A DNA stretch of 64,000 bases from Deroplatys truncata (taxonomy: Eukaryota > Arthropoda > Insecta > Mantodea > Mantidae), in assembly GCA_030765065.1 (NCBI GenBank), contig CM060990.1:217907290-217971289 (forward strand). Direction: 5' to 3'. Shown one piece after another: positions 1-64,000 of the stretch. The first letter of the stretch is position 1. Each line of letters opens with the position of its first letter. The notes beneath the pieces were generated by a model. The model searched no databases. It saw only the letters and a program-made list of their open reading frames with translations, and was not told where the DNA came from. The position numbers and the translations under genes are program-made.

Positions 1-109
1 ACCAAAGGGAAAAAGGTGAGCCATAAAGGGAAAAAGGTGACCTGCAACGGGAAAAGCTAACCCACTCACACTAACAGATAAGTAATTCAGTTAGTGTTGC
101 AAGAGGTTG
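1..109. repeat. Left-arm outer short tandem repeats (~22 bp)
   Basis: Short units with the core AAAGGGAAAAAGGTGA are repeated at the window edge. They mirror 16664-16772 in the right arm, where related units continue past the mirrored part to about 16825. The window cuts the left array. Confidence 0.7.
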
Positions 110-1290
110 ACTGCATCGTAGCAGTGTATGATTTCACAGGTAATTCAGCTAGTTTCGTATGTGTTTAGGCTAATTCAGCAAGTATCACAAGAGGATAGAT
201 TCTAGGGTTGGGTATAGCTTAGTGTCGTATTTCACAGGTAATTCAGAGAGTATCGTAGGTATTTAGGTTAATTCAAGTATCGCAGACGTTTAGAGTAATT
301 CAGCTAGCATTACAGGAGGGTAGGTTCCAGGGGTTGGTTATAACATAGCTTCGTATTTCACAGATAGTTCGGGTAATATCGTAAGTATTTGAGGTAATCG
401 ACATAGCTTCACAGATATTATTGATAATTTCGATCAGAGATTTGTATCACAGCTATTTAAGGTAAATGCAGGTGATTCAGGTTGTATCAATGGTATTTGA
501 GTCATTTTAACACGTAATTCATCTAGTATCATTGGTATCTAAGGCAAACTAGATAGTATCACAGGTGCTCGTGCTAATTTAGAGCAGGAATTCGTATCAG
601 AGCTAGTTGAGGTAATTTCACATGATTCGGGTAGTATCACAGGTATTTAAGTCATTTTCACAGGCAATTCAGCTAGTATCGTAGGTATTTAGGCTAATTC
701 ATCTAGTATCACAGGAGACTAGATTCCAGAGGCTAAATGCATCATAGCTATGCATGATTTCACAGGTAATTCAGCTAGTATCGTAGGTATTTAGGCTAAT
801 TCAGCTAGTATCTCAGGAGGCTAGATTCCAGGGTTGGGTATAGCATAGTTTCGTATTTCACAGGTAATTCAGAGGGTATCGTAGGTATTTAGGATAATTC
901 AAGTAACATAGGTGTTTAGAGTAATTAAGCAAGCATTACAGGAGGGTAGGTTCCAGGGGTTGGTATAGTTTGGTATTTTACAGATAGTTCAGGTAATATC
1001 GTAAGTATTTGGGTAAACAGCATAGTTTCACAGATGCTCGTAATAATTTCGATCAGAGATTTGTATCACAGCTATTTAAGGTAAATGCAGGTGATTCAGG
1101 TTGTATCATAGGAGTTTAGAGTAACTCAGCTAGTATCACAGGAGGCTAGATTCAATGATCAGGGTTTCGTATCAGAGCTATTTAATGTAATTTCACTTGA
1201 TTCGAGTAGTATCACAGGTATTCAAGTCATTTCAACAGGCAATTCAACTAGTATCACAGGTACTCATGGTAATATAGAGAGTAATTAAAT
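110..1290. repeat. Left-arm minisatellite array with higher-order repeat
   Basis: The array is built from degenerate 30-40 bp units with cores such as AATTCAGCTAGTATCGTAGG and TATTTAGGCTAATTCAG. A higher-order unit of about 626 bp occurs twice: the block starting near 113 returns near 739 with the same order of variants. It mirrors 15483-16663. No gene is visible. It lies outside the polymerase gene, where terminal or subterminal repeats of the arm would be expected. Confidence 0.75.
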
Positions 1291-1441
1291 TATAAAACAT
1301 TTCTCATCCAACGTTACAACAATTTATATACTTTTTTCTAAATCTTACAAACTTATTATATGTTAAACAGTTATTGTACGATGCGGAGAGGGATAAACTG
1401 CATATTGGTTCACAAAATGAAAAGCTTTACGTCAACATACC

Positions 1442-1447
1442 TTTATT
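1442..1447 (-). terminator. Poly(A) signal AATAAA downstream of left-arm polymerase
   Basis: AATAAA reads on the minus strand about 200 bases after the last polymerase stop. It is the mirror of 15326-15331. Placement fits transcript end formation, but it is a short motif in AT-rich DNA. Confidence 0.4.
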
Positions 1448-1650
1448 TTAGTTCGTTGTAGATGTCTCTCCCCTTTTATCTAGGCTTGAGACTAGCACTA
1501 GGATTGCTCCTAATGGCAGGGTTACCACCTTCCCTTCCATCTTCTTCTTTCTTCATCAGGCGTCAGCTATCTGCATATACAGCACACAAATAACCTTCTT
1601 TTTAAGATTGTAGACTCACGAGAAAATCTTTATCTTTAACTTACATTCTT

Positions 1651-1905
1651 TTAAGCACTGTTTGTAATGGCGTAATGTCCATACGCATATGTCGTTATCC
1701 CGTCCTCGGCAATAATTCTTTTATCATCAAACGGAGTCAATGCAATTTTATTCACTTGCACTGTAGCAAGAGCATGCTTTCGTGATAGGATCAGATTCAT
1801 AGGTGTTCTGATGATTTCACTGGTTTTAAGACAGTCTGTATAGCTGTCAAACGAAATGTACTGCTTAATAGCGTTACGTTTTATACCTTTAATCTTTTTT
1901 ATCAT
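1651..1905 (-). CDS. DNA polymerase B, C-terminal segment (left arm)
   Basis: These 84 codons encode the C-terminal tail of the polymerase that starts at 5303. The segment has the KGIKR and INKIALTPFDDKRII-like features (here VNKIALTPFDDKRI) and the ending EDGITTYAYG, which close this polymerase family in animals. It overlaps the end of the preceding segment (1889-3574) by 17 bases in another frame. It is therefore the continuation of one interrupted protein, not a separate gene. The ATG at 1905 is not expected to be a natural start. The predicted sequence matches the right-arm copy at 14868-15122. Confidence 0.75.
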   Translation of the reverse strand: MIKKIKGIKRNAIKQYISFDSYTDCLKTSEIIRTPMNLILSRKHALATVQVNKIALTPFDDKRIIAEDGITTYAYGHYAITNSA

Positions 1906-3574
1906 TGACCCTTTGAATATCTAAGGCATACATCTTAGGACGTAGTCCAACAAAGCGTAGGATGATTTTGCTATTAGCCTCATCTTTAAATTTTCCCAAT
2001 ACCTTCTTGTTCTGAGTAGAGTAACATATATGGTTGACAGGGTAATCAGCTGTATCGAGATGCTCAAGAAAACGTAGCTTATCCTGGTACACATCTTCAG
2101 TTGTTACACGATGAATGAACGAATCAGTGTCCATATACATAAGCTTCAGGTTTTCAGCTCCATAATAAGGCAACAAAACGTCGTAATGATAGTTATACAT
2201 TAATGTCTTGGAGATATCCAACACACTCATACCAATGTATATAGGCTTGTTGAATACAATCTGACGAGAGGCCATATGTACAGCAGCTAGATTATCAGCA
2301 TATATCGTCCTGTCGATAAACGTAGGCTTGGCGATCAGCTTCTCTAGAGTTTTTTCATTGGTCACCAGCCGTATATCCATACGGTTACGCAGGTTCTCCA
2401 TAGTTTTTCCAAACATAGCGTTGTTAAAGAGCTTGTAGAGATCCTTCTCGAAATCATTTGCAGCTTGTTGTCGTAGCCTGTTGTTAAATTCTACATAAGG
2501 TTTCAACCACTGAGACTGTCGGAATTGTAGCACACGATGGATGTTTGTTAGTCGTAGTCCATGACTAAGAGCTTGCTTCAAAGCCATGTAATGCACTACA
2601 TACTTCTTTCGAGGTCCAAGATGAGGTATCAGTTTCTTTGTAGATGATTCCAATGGTTTCATACACTCTGGCAGGAAAGGTAGATCGTTGTGTAGATCGT
2701 GAAGTTCAGCAGGATACTCGATGTCGACTTCTAATATGTACCCATGAGGATCATCTTCTTGTAGTGTTTCCAAGTTGATTTCTTCAGGTGACATCCACTG
2801 AAACCCACCAAAAGGAAGGGCGTGACACATTGCCCACCCATATTGGTTATTAGCGTCCTCGTATGTGATAAATTGGGTTGGTCTCGACGGATCAAACTTA
2901 TCCATATAAGTGTTATTAGCCTCAGCATACCGATGGGAAACTTGGCATAAACCTCCTCTTATACCTGATTCCACCATGAGTAGTTGATCATAATCTTGTA
3001 ACAGCTCCAGCTTAATTCCAGTATACAGTAACATGGCGTCCCATGTAAGACCTGGAGAGGTAAAATAATGGGCAGGATCAACTTTGCGTGTTTTAAGGGT
3101 TTGCTCTCTGAACGTCTCAAAGACGTCAGCTAGGAGAAGTACATCCGAAGTTAAGTAGAGATCGCTGTACTCTCCCAGGTTTCTCACATTAAACAGCTCC
3201 CATACATTTCTAGCATGATCGTAGTCAGTATCAGTAATTTCTTCTTCATTTAATCTATTGTAGAAGTAGTCCTTAGGAGGCAAGCAGGTCTCGTTCAGGA
3301 CATCCCATGACGTAACAAAATCATATGGAAATACACCCTTACGGGTCATCAACTTCAATTTGTCTTCTCCAAAGTACTTTAGCGTTTCAGGATACGAGGT
3401 TAGATTTTTTACTAACTTATCCAAGCTTGTACTGAGGAATCGGAAGCTATCCACAAATCGAAGCTTTATATCTCCTACATACTTGGTGAATGAGATATAG
3501 CTTTCTTCAGAGTTAGGAATTACCTCCACACGTTCACTTGTACAACCCAGCTCCTTAACAATGAAATGAGTCAT
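1889..3574 (-). CDS. DNA polymerase B, exonuclease III and palm segment (left arm)
   Basis: These 561 codons hold the second half of the exonuclease domain and the polymerase domain. Visible motifs are Exo III (YLTSDVLLLADVFE, about residues 140-153), motif A (DANNQYG, D240), motif B (KLFNNAMFGKTMEN, K381) and motif C (YMDTDS, D482 and D484). All metal-binding acids of the palm are kept. It overlaps the upstream frame (3555-5303) by 20 bases, and the Exo II motif is cut at that point. The ATG at 3574 is thus inside the ancestral reading frame. Polymerases of this type copy linear DNA from a protein primer. The translation looks identical to the right-arm copy at 13199-14884. Confidence 0.85.
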   Translation of the reverse strand: MTHFIVKELGCTSERVEVIPNSEESYISFTKYVGDIKLRFVDSFRFLSTSLDKLVKNLTSYPETLKYFGEDKLKLMTRKGVFPYDFVTSWDVLNETCLPPKDYFYNRLNEEEITDTDYDHARNVWELFNVRNLGEYSDLYLTSDVLLLADVFETFREQTLKTRKVDPAHYFTSPGLTWDAMLLYTGIKLELLQDYDQLLMVESGIRGGLCQVSHRYAEANNTYMDKFDPSRPTQFITYEDANNQYGWAMCHALPFGGFQWMSPEEINLETLQEDDPHGYILEVDIEYPAELHDLHNDLPFLPECMKPLESSTKKLIPHLGPRKKYVVHYMALKQALSHGLRLTNIHRVLQFRQSQWLKPYVEFNNRLRQQAANDFEKDLYKLFNNAMFGKTMENLRNRMDIRLVTNEKTLEKLIAKPTFIDRTIYADNLAAVHMASRQIVFNKPIYIGMSVLDISKTLMYNYHYDVLLPYYGAENLKLMYMDTDSFIHRVTTEDVYQDKLRFLEHLDTADYPVNHICYSTQNKKVLGKFKDEANSKIILRFVGLRPKMYALDIQRVNDKKD

Positions 3575-5303
3575 ATCCGCTAAGGTTATGCATGAAGACT
3601 GGTATATATTTAGGTGTTTTACAGGCTAAATTACATTCATTATGAAGACTTCCACGATATTCACCGCTGATGTGATCATGGTCGCGTACTTTGTAGTTTT
3701 CTCCTGTAAAGCCTTTTCCACACAAGTAGCATGCCGTAGAAGACTCAAAATCCTTTTGCTGTTGTTCCGTAAGTTTCAGAGGCTTAGTAGATTTGTATAT
3801 GTCATCAATCATTTTTGCAAGAGATGTCAGGTACAGCATAAACTTCTGAGCAGCATCAGCACCACGATACACATAGGGTTGCTTAGGAACACCAGTTTCG
3901 AGATGTTCAACACTGGATGTAGGCTTCACGTAAACACAGAAGCTCATTGGTGTGTGCTCTTGATAAGGGGTTGTATAGGAAGTTTCAGGATTGGGTATAC
4001 ACGTATGGCATGGAGCGAGAATACTCTCAAAATCAGCATAGATGACATAAGGTACTTTCAGCATCCTCTCAACATTTTTAAACTGAACAATTGATTTCTC
4101 CTTGGTAGGCATAACTACCCTCGCAACACCATGTTGAATACAGACGGCTACATGTTCTTGCAGTTTTTCCTGTCCACTTAGTCCATATCGATCATCAAAA
4201 TGTGTAAAGCAGCGCTTACAAGTATAAACCCGTCCATTATGGCTAGTTTTCTGGCGTCGAACGAGTTTCTCAAAATTCTTTATATATACGTAGTGATGTT
4301 TTCCACTACTATCATTCAATAGTAGCAGATCGCGATGTTCAGGTAGTTCAATATCAACAACCTTTATCGGATACACTTCATGCTTCTCATCCAGCCCGAA
4401 AACGTTAATAGATATCTCGTTAAACTTCTCAAATGTTGGTATTTGAGAAAGTGGAGTAGGGTAGGAAACACAGCTGAAGTCGTACTTATCTTGAAGTTGT
4501 TTGTATTTGTTCACACGCTGTGCATCCTTCCCTATGAATTTAGCTAATATAGAGTACATGAAACATTTCTCGTCGGTAAAGTTCTGAATGTTTATACATG
4601 CTTTCCTTGCTTCAACAGATGACGGTAGTGGTATGTAGCTACTTCCTCGTAACGGGTTGTACTTGTTGATACGAAGTCGAACTCCTTCCACAGCAAGCAA
4701 AGCCCAGCTGCTACCCTTAAGCTGAGACTCCTCCATTTCAGTCACCAATTTCTTGAATTTCGCTTCCAGTGTTGAGTCCAGATCTGTTTCTAGGAAAACA
4801 GGATGATTCCTTGTTTTAAATGTTTTGTCACAGGTTTCTCCAATACTGTTAACAAATCGACACTCAGCCAGCAGATTAATTTTAACACTCTTATGAATGC
4901 TAAGCTCTTTATGCACAGCCTGGATTATACGTTGTTTTGCCTCTTGCAGATACATATTCAGGTCCTTAGGTGACTCGCATCGTAGAAAATACGATTTTAA
5001 TCGTCCTTCGAATGAAGTTTCGTATTCTTTCATATCACAGTACTCCAGTGTTGACAGTAACTGATGTTTAGTTGGCTCCAATCTTCTTTTCTTCTGAGGG
5101 CTGCTTATTTCACATATATCTTCGTGTCGCTGCCCCTTATAACCATCTTTGAAGGTTACATTACAATGTTTACATTTGAAGAGCTTCTTGCAGCTCATCT
5201 CGTGTCTTCTCTTGTCATAACCTCGGAGGAACTTCTTCCCACATTTTCCGCATGCATATCCAGTAGCGCTTGGAATAATATCCTTATACGCTGAGTTATT
5301 CAT
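3555..5303 (-). CDS. DNA polymerase B, N-terminal zinc-finger and exonuclease segment (left arm)
   Basis: These 582 codons begin at the natural start, just after two promoter repeats. Two N-terminal CCHC fingers are visible (C18, C21, H34, C38 and C44, C47, H60, C64), with a basic stretch KKRRLEP after them. A further C-x2-C finger follows in the middle. Exo I reads YADFES (D424, E426). A Cys/His cluster resembling recombination endonuclease VII (C525, C528, DHDH at 541-544) comes next, as is usual in this animal-genome polymerase group. The frame ends in the Exo II motif HNLSGYD (572-578), after which the reading continues in another frame at 3574. The full protein would be about 1220 residues, close to known animal Polinton-type polymerases. 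Confidence 0.85.
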   Translation of the reverse strand: MNNSAYKDIIPSATGYACGKCGKKFLRGYDKRRHEMSCKKLFKCKHCNVTFKDGYKGQRHEDICEISSPQKKRRLEPTKHQLLSTLEYCDMKEYETSFEGRLKSYFLRCESPKDLNMYLQEAKQRIIQAVHKELSIHKSVKINLLAECRFVNSIGETCDKTFKTRNHPVFLETDLDSTLEAKFKKLVTEMEESQLKGSSWALLAVEGVRLRINKYNPLRGSSYIPLPSSVEARKACINIQNFTDEKCFMYSILAKFIGKDAQRVNKYKQLQDKYDFSCVSYPTPLSQIPTFEKFNEISINVFGLDEKHEVYPIKVVDIELPEHRDLLLLNDSSGKHHYVYIKNFEKLVRRQKTSHNGRVYTCKRCFTHFDDRYGLSGQEKLQEHVAVCIQHGVARVVMPTKEKSIVQFKNVERMLKVPYVIYADFESILAPCHTCIPNPETSYTTPYQEHTPMSFCVYVKPTSSVEHLETGVPKQPYVYRGADAAQKFMLYLTSLAKMIDDIYKSTKPLKLTEQQQKDFESSTACYLCGKGFTGENYKVRDHDHISGEYRGSLHNECNLACKTPKYIPVFMHNLSGYDSFHC

Positions 5304-5317
5304 CTTTATTCTTGATG

Positions 5318-5676
5318 TAATAACGTATTAATCACTGATCAATGAAATGTAGACCTCTTCACCTTGATATCACTTAGAAAGCTGATTATTTTCTGAGAGA
5401 ACAGCGATGTTAACACCTCAGAGATGATCAACAGAATGAATTTCAATGCTAGAGGATGCTCTATTTATAGAGGAAGCACGAACCTTTATGCATCAATTAT
5501 ATAATGTATTAACCCTTCTTCAAGGAAATGTACTCTTCTTCACATTGATAACACTTTAGATTATTTTCTGAGAGAACAGCGATGTTAACACCTCAGAGAT
5601 GATCAACAGAATGAATTTCAATACTCAAGTTCGCTCTATTTATAGAGAAAGCACGAAACTTTTTTAATCAATTATA
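5318..5676 (-). promoter_or_regulatory. Duplicated polymerase promoter unit (left arm)
   Basis: Two direct repeats of about 180 bp lie immediately upstream of the polymerase start at 5303. Each has a perfect TATAAATAG box on the minus strand (5461-5469 and 5636-5644), followed by a conserved stretch containing TTGATCATCTCTGAGG. The copies differ by scattered substitutions. It is the mirror of 11097-11455, with a base difference at 5410/11363. Two tandem core promoters for one gene is an inference from the motifs. Confidence 0.65.
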
Positions 5677-5912
5677 TCCTGATTATTAATACTAAAAACG
5701 GTGATGAAGCGTGTAAGCTCTTATATATTTCAATTCGTGTTACACTGATGTTCGAGCGTCTCCGTATAGCTTCGTATGTTTAGAGAGAAAGTGTAAAGTA
5801 TTGTGAAAATGTTATGTATTGTTCGGCTATAATCGTACAGATTCGGAAAGCTTGACTGGTGAAGGTGATGAACGATCCGTCGACCGAGCAGGAGGCAAGC
5901 ATTCCCTTCGCG
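5677..5912. other. Spacer between promoter unit and ~150-bp repeats (left arm)
   Basis: No gene is supported here. A base difference from the right arm lies at 5697 (mirror 11076). Confidence 0.4.
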
Positions 5913-6510
5913 CAACGAAACCTAGATGCAAAAGAAAGAAAATCGTGTTAGATGAGAAACCACCCAGACATTCGCCTGCAGACCATGGAAAACCATGAAA
6001 AAATATGTCAGAGTGAGCGTCCAACGGAACTCGAACCAGGGACTCTAAAAGCACACGTGAAAGATACAAATTATATAGAATAAAAGGAAATCGGTGACGA
6101 TGAGAAACCACTCCAGCATTCGCCTGCAGACCAGGGGAAACCATGAAAAAAATCAAAGGGCTGAGCGACTGACGGATAGAGTGTGCGACCCGACAGGGAA
6201 ATCAAACAAAAGGTCTCTAGAGACAAAAAAAAAGATGCAATTGAAATGGAATCATGATAGCAAATGCCACTACAGCATTAGGCAGCAGACCAGCGAAAAT
6301 CGTGAGAAACGTAAGGTCAGAGTAAACAATCAATGGAAATCTAACCCCTGAACCCTAGAAATTCAAGTGAAAAAATACAAATAAAATGGTTTGAAAGGGA
6401 TTCGTGATAGCAAATACCGCTACTGCATTAGGCGGCAGACCGGCGAAAATCGCGAGAAACGTAAGGTCAGAGTGCTCGTCCCTACGGGAATCGAATCCGA
6501 GACATCTCGA
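5913..6510. repeat. Four ~150-bp tandem repeats with T-arm-like motif (left arm)
   Basis: This is the mirror of 10263-10860, where the units are easier to read. Each unit carries GGTCTGC(A/C)G-type and TTTCTCA-type blocks and a sequence resembling a tRNA T-arm/B-box (for example GGTTCGAGTTCC in right-arm orientation), followed by GACGCTCACTCTGAC-like sequence. No A box or full tRNA fold was seen, so these are not called tRNAs. Short frames crossing the array arise from the repeats. Confidence 0.65.
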
Positions 6511-6719
6511 ATGTAAAGTGATGCCGTTATTGACTGAACAAAACAGTAAAAACAGACCTCATTAGCAGCCGTCATGCTTAAGCACGTTAACTTTCACCAT
6601 ATGACGTCACAGTCTGGGACAGTTTGACTGTCGCTACCATGTCGGGACATGCATATTTTAGACATCTCATATTTTAGAGTCATATACAGAAGTTTCATAC
6701 CAACGTACTCACTACGCTC

Positions 6720-7600
6720 GCAAAGATAATCTAAAATTTCATCGTTTAAATACTTTGGAAATAGTGTAGAAGTTTTTCAGCCCTTATTTAATTAAAATTC
6801 ATGTATATACCCTATTATTTAGTGATTTTTTCAATAATTTCTTCCTCTCATTCGTCAAAAATCAGTGTACAATACGCATTTTTATACGTTTTAATGTTCG
6901 TTTATTTTTAAAACCGCTGCATTTGTCCGTAATTACGAGCAATAATTTTTTTTCAGATTTACTCAGATGTGTAGCTTGTAGAATCGAATTAGGAAATGTT
7001 TTAATAAATGTATTGTATTTTTTAGGTTAAAGTATCTACATTTTGAAAGCTGCCAGGACCGTTATTTGTATTTAGTATAAAGATTGTTATATTTTCATTT
7101 TTAAGACTTCCTTTGTTAAAGATAATGTCTTGCAATGTATTTTTAAATTTCTTTTGCAAAGATAATCTAAAATTTCATCGTTGAAATACTTTGGAAATAG
7201 TGTAGAAGTTTTTCCACCCTTATTTAATTAAATTCATGTATATACCCTATTATTTAGTGATTTTTTTCAATAATTTCTCCCTCTCATGTCCATCATTCGT
7301 CAAAAAATCAGTGCACAATACGCATTTTTATACGTTTTAATGTTCGTTTATTTTTAAAACCGCTGCATTTGCCCGTAATTACGAGCAATAATTTTTTTCA
7401 GATTTACTCAGATGTATAGCTTGTAGAATCGAATTAGGCAATGTTTTAATAAATGTATTGTATTTTTTTAGCTTAAAGCATCTAAATTTTAAAGCTGCCA
7501 TGACCGTTATTTGTATTTAGTATAAAGATTGTTATATTTTCATTTTTAAGTCTTCCTTTGTTAAAGACAATGTCTTGCAATCTATTTTTAAATTTCTTTT
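6720..7600. repeat. Tandem duplication present only in the left arm
   Basis: The block starting GCAAAGATAATC at 6720 starts again at 7156 and runs to about 7600, with scattered substitutions and small indels. The right arm has a single copy (about 9620-10053). This accounts for the 446-base change in pairing offset between outer and inner arms. AT-rich, no gene. Confidence 0.85.
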
Positions 7601-8293
7601 AAAACCAAAGCGACCGTTAACAACTATAATGGCTGTCTTCATGTATCGAAAAGCTAACATGACCGCTTCAGTCATCTTTTAGAAGCGTGCCTTACATGTA
7701 GGTAAGGAAGGGAAGCATCAGCTAGCGGAGAGGAGAAGGCTTGCGAAAGGCGGCTGAGGGGCGGTACCTGGAGGGTGTAAGGTAGGGATGAAAGACCGGC
7801 TTCATGAGGCGCTGAGAGCTACACGAGACCGTCAGTACGGCATGGCACGCCGTAAGGGTCGGACCTAATACAGTGTCGAGCTTATACAGCTGCAGAGCGC
7901 GTCAGCGTTTTACGTAATCTAGTTATTTACGCCCACTATACCATTTAAATATACATTCATCTAAGAGATATAATATTCGTAAGGATGACAGATGTCCAAA
8001 TATACATAACAAAGAAATTAGTTACTGATATAAATGTAATATCGTACGTTCACCATTTTATTTTTAATTACTTTTTTTATTTTATTCGAGGATGAATTTG
8101 TATTCACGTCACTGGACTCAATCCTAGTCCTCCAACCCGACTTGGAACAGCAATCAATAACGAGCTACAATCCAAGGATATAATCGGTAATAATAAAAAA
8201 TTTTTTATTAACACCGTCAAATAAAAAGCTCTGTAAACGTATGTATTTCCCCTCACTTCCCCTCTTCCCCCACCCCACAGTAGATAATATATA
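7601..8293. other. Left inner arm, non-coding
   Basis: Mirror of 8926-9618. It contains a GC-richer stretch (about 7680-7900) and an AT-rich stretch. No convincing coding frame. An element with the T-arm-like sequence GGATTGAATCC (minus strand, near 8130) resembles the motif in the ~150-bp repeats. Confidence 0.6.
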
Positions 8294-8926
8294 CCGATTC
8301 TGGCGCACAGAGAGATGCCGAAAAACTTATAAGCTTCTTTGTTCTATGCCGACAAGCCCCGCCCCCTCCCTTTGAGGACTCACATGCCGCCCTGGTCGCA
8401 CGTGCCACTAGCCCCGCCCCCTCCCCCATGTGGTCTGGTCACGTGCTGACGGCCACCCCTCCCCCATCCCTTCCCTTGTGACCTCACCCTTAAAAGCTAC
8501 TGGACACCCGATCCCCCTACCCCATCCTTTCTAATCCTATCCCGTACACTGGGCACGCCCTCTCTTTGCTCTACTGCCAGGCCCTCTAGAGGGGGTGTAA
8601 CCACTTCCCCTCTTTGTAGCCTGACCTAATGCTGGTCTCGGTATTGGAGAACAATGGGCTATTGTTCAAATCGCCTAAGCCAGCGTTAGAGTAGAGCAGA
8701 GAGGAGGGGGCATCGTGGTCCAGTAGATATTACGTGTGAAACCAAAAAGGTTAAGTGTTTTCACGTGTGCTATTCTTTCACCGCAAATCAGAGACACAGG
8801 ACAATGCATTATTGTTCTCATCGTAAATGGCGGTGTCGGAATAGCAAAAAGCGGGGGTGGGAGTCGGCGGCATAGAAGAAAGGAATTTATCAGTGGTCGA
8901 CATCGGCTTTGAAGCTGCGTGTCGCT
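8294..8926. repeat. Imperfect palindromic centre of the element
   Basis: The two arms keep matching inside the centre, but only in blocks. Left 8323-8370 (TTCTATGCCG block) matches right 8850-8900 in inverse orientation. TGCTCTACT near 8567 matches AGTAGAGCA near 8691, and the very middle is GAACAAT (8649-8655) against ATTGTTC (8661-8667). The left half has extra sequence, including a perfect 12-bp palindrome CCCTCTAGAGGG near 8582. The middle is rich in C on the left and G on the right. No coding frame is credible. This is what an incompletely paired hairpin end, opened and copied into a dimer, would look like. Decay after integration is the alternative. Confidence 0.65.
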
Positions 8927-9619
8927 ATATATTATCTACTGTGGGGTGGGGGAAGAGGGGAATTGAGGGGAAATACATACGTTTACAGAGCTTTTTATTT
9001 GACGGTGTTAATAAAATTTTTTTTATTATTACCGATTATATCCTTGGATTGTAACTCGTTATTGATTGCTGTTCCAAGTCGGGTTGGAGGACTAGGATTG
9101 AATCCAGTGACGTGAATACAAATTCATCCTCGAATAAAATAAAAAAAGTAATTAAAAATAAAATGGTGAACGTACGATATTACATTTATATCAGTAACTA
9201 ATTTCTTTGTTATGTATATTTGGACATCTGTCATCCTTACGAATATTATATCTCTTAGATGAATGTATATTTAAATGGTATAGTGGGCGTAAATAACTAG
9301 ATTACGTAAAACGCTGACGCGCTCTGCAGCTGTATAAGCTCGACACTGTATTAGGTCCGACCCTTACGGCGTGCCATGCCGTACTGACGGTCTCGTGTAG
9401 CTCTCAGCGCCTCATGAAGCCGGTCTTTCATCCCTACCTTACACCCTCCAGGTACCGCCCCTCAGCCGCCTTTCGCAAGCCTTCTCCTCTCCGCTAGCTG
9501 ATGCTTCCCTTCCTTACCTACATGTAAGGCACGCTTCTAAAAGATGACTGAAGCGGTCATGTTAGCTTTTCGATACATGAAGACAGCCATTATAGTTGTT
9601 AACGGTCGCTTTGGTTTTA
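8927..9619. other. Right inner arm, non-coding
   Basis: Inverse copy of the left inner arm (offset 17219). No credible gene. Confidence 0.6.
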
Positions 9620-10262
9620 AAATAAATTTAAAAATAGATTGCAAGACATTGTCTTTAACAAAGGAAGACTTAAAAATGAAAATATAACAATCTTTATACT
9701 AAATACAAATAACGGTCATGGCAGCTTTAAAATGTAGATGCTTTAAGCTAAAAAAATACAATACATTTATTAAAACATTTCCTAATTCGATTCTACAAGC
9801 TACACATCTGAGTAAATCTGAAAAAAAATTATTGCTCGTAATTACGGACAAATGCAGCGGTTTTAAAAATAAACGAACATTAAAACGTATAAAAATGCGT
9901 ATTGTACACTGATTTTTGACGAATGAGAGGAAGAAATTATTGAAAAAATCACTAAATAATAGGGTATATACATGAATTTTAATTAAATAAGGGCTGAAAA
10001 ACTTCTACACTATTTCCAAAGTATTTAAACGATGAAATTTTAGATTATCTTTGCGAGCGTAGTGAGTACGTTGGTATGAAACTTCTGTATATGACTCTAA
10101 AATATGAGATGTCTAAAATATGCATGTCCCGACATGGTAGCGACAGTCAAACTGTCCCAGACTGTGACGTCATATGGTGAAAGTTAACGTGCTTAAGCAT
10201 GACGGCTGCTAATGAGGTCTGTTTTTACTGTTTTGTTCAGTCAATAACGGCATCACTTTACA
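9620..10262. other. Right-arm single copy of the block duplicated on the left
   Basis: Corresponds to one unit of the left-arm tandem duplication, followed by the spacer up to the ~150-bp repeats. AT-rich. A 64-codon frame at 9718-9912 is not supported by any recognisable feature. Confidence 0.6.
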
Positions 10263-10860
10263 TTCGAGATGTCTCGGATTCGATTCCCGTAGGGACGAGC
10301 ACTCTGACCTTACGTTTCTCGCGATTTTCGCCGGTCTGCCGCCTAATGCAGTAGCGGTATTTGCTATCACGAATCCCTTTCAAACCATTTTATTTGTATT
10401 TTTTCACTTGAATTTCTAGGGTTCAGGGGTTAGATTTCCATTGATTGTTTACTCTGACCTTACGTTTCTCACGATTTTCGCTGGTCTGCTGCCTAATGCT
10501 GTAGTGGCATTTGCTATCATGATTCCATTTCAATTGCATCTTTTTTTTGTCTCTAGAGACCTTTTGTTTGATTTCCCTGTCGGGTCGCACACTCTATCCG
10601 TCAGTCGCTCAGCCCTTTGATTTTTTTCATGGTTTCCCCTGGTCTGCAGGCGAATGCTGGAGTGGTTTCTCATCGTCACCGATTTCCTTTTATTCTATAT
10701 AATTTGTATCTTTCACGTGTGCTTTTAGAGTCCCTGGTTCGAGTTCCGTTGGACGCTCACTCTGACATATTTTTTCATGGTTTTCCATGGTCTGCAGGCG
10801 AATGTCTGGGTGGTTTCTCATCTAACACGATTTTCTTTCTTTTGCATCTAGGTTTCGTTG
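10263..10860. repeat. Four ~150-bp tandem repeats with T-arm-like motif (right arm)
   Basis: Four units begin near 10275, 10421, 10562 and 10734. Each starts with a B-box-like core (GGATTCGATTCC, GGTTAGATTTCC, GTTTGATTTCC, GGTTCGAGTTCC). Each then has a CACTCTGAC-like block, a GGTCTGC block, an AATGC(T/A)G(T/G)AG block and a pyrimidine-rich end. No promoter A box or acceptor stem was found. Possible roles (replication origin, packaging or Pol III binding) are speculation. Confidence 0.65.
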
Positions 10861-11096
10861 CGCGAAGGGAATGCTTGCCTCCTGCTCGGTCGACGGATCG
10901 TTCATCACCTTCACCAGTCAAGCTTTCCGAATCTGTACGATTATAGCCGAACAATACATAACATTTTCACAATACTTTACACTTTCTCTCTAAACATACG
11001 AAGCTATACGGAGACGCTCGAACATCAGTGTAACACGAATTGAAATATATAAGAGCTTACACGCTTCATCACCGTGTTTAGTATTAATAATCAGGA
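10861..11096. other. Spacer between ~150-bp repeats and promoter unit (right arm)
   Basis: Inverse copy of 5677-5912. No gene is supported. Confidence 0.4.
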
Positions 11097-11455
11097 TATA
11101 ATTGATTAAAAAAGTTTCGTGCTTTCTCTATAAATAGAGCGAACTTGAGTATTGAAATTCATTCTGTTGATCATCTCTGAGGTGTTAACATCGCTGTTCT
11201 CTCAGAAAATAATCTAAAGTGTTATCAATGTGAAGAAGAGTACATTTCCTTGAAGAAGGGTTAATACATTATATAATTGATGCATAAAGGTTCGTGCTTC
11301 CTCTATAAATAGAGCATCCTCTAGCATTGAAATTCATTCTGTTGATCATCTCTGAGGTGTTATCATCGCTGTTCTCTCAGAAAATAATCAGCTTTCTAAG
11401 TGATATCAAGGTGAAGAGGTCTACATTTCATTGATCAGTGATTAATACGTTATTA
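11097..11455 (+). promoter_or_regulatory. Duplicated polymerase promoter unit (right arm)
   Basis: Two ~180-bp direct repeats (about 11097-11271 and 11273-11455) end right before the polymerase ATG at 11470. TATAAATAG boxes lie at 11129-11137 and 11304-11312. Transcripts would start about 30 bases downstream of each, giving leaders of roughly 310 and 135 bases. Confidence 0.65.
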
Positions 11456-11469
11456 CATCAAGAATAAAG

Positions 11470-13218
11470 ATGAATAACTCAGCGTATAAGGATATTATTC
11501 CAAGCGCTACTGGATATGCATGCGGAAAATGTGGGAAGAAGTTCCTCCGAGGTTATGACAAGAGAAGACACGAGATGAGCTGCAAGAAGCTCTTCAAATG
11601 TAAACATTGTAATGTAACCTTCAAAGATGGTTATAAGGGGCAGCGACACGAAGATATATGTGAAATAAGCAGCCCTCAGAAGAAAAGAAGATTGGAGCCA
11701 ACTAAACATCAGTTACTGTCAACACTGGAGTACTGTGATATGAAAGAATACGAAACTTCATTCGAAGGACGATTAAAATCGTATTTTCTACGATGCGAGT
11801 CACCTAAGGACCTGAATATGTATCTGCAAGAGGCAAAACAACGTATAATCCAGGCTGTGCATAAAGAGCTTAGCATTCATAAGAGTGTTAAAATTAATCT
11901 GCTGGCTGAGTGTCGATTTGTTAACAGTATTGGAGAAACCTGTGACAAAACATTTAAAACAAGGAATCATCCTGTTTTCCTAGAAACAGATCTGGACTCA
12001 ACACTGGAAGCGAAATTCAAGAAATTGGTGACTGAAATGGAGGAGTCTCAGCTTAAGGGTAGCAGCTGGGCTTTGCTTGCTGTGGAAGGAGTTCGACTTC
12101 GTATCAACAAGTACAACCCGTTACGAGGAAGTAGCTACATACCACTACCGTCATCTGTTGAAGCAAGGAAAGCATGTATAAACATTCAGAACTTTACCGA
12201 CGAGAAATGTTTCATGTACTCTATATTAGCTAAATTCATAGGGAAGGATGCACAGCGTGTGAACAAATACAAACAACTTCAAGATAAGTACGACTTCAGC
12301 TGTGTTTCCTACCCTACTCCACTTTCTCAAATACCAACATTTGAGAAGTTTAACGAGATATCTATTAACGTTTTCGGGCTGGATGAGAAGCATGAAGTGT
12401 ATCCGATAAAGGTTGTTGATATTGAACTACCTGAACATCGCGATCTGCTACTATTGAATGATAGTAGTGGAAAACATCACTACGTATATATAAAGAATTT
12501 TGAGAAACTCGTTCGACGCCAGAAAACTAGCCATAATGGACGGGTTTATACTTGTAAGCGCTGCTTTACACATTTTGATGATCGATATGGACTAAGTGGA
12601 CAGGAAAAACTGCAAGAACATGTAGCCGTCTGTATTCAACATGGTGTTGCGAGGGTAGTTATGCCTACCAAGGAGAAATCAATTGTTCAGTTTAAAAATG
12701 TTGAGAGGATGCTGAAAGTACCTTATGTCATCTATGCTGATTTTGAGAGTATTCTCGCTCCATGCCATACGTGTATACCCAATCCTGAAACTTCCTATAC
12801 AACCCCTTATCAAGAGCACACACCAATGAGCTTCTGTGTTTACGTGAAGCCTACATCCAGTGTTGAACATCTCGAAACTGGTGTTCCTAAGCAACCCTAT
12901 GTGTATCGTGGTGCTGATGCTGCTCAGAAGTTTATGCTGTACCTGACATCTCTTGCAAAAATGATTGATGACATATACAAATCTACTAAGCCTCTGAAAC
13001 TTACGGAACAACAGCAAAAGGATTTTGAGTCTTCTACGGCATGCTACTTGTGTGGAAAAGGCTTTACAGGAGAAAACTACAAAGTACGCGACCATGATCA
13101 CATCAGCGGTGAATATCGTGGAAGTCTTCATAATGAATGTAATTTAGCCTGTAAAACACCTAAATATATACCAGTCTTCATGCATAACCTTAGCGGATAT
13201 GACTCATTTCATTGTTAA
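11470..13218 (+). CDS. DNA polymerase B, N-terminal zinc-finger and exonuclease segment (right arm)
   Basis: This is the right-arm twin of 3555-5303, with the same 582-codon translation. The start ATG at 11470 lies 15 bases after the promoter repeats. It carries the two CCHC fingers, Exo I DxE, the endonuclease VII-like Cys/His cluster and the first half of Exo II. The frame stops at 13218, shortly after GYD. The continuing frame opens at 13199, so ribosomes would need to move +1 (or -2) near 13200 to read on. No classical slippery site is present. A lost CA dinucleotide is a simple explanation. Confidence 0.85.
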   Translation: MNNSAYKDIIPSATGYACGKCGKKFLRGYDKRRHEMSCKKLFKCKHCNVTFKDGYKGQRHEDICEISSPQKKRRLEPTKHQLLSTLEYCDMKEYETSFEGRLKSYFLRCESPKDLNMYLQEAKQRIIQAVHKELSIHKSVKINLLAECRFVNSIGETCDKTFKTRNHPVFLETDLDSTLEAKFKKLVTEMEESQLKGSSWALLAVEGVRLRINKYNPLRGSSYIPLPSSVEARKACINIQNFTDEKCFMYSILAKFIGKDAQRVNKYKQLQDKYDFSCVSYPTPLSQIPTFEKFNEISINVFGLDEKHEVYPIKVVDIELPEHRDLLLLNDSSGKHHYVYIKNFEKLVRRQKTSHNGRVYTCKRCFTHFDDRYGLSGQEKLQEHVAVCIQHGVARVVMPTKEKSIVQFKNVERMLKVPYVIYADFESILAPCHTCIPNPETSYTTPYQEHTPMSFCVYVKPTSSVEHLETGVPKQPYVYRGADAAQKFMLYLTSLAKMIDDIYKSTKPLKLTEQQQKDFESSTACYLCGKGFTGENYKVRDHDHISGEYRGSLHNECNLACKTPKYIPVFMHNLSGYDSFHC

Positions 13219-14884
13219 GGAGCTGGGTTGTACAAGTGAACGTGTGGAGGTAATTCCTAACTCTGAAGAAAGCTATATCTCATTCACCAAGTATGTAGGA
13301 GATATAAAGCTTCGATTTGTGGATAGCTTCCGATTCCTCAGTACAAGCTTGGATAAGTTAGTAAAAAATCTAACCTCGTATCCTGAAACGCTAAAGTACT
13401 TTGGAGAAGACAAATTGAAGTTGATGACCCGTAAGGGTGTATTTCCATATGATTTTGTTACGTCATGGGATGTCCTGAACGAGACCTGCTTGCCTCCTAA
13501 GGACTACTTCTACAATAGATTAAATGAAGAAGAAATTACTGATACTGACTACGATCATGCTAGAAATGTATGGGAGCTGTTTAATGTGAGAAACCTGGGA
13601 GAGTACAGCGATCTCTACTTAACTTCGGATGTACTTCTCCTAGCTGACGTCTTTGAGACGTTCAGAGAGCAAACCCTTAAAACACGCAAAGTTGATCCTG
13701 CCCATTATTTTACCTCTCCAGGTCTTACATGGGACGCCATGTTACTGTATACTGGAATTAAGCTGGAGCTGTTACAAGATTATGATCAACTACTCATGGT
13801 GGAATCAGGTATAAGAGGAGGTTTATGCCAAGTTTCCCATCGGTATGCTGAGGCTAATAACACTTATATGGATAAGTTTGATCCGTCGAGACCAACCCAA
13901 TTTATCACATACGAGGACGCTAATAACCAATATGGGTGGGCAATGTGTCACGCCCTTCCTTTTGGTGGGTTTCAGTGGATGTCACCTGAAGAAATCAACT
14001 TGGAAACACTACAAGAAGATGATCCTCATGGGTACATATTAGAAGTCGACATCGAGTATCCTGCTGAACTTCACGATCTACACAACGATCTACCTTTCCT
14101 GCCAGAGTGTATGAAACCATTGGAATCATCTACAAAGAAACTGATACCTCATCTTGGACCTCGAAAGAAGTATGTAGTGCATTACATGGCTTTGAAGCAA
14201 GCTCTTAGTCATGGACTACGACTAACAAACATCCATCGTGTGCTACAATTCCGACAGTCTCAGTGGTTGAAACCTTATGTAGAATTTAACAACAGGCTAC
14301 GACAACAAGCTGCAAATGATTTCGAGAAGGATCTCTACAAGCTCTTTAACAACGCTATGTTTGGAAAAACTATGGAGAACCTGCGTAACCGTATGGATAT
14401 ACGGCTGGTGACCAATGAAAAAACTCTAGAGAAGCTGATCGCCAAGCCTACGTTTATCGACAGGACGATATATGCTGATAATCTAGCTGCTGTACATATG
14501 GCCTCTCGTCAGATTGTATTCAACAAGCCTATATACATTGGTATGAGTGTGTTGGATATCTCCAAGACATTAATGTATAACTATCATTACGACGTTTTGT
14601 TACCTTATTATGGAGCTGAAAACCTGAAGCTTATGTATATGGACACTGATTCGTTCATTCATCGTGTAACAACTGAAGATGTGTACCAGGATAAGCTACG
14701 TTTTCTTGAGCATCTCGATACAGCTGATTACCCTGTCAACCATATATGTTACTCTACTCAGAACAAGAAGGTATTGGGAAAATTTAAAGATGAGGCTAAT
14801 AGCAAAATCATCCTACGCTTTGTTGGACTACGTCCTAAGATGTATGCCTTAGATATTCAAAGGGTCAATGATAAAAAAGATTAA
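13199..14884 (+). CDS. DNA polymerase B, exonuclease III and palm segment (right arm)
   Basis: This is the twin of 1889-3574, with 561 codons. It contains Exo III and palm motifs A, B and C with every catalytic acid kept. The region between motifs A and B is where protein-primed polymerases carry their terminal-protein-binding insertions; I did not delimit these. The frame ends in a lysine-rich stretch, and the last polymerase segment starts in a third frame at 14868. A run of six A lies at the junction. The absence of stops over 561 codons argues that the frameshifts are recent. Confidence 0.85.
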   Translation: MTHFIVKELGCTSERVEVIPNSEESYISFTKYVGDIKLRFVDSFRFLSTSLDKLVKNLTSYPETLKYFGEDKLKLMTRKGVFPYDFVTSWDVLNETCLPPKDYFYNRLNEEEITDTDYDHARNVWELFNVRNLGEYSDLYLTSDVLLLADVFETFREQTLKTRKVDPAHYFTSPGLTWDAMLLYTGIKLELLQDYDQLLMVESGIRGGLCQVSHRYAEANNTYMDKFDPSRPTQFITYEDANNQYGWAMCHALPFGGFQWMSPEEINLETLQEDDPHGYILEVDIEYPAELHDLHNDLPFLPECMKPLESSTKKLIPHLGPRKKYVVHYMALKQALSHGLRLTNIHRVLQFRQSQWLKPYVEFNNRLRQQAANDFEKDLYKLFNNAMFGKTMENLRNRMDIRLVTNEKTLEKLIAKPTFIDRTIYADNLAAVHMASRQIVFNKPIYIGMSVLDISKTLMYNYHYDVLLPYYGAENLKLMYMDTDSFIHRVTTEDVYQDKLRFLEHLDTADYPVNHICYSTQNKKVLGKFKDEANSKIILRFVGLRPKMYALDIQRVNDKKD

Positions 14885-15122
14885 AGGTATAAAACGTAAC
14901 GCTATTAAGCAGTACATTTCGTTTGACAGCTATACAGACTGTCTTAAAACCAGTGAAATCATCAGAACACCTATGAATCTGATCCTATCACGAAAGCATG
15001 CTCTTGCTACAGTGCAAGTGAATAAAATTGCATTGACTCCGTTTGATGATAAAAGAATTATTGCCGAGGACGGGATAACGACATATGCGTATGGACATTA
15101 CGCCATTACAAACAGTGCTTAA
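14868..15122 (+). CDS. DNA polymerase B, C-terminal segment (right arm)
   Basis: This is the twin of 1651-1905, with 84 codons of C-terminal tail in the third frame. It overlaps the previous segment by 17 bases. Together the three segments give one polymerase of about 1220 residues, interrupted twice. A poly(A) signal follows at 15326. Confidence 0.75.
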   Translation: MIKKIKGIKRNAIKQYISFDSYTDCLKTSEIIRTPMNLILSRKHALATVQVNKIALTPFDDKRIIAEDGITTYAYGHYAITNSA

Positions 15123-15482
15123 AAGAATGTAAGTTAAAGATAAAGATTTTCTCGTGAGTCTACAATCTTAAAAAGAAGGTTATTTGTGTGCTGTATATGC
15201 AGATAGCTGACGCCTGATGAAGAAAGAAGAAGATGGAAGGGAAGGTGGTAACCCTGCCATTAGGAGCAATCCTAGTGCTAGTCTCAAGCCTAGATAAAAG
15301 GGGAGAGACATCTACAACGAACTAAAATAAAGGTATGTTGACGTAAAGCTTTTCATTTTGTGAACCAATATGCAGTTTATCCCTCTCCGCATCGTACAAT
15401 AACTGTTTAACATATAATAAGTTTGTAAGATTTAGAAAAAAGTATATAAATTGTTGTAACGTTGGATGAGAAATGTTTTATA
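15123..15482. other. 3' flank of right-arm polymerase
   Basis: A 26-codon frame starting with MKKEED near 15219 has no recognisable features and is not called. The stretch otherwise holds only the poly(A) signal. Confidence 0.4.
15326..15331 (+). terminator. Poly(A) signal AATAAA downstream of right-arm polymerase
   Basis: AATAAA lies about 200 bases after the last polymerase stop, mirrored at 1442-1447 in the left arm. Confidence 0.4.
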
Positions 15483-16663
15483 ATTTAATTACTCTCTATA
15501 TTACCATGAGTACCTGTGATACTAGTTGAATTGCCTGTTGAAATGACTTGAATACCTGTGATACTACTCGAATCAAGTGAAATTACATTAAATAGCTCTG
15601 ATACGAAACCCTGATCATTGAATCTAGCCTCCTGTGATACTAGCTGAGTTACTCTAAACTCCTATGATACAACCTGAATCACCTGCATTTACCTTAAATA
15701 GCTGTGATACAAATCTCTGATCGAAATTATTACGAGCATCTGTGAAACTATGCTGTTTACCCAAATACTTACGATATTACCTGAACTATCTGTAAAATAC
15801 CAAACTATACCAACCCCTGGAACCTACCCTCCTGTAATGCTTGCTTAATTACTCTAAACACCTATGTTACTTGAATTATCCTAAATACCTACGATACCCT
15901 CTGAATTACCTGTGAAATACGAAACTATGCTATACCCAACCCTGGAATCTAGCCTCCTGAGATACTAGCTGAATTAGCCTAAATACCTACGATACTAGCT
16001 GAATTACCTGTGAAATCATGTATAGCTATGATGCATTTAGCCTCTGGAATCTAGTCTCCTGTGATACTAGATGAATTAGCCTAAATACCTACGATACTAG
16101 CTGAATTGCCTGTGAAAATGACTTAAATACCTGTGATACTACCCGAATCATGTGAAATTACCTCAACTAGCTCTGATACGAATTCCTGCTCTAAATTAGC
16201 ACGAGCACCTGTGATACTATCTAGTTTGCCTTAGATACCAATGATACTAGATGAATTACGTGTTAAAATGACTCAAATACCATTGATACAACCTGAATCA
16301 CCTGCATTTACCTTAAATAGCTGTGATACAAATCTCTGATCGAAATTATCAATAATATCTGTGAAGCTATGTCGATTACCTCAAATACTTACGATATTAC
16401 CCGAACTATCTGTGAAATACGAAGCTATGTTATAACCAACCCCTGGAACCTACCCTCCTGTAATGCTAGCTGAATTACTCTAAACGTCTGCGATACTTGA
16501 ATTAACCTAAATACCTACGATACTCTCTGAATTACCTGTGAAATACGACACTAAGCTATACCCAACCCTAGAATCTATCCTCTTGTGATACTTGCTGAAT
16601 TAGCCTAAACACATACGAAACTAGCTGAATTACCTGTGAAATCATACACTGCTACGATGCAGT
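15483..16663. repeat. Right-arm minisatellite array with higher-order repeat
   Basis: Inverse copy of 110-1290. In this orientation the units read TACCTACGATACTAGCTGAA and similar. The same two-fold higher-order unit of about 626 bp is present. No gene. Confidence 0.75.
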
Positions 16664-16829
16664 CAACCTCTTGCAACACTAACTGAATTACTTATCTGTT
16701 AGTGTGAGTGGGTTAGCTTTTCCCGTTGCAGGTCACCTTTTTCCCTTTATGGCTCACCTTTTTCCCTTTGGTGGTCACCTTTTTCCCTGAACGAGTCACC
16801 TCTTCCCTGAATAGGTTACGTGATGGGCA
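16664..16829. repeat. Right-arm outer short tandem repeats (~22 bp)
   Basis: Units of GTCACCTTTTTCCCT type are repeated about four to five times between 16731 and 16825. The last ones (from 16773) lie beyond the part that can be compared with the left arm in this window. Confidence 0.65.
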
Positions 16830-17860
16830 TGTCTAGAACATTGACATGAAACAGTTTTCCACTAAGTTCACGTCTAAAGCCGCTTTCAAGTCTAGCACCT
16901 CCTATTCCCTATCTCTCCTGTATATAAGTCCATATTCCTACTGCTACACTACCTGTCTAGCCGAACACCTCTCCTCCTGTTCCTATACCTCTCATATAAA
17001 CCATACTCTACTCCTCTAGCTCTGTCTAGCCTAACGCCTCTCTCGTTTACCTATGACTCTCACATAAACCATACTCTGCTCCTCAACCTCTGTCTAGTCT
17101 AACTCCTCTCCTCGTTTTCCTATACCTCTCATATAAACTATACTCTACTCCTCAACCTCTGTCTAGCCTAGCACCCCTCTTCCTGTTCCTATGCTTCTCA
17201 TACATATAAACCATGCCCTACGTTTCAAGCCCTGTCTAGTCTAACACCACTCCCCGTATCCCCTACCTCTCAAAAGCTCATTCCCTCCTGCCCCCCCTCT
17301 AGCTGAGTATCACTCCTTGGTTTCCTATCTAACCTAACTTTAACACCTGTCTATCCTAGCATAGGATCTCTCTCCGTTTTCTCGTCTCTCCTTATAAACA
17401 CAAACTCAATTCTCCTAACCTAATAACTCTCCTCGTTTTCCTATACTTCACATATAAACCATACTCTACTCCTCGACTTCTGTCTAGCCTAACACCTTTC
17501 CTCGTTTTCCTATATCTCTCATATAAACCATGCACTACGTTTCAAGCCCTGTCTAGTCTAACACCTCTCATCGTTTTCCTATACCGCTCATATAAACCAT
17601 ACATTACTCAGCCTCTGTCTAGCCTAGCACCTCTCCACGTATTCCCTATCTGTCTCATATGAAGCGCACTCCCCCTCCTACCACTGTCTAGCCTAGCGTC
17701 AGTCCTCGTATTCCCTATCTCCCCCATATAAACGCATTTTCCTCCTTGAACCGTCGCATCTAGCCTCGTTTTCCCTATCCTTTCCCATATAAACGCAAAA
17801 AACTGCGCCAGCTCTCTCCTATATATCCTACTAGCGTCTCCTTTCTGTCATTATGTAGTC
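16830..17860. repeat. ~75-bp minisatellite next to the right arm
   Basis: About a dozen degenerate units contain CATATAAACCATACTCTACT, TGTCTAGCCTAACACCTCTC and CGTTTTCCTATACCTCTC. It directly follows the palindrome as seen here, so it may be part of the element's end, with its partner upstream of the window. No gene. Confidence 0.7.
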
Positions 17861-17959
17861 ACCTTTGTATTTCTGTTTAGGCAAATCTGGCATCCGCGCT
17901 ATCCGATATAAACTAACTTCAATTAAGTGGCGCGCACGCGTGTGCATGTGTGAGAAAAA

Positions 17960-18001
17960 ACCATTTGAGCACCAGTTAATATTCATCTTTATTAGTACCT
18001 A
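17960..18001 (-). repeat. 42-bp block shared with 31017-31062
   Basis: The sequence from CATTTGAGCACCAGTTAATA through TTTATTAGTACCT is the same in both places, in the same orientation, next to TG/CG-rich stretches. On the minus strand it includes AATAAAG. It lies at the 3' end of the transposase relic below, so both may be ends of one transposon family. Confidence 0.5.
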
Positions 18002-18910
18002 TTTCTCCACGTTCCTAGTGTCACTTCATTCACTGCTTCACTTGCGAGATGTTCCACTTCTGCTGAAGTAAATCCTTTGTTGTGTCTTGCAACATTACCC
18101 TTTACTTTTACCTAGATTACTGCTATGGGGATTGAAATGACAATATCGGGGCAATTTGATGGTTTGATGAACGTGCGCCCTTCAGCTAGTTCATCCACAA
18201 CATATTTGGGGCTGTCCTTTTTTTCCCCCATTTATAAGTAACAGAAATAAAAAGTTGCTCTTTTGTCATTGCAATGTTTCATACCACTTTGAGTGAGCCG
18301 CTCTACCATTTGTACTTTTGAACTTGGCACTTGTCTATTTGGACCATTATGGTATGGGGCATTGGCCATAACAATAATAGGGGATGTTAAGGAGTAACTG
18401 ATCTTGGAAATGGTCATGGTTAACATCTTTGGAATTCCAGATCTGGGCATTATGGCATAGTAGTAAGTGGCCATACAAAAATGACATGTTCAGCATGGAT
18501 AAGAAGTCCTGCGGGTGACTTCATGTATCTTTGAATTCTGTCATCAGTCCAGCCCTTTAATATGGTATTTTTAACCACATTTCAGCCGACCATACTATTT
18601 CCCTCAAATTCTTATTTGTCTTAAAAATAATATTCTTTGGCGTACAATATTGGATCTTTCCAATATTAGTTTTCTACTTTTTTTCTATTTTTGTCTTTAA
18701 TTCAAATCCAAGGTTGTGGAGGACCTTGTTCAAAGAACTAAGGCTTCCCTGAAATAGATCTGGTTCTTTAAGTGAAGAAATAAGTTTGCCTGAATAGGAT
18801 GCTCATTTTGGGTGTGGTAGTCAATATGCTTTCTTATTGAATTTAGTTCAAAGTTGTCCAATTTAAATTCTGTAGAGTTAAAAGCTGTGGTTACTGACAA
18901 AGTAGGCTAA
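17990..18910 (-). pseudogene. DDE transposase relic (Tc1/mariner/IS630-like, DDE_3 type)
   Basis: The minus strand keeps recognisable pieces in order. First comes a winged-helix-like N-terminal stretch (about 18870-18600), then the catalytic-core sequence IIVMANAPYHN near 18330, where intact relatives have DNAPYH. A C-terminal stretch VKVKGNVARHNKGFT follows near 18080, just after the place where the final acid would be. Stops and frame changes interrupt it, and the first Asp of the NAPYH motif is Ala. It can no longer act. Family placement is from memory of conserved motifs. Confidence 0.65.
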
Positions 18911-20060
18911 CAGCACAAGAAGTAAATGAATGCACAAACAAGCGGGGCTTTTAGGATACCACTAGGGTGAAGATGACCTGAGAGGTCTAAGAGTTGACAG
19001 TGTAAGCAAATTAATAAACTAAAGCTAGTGGCTTGAAACACTTCTGTTTATAAATGTGATGTTTATTGTTGAATGCCTGCCACACACAGAATGTTATGAT
19101 TATCATCAATGAAGATTGCATCCAAAGTGACCAACTCCTGGTGCTACATTTGTCACCAGTTTTGTAAGAAACAAATATCAAGAAAGTTGCTAGAATTAAA
19201 GCATGATTTGTAATTGTCCTATTTTCACATATCTTGTTAACGTTTTAAGGTTTTGCCACCTTGAGCTGTGGCACAGCTTGACCACCTGCTTGTTGCTATA
19301 ACTTAAGTGTGTGAAATTTGTCCAGGTAGGCAACAGAGATGAAAATAAAGTAGGGTGCTTTTTAAAGTTGCAAGGCATTCTATTAAAATTAATAATGGGA
19401 ACAGTTTTTGAAAGTTTTAAGACAGCATGAAATTTGTTGATTGTACAGTGTAAGTGTAGAATAATTTATGGTATGGTGCAGATTTATACAAATGTGTTCA
19501 AAATATTTGTGGGATGGCTTTACAAAGATATTTATTACCCCATAATTCCCATGTGCTTTACTGTAAGTGTGCACTCAAACAAAAAGTAAACACAAAATAT
19601 AAACCATTTAGAATTAGGCTTATTTATGTGTTATGCAATTTTGGCCTTTGATCAAGGTTTTTAATAATATGTAAGCATGAATCATTTGTTATGATCTGCC
19701 AGAAACATCTCTGATCTGGTGTCTAGATAACATGTATAAGGCATCATTCTTTTTTTATAGTATTGAGCACATTTCATGTTATTTTTATTTAGTCCTTTCA
19801 TAATGCATAAGTGTACACAGATTCAACAATTTCTGCACAAGGATTATAAGTAAAAAGTATATAACCATTATATACAATAAACACTACTTTGATACAATTG
19901 CATCCCACTAAATTTGTATTCCTGTATACTATACACAAAACAAACAAAAAAATATTAAACACTCCTGTTAGTTTAATATCTGCTTCACCAATTTTTTAGT
20001 TCTATTTCTCCTGGTAACTCGCTACTGATTTCCTTACCAGTGCAAATTAGTGAGAGGTTA
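18911..20060. other. AT-rich intergenic or intronic DNA
   Basis: Only short uninformative frames. I see no gene, repeat array or splice-bounded exon that I can support. Confidence 0.4.
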
Positions 20061-22660
20061 TTAACCCTAGGATGCATGGTGTTGAATACACACATGAATG
20101 CATATGCAGGACCTGCGAGGTGCTGTCCTTGTATTAAATTCTTCTTTTCATGTACTTATTTTTTGCAGTTGAATTCATTTGTTTCAAATTTATTGATCTA
20201 TTAGTGTCCCTAAGTTATACTAAAAGAATCTGGTGGGCCTGAGTAATGTTTTATTCTTTTTTAAGAATTCTAACAGTTTATTTTTATCAGTTACAATCAC
20301 TTACAACATATGCAAATAATTATATTAATGTACATATAAGTTGCAGTTCTCCATGTTATAAGAGTTATCAAGTTCAATTCTTTGAATTAAAACATTCTTA
20401 TTGTTCACAGTAATAGGAATAATAAGCTATATTTTGACAAAAAATTATTATACTACTTTCATGAAATCTTGAATTTTTTTTAGTTTAAAACATTTGACAA
20501 ACAAGAAGCACAAAGAATGGCACTATGTTCTTTATAGATATTGTTTTTACACTTCATACTTATCACGGTGCTTTTCCTATGTTTGTTATATAGACAATAT
20601 TTGCACCTTTTTCTTTCCTATACAACTGTTTGGTTCATTGATGAGAGACCGTTTTGCACACCACATCTGTGCATGGCATCAGTTATTTTCCTTGGGAGAT
20701 TAGGGATCTGAATTTTAAGTTTCATTAGTGGTCTTGCCATTTCCTCTGCTAAATCTCTTGGGAACAAATGCCTTCTATTGGTTGTTCCACTATGGTATGT
20801 CAGATGTTGGGTAGAAAATAAAATTTCACTCTTCATTGCTGCGACATCCATCATATTCATCCATAATGCAAATGGCCATCTCTCGTTACTCTTGTAGGTG
20901 TGATATTGAACTTTCTGGTACATTTGATTTGATCTGGTCCCTTTGTGGAGTTACAGAACTTGATTGCATCTGGTTTCTTTTTTGCACGAGTTTGATGAAT
21001 GTCTTTGCCATGATGCATTGTACTAATGAGTACTGATTTTTGCTTTTTGGGAACATAACTCATGGTGATATCACTTCTAAAGGCAAATAATGTGGAATGC
21101 ACTGCTCTTCAGGAGGACAGTTTCATCTCATTGGGGATTTCTGGTTTATTTTGTTTGATTGTCCTCACCACTGTAATTTGCTTCTAAAGCATCCCTTCCA
21201 CCAGCTGAATACTGGTGAAGTTGTCAACAGTAATATTTCTGGATGATCCTTCTATACTTTCAGCAAAATCTTTCACCAAATTGAATCCCAGGTTTTTCTG
21301 AGTAGGTTAATATGGATTCCTTCCCATGTACACAATTCCGTCTAAAGCATATGCAGATGTAGCATCACATAACCAAAATATCTTTATGCCATACTTGGCT
21401 GGTTCAGAGGGCATATACTGGATTAAGCTGCATCTTCCATGGGATGGAGTAACTGTTCATCAACTGTGAGCGAATCATTAGGAAACTCGTCACAGTTCCC
21501 ATACATAGTGATTAGCTGCAAGTTTGTGGTTTACAGATCCAGCTTCATGGGTGCACCTATCATAGTCCTATCATTCTCCTTATATCCTCGAATCTATTTA
21601 GTGACATTGTGACTTTATATGTAGGATTTACTTTTTCATCCAAGAACAATTCTCTTGCAGGGACATCCTAACTCCTCTCAACAGCAAGCAGTAAAAGACC
21701 AAGAAAAGCCTCCATTTCAATTAGTGAAACATTTTTCCATATTTTGCCACGTGAAGCAGCCACCTTTCTGCCTTCAATATTTGTGCAGTTGACGACTTCA
21801 TCCAGTATTTCCTTGGAGATAATAGTCCCAGGCAATCTTAGATTTACAGGTTTTCAATCCACGAGCTGGACCGGGTGCCTTCTTTGTGATATTGTGAATA
21901 GGCTTACAAGAAGTTGCAGGGGGATCTAAATTCCAAATGGTTCCATTACAACTAACGTATGTGCTGGTATGAGTTGCTGATGTGGAACTTCATTTTCAGA
22001 CTCTGATGAAGTAATACTATCTGAAGTACTGTTATCTTCCAGACCGTTTGTATCAGCAGGTTCAAAGTTTGATTCTCCACTACACTCTTCAAAAATACTT
22101 TCTTCTTCACATAAATCAGCTTCATCAAACAAGCGAGTGATAGCACTTTCAAAATTAGCTGCAGTTGCACGTACTGATTCTCGTTTTTCTTGATGAAGCC
22201 ATAACAAAATACATGTCACTCAAACAACAGCTGATGCAAAATTAAATAGGTCATAACAATACCAGCATTGGGGCAACAAACTAAACTAATGTGAAAGTGA
22301 CAATAGCAGCACAGAAAAATACTGTGCAACAATAAAGCATGCGATTGCAAAAAGCTCAAATAAAGGTAATTTTTTTATCTCCCTCTTATCCTGTTGCTGC
22401 TACAGAAATATAGAAGTCAATATGGAATAGACAGGGGGGCTTCTGAAGCCCTGCATATGCATTAATGCTGTTTCGTCAAATATTTTGAATTATACAAAAA
22501 CCCTGAAAAGTAATTTAGCTCAGACTTGATAAGAGGGATGCCAAGGGTAAGTAAAAGAATGCTGGAAAGGAGTTTGAAATCAAATCAAGAATTACAGGAA
22601 AATTTAAAAAGAAAGTCCTTCAAGGGTCTCCGAGGCCCAGTATATGCATCCTAGGGTTAA
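20061..22660. mobile_element. piggyBac-like transposon with perfect ends and TTAA target duplication
   Basis: TTAA at 20061-20064 is followed by CCCTAGGATGCAT (20065-20077). The exact inverse ATGCATCCTAGGG (22644-22656) is followed by TTAA (22657-22660). A second, subterminal inverted repeat pairs ATGCATATGCAGG (about 20098) with CCTGCATATGCAT (22450-22462). CCCT ends and TTAA duplication are the hallmark of piggyBac. The element is 2592 bp long and complete in outline. Confidence 0.9.
20600..22220 (-). pseudogene. piggyBac transposase, decayed
   Basis: Read on the minus strand: an acidic N-terminus (22219-21926, rich in Glu/Ser as in relatives), then the region with TVDEQLL and PAKYGIKIFWLCDA (about 21470-21380). 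VDNFTSIQLVEG follows near 21215, and then NERWPFALWMNMMD-like sequence near 20890-20850. A C-terminal stretch with LPRKITDAMHRCGV lies near 20680. DEQ and CDA carry catalytic Asp residues in the family. Several stops and frameshifts break the frame, so the copy is dead in itself. Its intact ends could still be moved by an active relative. Confidence 0.8.
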
Positions 22661-23190
22661 GTGTTTCCCTGAGTGCAGTTTTAAAATCCTTTATTTCTTA
22701 CATTATAGCAATGTATAGTGCTTAGTTATGTATTTGATGCTTAGTTTGGTTCTGCCTTGCTACTTTACAGCCTGTATAAATAAAATATGTATGGAACAGT
22801 TAATATAGTTAAGTTCTTTAATATCTGCCTACGGGCATGTTTCTCATCCACATTTGTTATCTTTATTGCCTTTTTTTTTTTTACCTAACTTATTAGCTGC
22901 TGGAATTAATACTTCCTGTATATGTTCTCCTATATTTTGTGAGCAGATAAAAGCATAAAATGCTTTTTTATGGTTTTATCATCCATTATCCTTCTAGCTT
23001 ACCTGATTATATAGATGCATTTGTGTATTTTTTAGTAATATATTCTTGTATTTATGGTTGCCAATAGAAATGCTTGTTGATTACTACCCCTAGAAAGTTT
23101 GTATGGTATGTCTCTGGGATACTGTTGCCATCAATATTAAGCTTTATATTATGAGAGTTTTTTTAAGATAATTTTACCAAGCTGTTTTTA
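22661..23190. other. AT-rich DNA without recognised features
   Basis: Contains a short poly-T run near 22870. Nothing else supportable. Confidence 0.4.
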
Positions 23191-23436
23191 TATGGTTGTG
23201 GAGGCAGAAATGATGTATGGTATAGAAATATGGGGATTAGATAGAGGATGGGAATGCATAGATAGTGAATGTGTTAATTTAGTGACAAGAGATTGTAAAA
23301 TGTAAATAAACTGTAGTGATTGTCTACTGAATAAGTGACCAGGGTCAAAATGCAGTAGACAATCTAATTTGTAAAACTCTTAGCACAATAAATACAATAC
23401 AATACAATACAATACAATACAATACAATACAATACA
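23191..23436 (+). mobile_element. Internally deleted non-LTR retrotransposon 3' end with (AATAC)n tail
   Basis: About 75 bases matching the codons around GIEIWGLDRGWEC of the 56-60 kb element are joined directly to that element's 3' untranslated region (TTAGTGACAAGAGATTGTAA onward). The copy ends in about nine AATAC units (23390-23436). The coding part in between is missing, so it arose by internal deletion or template switching. Same family as 56010-60110. Confidence 0.75.
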
Positions 23437-23440
23437 ATTA

Positions 23441-23597
23441 CGTCTCCACAGAAGCAGTTAACTCTACCAAATATGGAACAAAAAGTGTATTAAATAGTGT
23501 CGCCAAAACATACAACAGTCTCTGATTTGACATCAAAACATCACTTAATTTATCTCAGTTAAAAAACAAACACTCAAATACCTCTTTGACCAATACT
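23441..23597 (+). pseudogene. C-terminal fragment of another non-LTR ORF2
   Basis: Translation gives KYGTKSVLNSVAKTYNSL followed by a Ser/Leu/Lys-rich end. This resembles the last residues of Jockey/CR1-type ORF2 proteins (YGTRS, WNSLP, SLSQFK). Short and degenerate. Confidence 0.45.
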
Positions 23598-24055
23598 TGA
23601 AGACATTGAACACACAGTATTTAAGTGCCAAGGAACAGAAAATTGGAGAAAAGAATTTTTTAATAAGAAGTGGTTGAAGGGGGATAGAAATACACTTATA
23701 ATTGAAATGATATGCAAGGACGCTAGAAGCATTGGACAGTTTTTGTGTAAAGTAAAAAATAAATGGCTTTGGACAGTGGAAAGAGAAAAGTAAGAGGTAG
23801 TGCATCTTTCTTTGAATGGAAAACTATAGTGAATGTGTGATAGTTAAGTAATCAATAAATGGAAAGTGAAAAAAAAAAAAGTGAAAATGGGACATGAAAA
23901 AAAAAAACTGAAAAAAAGAGCAAGATAATTTAGTGACAAGAGATTGTAAAATGTAAATAAACTGTAGTGATTGTCTACTGAATAAGTGACCAGGGTCAAA
24001 ATGCAGTAGACAATCAAATTTGTAAAACTCTTAGCACAATAAATACTATACTATA
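23598..24055 (+). mobile_element. 5'-truncated non-LTR copy, same family as 56010-60110
   Basis: Begins inside the final part of ORF2 (EDIEHTVFKCQGTENW, the zinc-knuckle end) and runs through the stop near 23792. A-rich linkers follow, then the same 3' untranslated region (23935-24050) ending CACAATAAATACTATACTA. Typical of incomplete target-primed reverse transcription. Confidence 0.75.
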
Positions 24056-26136
24056 TATTTATCAACAATAATGAATTTGTTACACAAAGCATAATGCTGA
24101 CATGGCATCCATATGCCCAAATCTACATTGCCTTATTTTAAACACTTTCTAAGTACTACAGTGTATCATTTATCATCAAAGCAGCCTCCTGAGATTGTAG
24201 GATGCCATTTTAGACAATTTTTACAATTAATTTACACTGGCTTGTGGAATAACTGTTTATATAAATTGGTAGTATAAGGTTAGGGTAGAGTGTCTTGTAA
24301 CTGTAACTTGACAAACTTATTACTAAGAAAAAAAAAGGCTTTAAATAAAAAATAGCATTTTATATCAAAGCCTTTTATAGCAGAGGTAAATTACTTCATA
24401 AACACTGATGCCTTTCTATGAATTACCTACTTCGCTTTTTACCAGTTTAGAGGCGTTTACAGTTCAGCTTTGATAAAATAAAATTTCTTTGTATTGAAAG
24501 CACCACTGTAAATATAATTATAGAAATGTTTTCAAATCTGGTTAATATTAAACCAAACTTTGTAAACACTTATAGTATGCCATACACATTTCAGAAAATA
24601 GATAAATAAGTAAATAAAATTAAATTAAATCCATAGCTATTATTTCTACTATACTTTAGTGACTTGGAAATGATGGCTCTGATACAGATGGTACTGCAGA
24701 GGGTACAATGACAGCCCCTAAGGCAGGGTCATCATTCTTAGACTGGCAGTTCCTTAAGCTGTGTTCCAAAATTCTACCAATATTTTGCTAAAAAATTTCT
24801 ACAAGTGGATATCAATTTCAAAGAAATGATTTGAAAACTTCCTTAGGTCAAACATCCCAAAGAATTCAACAACTGCCATGCACAATGTAATCTTTATCAC
24901 TCAATATCCTAGATAAGCCCCCCCCAACAAAAAGGAAATATATATATATATATAAAGACTTTTGGAATATTCTTAATGTGTTTGGAAATGAACTTGCTAA
25001 ATGGATCTCATGGTTATAGAAAATATGGAAAAGCTGAGTTCCAATAAGTAGTAAATGCTCATTTGGGGGGGGGGAACAAACCATAATATAAAGTAAATTA
25101 GGCGATTAAAGGTTCAAAGAAATGTTGCAGCATTAGATGCTTGGGAGATGATTTTCATCATGAAATCCAAAAAGCAAGCAATGAACTTTATTCCCATGGA
25201 AGTGAATCCTTCCATGAAATTCTTGAAACCACTACTAAAAAAGCTTTCATTCAACCAAACAGTTCACTCAGAGTTAAGTCAATAGCAGCTGATGATGTAG
25301 ACAAGTCTACAAAACCTGTTCTACATAAAAGTGTGTTTAATAAACTTATTTCTCATGTGAATTTGGTATAGCTGATTAATTCCTTTTTATTTTCATACAA
25401 TGAACTATTTTGTTAAGCAGTTTCTTCTACAAAGTATTGCTCAGCCTTTTTATGGATGCAATGTTGCCAAAGAATTATTTTGGTATGGTCGCCAAATTCA
25501 TCATGCAAGTACAGCAAGAGATTAAAAATTAATACTGTATAGGTATAATACACATTTATTATATATACTGTAAGACATTTACTATACAAGCAACAAAATC
25601 AGCTCCATGTTTAAGTTGTTACAAAATATTTCATCTTTCTAGCTAGGAATACATAACACAAATAAATGAATGCCCTTAGCCCTTTTTGCCCTCCATAATG
25701 GCTGCCTCCAGAGTTATACATTACTGTTTTACCTGACAACTGCAGGCAATCCTGCTTCACAACAGCCATTTGATTTTCCTTTACAACTGATATTGCTTTA
25801 CTGACTGCTTCTCCATCATATGCTCTCCAGCAACAGTGAGGAATCTGAATTAGTTTCAGTTCTATTGTAATTACTGATATACAGGCTTCCAAAGTCTTAA
25901 CTTAATCCAAAACCATGTAAAGCATCATAATTAAAGGAAAACAAATATTAAAAAAATTTGTTTCACATTAAAAATAAATGACATCAAGCACATCTTTGAA
26001 ACAGACCATAGTAGTTATTTTCTATACCTTGTCCTTAAACTTTTAAATGTTCATTGCATTGGCCACTTCAATTTTTCCTCTTAGTTCCATGTGCTTCCAG
26101 TTATTAATATTCAGTTTACTGTGCTCCTTCTTTCAG
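24056..26136. other. Region upstream of the first visible Bicaudal-C exon
   Basis: AT-rich. Open frames at 25141-25371 (+) and 25611-25892 (-) have no features I recognise. No exon with the expected phase could be identified here, although the sequence is probably Bicaudal-C intron or 5' flank. Confidence 0.4.
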
Positions 26137-26180
26137 GTGATACAGATTCTCAGGAGCCAGCAGACATCTTCTTCCAGAAG
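26137..26180 (+). CDS. BicC: Bicaudal-C exon (encodes ...EPADIFFQK)
   Basis: A 44-base exon is preceded by a pyrimidine tract and TTTCAG, and followed by GTATGT. After two bases of a split codon it encodes DTDSQEPADIFFQK. This matches the (E)DFFQK segment that in Bicaudal-C precedes the first KH-type domain. It ends in phase 0, as the next exon requires. Called only because it sits at the right place and phase before the unmistakable exon at 28325. The previous exon (phase 1 end) was not found. Confidence 0.7.
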
Positions 26181-28324
26181 GTATGTACTTAATTTGTGAA
26201 ATTTTTAGTAAAACTGAAATGCCTAAAATACAATACATCATAGGTGTATGAATAATTTGATTTCCATTTTCATATAAAACAGGCATGAAGAAACAGACAT
26301 CTTGAAAACACCTCTCCAAAAATTCAGTTGTGCCTGCCTGTCAACTGTTTAAGCTGCTTCTGCTCTACGTGCATGCATTCATTCATTCATACAAACTGCG
26401 AGGATCATGGCACTGATCTGTGTTAGTTTCATGATTATTGGGAGAATGTCATTTTCAAGTTAAAAAAACTTAACTTTAATTGCGTGAAATATACCATACT
26501 TCATATAAACAAGACTTTTTAGAAACTGATAGATTAAATGACTGAAAGCTGGTGTCATTTAAAATCAGTCAAACCAATCACTGTACTTCGTTATCAAGAG
26601 ACCGTTTTATTACCCTTCAGTCAATAGCAATATGAGGGCTTAAAAGCTTGCTCCCCATTATGCCTGTATTCCCCATATCTAATTTAAGGTTTAAATTTTG
26701 TTAAAAATTTGAAAATGTATGTTCTGCCTTATGAATACAAAGTAGGTATTAATAAGGATTTTACTTTCTAAGCATTCTAAAATACATCTTGCCATAAGGG
26801 TACTAAGTTATGTCAGTATGAATTGGCAGACTTAAGGTACATACTACCATGCAAGGCACAGTGAGTTGAGTTGTTGCATTATTTTATATTGTATAATTGG
26901 ATATTGTCTCTTTACCATGCCTTACTGCCCTAGAATCTGATGTGCATCCACCTTAAGTCCCATATCAGTAATCTAATCACAATTGGAATATAATTCTAAT
27001 ACACAAATCCCTTGGGTAAGCAAGAAAGGAATGTAGATGCAGCAGAATAAATAACTGCTTTAAGGAGAGAATGAAGATGAAATGTTTTCAAAAATACATT
27101 TTAATTCTTTAAGGTGAATGATCATTGAATCTTATATTCTGAAATTTGACTTCAAATTTATGAACATTTTCCATGTACCTACTTGAAAAAATACAATGAA
27201 CTATATTACCATTTGTACACAATGGGAATTGAAAAAAGGTCCCCAAATTATAGGATTTGTAACAGGGAGGATGAAACCATCCTGCATCATACATTCCAAT
27301 ATGATGTATTGGAAAATGGATAATGCAACCATTTAGAGAGTTCAGACACCAAAGTAATAGTATCCAATAAGCATCTAGTTGAACTGTTGAAAATGAACAG
27401 GTTTGCTGAACTAGTACAACTGGAAGAGATACTATGCAATGAGCCATCAACTTCAATGTGGGCAAGATAGATAACATCTCATGTCTCCCAGATTATATCA
27501 ATTATCAACCAGATTATCGATTTCTAATTTTCTATCTTAAATGGCTTTCAACAATTGCAAATTATTTGATTAAGTTTAGTTAAAAATTTTGACCAAAGAC
27601 TGAAAAACAGTAGGTCTGAAATACTCTAAATAATTACAAATTGATATGCTTTTCAAATTCTGTTTGCTAATTCCTGAGGGAAAACATGGTTAAGTTTTCT
27701 GAATATGGTTTACATGTTCAAAAGACAAATGTGAGAGGCATACAAATTTTCACTTTTTCTATCTGGCTTTCAAAAAGTTGTAAAGCAAGTTACAAAAGAA
27801 TTTTCTGCACAACTTTCGTCATTGTAGAATTCCATGAATGGAAAAATGTTGAAATCTTACTTTGAGAAAATGGAAACTGAATTCATGCTTACCATTGGGC
27901 AGGAAATTATAAAACTGCTAAGAAAGGTAACTATACTAGAATGGAATTTGAGAAAGAAAGCTGGGTATGAAAACTTAATTACTTTTATAAGCACAAATTC
28001 ATTTTTCAAATTTCTTCCTTGACTTAAAATTTTAAAGTATTTTACATGGTTGCACATCCATTATTTACATAATTAAAACTTGCAGAATTTAACCTCAAGA
28101 AGAGCTAGAATCTCCTAAAGTCAATTGGATCATGTCGTATCTTGAAAAACATTTTTCAACTGAAAATTAAATGCCTGGGTAAAACCATTTGTTGGATGTG
28201 AAGTGCATAGATACCAACAATTATACATAAAAAAACTTTAAACTAAGTGTAACAATTATATTACTCAAAATTAGGTTTAAATGTTTGATATTAGATATTA
28301 TAGCATTTACATTTTCAATTTCAG
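26181..28324 (+). other. Bicaudal-C intron
   Basis: 2144 bases, GT...AG. A stretch near 27240-27480 gives NREDETILHHTFQ on the + strand, like a retrotransposon zinc-knuckle end, but this is too weak to call. No other feature. Confidence 0.65.
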
Positions 28325-28394
28325 ATTATGAACGAGACGACAACGCACATAACGTGGCCTTGTCGTCTGAAAATTGGAGCCAAGTCAAAAAAGG
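28325..28394 (+). CDS. BicC: Bicaudal-C exon (encodes IMNETTTHITWPCRLKIGAK...)
   Basis: A 70-base exon between TTTCAG and GTAAGT. It encodes 23 residues with the diagnostic block THITWPCRLKIGAKSKK, nearly the same as TQIAWPSKLKIGAKSKK of vertebrate Bicaudal-C. It ends with one base of a split Asp codon, completed by the exon at 39615. Bicaudal-C is an RNA-binding translational repressor that recruits the CCR4-NOT deadenylase to target mRNAs. It is needed for anterior patterning in the fly oocyte and for left-right and kidney development in vertebrates. Confidence 0.92.
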
Positions 28395-29769
28395 GTAAGT
28401 TGATGCTACTGCAAATTGTATGTATGTAAAATATTATGCTTTGTATAAAACTGAGGCACAGGAATATATGCACTTGGTTTATAAAATTGAATGCAGTAGT
28501 AATATGTTGCTACCTCAAATAAGAAAAAAAGGTGACATGTAAGTAAGTAAATGAATGAATATAAAAATAGATACAGAAATATAAATAAAGATAAAGATAA
28601 ATAGATGTGCAAACTTATTGCTAAAGGTGCGAATTGGAAGTACATAGACAATTTTTCTTAACTTTAAAGTCTAGCATCAGATGTTGGTAAATACTCATAT
28701 TGTGAAAAGGAAGTGCCTTTTTGCCTTTATTTCAATTTGCAGTTTATGAATTGTTGATTAGTAGATTAAAGAAAGCAAACAAATTAATCTACCTACACAA
28801 ATGCATGGTGGTTACAAGTTGTACATGGCATTGGCAGGTTGCATAGTCATATTAGTTACCCATATAAGTTTTCATTGTGTAGTATTAAATAATTATGGTT
28901 TAATGCCATTCATTTCATTACTGTTCTACAACCAACCATCCTGAAAGTTAGGTAATACCTTCATTTAATAGAAATATATGTACTTTCTACTCTTTCCTGC
29001 TGTTTCTCTGTGTCAGATTTTATTTTTATAATATTTCTTGTTCACACTTAATTTTCAATCACCAATGTAGTGCTCCACATTTAAGCTTTTCGAATGTAAA
29101 TTTTATAACTCTTCATATGGTAAGTTATTTGATTACTTTATTTACTGTGCTATGACATATTTTGATATTACTTTCCTAAATTTACAATTGCAATAAAATA
29201 AGGTAGGTACTGAATTAGAAAACAAAGTAACTGATATATGATAAACTACAGAAAGTGAATGTTAAAGTAATAACTGCGCATGTGAGTTTAAGCGAACAAA
29301 TTATATAAATAGGAGTATAACTTGTAATGAAATGAACAAGAAACATAAAAGGGCCATAGAAAATCCTAAATTTAATGCAAATGGTAAAGTTCATTGAGAC
29401 AGCATATAATAAGGATGCCTGATTATTAATTAAGAGAAAGTCATGCCATTAGCCAAATTCTGATGTTGTAATCAATTCTGTTCAGTTTAATAAGTTTTAC
29501 ATTGAGTTATCTGAAAAATTCATTCACAATTAATACAAATAATTCATATACTATGTTACTAAAAAAACCCAACGGTGGACTTCAAATGGAGGGAATTAAT
29601 GGTTGATAGTGGATGTAAGACTATTCTATCACTGAAAAATTCTAAAAATATTATGATATATCAAACAATTTAGTGAATGTAGTGAATCAGTTTATTTTAT
29701 ATCTTCTTACTGTGTGTACTGCTTTGTAACATGGAATTTTCCAGAAACAAAAGTTTATAAGCAAGGCAA

Positions 29770-30200
29770 CATAGATGAACTTTCCAAATACAAACATTTC
29801 TGTTACCTATTTTTTCAAAAGTGATTGAAAGTATTATGAAGAGATATTTATTTTGAAAAGAATGACTTATTTTTGGAGAATCAATCTGGGTTTAGGAGTG
29901 GTCATAATGCTACTAAAGCTGCAAGTAACTTAGTCAGCTTTATTTTGAATGCTTTTGAGGATCATGAGCCTGTAGGTACTATATTTTGTGACATGAGTAA
30001 AGCCTCTTATTGTGTTACGCATCAATTATTAGACAAAACTGAATGTTTTGAGACAAAGGTTATGCAGCTGACAATTAGATTGTAACTTCTAAATTGTAGA
30101 CAATGTGTGAAAATTAATGACACTCAGAACTCAGAATAATTAGACACAGTGTGCCTCTCTGATCTCTACTTGGTGCAATTTTGTTTTTGATCATGGCAAA
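29770..30200 (+). pseudogene. Non-LTR reverse transcriptase relic (Jockey/CR1-like)
   Basis: The + strand reads ISVLPIFSKVIEK-like sequence, then ENQSGFRSGHNATKAASNLV (finger/motif 2 region). GTIFCDMSKASYCVTHQLL follows, which is palm motif A with Asp kept and the usual AFD changed to ASY. A motif B remnant with LFLIMANDV lies near 30180. Stops and indels interrupt it. It lies in the sense direction of the Bicaudal-C intron. Confidence 0.75.
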
Positions 30201-30764
30201 TGACGTATATGAAAATCTACAGATGGCTCCAAAAGTTTTCCATGCCATGTGCTTGTAACAGCAGGGCATCTTATCGAAAGGTTATGCCAGGTGCCTTAGC
30301 TCATACCTATTCTACAAGGTTAGGGGATGTATTACTGCTAAAGAAAATATCATTCCAACGCATTTCCCTTAGATTTGGCTGTAAGAAAGTAATAAGTATG
30401 AAAAGAAAACAGCAAGAACATTACAGCACAGCAACATAAGCAGTAAGCAAACTAGTTTTTTGGAATTATAGACATATCATTGTATATTAAGTGTTAAAAC
30501 AAAATGTTTGATTTTCAATATTCACTATTTTCTCTACCCATTATCAGCTAACATGGTCTTTATTTATCATAATATCCTTAAAAAGTATGATTTTTCTGTA
30601 AACTTTACCTTAATTGTGACAACAATTTAGGCTAGAAGTTATTTCAAGTTCAGTCTAAGTTACACCTTTCCCTATTTGGTTGCATGCAAGATGCCGTAAT
30701 GACAAACAGATGCTTATCTATGCCACAATTCTTCTTTTTACTGTCTCTACTACTTGCCTATAAT

Positions 30765-30970
30765 AAGTAAGGAAGTATTGTATTCCACCCAAAAATTCAA
30801 TAGATTCACATGGAATACACGTTTTGAGAACCCCTGAATCCAAAGAAAGCATTTTTACTTTCTCTATGTAGTTACAGTAAGTAAAGGAAGTATTGTATTC
30901 GACCCAACAATTCAATTTAATTTCCCCAGAAATCAATTTTGAGACTCACTGAATCCAAAGAATGTATTTT
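30765..30970. repeat. Two-copy tandem repeat (~114 bp)
   Basis: The block AGTA(A)GGAAGTATTGTATTC...CTGAATCCAAAGAA occurs at about 30765-30850 and again at about 30881-30965, with several substitutions. No function apparent. Confidence 0.6.
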
Positions 30971-31016
30971 TTTAAAAAAAGGTGTGTGCGTGTGTGTGCA
31001 TGTGCGTGTCATGAAA

Positions 31017-31062
31017 GCCCATTTGAGCACCAGTTAATATTCATCTTTATTAGTACCTAACT
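31017..31062 (-). repeat. Block shared with 17960-18001
   Basis: Second occurrence of the 42-bp block found at the 3' end of the DDE transposase relic. It is again preceded by GTGTGCATGTG-like sequence. The DNA just to its right (31063-31150) shows weak similarity to the C-terminal part of that transposase, so this may be a shorter relic of the same family. Confidence 0.45.
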
Positions 31063-31229
31063 GGGACAGTGATGTCTCATTATTGACAATGTTTACTGGG
31101 ATGGAGATTCCTATAATAATGCTGTTAGTCAGTTATGAAGATTAAAACATCCAAACTTTTTTGTGCATTTGTATTAGGAAACATTTGTTTACACTGACCA
31201 CTTAAATTTTCTACAAAGTGTACATCACT

Positions 31230-31800
31230 TTTCTTGAACTTTGTATAAAATTTTTGCAACTATGAAGTAAAAATTGTCGAAACAAATGTAAAATATCTTG
31301 CAAATCAGGAACCTTTTGGGGAGTGCATCAAAGATGCCAAGACACTCAACCAGGCAGAACCAGGATCATTTGACACCAAAAGTCTTGGCTTTTGAATTAA
31401 GTGATATCATGATGACACAAATGGAATAAAGATTTGAAGATCTCGAACTTTTAATTTTGTTGAATTACTCGATGAAAAATGGTTCCCTGTTTATAAACCA
31501 GTGTTTGTCACTTAAGTTTATTGCATTGAGAAAATATCCATTCTTTGAGAATGAACAGCTGAATGAACTCTCAAATGTATATTCTAATCGAACAAAGCAG
31601 TTGCCTGCAGGTTTGTGGTAAAACATTTTTTTGAGGAGTGACCTAGGAAAAATCTTACAAGAAACTCCAATTCTCAAACTAATTCTCACCTTAGCTGTAT
31701 CTACTGGTTTGAGCGAATGAAGTAAGAGTATAGAAGAGTTGATATTTTTAAGGAACTCCATGTAATATTCTATATTGGGCAATTTAAGTATTCTGTATTG
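31230..31800 (+). pseudogene. hAT-like (ZMYM-type) transposase C-terminal relic
   Basis: The + strand gives ALRKYPFFENEQLNELSNVY, then LILTLAVSTGLSE and IEELIFLRNSM. This follows the order of the hAT dimerisation region in multicopy zinc-finger MYM/hAT proteins (FPFF..EQL..ELSV.Y, KLL.L....MTT.E.ER, KRIKTFLRNTM). Stop codons and a frameshift are present. Confidence 0.5.
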
Positions 31801-32439
31801 GGAAACTTCTGAATGGTATTTCCAGGGATGATGGCTTCAAAGAACACACTTATATCTTTGCAGAGCGAAAAGCATGACTGGAATTTATCTATATGAAACT
31901 ATAATATATGAAATGAGTAGCTTCACCACTGATGGAAGGTGGTCACCAGGGATGCCAATACAAAGGAAATACTGGAAGTTGATGGCTCAAAACCTGCAAG
32001 TGCATTTGCGCAATGGTAGTAATTTTCTTGCACATTTCACTTTGGAGGGATGCTTAACATTAGAAATACATAATATAAATCAGTGACCAGCAAACTTTGA
32101 ATGCAATGAAGGCCTCTTTATTGCTTTGAAGTAGATTTGAGAGATTTCAGACAAGTTTGTGATTGCTTTGTATAATTTTTTTTCTCCAAGACTCTGGGAG
32201 GGATTTTAATTCTTCCACCCCCACCAGCACTGACTGTAGGATGCTTTTGGAAATGCTTATTGGAAGGATGACTTCTGTTGAAGTAAACTAGTATGTTAGA
32301 ATTTAAGTCAACATGGATTTGTAGCTAAATTATCAAAAATTGCAGGAATATGTACATGGACTGTTGTAATTGAAAGATATTTGTAAAAGTAAAGAACAAA
32401 ATAATGAACTGCACAATGTGCAGAAATAAATTGGAAAAA

Positions 32440-33090
32440 AGGGACCTTATATACACAATTAAAATGGACTATAGCATAATAAATGAAGTTTTACAGGGAC
32501 CAGTAGTGGGGCCTACACTTTTCTTGTTCTTTGTATATAAATAATTTACCTGAACTGGAAAACAACAAGGGATCTCTTATATAAATGTTGCATCTATATA
32601 ATGTTTAAGTGATTCTAGAGAAAGCTTAGAAGAAAAACTGAAAGTGTAGTTTGTGAAATATCACAGTATTTACTAAACAATAGTCTTAAGCACATAGAAA
32701 CAAAATTTGTTACTTCAAAATAGTAATTTAAATATAAGCATTAATAATATTGGCTTAGAACAGGTAAGGAACTATAAAGTTTTGTGTCTACACTTGGAAG
32801 AAAGCTTAATTTACAAAATACGTTATTGGTGGTGGTGGTGGTGGTGGTGGTGGTGGTGGTGGTGGTGGTGGTGGTGGTGGTGGTGGTGAGGAAACAAATC
32901 TCGGGACTGTACCTACTGAGACAATTAGCAAAATATGGGGATATTTATATACTTGAAACAGCATATTATGGCATTATTTACCCACATTTAGCATATGAAA
33001 TTGAAATTTTGGATGAACAGGTAAAAAAAAATGCATTTGAAGCATGTATAATCTTCAGTGTCAACAACCCTGTTAGGAAAAATTCATAAA
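32440..33090 (+). pseudogene. Non-LTR reverse transcriptase C-terminal relic with microsatellite insertion
   Basis: Palm motif B remnant VLQGPVVGPTLFLFFVYK near 32493 is followed by YKVLCLHLEESL (32775-32815). After the (GGT)n tract comes SGLYLLRQLAKYGDIYILET and AYYGIIYPHLAYEIEIL. This order is typical of Jockey/CR1-type elements. The YADD box is lost or degenerate. The (GGT)n run lies exactly between two otherwise adjacent parts of the relic. Confidence 0.75.
32827..32888. repeat. (GGT)20 microsatellite
   Basis: About twenty uninterrupted GGT units inside the reverse-transcriptase relic. The open frames crossing it encode only homopolymeric Trp or Val and are artefacts. Confidence 0.9.
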
Positions 33091-33386
33091 ACAAAATATC
33101 CTAACCGTACCTTCACTGTATATGTTCGACTATTGTTTACCAAAGTTGAAAAGGAATAATTTAACATTCTCGATAAAGACTGTCGTACAGCCTAAGACAA
33201 AATAAATGAGAACAGCCAGAGGAGTTCGATTTGGGAAACATCAGAAGCATTTGCTGATACTGCATTCATAGTATAAGATTTAATACTACCCTGCATTAAT
33301 TTTACAGCTATGCAATAAGTAGGAAGATGCCTTTCAGTTTGATTGTATACTTAGTAGTTGAGTGGTGAAGCGCCTGATTCTAGTTA

Positions 33387-33742
33387 ATTACAAAATAATT
33401 ACTACACCAACACAATATCTGGCTGAAGGGAGAGGAAAGGAACTCTACACTATCATAATTAAAACTGCAAGAGAATGGATAGCTGGTAGATTTATTATAA
33501 AAAGATTTCTTACCCCATGTGTCTGCCGGGCGAGGACGCCATGTCTTAGGCAGTTGCCCGTCTGACTCACTCGAAGCCTACTCACAGAATGACACAGAAG
33601 CCACGCTAACACCCCAAGCGTCAGTAACGCCATATCCCTTCCAATGACACTGTTTCCCCTGAATCGCCCCTACTCACGGACAAACTGCCGTGCTTCGGTA
33701 TCCAGAGAGCGTCTTAACAAGACTATCTGTGCACATGCCACA
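33387..33742 (-). repeat. LTR (downstream copy on minus strand)
   Basis: Direct repeat of 37087-37442, offset 3700. It contains GC-rich and palindromic short motifs but no coding capacity. The frame seen within it (33445-33633) recurs unchanged in the other LTR and is non-coding. Confidence 0.85.
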
Positions 33743-35335
33743 TCTCCCCCTGGCCACTGAAGTCGACGCCCTCGTCGACATAAGGAAAATAAATATAACA
33801 AGAAACATGAAAATAACAAAAAAATGACATACACATGTCAGCTGAACCAAAATATAAGAGAGTAATATACATGCGTGGTAAGCACCCAGATGACGACACA
33901 ATGTTACTGGGCGGAGTAGAGTTTCGAGAACCATAAGTGCTGTCGACTAACATTGTTAATGCACTTATCTTGAGCATCCCGCACACGCACACACCACGCT
34001 GCCTCAGTTCACAGGCACACTACACTGCGCAAAATATCGATGGTCTGCTGTAACTGTTTGTGGGTGATTTTATACAGTGCCCACAACGACGATTTGTCCT
34101 GGTGTAGAATCATCACTGCAGGTCTCTGGTGATGACAACAGGGTGGGCAGTCGCTGGCTTGGACTGCCCCCCGACATAGTGGCTCCTTATGCCACGGCAG
34201 TGTAGTGGCTGCCCGACAGCTTCCCTGTGGTGTTTCGTGACTTCTGGTGTGCTCCGGGGATGCTCTTGGATTTTCTCGCTCTCCGCCACAGCAAAATACT
34301 AAAACAAAACCACCACACAATAAACAGGGTGCTCCAACAAACAATCACACATAAAAAGAATGGTATGTCATGTACAATTAAAGATTTTAAAGGTTGAAAA
34401 GTTTACACTAAAAATTCTTTTGACATGGGGCAAAGAAAGAGAAAAAAAATAAGTACAAATTGGCATAAGAACGAAATTTTACAGAGTTGCCATCCAAAAT
34501 TCAACTTACAATGCTTCACAATCCAAATAAAACAGTAAAACAGACTCAGAATACATGAACATGACAGAAATGAAACATAACCTTATTTTGGGATCCCAAT
34601 ATTAAATCTGAATGACCAGCTGGTATCACTAACAAAAGAAAGTAAGTGCACTTACAAGACAATCACACATGACAATGAAATGAACTCATTCACACTGACC
34701 ATGGCCCAAATTACACACAACACTCACAACACTCACTTAGCTAGCTACTGAAAACTACTGTATGCATTACTACAAACTACATCCACAATACATCTCCAAA
34801 CTACACCACGTGACATGCTTTCAACTACCATTGTCCTACTCTTGTCACCAATACAACTTCTCGTCCACATCACTATCTTTCTCATCTCATTATGATCAAC
34901 ATCTTTCATAATCATCATCAGTAATAGTGCAATCTCGATCATTACTTCAATCATCATCATCTTTATCGCAACTTTCAATTTTCTCTTCAAAACAAAACAT
35001 CTTCACTGACGTGTCTCATTTAACATGCTGCAAATTCAAAACATCTAACATAGGCATAACCTTCAAGAAATCACATTAACAATTCAGGAATGACACAAAT
35101 AACATGACATTATACTGTTGCATCCACATCCTCCAAATGAAAATTAAGCTGGAAAACAGGTGGTATTAAAATTTGCTATCTAAGATGGTAATAAACTTGT
35201 TGCATAAACAGAGAAAAAAAATTATTCACATTACAATCACTTCCATCCATTTAATCTCTCGTGTGAATTCATCACACACGCTATACTGGGCACGTTACAG
35301 CAACACCAATAAGCCAAAATCTCTGAAATCATACA

Positions 35336-35525
35336 ACTGTCGGGGTTACACTGTGGCACTTCCACCGAAGCTGACATCATCTCGTCTCTTCTCATCTCAT
35401 TAACACCGTCGGGGTTACTCTTTGGCACTTCCACCGAGGCAAATCTCAACTCTTATTCCTCACATAACCTCACACTACGCCATCGTGGTTACTCTTTGGC
35501 ACTCCCACCGAGGCAAATCTCACAT
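35336..35525. repeat. Three imperfect ~65-80 bp tandem units
   Basis: Units start near 35338, 35408 and 35482. Each contains GGTTAC(A/T)CT(G/T)TGGCACT followed by CCACCGA(A/G)GC. They lie inside the LTR element and may be a structured or regulatory part of its RNA. Confidence 0.65.
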
Positions 35526-35607
35526 ATATCACATAACCTCAAATACACACACTATTCATGCAACAATTTTCTGCAAATAAAAATCACAGCATCATTATGA
35601 AACCCAA

Positions 35608-35658
35608 AATCAAATCAAATCATATCAAATCAAATCAAATCATATCAAATCAAATCGA
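35608..35658. repeat. (AAATC)n-type microsatellite
   Basis: About nine units of CAAAT/CATAT type within the LTR element interior. Confidence 0.75.
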
Positions 35659-37086
35659 ATGCAACAAAACATCACATCACTACTCAAAACAATACTGTCA
35701 CATAACATTCCTGAAAATGAAAGCTCAATTAAGCACATAGTACACATGAGACACATTCCTGCAGCACAATACAACAACAAAACAAATGATTTGCAGTTCC
35801 CAACACATAATTCAAAATTTAAGTTACACCCACGATAATAATACACTCTTAATTTAGCAGAGACATTCATAGCACATATTTCTGAAAAGCAAAGCTTAAT
35901 TAAGCATCAGTCAGCGAAACAATAAATCTAGCATACCTGTGTGAGTCGCGAAACTGTTTCATTCGTCCAAACTTTAGCACTCACAATGTTCACATACTTA
36001 CAGGTGATTTTTCTTTCTTTTCTCCTACTCGTTTACCACAAAATTCCAGTGCAAATTTTCCAAAATCTGGCAACACACGTACAGCTGGTTCATCAACATC
36101 CACATCGTACTGGTCCATATTAGCACATCAAACCTAATTAGGTGCAGATACTGGCAAGGTTGGTAGCTCCTGAAACTCTTACTCACATGAGTAACTGCGA
36201 AAGACCTTCCCCTAAAAATATGCAATGCGTAATTAAATAAACCAAACTTGGCAACGGTGAAGCAAAATTATCATCACTACTATCACTATTTTTCCGCGAG
36301 TGTACAATGCAAAAATTTTTCAATATATATACGTGACCCCTTTCATTTTATTACTTTATTCTAAACAATGCACCACACTTTTTACACACACGCAAATTTC
36401 AAACACGCAACACACGAATTTTGAACTAATTTGTTAAAATTTCAAGTCGTTAATACTTTCAATATGACGCAATCTAGAATGCAATGTTACGTAAATCAAC
36501 TCACACACGCAACCACGCCATCAACGACACAAATATCACCCAATTTTCACAATTCACTTTCCACAATTTACGAAAATTTATACTTCAAAATGACCAGCAC
36601 GAAGAACTTAACACAGTGATAGAATTTAGTAGAAATGAAGCCAAAATAAGGGGAAAATGGAGTCGGAAGTTTTAGCGTCACGCCGGCAGACAATGGAAAA
36701 AAAAATGTAAAAATGAGATCAAAATTAAAATTTAGAAACCAGACTTTCAGATATGATAGTAACAAAATTTAGAAGAAGAGAATCACAAATTAAAGTATAA
36801 AAAATCCTTACCCTTAAGCCAGAAACAAATTTAGATTTTTTCGCGACCACGTGGAGGACTAGAAACCGTTACATTTTAGAGGGAAAAAAAAATGTTGCAC
36901 TTGAAAATCTCACAACAAATTCAATGATACCAGCCAAACTACTCGGTGCCTCCACCAATTGGCGTATGCCTCACTTAATATTATTATTTAACTTCAGAGG
37001 AGAGCTACTCGCTTGTGAGAGGGATCGTTAACCAAACAAAGAACTTTAAACTCGAGGCAACGACGAAGGGACGCAGCTAAAGTTAG

Positions 37087-37442
37087 ATTACAAAATAATT
37101 ACTACACCAACACAATATCTGGCTGAAGGGAGAGGAAAGGAACTCTACACTATCATAATTAAAACTGCAAGAGAATGGATAGCTGGTAGATTTATTATAA
37201 AAAGATTTCTTACCCCATGTGTCTGCCGGGCGAGGACGCCATGTCTTAGGCAGTTGCCCGTCTGACTCACTCGAAGCCTACTCACAGAATGACACAGAAG
37301 CCACGCTAACACCCCAAGCGTCAGTAACGCCATATCCCTTCCAATGACACTGTTTCCCCTGAATCGCCCCTACTCACGGACAAACTGCCGTACTTCGGTA
37401 TCCAGAGAGCGTCTTAACAAGACTATCTGTGCACATGCCACA
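37087..37442 (-). repeat. LTR (upstream copy on minus strand)
   Basis: Direct repeat of 33387-33742. On the minus strand this would be the promoter-bearing LTR. Confidence 0.85.
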
Positions 37443-37899
37443 ATATGTTTTGTTTAAATTTTAATTTGTTGAATATATAGCAATGCCATATGTTTTCCAT
37501 GCATAACATAACTATTAATTTTAAGACATCCGTGCATAAATACCCACACATTACTCTTAGTTTTTAAAATAAATGCCATATTAGTAAGAATTCTAAAGTG
37601 AAAAACTAAATCAAATGTTTGACTTCACATTGGCTGTACAAACACTCATTCTTCAGTTATGAATGGTGCTGGCATGATAATGCACACCCACCTCATAACC
37701 TTGGAGTTCTGCATGATATGTTAGCAATCATACTGACTTTTGCTATGGCTGAGCGCGCACATAAAGATGAAACCACAAGTTAAGCTCTCCTTATGTTAGT
37801 GAACGTTGCTGGATACTTGGGCTGCAAGATAACTTGAAGTCCTTATATCTATGGCTACAAGCTGGGCATGGTTATCCAGGGAAGGGATTGTTTGCCATT

Positions 37900-38770
37900 C
37901 ACCTGGTTCAGGTAAAAAATGTTTGTCCACTCCTCAGCAGAACACTGCACTTCTAGAAGAGCAAGACAGCAATCCCTTCTACTATATCTACAATTAGAAG
38001 TAATTCTAATTTCTCTGGGTTTAACCATGCAGCCTTGCATTCTTCAATTACAGCAGGACTCTTTGCTTGATTGGCAGCTAAGAAGTGGCATCTTGCATAT
38101 GATTGTAGTCATCTCGCATTTGTATAAGAAAATGTCAACCATAATTGGAATAGCATTATATTCACAGATGAGGCAACATTTTAATCTATAAATGGAAGGA
38201 GAGTAATTATCTACCACCCCATAGAGGAAAACCTTAAGATGCAAAATATGTGGTACAAATGGATCATCAAGGTGGCATATCTGTTATGTTGGGATTGGAT
38301 GTCATGAGATGGTCTAGGTTTGTTGTAGCAGCTTGATGGCACGTTAAATAGCCAGCAGTATAAAGACATCTTCATAAACATCATGGTTCCTTCTGTAAGG
38401 ACTAGATATCACAATGGAATGGTTGAATTCCAGCTGGATAACCACTCTGTCCACACAAGTTGGCAGGTTTTGCTAGTTCTCACAAATGCAAGATATCACA
38501 GTGGTTGATTGGCCTCCTTACTTACCAGATTTGAATCCTATTGAAAATGTATGGTCAGAGATAGAGAAAGTTTTGGAGCTAAATAGGCCTGCAAACAAGA
38601 GATTTTGTGGGATCAAATACGAATGTTTGGAAGGAAGTATTCTCTCGTGAAAATTTGATTAGACATTTGATATCATTCATGTTCTGTAGAATGAGGGCAG
38701 TAATAGAAGCATTGGGTTTACACACCCGATATGAAGTTAATTTCTATTTTCATTTGCTTTTTCATTTAGG
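37900..38770 (+). pseudogene. Tc1-like transposase relic
   Basis: Conserved pieces appear in order on the + strand. IIFTDEATF (near 38150) carries the first catalytic Asp. LNSQQYKDIF and MVPSVRTRYHNGMVEFQLDN (near 38340-38440) carry the second Asp. WPPYLPDLNPIENVWSEIEK (near 38510-38570) is the stretch around the third acid of DD34E Tc1-like enzymes. Frame changes separate them, so no enzyme is made. Terminal inverted repeats were not found. Confidence 0.8.
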
Positions 38771-39499
38771 AATATAATATTTGCTTATTTCATATTTAGT
38801 TTGAAAACAAAAAGGAGTGTGTTTCAGTTTATGTGCAAGCATAAATGCCTTGAACTTAAATAAACCTTGGGAATTGAAAACTACATTATAATATGCATAA
38901 TAAACACTATCTTTCTGAAAAAATCATTGTTTGGAATGCAAACCTAAGTAGGCCTCATTACTACATAGCTGTTTATAACCACTCTATCAGTGCATATTCA
39001 GTAGTTGGGACTTGATATGAAAGGTGGCAATAGAACAAAGCTGCAGACATGGGTCCCGAGACACCATTGTAAACCCAGTGTGGAAACAATTTGGACTTCA
39101 ACAAATATACACTTAGAGAGCCTGCTCATTGTTTTTTGTCCCAAGGTGTAAATTGTATAAAAGAAGGGTAAACAATTACCATAGAATGACCATGAATAAA
39201 ACATGAACCTACATAAAATAGGAGCTATATTATAATTACCCTTGTCAATTAAGAATACCATAGACTCAAAATTTAAACCTGTTCTAAAATAATTTGTAAT
39301 GAAATGCTTGAATAACATTGCTGAACTATAATGGACATAAGTGTATATCTGTATATATTATAAAATGGTTGTGTAAATAACTTATTATATTCTGATTACT
39401 GTCTTAGATATTATGAAAATGCCAGATGCTCTTGTTAGAATCTATTGACTGCAATAAAGTAGTTGCCATTGCAGTTATCTTTGTTATTATTGTTATCTC

Positions 39500-39500
<1 letters not shown>

Positions 39501-39545
<45 letters not shown>
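39501..39545. repeat. (ATT)15 microsatellite
   Basis: Uninterrupted ATT units about 70 bases upstream of a Bicaudal-C splice acceptor, so length changes could in principle affect the intron's pyrimidine-rich end. Confidence 0.9.
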
Positions 39546-39614
39546 GCCTTATCTTTGTTATTGTTTATTCTGAGTAAACAAACAAGTCGTCATAAAAAGT
39601 GTTTTTTCCTGCAG

Positions 39615-39694
39615 ATCCCCATATTCGCATAGCTGGCAGACAGGAAGATGTACAGGCAGCCAAAGCTATGGTAAAAACAGTTCTGGATATCAAG
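39615..39694 (+). CDS. BicC: Bicaudal-C exon (encodes (D)PHIRIAGRQEDV...VLDIK)
   Basis: An 80-base exon between CCTGCAG and GTAAGA. With the single base from the previous exon it encodes DPHIRIAGRQEDVQAAKAMV and ends VLDIK. This is the close counterpart of the vertebrate DPHIKVSG...VLDTK segment that completes the first KH-type unit. It ends in phase 0, matching the start of the exon at 45643. Confidence 0.92.
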
Positions 39695-42600
39695 GTAAGA
39701 TAAGCTGGAAACATAGTATTTTAAATTGTCAGAGGTTTATATAAATTCTCTTGCAGAAAACTTAATGGAAAGCAGAAGAAACCTTTCAAATCCTGAGCAT
39801 TATATTTTGTCATACAAATAAAATGTTTTACTTAATCCCAGTGGCTGCCTCTGAAGTATTCTACTGGGTGTTCCAAAAGGAAAGGAAGGGGAGGGAGGAT
39901 ATATGTTTACCAACTTTGTGCACAAGCATTGAACGTATTAGGCAATTGGCAAGAATTGAATGTACCTTCATTTTAGACTAAATATACCCAATATCAGTTA
40001 TTTTGGTCTTGTACAATGGACATCTCCCAAATAACATGTAAGTAAAACTAAAAATAAAGCACTATTTTCCTCACAGCCACAAATCCATTTGTTCTTTTGG
40101 TAAATTTCCGAATTAAATTTGACATAAATTTTTGTTTGTTGTTGCAGATTTACATTTGGAAGTGGCCTACCCAGTATTTTATCTGGTTTTATTATAGAGT
40201 CCTGTTGCTAAATGGAGTTTTTGTTTCACTTGTTTTGTTCATTTTTGCAACTTTTAAACACAACTGAATATTCACTTAAAGAAGACACACTACACTGTTT
40301 TAGTTACTTAACTTCATGGTGAACTACGTCTTTGGATTGAACGGTTACTACATGAACATAGACCAAAAATTGTTGCTCATCACATGTTGAGTACATTAAC
40401 TATTTGTTCTGTGATGCATAAGATACCACATATTCAATCATAAACCCTGCTGCTATGAAATATAAAAATATTGAAGTAGTGCCTCTTAGTTTTAAAGCTT
40501 AACATAATTATATTCAAAATCATACATTTTTATTTATAAAGATATTTTGGTACATTATTTCTACATTTGATTTAATTAAACATTAATTTGCACTTCCAAA
40601 CATATTAGCATTAACTTGCAGCAAGATGGTAACACTGCATTGTGGAAGGTTGACCACAGAATATATATTCCACCATTGTCACTAGGTTCTATGCTTTACT
40701 GTGCTCTGGTGGGTGAAATGTAAGCTCTGTCAAAATAATCTTGGCTCCACCTCCCCCATAAGAACTGTGTAGAAACTTATACCTTAACCTTATACACTGT
40801 GCTTAGGAGTGCGGATTGTGCCAATTTGGAATTGGCTCCAAGCTTCAGAAAACTACTGGCAGAGCACGTGAACTTAATGCACTCATTCAAATGAGAGAAT
40901 ACATACTCGAAAACAATGTTTTATACACAATTCCTATACATTTGCCTTTCTTTCCTTTTGACAAAAGTGGTGCCAGGGCACAGCAGCACTATCCCAGAAG
41001 CTGCCCCTGCTTAATCCACTAGCCTTCACCTCTGTAAAATTTTCTTACTAATTACTGCAGGATATCAGGAAAGTGGAACTTAAGTCATTGTCATTTTGTT
41101 GCCTTGTAAAAGTTCCTGTTTGTTGATTCAGTAGAACATGAATGTGGTTTTCTAGTGTGACTGACCTGGGTGATTAGTATTTGAGAAATAGAACAGATTT
41201 ATACAAATACAACTGGGTTTTTTCTATAGTATACCATTAAAACACTTGCAGTATGTTAGCACACTATTAAATGTGGCAATTGTTTTAATATTTGCTTTAG
41301 CTTGATGTACTTCAATTTTGTTACCTATTGTGCCTTGTCAGTAACATGGAAAATATACTTGATGAAGTGGATGTCTATCTACTCTATAATATTTAGAAAC
41401 AGTCGGTTCTTTCAGATTATTGTTAATTCTTTACCTGCAATATCTTCATAAAAAATCCATATAAATCACAGCTCATTTTCAATTGAAATGCTCACAATGA
41501 AATAGTTACTATGGAGATTTGTTTCTCATTTGCACATGTATCTTTGATTTGTTTTATAAATTACATATTCTTTCTCTAATGGTTTAGGTCCTATGGCCTG
41601 TTCAGCCTCATTCCAGCTTTGCTTCAGTTGTCCATGCTCTCATCTCTTGCTTTATATGGCAGCATTATTTTTGGTATTCTTTTACAATCCGTTCTTTTTG
41701 TTTCATCCAGTTGTATCTGTTTTCAACTACCTTTCTGTGTTGGAGATAAGTTTGATTTATTTCCGATCTCTTGATTTATATTTTATCCAGCTTTGTATAT
41801 CTCGACAATGTTCTAAGAAATCCTTTCTATTGCCTGTAAGTGACCTTAATCCCTTTCCTTATTGTCAAATATTTGCTGCCATACATTAATGCCAGTACTA
41901 CCATAAATTTAAAAATTATGTATGCATTAGTCTTTTCTTGGAATAAATGCATAAAATAATGAGCATATATATTTTATATTTAAAAACAACCACATCTTCC
42001 CTCTCGAAAAAAAAAAAAAAAAGAAAGAAAGCATTACATTTCATGAATGGATATGAAACCCAAATATGAATATAAAACTTCAGTTGGAGATGTGTAATGA
42101 TTGTGTTGAAACAGCTGAGATCAATAAAGCACAGAGAGATGCTTACCCTAAATTGGTTCTAAGTAGGCAAAAAGGTTGAAAGTAGAAGGGGAAAAGAATT
42201 TAGCTTAAGGTGGTGAAAGCAGCAGAGTTGAGTGGGAATAAGGGAAGTCAAGGAGAGGGCAGCATAATAGAGATTTAAGGAGCAGTAAGGTTTTCTAGTT
42301 TTTCCTTTTTGGTTGCCATCTTAAGCACTATGGTTGCACCAGATGGTGGGAGAGGTTTACAGAGCTTTAAAACTTGCAGTACATTGTCGTACTATGATAT
42401 TCATTTAAGGCTTTGCCTCCATCCTTTTCAGAAATGAATTAAAATCTGTTTTTCTCTAAATGTGCTCTTTAATGTTACTTCTAAAACATTAGCAGAATTT
42501 ACATTAATTGTTGATGGTAAAATAACACAACCCTAAAATTCCTTAAAAATTTTAAGGAACCAACTTGAAGTGCCTGATTTATAGTAATTTGGCCATGCTG

Positions 42601-45600
42601 ATTTCGAATCTGCCATCATTTTTTTTTCCATCACCCTCAGTTCTTTTGTTACGATACCCTTTCTTATTAAGGAGTGTCATCAATCCGTATCTCACTAATG
42701 CTATATTAGTGCAGATAATACTAGACCTATGCACATAAAATTTGACAATTCAGGTAATACAGTGAGTATATGAATTTTTTTTGAGTTTACTTTAGTACAT
42801 AATTTTAAAAAAAATAAAATGACTATTTTTTTTCTTTTAAATTTTAAAAGTTCATTATGAAAATAATTTTTTTTATTTTATTAAATTTGTATCATCAAAA
42901 CAAAGTAGCACAGTCAGAAAGAATGCATAAACATCCTGTAAAAATATCAATCTCTATATCTTGAATTTTCTAATTTTATTACATCATGGATTTGGTTGGA
43001 TGCCTCGACAGAATTTGGACAAAATTCAGAAACTTGAAGCTCTTATTCATCTATCATACAAAAAATAAATGTTACATGTGGAATTTACTACTCATTACTT
43101 TTAGACTCCGGATCCTGAAGCAGTTGGGAAGCTTTTTCTATGGGACTTTCTTTTATGCGAAGATGTATCTTCCTGCCAAAGAAACCAACAATAGTCACTC
43201 ATCATGGAGGGATCCCATCTACCTTGATATCTACGTTCCATTTGTAGTATATCTTGGTGAAAATGTTCCCCTCGCTTATCGCTAACTGCACCCCAATTCT
43301 TAGGAAAGAAGTCTAAGTGCGAATGTAGAAAATGCATTTTCAAAGACATCCTGCATCCTAAGTTTCTGTAGTTATTTAAAAGATCATTGATACATATATC
43401 ACTATTTTGTACTTTTGTTACCTAGAAACCCATTCATCACTTCTTTGAATGACAACCACATAGCAAGTTCAGGAGGATTTAGCTTAGCCTCAAATTGTGA
43501 ATTCTTAAGCAGTTGTCTTATCTGTGGAACAATGAAAATTCCTTCTTTAATCTTGGCTGCACTTATGCTGGAAAACAGTTCTGTTAGGCATTTAAAACCT
43601 TCCCCTGTTTTGTCAATTCCCTTCACAAAGTTTTTCATGAGCCCCAGTTTCATATGTAAAGGGAGAAGATAAACATTTAAAGGGTTCACCAATGATTTGT
43701 GTTTTATATTCTGCTTCCCTGGTTCGAATTCTTCTCTTTTGGGCCACTCTTTGACTATGTAGCATTGTTGAATAGCTCAACTATCCCACAGGCACAGGAA
43801 ATAACAGAATTTTGTGAATCCACTCTGTAATACTAGAAGTGCAATAACTTTCAAATCACCACAAATATGCCAGTTATGTTCCTTGTACTTAATGGCTTCT
43901 AGAATCAATGACATACTTTCGTGTGTTTCTTTCATACCAACTGCATGGGCCAAAGGCACAGATGGCAGTTCATTGCCATTGTGAAGTAGTACAGCCATAA
44001 AACTAATTTTTGAAGAATCTATAAATAAATGCCAATCTTCAATATCGTACACAATGTTTAGTTTTGACATCAAGCCAATCACATAACAGAGTGAACCATC
44101 TTACCTAAAATGTGGTAATAGGTCTTGATTCCTATTTAGAAAAAGGTAACTTTCGTGTCCTTTTCCAGTAAACTCCACTCCTGAAGTCTTGAAGCCAGGT
44201 CTTAGCATCTTGCTTTGACAGGTGTAAATCATGCACTAAGTAATTAAGTTTGTTTTGTGAAGGAAAATGTGGATTTCTTTCTTCCATAACACTGCAAGAT
44301 GACTTGCTGGATGCTGATTCCATTGCACCGTTGTCTGATTCATTGCCCTCTGTTTCTGAACATTCTTGCCAGTTTGAAGGAGCTACTGGTATTGGTAAGT
44401 CATTCCCATGAGGTACTGGTCTGATGGCTGAACGCAAATCGGGATATGAGATTTTCTGTTTATTTTTTGATGAAAACACTGTTATTTTGGTTATGCAGAA
44501 ATAAGTCATTGGTATGATTTTCTTGTTCGCGCCATATCATTTGAACTGCGAACGGCATGTGCTATTTCTGCCCTTTCAGCCACCAAGCCAGTTTTACATA
44601 GCATTGGATGCAATTTATGTGGTGTGAAATGTTTATCTTGGTCACCGAGCAGACAGCCAAAATACAGGTGATATGCAGTTTTCAATAGTGTTATAATTTG
44701 TTTCCTTTGTTTACTAGTTGTAAATTCTCCGCAGATTAACAAAAACAATCTGGGGAATTAATACATCCACATCTCTGCTTCATTGTTTAAGCATAACAAC
44801 CACAGCAAAGTTTAAAACTCCACACTGTATGAAAGATGTAGAACATACCACCATGGTTTCAACATGGATACTGGTTAATATAAATCTAACATCACATTAT
44901 GACAAGTTCCATAAACACAGCTGCAGTCATCCACTTCACATAAGGTCAGCAATTCTAGTCAGATAAACTTATCCAAGTACATATGCGTGCAGATGCAGAG
45001 AGATTACCAAGCAGTGAAAAACATAAACAGCGATAACCTTTTTCCCTGACATGACAGAAACATTAGGTTTTCAGCAACATAATCAGTACATTATTTGCAA
45101 TAAAATCCACTATTTCCCTTCCCAGTTCCCAAAACCTTATTGAGTTGTGCAATTTATACACAAAGATTAATGCCACATTAAAGCACTAGATTTGGATCCT
45201 AAAGGCATAAAAGCAATACTCTCAGCTTCTGTGCTGAAGGTATGAGAGGCTGAACCATTCACAAAATCTGTAATCACAGCTTTTAGCAAACCTATTATTT
45301 TGTATTATGTTTTTGAGGGTTTAGATGAGCCATATTTCAAAACTAGTGTTTTCAATAATAGGAATGTGACCTCATCAAAATCATCTTGTATATCTTAAGA
45401 AGTGATATTCTGCCCATATCCATTTTAATAGTATCCTACAATTTCTATGCTGCTTTATAACTGCATGTATAGTTTTCATGTTGAATAATATCCATTTATG
45501 TGCATTAAGAATATAAAAGTAATTCCATTTCTATAAGCATTATGAATGTCAAACATCAATGTAATACAAAAGAGAGGAAATATCCAAAATGAACAACTTT

Positions 45601-45642
45601 TCTTGTAACAAATTTTACCATCAGCTTTATATTCTCTTTCAG
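39695..45642 (+). other. Bicaudal-C intron (5.9 kb)
   Basis: GT...AG. Apart from the orphan-family pseudogene at 43.1-44.75 kb it shows AT-rich DNA with no features I can support (39695-43100 and 44750-45642). Confidence 0.75.
43101..44748 (-). pseudogene. Pseudogene of a multicopy orphan protein family (likely mobile-element-linked)
   Basis: Minus-strand pieces follow in order: AYHLYFGCLLGDQDKHFTPH (near 44670), YFCITKITVFSSK then YPDLRSAIRPVPHGNDLP (near 44500-44390). Next come LHNGNELPSVPLAHA (near 43960), PLHMKLGLMKNFVKGID (near 43650), and HFLHSHLDFFPKNWGAVSD then FHQDI (near 43330-43250). I know this order from a protein family present in many copies in aphids, ticks, Hydra and other animals. 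Its function has, to my knowledge, not been assigned. It has no introns, several stops and frameshifts, and sits antisense in a Bicaudal-C intron. This suggests it moved there with a transposon. Confidence 0.75.
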
Positions 45643-45855
45643 AGCAATCGAGTAACAATGAAGATGGATATAAGCTACACAGCTCATTCACACATAATTG
45701 GAAGGGGAGGTCTAACTATCAAACGTGTGATGGAGGAAACTGGATGCCACATACATTTTCCAGACTCAAATCGTAATAATGATGCAGAAAAAAGTAATCA
45801 AGTATCCATTGCAGGAGAATTGAAAGGTGTGGAGCAAGCACGTGCTAGACTTAGG
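45643..45855 (+). CDS. BicC: Bicaudal-C exon with KH domain
   Basis: A 213-base exon (71 codons, both ends phase 0) between CTCTTTCAG and GTAAGT. It encodes SNRVTMKMDISYTAHSH, then the KH nucleic-acid-binding loop IIGRGG (GxxG intact) and MEETGCHIHFPDSNRNN. It continues AEKSNQVSIAG and ends ARARLR. The block from METG to SIAG is almost unchanged from human BICC1. The following exon (usually beginning ELLPLVLMF) was not found in the remaining 18 kb, so the next intron is long or the exon lies beyond the window. Confidence 0.97.
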
Positions 45856-46689
45856 GTAAGTATATTATAAATCTTCAGTTTATTTGTTAATTTTGACGTA
45901 GTGTTTAATATATAGTTTTATACTGTGACTCAGCAGCTATGGTCCAAGGTGACTGGAAGGTTGGCACCGGGCAGTCGGAGATACACGATAAGTAGCACTT
46001 GCCAGCATAAACATCAGAAGCACTATCACTAGATAACCAGAATCTCCTGGATGTTTCTCCTCAAATTTTTGAAAACCCTGTGGAAATTTTCTTTGGCTCT
46101 CTAAGTGAACATTCTCATGAGAGGCGTTAGTCAGTGAGCGACTGAGTTACAGATGCTGTTTCCAGTGCAACAGGGGCTGCTGTTCTGAATAAATATGTGG
46201 TGAGCGCTGTGGTGTGCAGTGGGTGCTGCTGCAGAGAGAGATAATGGAGGTCTTGTGTTAGACTTCCAGCAAGTGAACCATCCAGAAGGGGAGGCTATAT
46301 CATGAAGTGAAGTGACAAGGAATTGAACTCGTCCACCTTAGTGAAGTGAAGGTGTGAACTAAGTGGTCTCGATAAAAGTTGAAATAGAGGAAAACAACGA
46401 AATGGCATTGAGAACATAAGAGTGACAACTGAAAAACTGGATAAACTCTCAATACTGTAATAAGGCTTATTCACACTTCCTGAACTTAATTTTCAGTAAA
46501 TGGTTTGCATTTTACTGAGTTAGGTTTCTCATAATGTATTTTTGAAACAGGACATTTGCATTTTTTACTTGAAAAAACTGGAACATTGTGTAAAAAAGCG
46601 GGCCACATTAAAAATTACAAAAAATAAATTATATTAGGCATGCATGAACCTGTGTTATAAATCATAATTGCTCTTAAAATGATCAAAAG

Positions 46690-48700
46690 CATAGAATTTT
46701 AAAATATGCCTGATTTAAAGTTCATGTTTGCGACACATTAGCACATTCATCAGAATTATGAACCTGGTCAAGAAGTTTCTGCTCTTTAGATATTTGGGCA
46801 TGGAAGTCAGTAGAAGACAAATTGTTAAAATAAGTCTTAACATTAAAACTTTCACTGTTCCAATCTGGAGTCTTTCTCATCTGCCCACAATGCATTTATT
46901 AATGGAAAAGACACATTCAACAGCTGCATTGGATTCTGGTATAGCCAAACATAAACCTACCAGATGTTTGAGATAGTTTGCATTTATATCCTGTGTAGCA
47001 AAATGAGCAAATATTTCGCATCATTTGTCACTGACACTTTGATCCTAGAGTTCACTTAAAACTTATTTTCACAATATTTTTTCACACATACAAACTTGTC
47101 AAACAAGTCCTTTCATTCACACTGAAATTTGGCGACACTGTTTACATGATTACGTAGCCTTCTTGTATGTTTTTCCAGAGCAGAGATCCCTTTCCTTTCT
47201 ATTGATCCAACTCTCACTCTGAAGAGGTGTAAGAAATGGCATACACCACTCTTGTATATATTCAATGCATGTATCATAAAAATCTATTGCATAGCTTACA
47301 ACTTCTCAATTGCTAAGCCTCCTTAGTTTTTCAGTACTTGTAACTAAATTTAAATTAAATTGATTCTTTATGGATGCTCTTTAACTACTATGGTTCTTGG
47401 CATCCCATTCTATATTGGGTGTGAAAGACCAAAACTTTTGCTCAAGAGGCTTCTCTATCAGGCTTGAGGTTCTTTTCCGTGCCGTAAATCTACAACACGG
47501 GACCACCAGCTTTACTTCCCTTCCAAAGGAAGCCATTTTGAGGATTCTTATACATAAAAATCTGTTGCCCTCCACTGGGTTGAATCCACAACCTTAGGAA
47601 CTAGAGCATGGTACCCCTAGACCATGAAGGATGACATAATTGTAACAGAGTTTTCATAGCAGTGTTAAAGAACTTTTTCAACTTTCTGTAATTTAACCTT
47701 TTCATCAATGTGTTTATTTTATTCTTTACTAAAATAATTGTTATATTTTGTTTTTCAATTAATTTCATAGTATCAGAAAAGGTTTTCAACTGTCTGGTAT
47801 GGAAATGCAGGAGTGTACCTAATTGAGAGGATTTTCAGTTTTGAGACTGAAGACATTTGTTAATGGAAAGAAAATGCTTTAATACAGGGAAAATATCCAT
47901 AATTCTCTGGACTATCGAAAGGAGAAGAGAGAGCCATCTTGTTTTGCTGTCCCACAAAACAGTTTTATACTCTATATTGGTGAATTCACAAAAGAATTTA
48001 AGTTAAACTCTAGCACAAATGTGAAAATGTGGATGGATCTTTTAAATTATAAACTGAAGATTGAAAGGTAAGCAGTCCATATAGCATTATGTATCACATG
48101 TGCAGGATAACCAATGCCAATTAAATTAACTTTTCTTGCATTTTATGACATACATTATTCTTTCCCTTCCTCTTATGTTCTGCTAAAGTTCATATTTGGT
48201 TGTCTGCTGATATAGCAATAACTTTCTCGAGGAATTTAACTTCTGTAACACTCAAAAACATAAGAAAGCAGAATTTCTGAAGCTTCGCTGCCAACACTAA
48301 CTCTTGACAACTTCACTTGCACCTTTTTTTTGGATGATATCTCACTGGAGGCAAAGTATCTTGCATCTTTTTGACCTTTTGTCCAAATGGTTACACAAGT
48401 CACAAACATCAATGTGAAGCCTGCTTCTTTTAGCTCTTTATTCATCAGATTTGCTGCCAATGGCAACAACCACATTCATTTGTGATTGTTACCTTGCACT
48501 TCATTTGAGAAGATTTTAATTTATGATTGAAAAGATTTTTCACAATGGCTGTTGTGCAGTTGAAGGGCTGTGATTGTGCACAGTAGTTTGAGAAGGAAAG
48601 GTTGCTTCCTGTGCTGCCAGTTATAACTGTTTTTCCACTTAGTTTCAGTTTTCAAAATGAGATGCTGCTGTTGGAAGCTTTATTTTGAACTGCAGTTTAT
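46690..48700 (-). pseudogene. hAT-like transposase relic, interrupted by a SINE
   Basis: Minus-strand order: a Cys/His-poor N-terminal part with GSNLSFSNYCAQSQPF (near 48580), then FTLMFVTC, KVQVKLSRVSVGSEASEILL (near 48420-48250), and CYISRQPNMNFS (near 48200). After the SINE comes CLAIPESNAAVE near 46930 with VKVLMLRLILT near 46840. This matches the order in hAT-type proteins (P.SNA.VERVFS dimerisation motif at the C-terminus). Many stops. Family placement is moderate. Confidence 0.5.
47340..47636 (-). mobile_element. tRNA-derived SINE
   Basis: On the minus strand it begins GGTCTAGGGGTACCATGCTC (tRNA-like with a weak A box) and continues to the B-box-like GGATTCAACCC near 47580. The body has GGTGGTCCCGTGTTGTAG and CGGCACGGAAAAGAACC. 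The 3' end has TAGTTAAAGAGCATCCATAA. The body and 3' end recur at 50475-50655. A tRNA head, fixed body and short 3' tail is the classic SINE plan. Confidence 0.65.
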
Positions 48701-48736
48701 TATTATTATTATTATCATCATTATTATTATTATTAT

Positions 48737-48768
<32 letters not shown>
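48697..48768. repeat. (ATT)n and poly-T microsatellite
   Basis: ATT units from 48697 run into about 29 T. A related ATT/ATG-rich stretch lies at 48863-48930. Confidence 0.85.
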
Positions 48769-48770
<2 letters not shown>

Positions 48771-48989
48771 CAATGCAGTTGACATCTATGTAAAATGCAA
48801 AATTTAACACTGCATTGTGTACATTCCATGTTGTCATGTAATTCTTTTATGAAAGGAAATTATCATTATTATTATGATGATTATGATTGATATTAATATT
48901 ATTATTATCATCACCATTATTATTATAATGGTGCATTACTAAAGTCCAATGGTCCATATAAAATGGACCATGTCCTTGATGTATGCATT

Positions 48990-49860
48990 TCTTATCTCAT
49001 GTTCCAAAAAAAGGCCCACCCTAGGGGGATGTATCTATGAATAGCAAAACCTTTGCATTCACATAGTATATGCTGCGAGGTCTCAAAATCCCTTGCACAT
49101 TTTCAACATAGTCTTGTGTAAGCCCCATTATGTATAAATATGTGCACAAAGTGGTGTGGCCTGTAAGATAGCCCACAACTTCTCTGAGCTTAGATCTACT
49201 CAAATTCAGGAGAAACTTGCTCACTTTCTGGTCAGGCCCAGATATAAAAGCATGGGCCTGCCTGGTGGAGGTTTCAAGATGAGGCCTCACCATAAGCTGG
49301 GTTATTTCATTGTTGTGTGTTCTAGTCGACACACCACAGAAGGGTTCGGGCACAATAGAATCAAGCCCCTGATCCACTCTTTGCAAGGGTGTCTGCCATC
49401 TCATTTCCTCTAATATCAGCATGCCCAGAAACCCAAAGAAGTGTAACCAGAGAGCTGGTACAGAATCTATTCAACATCTCTGGCTTTGCCACACCAATTG
49501 GATGTAGTTATAACTGCACTAAGGGCTTTCAAAACTGTCATCCTATCTGAGCAGATTTGCTCTGCTCATCTGTGCGACATAGTAGAAATATGCATAGTGC
49601 AGGTTAAGATTGCATATAGCTCAGCCTGTAAAACCATAGCAACATGTCAAAGGGGAATGACAAGTCTGGTTCTAGGGCCCCAGGACCCAGCCCCCATCCT
49701 GCTCCCGAGGTGGGGAACTATCCGTAAACCATTTCCTGCTCCCTACCTTCATGAGACCCCATCTCTGGGTACCACTCCCCCATGGAAGGTATTGTCACTC
49801 TATAAGCTGGACTTAGATTAAACCTAGTCCCCATCAAATCCCATATCATTGAGATTGTAG
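48990..49860 (-). pseudogene. RNase H and C-terminal region of the I/LOA-like element
   Basis: Contains VLQAELYAILTC near 49630 (a catalytic Glu site of RNase H), CSDRMTVLKALSA near 49540, and then RQAHAFISGPDQK with LREVVGYLTGHTTL near 49260-49160. This is the typical end of R1/LOA ORF2, where the host of relatives reads LTGHCPL and then a zinc knuckle. Interrupted by several stops. Confidence 0.75.
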
Positions 49861-50449
49861 AATACATCTGCTGAAGTCAAGAAAGGATCAGCTAGTGCCA
49901 TTTATAATGAAAATGTAATGTAAATATTTATTTAGTGTTAAGTCCAATATGTAATGGCATCTATGGTATCTGGCCCTGTCCACTTATCCCATAGGCATCC
50001 AGAAATTAGTTTTATTTTCCACTTTTCTCTTCTTTATATACTGTTTTCAATAACCTCCTATTTACAGCCATGAGATTGCCAAATTAAACATTTGTTGACA
50101 GAACATTTCCATTTCAACCTAGCATTCCAAAGAAATTCTCCTAATTGCCTTAACTGCAACTGATCTGTGAACATTTTGTTAATTACTACAATTTTATTGC
50201 ATCTTAGCCATTTTTCTTTGATTAGTTTTCTCCTCCAGTCATTGGTTCCTCTACATTCCATCAGAATATGCACACTTTGTTGTCCCAACAGAGTGGGCAT
50301 ATGCCTTTCATAACGTTAGCCCTTTGCCCCTTAATTTCCACACCCCTAGCCAGAAGCATGCAGTGGCTTCCCTCTCATTTTTATTACATATATCTAAATA
50401 TTTTTCGGTTCTGTCTTAATAATTTTGTAAAAGGCAAATGACCTCTTCT

Positions 50450-50655
50450 CATTCATCTCAGCGTATTTTGGGCATAAAAATTCTTAGCATGTCTTCCTTC
50501 AGAAGGGAAGTAAAGCTGGTGGTCCCGTGTTATAGATTTACGGCACGTAAAAGAACCTCAAGCCTGATAGAGGCCTCTGAGCAAAATTACTGGTCTTTCA
50601 CACCCAGTATAGAATGGGACAGTAAGGACCATAGTTAAAGAGCGTCCATAAATAA
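50450..50655 (+). mobile_element. SINE copy, head-truncated
   Basis: Inverse partner of the SINE at 47340-47636. It carries the body GAAGTAAAGCTGGTGGTCCC, then CGGCACGTAAAAGAACCTCA and the 3' end ATAGTTAAAGAGCGTCCATA. The tRNA-like head is missing. It splits a related non-LTR fragment, so it inserted later. Confidence 0.65.
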
Positions 50656-51252
50656 CTATTTCAGCCAAAATGTTTTGACTATTCATATCTTCAAACCTAG
50701 ATCGGGCATATTTTCAGAACCCCTATACCATTCCATGTCTTTGCCCCCATATACCTCCTAATCCATTCTTCTCCAACTGGTCCATAATTTTACTCGGCCA
50801 GTTATCAGTACTCTGGTGCTTTTCCTGGTAATTAAGACAATCCTTTAAAACATTCTTTTCTGATAATTGGCTTATCTATCCTGTACTAATGTTTCAATAT
50901 TCTTTCCATTACCATCCGTTTCTCATTAGTTTTCCCCACTTATAAAAGTGATCCTGCATTAGTTGTGTTTTGAGGAACTTGCAGCATGAGTTGGCTGAAT
51001 GATCTTAATATGAAATCCATTTTTTCCCCACCCATTTTCTATCTCCCCTATTTCAACTCCATATGACCATCTTGATTCCACTAGGGCTGCATAAGCCTTT
51101 CAAACCACATCACTTTCATCATTTGAGCTATGTATAAACATTTTCTCAGTGATCCAATTTTATTATTCCCTTATTCTCCCTTATTCTATCATACACTTTC
51201 TCAAAATCTATAAATATTGCATATATCCTGCTTCTTTTCACCCACAGAGATA

Positions 51253-51290
51253 ATATTGATCATTAAAACTTAAGTTTTAATGATCAATAT
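51253..51290. repeat. 38-bp perfect palindrome
   Basis: ATATTGATCATTAAAACTT is followed directly by its exact inverse complement, with centre CTTAAG. It lies inside the reverse-transcriptase fragment and probably arose by a short inverted duplication. Confidence 0.9.
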
Positions 51291-51336
51291 ATTGTCCACT
51301 GTCCTCCCCCTCTTACTGAATCCTGATTGAAATGTG

Positions 51337-51600
51337 TCAATCTTTAGTTCTCTTCTGCCCAGGATTACCCTTTATGAGGTAGCTTAAAGTATCGCCACCC
51401 CTAAAGTCCAGAAATGGTGCACACTTGCTCTGGCAACATCCTTCATAAACAATTGCAAAGGTGGGAAGGTACACAAAGATATCCAAGACAGACACTGGGG
51501 TAGTCCACACTGCTCTATTAATCATACATACCAATCTTTGCAGTGAATCCATCTCGTAGCAACTGCCTTCACAAGAGAGGCAGGCCACTAAATCAATACA
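51337..51600 (-). pseudogene. Reverse-transcriptase thumb fragment of the I/LOA-like element
   Basis: The minus strand encodes CYEMDSLQRLVCMINRAVWT then TTPVSVLDI and LPTFAIV. It matches the LQRL.CLGITGAMRTTPT.ALE..L.LPPL order of R1/LOA ORF2 between palm and RNase H. Open for 83 codons but cut off on both sides. Confidence 0.65.
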
Positions 51601-51609
51601 GCCTAAAAC

Positions 51610-52670
51610 AATATTAATTCAGAAAAGATAAATTATGATAGAAATTCTTTCTGCATACTTCACCAAAACATAAGCGGTCTAAGAAACAAAGTAGATGAGC
51701 TTTCCCTTAGTCTTGTTTCAAAAAAATCTATGGCCACATGTATTGTGCTCATCTGAACATCATTTGACAGAACAGAAATTCTTACCAATCTCATTACAAG
51801 GATACTCTTTAGGATCAGCATTTTCCAGACAAAATTTGCATAAAGGGGGGAGGGGGTCTGTATATTTATAAGAGATGACGTTCCTTATAAACGTGTTAAT
51901 CTTCCTAAGTTTTGCATTGAACAGGACATAGAAATGAATGTGATTCAATTAGATATACAGGAGGTAAATTTAATAATAGTAGCTCTATATCAATCACCAA
52001 AGGTAATTACGAGGTGTTCAATAAGCAACTTGAAAGCACCTTAAAACTTCTGTTCAAACCTAAAAGGGAATTAATAATTTGCGGTGACATAAATATTTAT
52101 TATCTGACTCCTAGTGTTAGAAAGGATCAAGTTAGTTCTATATTTGCAATGTACAACATGTCCCACATGGTAAACTTCCCTACAACAATTCAAAATACCT
52201 CATCTACTGCAATAGATAATGTATTTATAGGCATAGACAGATTAAAATCATATACCATTATCCCATTCGCAAATGGCCTATCAGATCATGAGGCACAAGT
52301 ACTACATACATACTAAAGAAATAAATTTAGAGCTAAAACCAAAGCGTAACTATCGGAAATCTAGAGCAAGACAAAAGTAATCTAAAAGGTTTTAAGCAAT
52401 CAATCCAACAAGAATCTTGGAATGAAATGTATGAAATTAAGGGAGTAACCAACAAGTTTAATAGTTTTTCACAACATTTCAAAACTCATTTTGAAGCATG
52501 CTTTCCAGTTAAATATACCAAATTGCATAACAAGAGGAATAATTCCTGGATTACGTTAGGTATTAAAACTTCCTGTAAATGCAAAAGAGAATTGTATAAG
52601 GAAATGAAATATAACAACCCAAATCTATAATGTTACTATAAGAAATATTGCAAACAGCGCTTAACTGCTT
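51610..52670 (+). pseudogene. Non-LTR endonuclease fragment (Jockey/CR1-like)
   Basis: The + strand reads HQNISGLRNKVDEL (near 51670), then VALYQSPKG (near 52000), ELIICGDINIYYL (near 52075, metal-binding Asp), and FPTTIQNTSSTAIDNVF and NGLSDHEAQVL (near 52280, the catalytic SDH). This is the order of APE-type endonucleases. A block with FRAKTKA and later KENCIRK follows, as before the reverse transcriptase in relatives. Several stops. It interrupts the minus-strand I/LOA-like element. Confidence 0.75.
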
Positions 52671-52813
52671 CTATATACCTATATTATCACAGAAGTACCT
52701 CAAAGATTCCTCTGAGGACTTCTTGATTTCCCCATTATACCTATTCCCCCTCATTAAGGTTGTTTGACACTTATTAGCCGTATATTCATTATGGAGCTTA
52801 CTTCTTTTTTTCT

Positions 52814-53480
52814 TTATGTATTTTTAGCCCAAACCTCATACACGAGGGGGAGGGAGCAATTTCTTTCATAGGCAGAGACCAGTGTGCTTGTGACACACCC
52901 CACATACCACTTCAGGTCCTCTGTATTTCTTAGCCTGATCTGGGGTGCATTTTTAAGCCTGCCATCCAAATCCCCTCTAAAGGAGTCCCAAATGGTCCTC
53001 CTAGGGTTTCTGTACAGCTTGTTCAAGATCAAAGCAATGGTCAGATAGAGAAGGTTCCAAATGCTCTCAAATCCTTGATTTCCTCTTAGAATCCTGAGGA
53101 TGCTAGTGACAAGCCTAGGACCTCCTCCCTTTGGTAACCCACAAAAGTTGGAACATCCTCTTGATTCAAGATCTGTTGTGTTCGAATACTCTAGCTCCAC
53201 CACCTCACTCCAAATGATGTCTGTACTGCCCCAAACACTGTGATGAGCATTGGAGTCTTGGCCAGTCAACAGGTTGAGGTTGCTGTCCTTGCAATAAAGC
53301 AAGAGATTTCTGAACTCCTGAGGAAGAGTTCCTCAAGAGTTATATGAAAAATAGGCCAATCAGACTACCACATGAGGGCACCCCACCCTGCTCATACCTC
53401 ACTAAGGCTGCTCCCGTATCTTTCGAAAGAAAGCCCATCAGCCCAGGAGTTAGTCTTGTCAAGACACGTGTTTTGTGGGT
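52814..53480 (-). pseudogene. Endonuclease of the I/LOA-like element
   Basis: LLTGQDSNAHHSVWGSTD (near 53270) is the D.NAHH..WGS motif of R1/LOA/I endonucleases. The frame continues with TDLESRG and later NPRRTIWDSFRGDLDGRL, also typical. It stays open for 162 codons, then is lost. The catalytic SDH region is not intact. Confidence 0.7.
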
Positions 53481-53859
53481 TTTACATCAGAGAAAGCGCT
53501 GAAAGTAGTAAAACCACTTGTTTACTCCCATAATATAACCCTGCCAAAGCCAGGGTTCTTGTATTATGGAGACATCCAGTTCATGCCTTGTTAAGTTACT
53601 ACAAAGAAATTGCGAGGCGGTAATGCTGTGTTGCAAGTTAGCCTAAATGAATGAAATCACTAGCTTACTTGCCCACTTGAGCCTTTTCCTTTAAGGTTCA
53701 GTTCTCCTAAAGATACCTGATGCTCCTCTGGGGTAACTGAGGGATATTGATCCCCCTTCCAGCACAGAAATCCTATGTGTCAAATTGGACATCCATCATT
53801 GGGTTCCCACCTTCTTAACCTCTTGAGCAGCGGTCCCAATCACTGTAAAGGTGGCCTGG

Positions 53860-55570
53860 GCTAAGCCGCACAAGAGTTTTAGCTCTCCTATTGGGGATAA
53901 AATCAACAGAGCCTTTATCCATGGTAATCACAAAGCCATACACCCTTTCATTCCACCTTGTGCTCATAGACCCTCCACTGCTTGATACTAATTCTCAGAT
54001 TCTGCCTACCGAGCCTTTGGAAGAGAACCTCATTCTCCACCTTCCGCTCTGGGAACCAGGTCAGGAATCTCTTATGTTGGGAGAGCATCCAATCGCACAA
54101 TTTTGAGCCTGGATCCCTCCCATGCCTGCAAGATGGGATGCTTGTTTTCAGCCACTCCAAGAAAACATCATGGCAGACTAAAATTAGGATTCCCTTCACC
54201 AGGTAGCAGTCATTAAACCTCAGGACGTCCCCCCTCTCGGAGAGTCCGTCCATGAGCCAATCGACTGCCACCCATACAAGGTTGCCATATTCTTGTGGTA
54301 GACCACCTGGGAGAAGACATCTACAATGGCCACCTTAATCCCAGTTTGGACTGCCTTAACATAACCGAGAGGCAGAGATGTTCTCACCTTTCTGGCCTCT
54401 TTTTCTGTAAGTGGTGTTACCTCCATTTGAGTTCTTTTAGAGCAGAGGTGGCAGAAACGTGACTTGAGTCATTTTGACTCGCAGGTGCCGTTCCCTCTCT
54501 GCAACCGTCCATTTGTTTTTCACATGCTGCTGAGTGATGCATTGCGTGTTGCATATTTGGTGACTCGTGGAAGGAAGTCGTTTTCGCCACCCTTGTTTTA
54601 GGGGATCCAGAAGGACTAGGCTCCAACTTAGCCATGGCTTCTGCAGGATCCCTCTAACTAGGGCCACTACTTCTCCCACAGTCCTTGCCAGAAGCCTAGC
54701 ATTTTGCCCCTTCCTCTTCTCTGCACCACTTATTGGCTTAGACTTCAATTTTAGGGTACCGATCTCTCTGATCGGTTCCACCAAAACATCAGTTTTGCTA
54801 TCCTTAGGAGGTGGGGCTTGCATCTCTAAATCTCTGAATGTCTCAGTTTCCACCTCCATTTGTTCATACTGCAGAGCATGGTCCCCTTTCGGGGCCCCAG
54901 TCATTGCACTTTTAATTATAGTAATCCCAGAGTCCTTGTACAGAACTTCCAGATTTGAAGACATGGCCTGCTTTTCCACATCTCCAGGAGTCGCAGTTCT
55001 TGTCTCAATTGCTATAGTGTTGGTAGCAGGGTCCCCTTTCGAGGCGCCAGCTACCTAAACTTTATTTGTTCTCTCAGAAATCACTTGAGGAGACCTCCGG
55101 TATAGCAGAACTAGATGCTGCTATAATTCCCAATTTAGCTGGGGATATCTCAGGTCCACCCAGACAGAGCTCCACATACCTGGGTAAGACTAAATACTCT
55201 TCAGGTCATCAGGTATCTCGGAGGCACCTTAATGACACATCTTCCATGTACCATGCACCCTTTCGGTCACATAGCACCTTAAGGTTGGGAGTTGGTTCAG
55301 TTTGCAATTGGATATTCAGAGACAGGCCCGATTCACATGTCAGCAGTCAGTAGACACCACTGGTCAAGTCCTGGCTATCCATCACCTACCAACACATCTA
55401 TTACCCACTCAAGGTCCAGCTTTAAGAGCTGTTAGGCCACTCCAGAGGGCCCCTGCTGAGGAAAGGAAATTCTTTTCTAATACTACTGTTAAATCTCCAT
55501 TTGTATTTCAGCATAATACAAACCATGAGCAACACATACCATTTAATCTACAATCTATCATTACTGCCAC
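53860..55570 (-). pseudogene. ORF1-like region of the I/LOA-like element
   Basis: Frames 54979-54437 (with KLKSKPISGAEKRKGQNAR, a basic stretch common in these ORF1 proteins), 54426-54220 and 54271-53948 on the minus strand read one after another through frameshifts. No CCHC knuckle is clearly preserved. ORF1 proteins bind the element RNA. Assignment is by position before the endonuclease and by the general pattern. Confidence 0.5.
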
Positions 55571-56009
55571 TTAAAATGGCCTAATAACTGAATTAAACTG
55601 CTGGCATTGCATCATATGATTCATATGCAACTGGAAACCAGTGTCGCCAAAGTGAACAGCATTTGTCATAATCTTGATGCTAGAAAGTTGTCAGAAGGTT
55701 ACAAAAGAATATTAAAAGGTATTCGAAAAGGCTCCTAAAAGGGAGAGGATTAAAAGCATTAGATTTAAAATATTTACTCTGCATATCTATTTGCTATTTG
55801 AAAGGATAATTTCACCATCAATCTCATCAGAGCTTTAGTTGGAAAATTAAAACTACCAGTACTCGTGTAACCCTTTAAAATGTTCCATACAAGTTTGGAG
55901 GGATATTGCTCCGCAGTAATTTTTATTTTACATGAGATGGCTTCTGCTGATTGCCTCCCAGTTGAGAGCCAGGATTTCACATATGGCAGTGGGACAAATT
56001 CAGAAAGAG
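55571..56009. other. Spacer between two retrotransposons
   Basis: No feature I can support. Confidence 0.4.
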
Positions 56010-56169
56010 TTTGTGCTAAGAGTTTTACAAATTAGATTGTCTACTGCATTTTGATCCTGGTCACTTATTCAGTAGACAATCACTACAGTTTATTTACATT
56101 TTACAATATCTTGTCACTAAATTAACACATTCACTATAGTTTTCCGTTCAAAGTAAGATGCACTACCTC

Positions 56170-56997
56170 TTACTTTTCTCTTTCCACTGTCCAAAGCCAT
56201 TTATTTTTTACTTTACACAAAAACTGCCCAATGCTTCTAGCGTCCTTGCATATCATTTCAATTATAAGTGTATTTCTATCCCCCTTCAACCACTTCTTAT
56301 TAAAAAATTCTTTTCTCCAATTTTCTGTTCCTTGGCACTTAAATACTGTGTGTTCAATGTCTTCATTACAACCACATATCAGACATTGGTTCTGAGGAAT
56401 AACCTGTCTTAGCCCTTTTAGCCTCCATGCTCCAGTTCTTAACCATGCAATAGATTCTCTCTCTTCTTTATTTACTATGTCTATATATTTTTCCCTACCC
56501 CATGCATTTTTCATTGGCCTATAATAAACTAATGAGCTCTTTTCGGCAATCTCACTGAACATGATTTGTATTTCTATATCTTCCAGTCTTTTCCTTGCCT
56601 TTTTCAAATGTTTTACGTTATTTTCTCTCCTTCTCCATATATCTCCTAACCCATTTTTCTCCAAAATATTCCGTAATTTACTTACCCATCCATCATTCAT
56701 TAAGCTCTTCTCTTGGTATTCAATACATTGTCTTAACACATTACTTTTTCCTAGATTTAAACTTCTGAACCAAAATTTCAAAGCTCTTTCCATTATCTTC
56801 CCCTTAGTTGGCACCCTGCCCATCTCTAATTGTGCTACCTGTCTTACAATTGACTTCGGTAGCCCTAGTAATTCTCTACAAAACATCCTGTGTACCACAT
56901 CTATACATTCCCATCCTCTATCTAATCCCCATATTTCTATACCATACATTGTTTTTGCCTCCACAACCATCTCAAATTTTTTCCAGCCATTTAACAT
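56170..56997 (-). pseudogene. ORF2 C-terminal part with CCHC zinc knuckle
   Basis: 275 codons after the palm domain. It includes GIEIWGLDRGWECID and the knuckle CLICGCNEDIEHTVFKC (C-x2-C-x6-H-x4-C), followed by a Trp/Lys-rich end. It is in a different frame from the palm segment. This part binds element RNA or target DNA in relatives. Confidence 0.8.
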
Positions 56998-57089
56998 TTA
57001 TATTAGGTACTTTATATTTGCAGCTTCTAATTGCTGCCATCACCCCTTTACCTTTTGCCAATGCAAACTTCTTTTGTTTCTCCCATTTA

Positions 57090-57956
57090 TTACCTCCATC
57101 TATTTTTACTCCTAAATAGATAGTCACGCACTACCCTGTAATCTTTATTCTCTCCCTTCCACTTTTCATATTTGCCTAATTTTCCCCCCTTTTTGAAAAC
57201 CACAATCTGTGTTTTCTCTTGATTCACTTTTAACCTCCATTCTTTACAATATACATCAATTGCTTGTAATGATTGTTTTAAACCACTTACTGTAATAGAT
57301 CCTACCACTAGGTCATCTGCAAAAAGAATTCCTGGAATTTGGATGTTAATTACTGGTGCACAGTTATTATTCCTTCTAATTTCTAGTAAGACATCTATGT
57401 ATAAATTAAATAAAACTGGACTTAGATTACATCCTTGCCGAAGGCCTTTCTTTTGTGGAATTTCGTTTGTTACACAGCCTGTCTCCACCCTTACACAGAA
57501 GGTGTTCTCAAAAGACAGTGCTTTTAGAATATTCACCAATTGCTGACTTACTCCCTTACACACTAATTTATGCCACAGAAGTTGTAGCTCAATTCGGTCA
57601 TAAGCCTTCTCTAAGTCTACAATAGCCATATACAGTTTACCCCTTTTTTCTTTGAAATATTTGTGTGCTGATGTCTTTATAATAAATAAATTATAAATTG
57701 TTTTCCTTCCCTTGCGAGAGCCCATCTGTAATTCTGAAAGGATATTATATTCTTCAACCCAAGATTGTAGTCTCTCTGCCAAAATGCCTGCAAAAAGTTT
57801 TCCTATATTCGATAATAATGCAATACCTCTGTAGTTATTAGGTTTATCGACATTGCCCTTGCCTTTATATATAGGATGGATGATAGCTTCTCTCCATTGT
57901 TTAGGTACATAACCCTTTCTAATAATTACATTAAATAAATCTAGTAAAATTTTCAC
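57090..57956 (-). pseudogene. Reverse-transcriptase domain
   Basis: 288 codons: NNYRGIALLSNIGKLFAGIL (finger motif), AIVDLEKAYDRI (motif A, Asp kept), KKGLRQGCNLSPVLFNLYID (motif B), FADDLVVGS (motif C, both Asp kept) and a thumb start. The palm itself is intact, although the frame breaks just before and just after it (near 58050 and 57110). Confidence 0.85.
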
Positions 57957-58051
57957 TCTCCCTGTTTCATTACACCACTCCTTAAGAAACTCTGTTGGGA
58001 TGCCATCAATTCCAGTAGCTTTATTTTTCTTCAGTAACTTAACTGGTTTTA

Positions 58052-58498
58052 TTATTTCTCACTCCTAATTTCACCATCCAATATCTCTACAAAAACATTC
58101 CTTATTTCCAAAAATTCCGTACTTCCTATACTCCTTTCTTCCCCATATGTTTTAAAATACTCCATCCATTGTCCTGGCTCTACATTGGGTTTAGTTACAC
58201 ATTTATTATAGGTCGACTTAAGAACCTGCCATACCTTAACATTATTTTCATTTAGACATTTTATCAAATTCCTTTCATTGCATTCCCTCCAGTCCTTTTT
58301 CTTTTGCTCTAACAATAAATTATGTGAATTCCTCCCTTGCATATAATCGTCCCTAGATTTTCTATCACCTAATTCTCTCCACCTAACCAACAGTTGTTTT
58401 ACTTGTCTTTTTGATACCCTACATTCTTCGTCAAACCAGTCCTTATCATATATGTAAACCCTCTTTTTTGTTTTCATTTCCTCTCCTGCCCTTTGCAT
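58052..58498 (-). pseudogene. ORF2 linker between endonuclease and reverse transcriptase
   Basis: 148 codons rich in Lys, Arg and Glu. It contains WFDEECRVSKRQVKQLL, the DEEC...K/R pattern usual just after endonucleases in non-LTR elements. It overlaps the endonuclease frame by 53 bases, which marks a frameshift. Confidence 0.7.
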
Positions 58499-59396
58499 AA
58501 CTATTAAGGATATCTATTGCATTCTCAATTTGATTATTCTTAACCATGAATGTTACTCCACATATCGTTCCATAATTCGAGTCAAGAGTCTGTTTAAATG
58601 TGTCACAAAATTCTTCTTTCCATTTATAGCTAATATACTCTGTTTTACAATAGCTTTCCACTCTTATATTGTGTTTTACTCGTGCAGCATGCATCATAAA
58701 ATCCACAATCAGTGGATAATGCCCGCTAGTTGAGCTTAAATTTAATACCTTAAAATTACTTAAAATATGTCCTAAATTCAGAGGCCACAACACAAAATCT
58801 ATTACACTCTGCCCATTATTGCTAACAAAGGTAAATTCTCCTTTTTCATCTTCCCCACATTTTCCATTCAAAATTTCTAAAGCATTCAACTCGCAAAAAT
58901 CAATAAATTTTTCACACTCTTTATCAATAAATTTGTCCTTGCTTTGCCTAAGTTTCTCACTTTTAAACACAATTTCATCACTCATCCAATCATTTCCAAC
59001 ATATGTATCACTTTCCCCAATCCTGATATTAAAGTCTCCCATTAGTATTACCTCTGCAGTTACAAATTTCTCCTTCAGCCTATCTATATCTTTTATTATT
59101 TGATTAAGGAGATCAGGGTTATGAAACCACGAGGATGCAGGGGGGTTATATATTATTCCTACACAGAGTATATACTTAACATCCATTATAACCCACAGTA
59201 TTTCTTTACTACTAGACCATGTTTCTTTAATTTCCTTACTTAAACTGTTCCTTATAAAGAAACCTATACCTCCAGATACTCTTCCCTTTCTAGCTATCAC
59301 CTCTCCTTTCCTACCAATGTATTCAAAATCGTTTATATTTATCTGTTCCTCTTTTAACCATGTTTCTACTACCGCTAAATAATCCACTTTCGCCAA
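58446..59396 (-). pseudogene. APE-type endonuclease domain
   Basis: 316 codons: VVETWLKEE (metal-binding Glu), GGIGFFIRNSL, GIIYNPP, VILMGDFNIRIG (Asp/Asn), FVSNNGQSVIDFVL and SGHYPLIVDF. The usual SDH triad before the end reads SGH here, so the key Asp is replaced by Gly. It nicks target DNA in active relatives. The frame is open throughout the domain. Confidence 0.8.
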
Positions 59397-59476
59397 CAGT
59401 GTTTCAAAACTCCCACATATAACTTATTTTTTAAACCCTCACAGTTCCAGAAGCCCAATCTCCTTGCCCCTTTTTC

Positions 59477-59989
59477 CTATTGTGAACCTTCTCTGTATGT
59501 AAAACCATCTAATCTTTTCCTACTTCTTAATTCAATTCCTTCTTTCGGCATTAACATTTTATTTTTATCTGATACCACAATGCTCCCATGTTCGGATGAA
59601 TCAATATTACCCTCTTCTCCCTCTTCCGTATTCTCCCCACTAACTTGATACCATATCTTCTTTCTCCCCTCCGTTAGCGCGCACGCAACTTCTGCTTCTC
59701 CCCTCCTTGGTGAAACAATTCTCTTGGGTGACGTCACTTCTCTGGCTCCTCCCTCCGCCACTGTTGTCGCCACCATTGCAGTCCCACCGCGCCGAGCTGT
59801 TTGGGCCCTCCTTCCATCTGACGCCATAACACGGTCATCAGTTCGTTGCTCTCTGCTGTAGTCCACGCTGTTTGGACTCGCCTCGCGATTACGTACTTCA
59901 TTCTCCATGTTTGCTGCAGATTGTCGAGTTGTGAACTTTGATCGTCCTGTTTCATTTCTTGAAGCTATCGCTGACACCTGTTGATTCAT
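59477..59989 (-). pseudogene. ORF1-like frame of the non-LTR element
   Basis: 170 codons, rich in Arg, Glu and Ser, with no zinc knuckle or coiled coil that I recognise. Its place just upstream of the endonuclease suggests ORF1 or the N-terminus of ORF2. The coding strand has higher GC than the rest of the element. Confidence 0.45.
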
Positions 59990-60110
59990 TTCCGCCCTTT
60001 CATGTCAATTTTCTCTTGAATCTATATTGTCCGTATCACGTACCCTTTCATTGTCAATCCACAACTGAAAGCTTGTAATATACGCCATTTTTCCCGAAGC
60101 TCTTGCTTCT

Positions 60111-63100
60111 TTCATTTATCCAGCTGTTGATACAGCAATACTGTCCAAAATACAAACAAAAGGCAGATTATCTGGTTTTCTTTCATAATTTCTGTATTCT
60201 TTGTACTCTCTAAAAGCACTTAAATTTTCCTACTATCTGAGATTCTAAATTGATAAGAGGTGCAATATACTTTCTTCTCCATACATTATATCCTCGGACC
60301 ATTCAGATGGATTTAATACAATTGGGTAATGGAGACCATCACCACTACTCAATGTGGCTAGATAACTAAGGTGAGCCACTCCGGGGTGGGAGCTGCCATT
60401 GGGTGCCCGCCTGTGACGTAAGTGAGAGTGAAGACGAGCGCGCGGAATACAAACACAGCGCAGTGAACACACTAAATTCCTCCCGATTAACTCCCAATTG
60501 TTTATTATTAGCACTTCTTCCAGTTTTTTTAAAAGGTATACTATTTCAGGGCATTCTACAAACATTGTGGGCTAGACATAAAGCAAAACGAATGGAAACT
60601 GCATTACATTAGTAATATATTTACGTATAAACAAAACTACTGGAACACATCCAGGACTTCAACGTAAACTGTAGGCGCTACAAGAGATTCAAACATACAT
60701 TACTTTAGTACTAAAGGAAAATTTACAACTACTCTAAAGGAATCGCTAAATTGATATGCTGGTGTATTTTTTTACCGTAAGAAATGAAAGCAATAATTCC
60801 AGAATGCATTGTTCTGTTACAGGATGTAAAAATGAAAGACATTCCTGCAACATTCCACTTGTACTTGGACCTTCACTAAGTGCATATCCATGCCAATCGG
60901 GAATGAACTGCTACGGAACTGCATCTGGGAGCAGAATTTTCTTAACCGGCAAAACTAAAAGTTCTCTTCAAATCCCGTTTATAGTTACTAGGAAGAAAGC
61001 GCACTGAACATACACGTGAATTATCAGCGTTAAATTTCAGTACGCTTACAGCGAGACACCCACACGCGCTTTAATTGCTCATTTTTTTTTTGGAAATGTG
61101 TGATAATTCACACCAACCGTTTCAAAACCGTAATTACGGTAATGTGCTACAGCACAATACATTCTACTCTTAACGTTCTTACTCATTGCACACCGACTTA
61201 AACACTTCACCAAAGCAGAGAAAACTGAATCTATACTCAAGATTCTAGTTTAAATGTGTGTGTGCAACTTATTTGTTGAAGTAGGGGGGGGGGGTATGGG
61301 GGTATGACTGAGTGATAAGGAACAATGTACTTTCGTACATCTGTTGTTAAGTTTCCGCCAACATAGCGAGATAAAGTAGGATAATTGTACGTGACTTTTA
61401 AAGCGAAGAGAAGCTCAGATTAATATCTGTTGCCTTTTACGCAGTTGAGCGGCATAATTATTTCAACGGAAATGGTTTGCTCTTACAGCCAAAGTTTAAC
61501 AACCTTTTTCCGTTCACTGTGGTTCTGTAAAGGATTATATACCTGGAAAAGCTTGCCATTTTCAGGGAACAATACCTTTGGCCCGCATTACATCTGTTTT
61601 CATGTTATGAGTCGGCCTACCTGCCAAAAAGTAAGTTCTTTATATTCCTCAGGAATGCGTATTAAACAGTATATTATTGTGAGCAGAAGCTATTTGAAGA
61701 CCAAGTATCATATAAGCATGATCCGGATTCAGATGACATGCCATCTTTTAATTCTTGCAATAAAGGTATTGCTTAAGTGTACATAAATCCTTATCACGGG
61801 TCCCATATTAAGAAATATATATGTATATATATGTATATATATATTTATTAGGTCATTTTGGTAGTTTCAAGTTTTCTATTTTGGATAATGTTTTTTCGAT
61901 ATTACATCATTAATTTGTAATTTCTTTGTCCTTTGCCGCTTTATTTGGTAACTTCCTTGCATAAGTATAGAGTATATAAAGATTATTGGTTGGTCTGGAA
62001 AGAGTTGCTTGTGGGTGGAGAGATGGTTATTGTCAGGGAAACAGGTATAACTACTGTTATGAATTCATGTTCAAAATTAGGGATGAGGTCAGTTAGTTTT
62101 CCCTTTTTTGCTTAATAAGTGCGTATTGCTCTTATTTATGTATGACATGGACTGTGAAATCCTCTTCATTTGCAATAAACATTGCATATTCTTAGTTCTC
62201 AAAAGAGTTAATGCTACACTTTTGTAAGACCTGTTTAAAAACACAATAAGTTAGAAAATTAATTGAAAATATATTTGTTCTATGTTCTTGTTTGGAGAAT
62301 CTGAAAAGCAAAGAAAATAATGTTCTTACTTGTTTGAAGAATCTGAAAAGGAAAGTAAGAAAATTTTCTTTTCTTTTCAGATTCTTTGAACAAGAACATT
62401 TTCACTGCTCTTTACTTGCTTTTTCTTCTTGTATAGGAGTTATATCAATATATAAATTAATTTATAACTTTCTGTACACTAATTTTAGTAAATCAAATAA
62501 ATCTCATTTTAGATAATTTTTTGTAATTACAAAGTCATTTTGAAACAAATGTAGTCATTTTAAAAAAAAGATTAGTCATCAAAATCCGCGCCCTGCTTAT
62601 AAAACACCGCTCTGACATTTTCTCTCATGTATTTACGTTCATCTCCTCTGTATTTGCTCACATAATATTGATTTGTTTCGTAAAGCCCCTCCTGCCAGTT
62701 TGGCGTGAAATGTGTCCATGTTTTATACAAAATAACGAAAACTAAGATACGAGAAGGTTATTGCACTTTCCTTGCATAAATACTAAATAATATAGGCACC
62801 TAATTACAATTGGCAAGTTCCTTAGATCTACCTCTTTTTAAAAAGATCAGTGTAATATGTTTCAATGATCGCCAGTGCAATACACTAATACACCTCCGTT
62901 TAACAACACCCACTTTCCCGTGGGTGAAAGCATTACATTTGTGTGCTTTTAAGGGTATTGGTTGCGAGCGTATACTAAAGCATACAGGAAAGGTTGTTCT
63001 AAAATTAATATCTCCAAAATATTAAGGCTAGACGCATCCTTGTTCTTACTCTTTCAAGTAGGAAGGATCAAATGGGAACTATGTAAATTAATTATTCATT

Positions 63101-64000
63101 AATTAAAAGATTAAAACAACTTTATACTAGAAATAATTAAGAAACTAGGTTTATATAAGCACATTCTCAGCCTAAATAATGAAGCCAAAATATCCAAATT
63201 CTGAACACATCATTCGAATGTACACTACTCTGTAAATTCGGTTTATTTGAAAATTGGAGGATATTTGCAAGACTTGCTCTGCAGATAACTGTTTTTCAGC
63301 ATGTGTCCATTATCTACTTCAAGTAGTCGAATTTTATGTGAATTTAATTCATTTTGTGGAGTTACTCTCTTCTGCCAAAATAGTTATATTAATAAAATTC
63401 TTTTTAAAAAAATTATTTTAAATATGCATGTCGATTATTCATGCTTTTACCTAGACGCAAAAAAAAAAGTCTCGGAAAACATGCACATATATCAAGTTTT
63501 CAGCTATCATTACTTTTAAAACTGCTATGTTTAAGTCATATTACATAATAGCATGACCAACGTACAGTTTCTCTCATTAAGCTGCGTTTTTCGCAATCCA
63601 TAAACAATACAATTTAATTTCGAATCAAAGTTTAAGACCCGATAGCGTATAACGTTGAATTTTATATAGCGTATAACGTATTTTATTTTCGTTGCTAAAA
63701 TTGGCCGAATAATGTGTTATCGGTTTTCTTTAACATAATATAATTAAAGTCAAGTAATAGCATAAACTAAGAAAATGGTTTTAAAGCTTGCAACTTAAAG
63801 CTTCTGAACAACTTTAATATAACAAATATCTGCTTTATATCTACATATCTCTCTTTCTTTGAATAACATGTATGCTGTCATCCCTCAAGACCAAATTTCA
63901 TATATCGACAGCGTTTTAGTGAATATTTCAAGGAGAAATGAAATTGGCGCCAGTTGGGTATTTAGCTGTAAAAAGACAGGTTTGTGTTTATTTCCAAGAC
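60111..64000. other. Right end of window, no convincing gene
   Basis: Contains a GC-richer patch (60370-60450), a short frame with MHCSVTGCKN near 60800 (see rejected), an 11-base G run (61284-61294), an AT/TATG-rich microsatellite near 61820-61850, and an imperfect inverted repeat at 62283-62398. Expected downstream Bicaudal-C exons were not found. Confidence 0.4.
62283..62398. repeat. Imperfect inverted repeat with a third direct copy
   Basis: TGTTCTTGTTTGGAGAATCT and onward (62283-62318) pairs with the inverse sequence at 62363-62398 with about five mismatches. A third, direct, degenerate copy starts at 62321 in the loop. No gene is attached. Confidence 0.7.

Follow-up and report, generated by a model that had tools for sequence, protein, structure and literature searches.

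Long inverted repeats that contain tandem arrays are characteristic of foldback elements and long-TIR DNA transposons, and in parvovirus-type hairpin replication a self-priming folded end would yield head-to-head duplexes with identical arms. The hallmarks of Maverick elements, as given in PMC8097293, are AGT..ACT ends and 6-bp target duplications, and the terminal inverted repeats of the intact vertebrate Mavericks described there measure 46–1,447 bp. Bidnaviruses combine a PolB polymerase of Polinton origin with a reduced genome and inverted terminal repeats, which form no parvovirus-type hairpins according to PMC4061559. The locus compared here with these systems lies in the mantis Deroplatys truncata, in a window of 64,000 bp (C16:217907290–217971289), i.e., the whole stretch of DNA that was analysed; the genome searched was the assembly of this host (4.29 Gb, 818 contigs). 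The locus is one copy of a family for which the best reading, with a probability of about 0.6, is a Polinton/Maverick-derived, integrase-less palindromic element that would be copied by fold-back and inserted in trans.

In a comparison of the window with itself, the reverse complement of positions 8920–16772 matches positions 1–8299 with few differences. The giant head-to-head palindrome with a PolB in each arm, which the earlier note had described, is confirmed and is larger than the window shows. The leftward extension suggested there was run with 20 kb of left flank, and the arms reach positions −1059 and 17832; this adds 1,060 bases of left arm, both ends, and a target duplication, and the element therefore measures 18,892 bp. 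The outer end that had been placed at 16772 is an artefact of the window, this position being only the mirror of window base 1. Based on arm alignment with the flanks, the left arm (− strand) covers 1–8299 plus the 1,060 bases beyond the window to −1059, and the right arm (+) runs from 8920 to 17832, the genuine right-hand limit of the element; between them lies an asymmetric core of approximately 620 bp (8300–8919) with residual mirror similarity. The first bases of the element are AGTAGG and the last are CCTACT, and both ends read inward as AGTAGGATATATAGGAGAG. The right terminus, CTCTCCTATATATCCTACT, occupies 17814–17832 (+), and its mirror opens the left arm at −1059. Outside each end stands a perfect 6-bp direct repeat, AGCGTC (17833–17838 on the right; −1065 to −1060, outside the window, on the left). 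An inverted repeat of 8–9 kb at ~99.9% identity is far beyond chance. The differences between the arms are single substitutions, one 1-bp indel, and a copy-number difference of one 445-bp tandem unit; of the substitutions, 8 fall in the 183 bp adjoining the core and 7 in the remaining approximately 8.7 kb, which also hold the indel and the tandem unit.

Repeat searches located a tandem pair of approximately 190 bp per copy directly before PolB (11084–11453, +; mirror 5320–5689), and each copy contains a TATAAATAGAG box, read by eye, that is a possible promoter. The 445-bp unit occurs twice in the left arm (6720–7600) and once in the right arm (approximately 9619–10054). A degenerate minisatellite array (15500–16671, +; mirror 102–1273) is followed at 16717–17736 (+) by 21-bp units (16717–16811) and 69-bp units (16953–17272 and 17415–17660), with a degenerate remainder. 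Elsewhere in the window, a KH-domain exon (Pfam KH_1; 45565–45870, +), which we take by eye to resemble Bicaudal-C, places the element near a host gene. At 56170–59423 (−) lies a decayed non-LTR retrotransposon, its reverse transcriptase and endonuclease domains spread over several frames. Further dispersed repeats were noted near the element, at 33382–33742 and 37081–37442 (99.4%) and, in inverted orientation, at −6551 to −4876 versus 37451–39153 (75.9%).

Each arm of the window element contains one PolB gene, transcribed outward from the centre. In the right arm, it occupies 11470–15107 (+) in three pieces (approximately 11470–13206, 13202–14878, and 14859–15107), and in the left arm it occupies 1666–5303 (−); homology to relatives spans three frames and thus indicates two frameshifts, the same in both arms. 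Pfam recognises Endonuclease_7 and DNA_pol_B_2 domains, the latter with an E value of 2.7e-23, and the C-terminal piece was modelled with AlphaFold2 (pLDDT 82), the top PDB match of this model being phi29 DNA polymerase (E 3.8e-13, TM about 0.44). Assignment to the protein-primed type is supported by these predictions, though not proven; the earlier note's protein-primed-type polymerase in each arm is therefore supported as to class, while the window copy itself is broken. The best 120 of 5,260 protein matches to the C-terminal piece (E ≤ 0.001; 7,977 candidates scored) show 47–73% identity, and the named ones among them are mostly from arthropods, with many unnamed. The N-terminal piece has 337 protein matches, the highest-scoring one in Nilaparvata lugens (49%). 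Searches of phage records (tblastn), solved structures (by sequence), NCBIfam, and Rfam, and a search for tRNA genes, gave no finding. A programmed frameshift between the first two frames was considered and rejected, as relatives P0002 and P0004 are uninterrupted in a single frame and other genomic copies have one open frame. In Araneus ventricosus, a PolB gene model (P0014) is fused to a parvovirus-type phospholipase A2 domain.

The search of the host genome for further copies of the arm, proposed in the same note, returned many copies, more palindromes, and shared ends. The counts of centres, ends, and PolB copies are lower bounds because only the best candidates were scored. For the 986 bp around the window centre, the best 40 of 2,959 candidates match at 85–100%, including the window itself; at least 39 further centres match at 85–97%, one of them over positions 59–986 only. 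The terminal 143 bp are 100% identical in 40/40 matches (the best 40 of 867 candidates), which upon reading of the list comprise 16 left/right pairs, 15.9–25.2 kb apart, and 8 singles. Twelve end pairs were present among 30 loci fetched, and 11 of these have a perfect 6-bp target duplication and different flanks. The twelfth, L054/L055 (C2:168713444–168733139), has mirrored identical host flanks and no target duplication, and is either a palindrome extending past the element or an assembly fold-back. With the C-terminal PolB piece as the query, 78 genomic matches were scored (best of 24,596 candidates); 56 of these form 28 neighbour pairs within 30 kb on many contigs, the window pair included, and all 28 are divergent; in 22 of them, the frames of both arms stay open for 1,200 codons or more. 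The remaining 22 matches have no partner among the matches listed, and in four elements with long open frames only one of eight end windows, placed by dead reckoning, held a terminus. These two results, as well as the missing target duplication of L054/L055, weaken the best reading.

A second element, L063/L064 (C5:33192539–33210453), was read as two halves and is likewise a palindrome, with arms that agree at 99.95% over 8,054 bp; through PolB, its identity to the window arm is 93%. Its PolB frame ends early and the homology continues in another frame, indicating one frameshift near the C-terminus in both arms. For the 1,127-aa frame of L064, DNA_pol_B_2 was missing from the Pfam result, although the homologous window piece scores 2.7e-23. 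When the open pieces of the window and L064 genes are compared separately, dN/dS amounts to 0.28 (578 codons) and 0.21 (531 codons), values that indicate purifying selection on PolB between subfamilies. A palindromic core was found at 6/7 sampled midpoints, with L075 as the exception, and all of a further eight elements, examined at the centre and in the middle of the arm, proved to be palindromes (five with a 1.6-kb end comparison, three with 143-bp end matches only); their 500-bp mid-arm pieces matched at full length and 99.6–100% in six elements, and over 402–428 bp at 100% in two. The other copies, other palindromes, common ends, and target duplications support an element rather than a segmental inversion. 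The host genome also contains other PolB families (L003–L010, open frames of 790–1,281 codons), for which blastn gives no DNA-level similarity to the palindromic arms, and single-copy PolB families with 1,261–1,315 open codons that seem unpaired among the matches listed (best 76 of 11,882).

The gene content of the palindromes was compared with that of two polymerase relatives from IMG/VR. L001, 44% identical in the PolB core, encodes an rve integrase, an A32-type ATPase, and a GIY-YIG protein; L002 is a PolB-bearing viral contig with a gene for a PLA2-like protein. The queries came from these two relatives only and comprised their 28 open frames with a length of 80 aa or more. With E values up to 1 allowed, PolB alone has a match in the window element, and it is likewise the sole match in L063/L064 at E up to 0.1; the L001 integrase has no match at these same thresholds, nor do the ATPase and capsid-side genes of the two relatives match either element. 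Outside the element, the window gives weak matches, down to E 0.002. The long frames of L063/L064 (at least 121 aa) are limited to PolB and one antisense frame. Within the scope of these tests, the two fully read elements bear out the claimed lack of integrase, capsid, and ATPase genes. The idea of a minimal replicon, put forward in the earlier note, fits relatives with long open frames, but insertion needs an integrase that the element apparently does not encode.

The comparison of arms within and between elements bears on how the palindromes are copied. Over the terminal 1,643 bp, 13 end pairs, including the window, differ between arms by 0, 0, 0, 1, 0, 2, 0, 12, 0, 1, 3, 0, and 1 substitutions, two pairs being also gapped (66 and 54 columns). 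The arms of 12/13 pairs are therefore separated by 0–3 substitutions per 1.6 kb, compared with a median of 2.8% between elements (312 comparisons), and the nearest or tied neighbour of 25/26 ends is their own partner; the exceptional pair is L049/L050, with 12 substitutions, in which L049 is nearer to other elements. An older set comprised 19 copies of the window subfamily from 20 loci, L028 being excluded because its arms are truncated. Their arm pairs are a median of 1.4% apart, compared with 5.4% between copies, 17/19 are sister pairs, and the partner is nearest for 32/38 arms. Since each arm resembles its own partner far more than it resembles other elements, one was probably copied from the other near the time of insertion; in our reading of these alignments, both arms would be made from a single template at the last replication and drift later, as LTRs do. 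L049/L050, the two older copies that are not sister pairs, and the six arms with another nearest neighbour weaken the best reading. The PolB lesions of the window element (two frameshifts) and of L063/L064 (one) are present in both arms, and thus the arms were equalised after PolB broke; the polymerase presumably came from other copies. The window copy probably moved in trans, because its frameshifts in both arms predate the last equalisation.

In the 19 older copies, the arms differ by approximately 1% along their length and by 2.6–3.7% within 100 bp of the core, and nine recent elements show no rise beside the core (0/450 in the first 50 bp). The best reading is weakened by this contrast between the window subfamily, where differences cluster next to the core, and the recent elements, where they do not. 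Un-recopied stem sequence beside the core was considered but does not hold in general, since the rise in differences is seen in the older window subfamily and is absent from the nine recent elements. In L076/L079 (C4:84.32 Mb), one arm lacks 69 bp beside the core and the arms there are otherwise identical, which is possibly a trace of slipped fold-back. The core measures 85–88 bp in recent copies and approximately 620 bp in the window subfamily, and its edges, AACAGTAGA..TCTACTGTT, are present in 9/9 recent elements examined. The recent subfamily has an 87-bp core that is similar to window positions 8300–8375 and, to a lesser degree, to their mirror; the L063 core scores 84 against 8280–8420 and 40 against the mirror side. 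Mirror similarity within the window core exceeds that of 300 shuffles for 8300–8384 versus 8837–8920 (score 51, best shuffle 33), and an inner mirror (8375–8610 versus 8611–8845) scores 42 against a best shuffle of 32. The core alone folds weakly (z −1.4 to −2.1), the arms folding by construction, and this too counts against the best reading.

The PolB, the ends, and the target duplication indicate descent from the Polinton group; by the features tested, the family falls outside the Polinton definition, as it lacks the integrase along with other core genes and is filled by its inverted repeats. Candidate helpers reside in the same genome. The A32-type ATPase family has at least 38 matches (best 150 of 1,207 candidates scored), and all six ATPase loci read (L065–L070) also match the PLA2-like frame of L002. 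The integrase has at least 129 matches (best 129 of 9,144 candidates), many with a 309-aa open frame, and 4/5 of those picked by eye lie 2.6–4.8 kb from an ATPase match. These ATPase, PLA2-like, and integrase genes of Polinton type, with their open frames, are putative sources of the missing functions.

The proposed mechanism starts from what was observed: the architecture and the common ends, target duplications of 6 bp, a large number of copies, PolB frames that stay open over long stretches in both arms of many of them, and arm coalescence. PolB would quite probably start replication at the AGT..ACT termini and copy the element DNA from there. In each cycle, a strand would bend back at the core so that one arm serves as the template for the other, a fold-back step suggested by the arm coalescence and the conserved centre. 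Equalisation of the arms at replication is likely; self-priming at the core is a more doubtful component. A new insertion would therefore begin with identical arms, as LTRs do. The product would then be inserted in trans, with good probability by the integrase of resident Polinton-type elements. We tentatively extend this to a new kind of integrating replicon, in which a linear half-genome of approximately 9 kb, consisting of an arm and the core, may fold back at its core end to prime the second arm. The chromosomal palindrome would be the self-complementary duplex of this hairpin genome, its arms, born identical, would date the insertion as LTR pairs do, its own PolB would be shared in trans, and the Polinton integrase would be borrowed.

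The family may be as described and its arms nevertheless kept alike after insertion by chromosomal gene conversion rather than by copying at replication. Long inverted repeats are well known to undergo gene conversion, e.g., in sex-chromosome palindromes, and the core-adjacent excess in the 19 older copies is expected of weak conversion at the edge of homology, as is the excess in the window copy, with 8 substitutions over 183 bp versus 7 over approximately 8.7 kb. However, the outermost ends show no edge effect, and equality at birth fits both the drift of older copies (~1% over the length of the arm) and the identity of recent copies as far as the core; this explanation is considered unlikely. 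Symmetric defective genomes of adenoviruses arise by snap-back, and such genomes of ordinary Polintons, formed repeatedly and then inserted, would account for the missing genes and the identical arms together, with no propagating palindromic lineage. The cores differ between subfamilies and Polinton-type genes are present in the genome, as this origin would have it; yet the asymmetric core is common to the copies within a subfamily, PolB stays constrained between subfamilies, and a non-exhaustive search revealed no Polinton with a single copy of this arm, which makes recurrent snap-back distinctly unlikely.

It is highly improbable that the palindrome is a segmental inversion of the host or a fold-back introduced by the assembly. 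Polishing with reads of both arms could raise arm identity, and the mirrored host flanks at L054/L055 are those expected of a fold-back; nevertheless, target duplications with different flanks occur at the window element and 11/12 end pairs, the arms show real differences, and the 28 divergent PolB pairs are spread over many contigs. A lone inversion or fold-back was set aside on the ends, the target duplications, and these pairs. A palindromic element equalised by fold-back at replication remains the preferred reading.

Compared with the described systems, the family shares with Polinton/Maverick elements, adintoviruses included, the PolB group, AGT..ACT ends, 6-bp target duplications, and a similar total size. 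In contrast to them, it has two PolB genes and no recognised integrase, ATPase, or other Polinton gene, and inverted repeats of approximately 9 kb fill the element, far from the range of intact vertebrate Mavericks. Bidnaviruses are similar in their reduced content, Polinton-origin PolB, and inverted terminal repeats, but they are viruses with capsid genes and one PolB, and such virion content is unseen in the palindromic element. Foldback elements are matched in the long inverted repeats with internal tandem arrays; however, they and long-TIR transposons carry no PolB, and the terminus and target duplication here are of Polinton type. Parvovirus-type hairpin replication, with its identical arms and head-to-head form, serves as a working analogy, although no rolling-hairpin nickase is recognised, the polymerase is of the protein-primed class, and the core folds weakly. 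Teratorn, a herpesvirus–piggyBac fusion of 41–182 kb, is unrelated in genes and ends. No palindromic PolB element was found in the literature searched, subscription papers mostly and Repbase lying outside its scope, and an earlier description is possible; the accessible parts of PMC8363768, PMC11071308, PMC8097293, PMC2836005, PMC6431247, and PMC4061559 contain none.

A many-copy family of mirror-image elements with a PolB in each half hints at an undescribed mode of copying mobile DNA. If the reading is correct, a Polinton-type element can lose its integration and virion genes and persist as a multi-copy palindromic polymerase replicon. To our knowledge, DNA transposons usually have no insertion clock; here, the divergence of an arm pair would be an internal clock for each insertion, and the very young copies make the replication forms open to direct test. 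More speculatively, the palindromic family may explain part of the many PolB gene models of arthropods.
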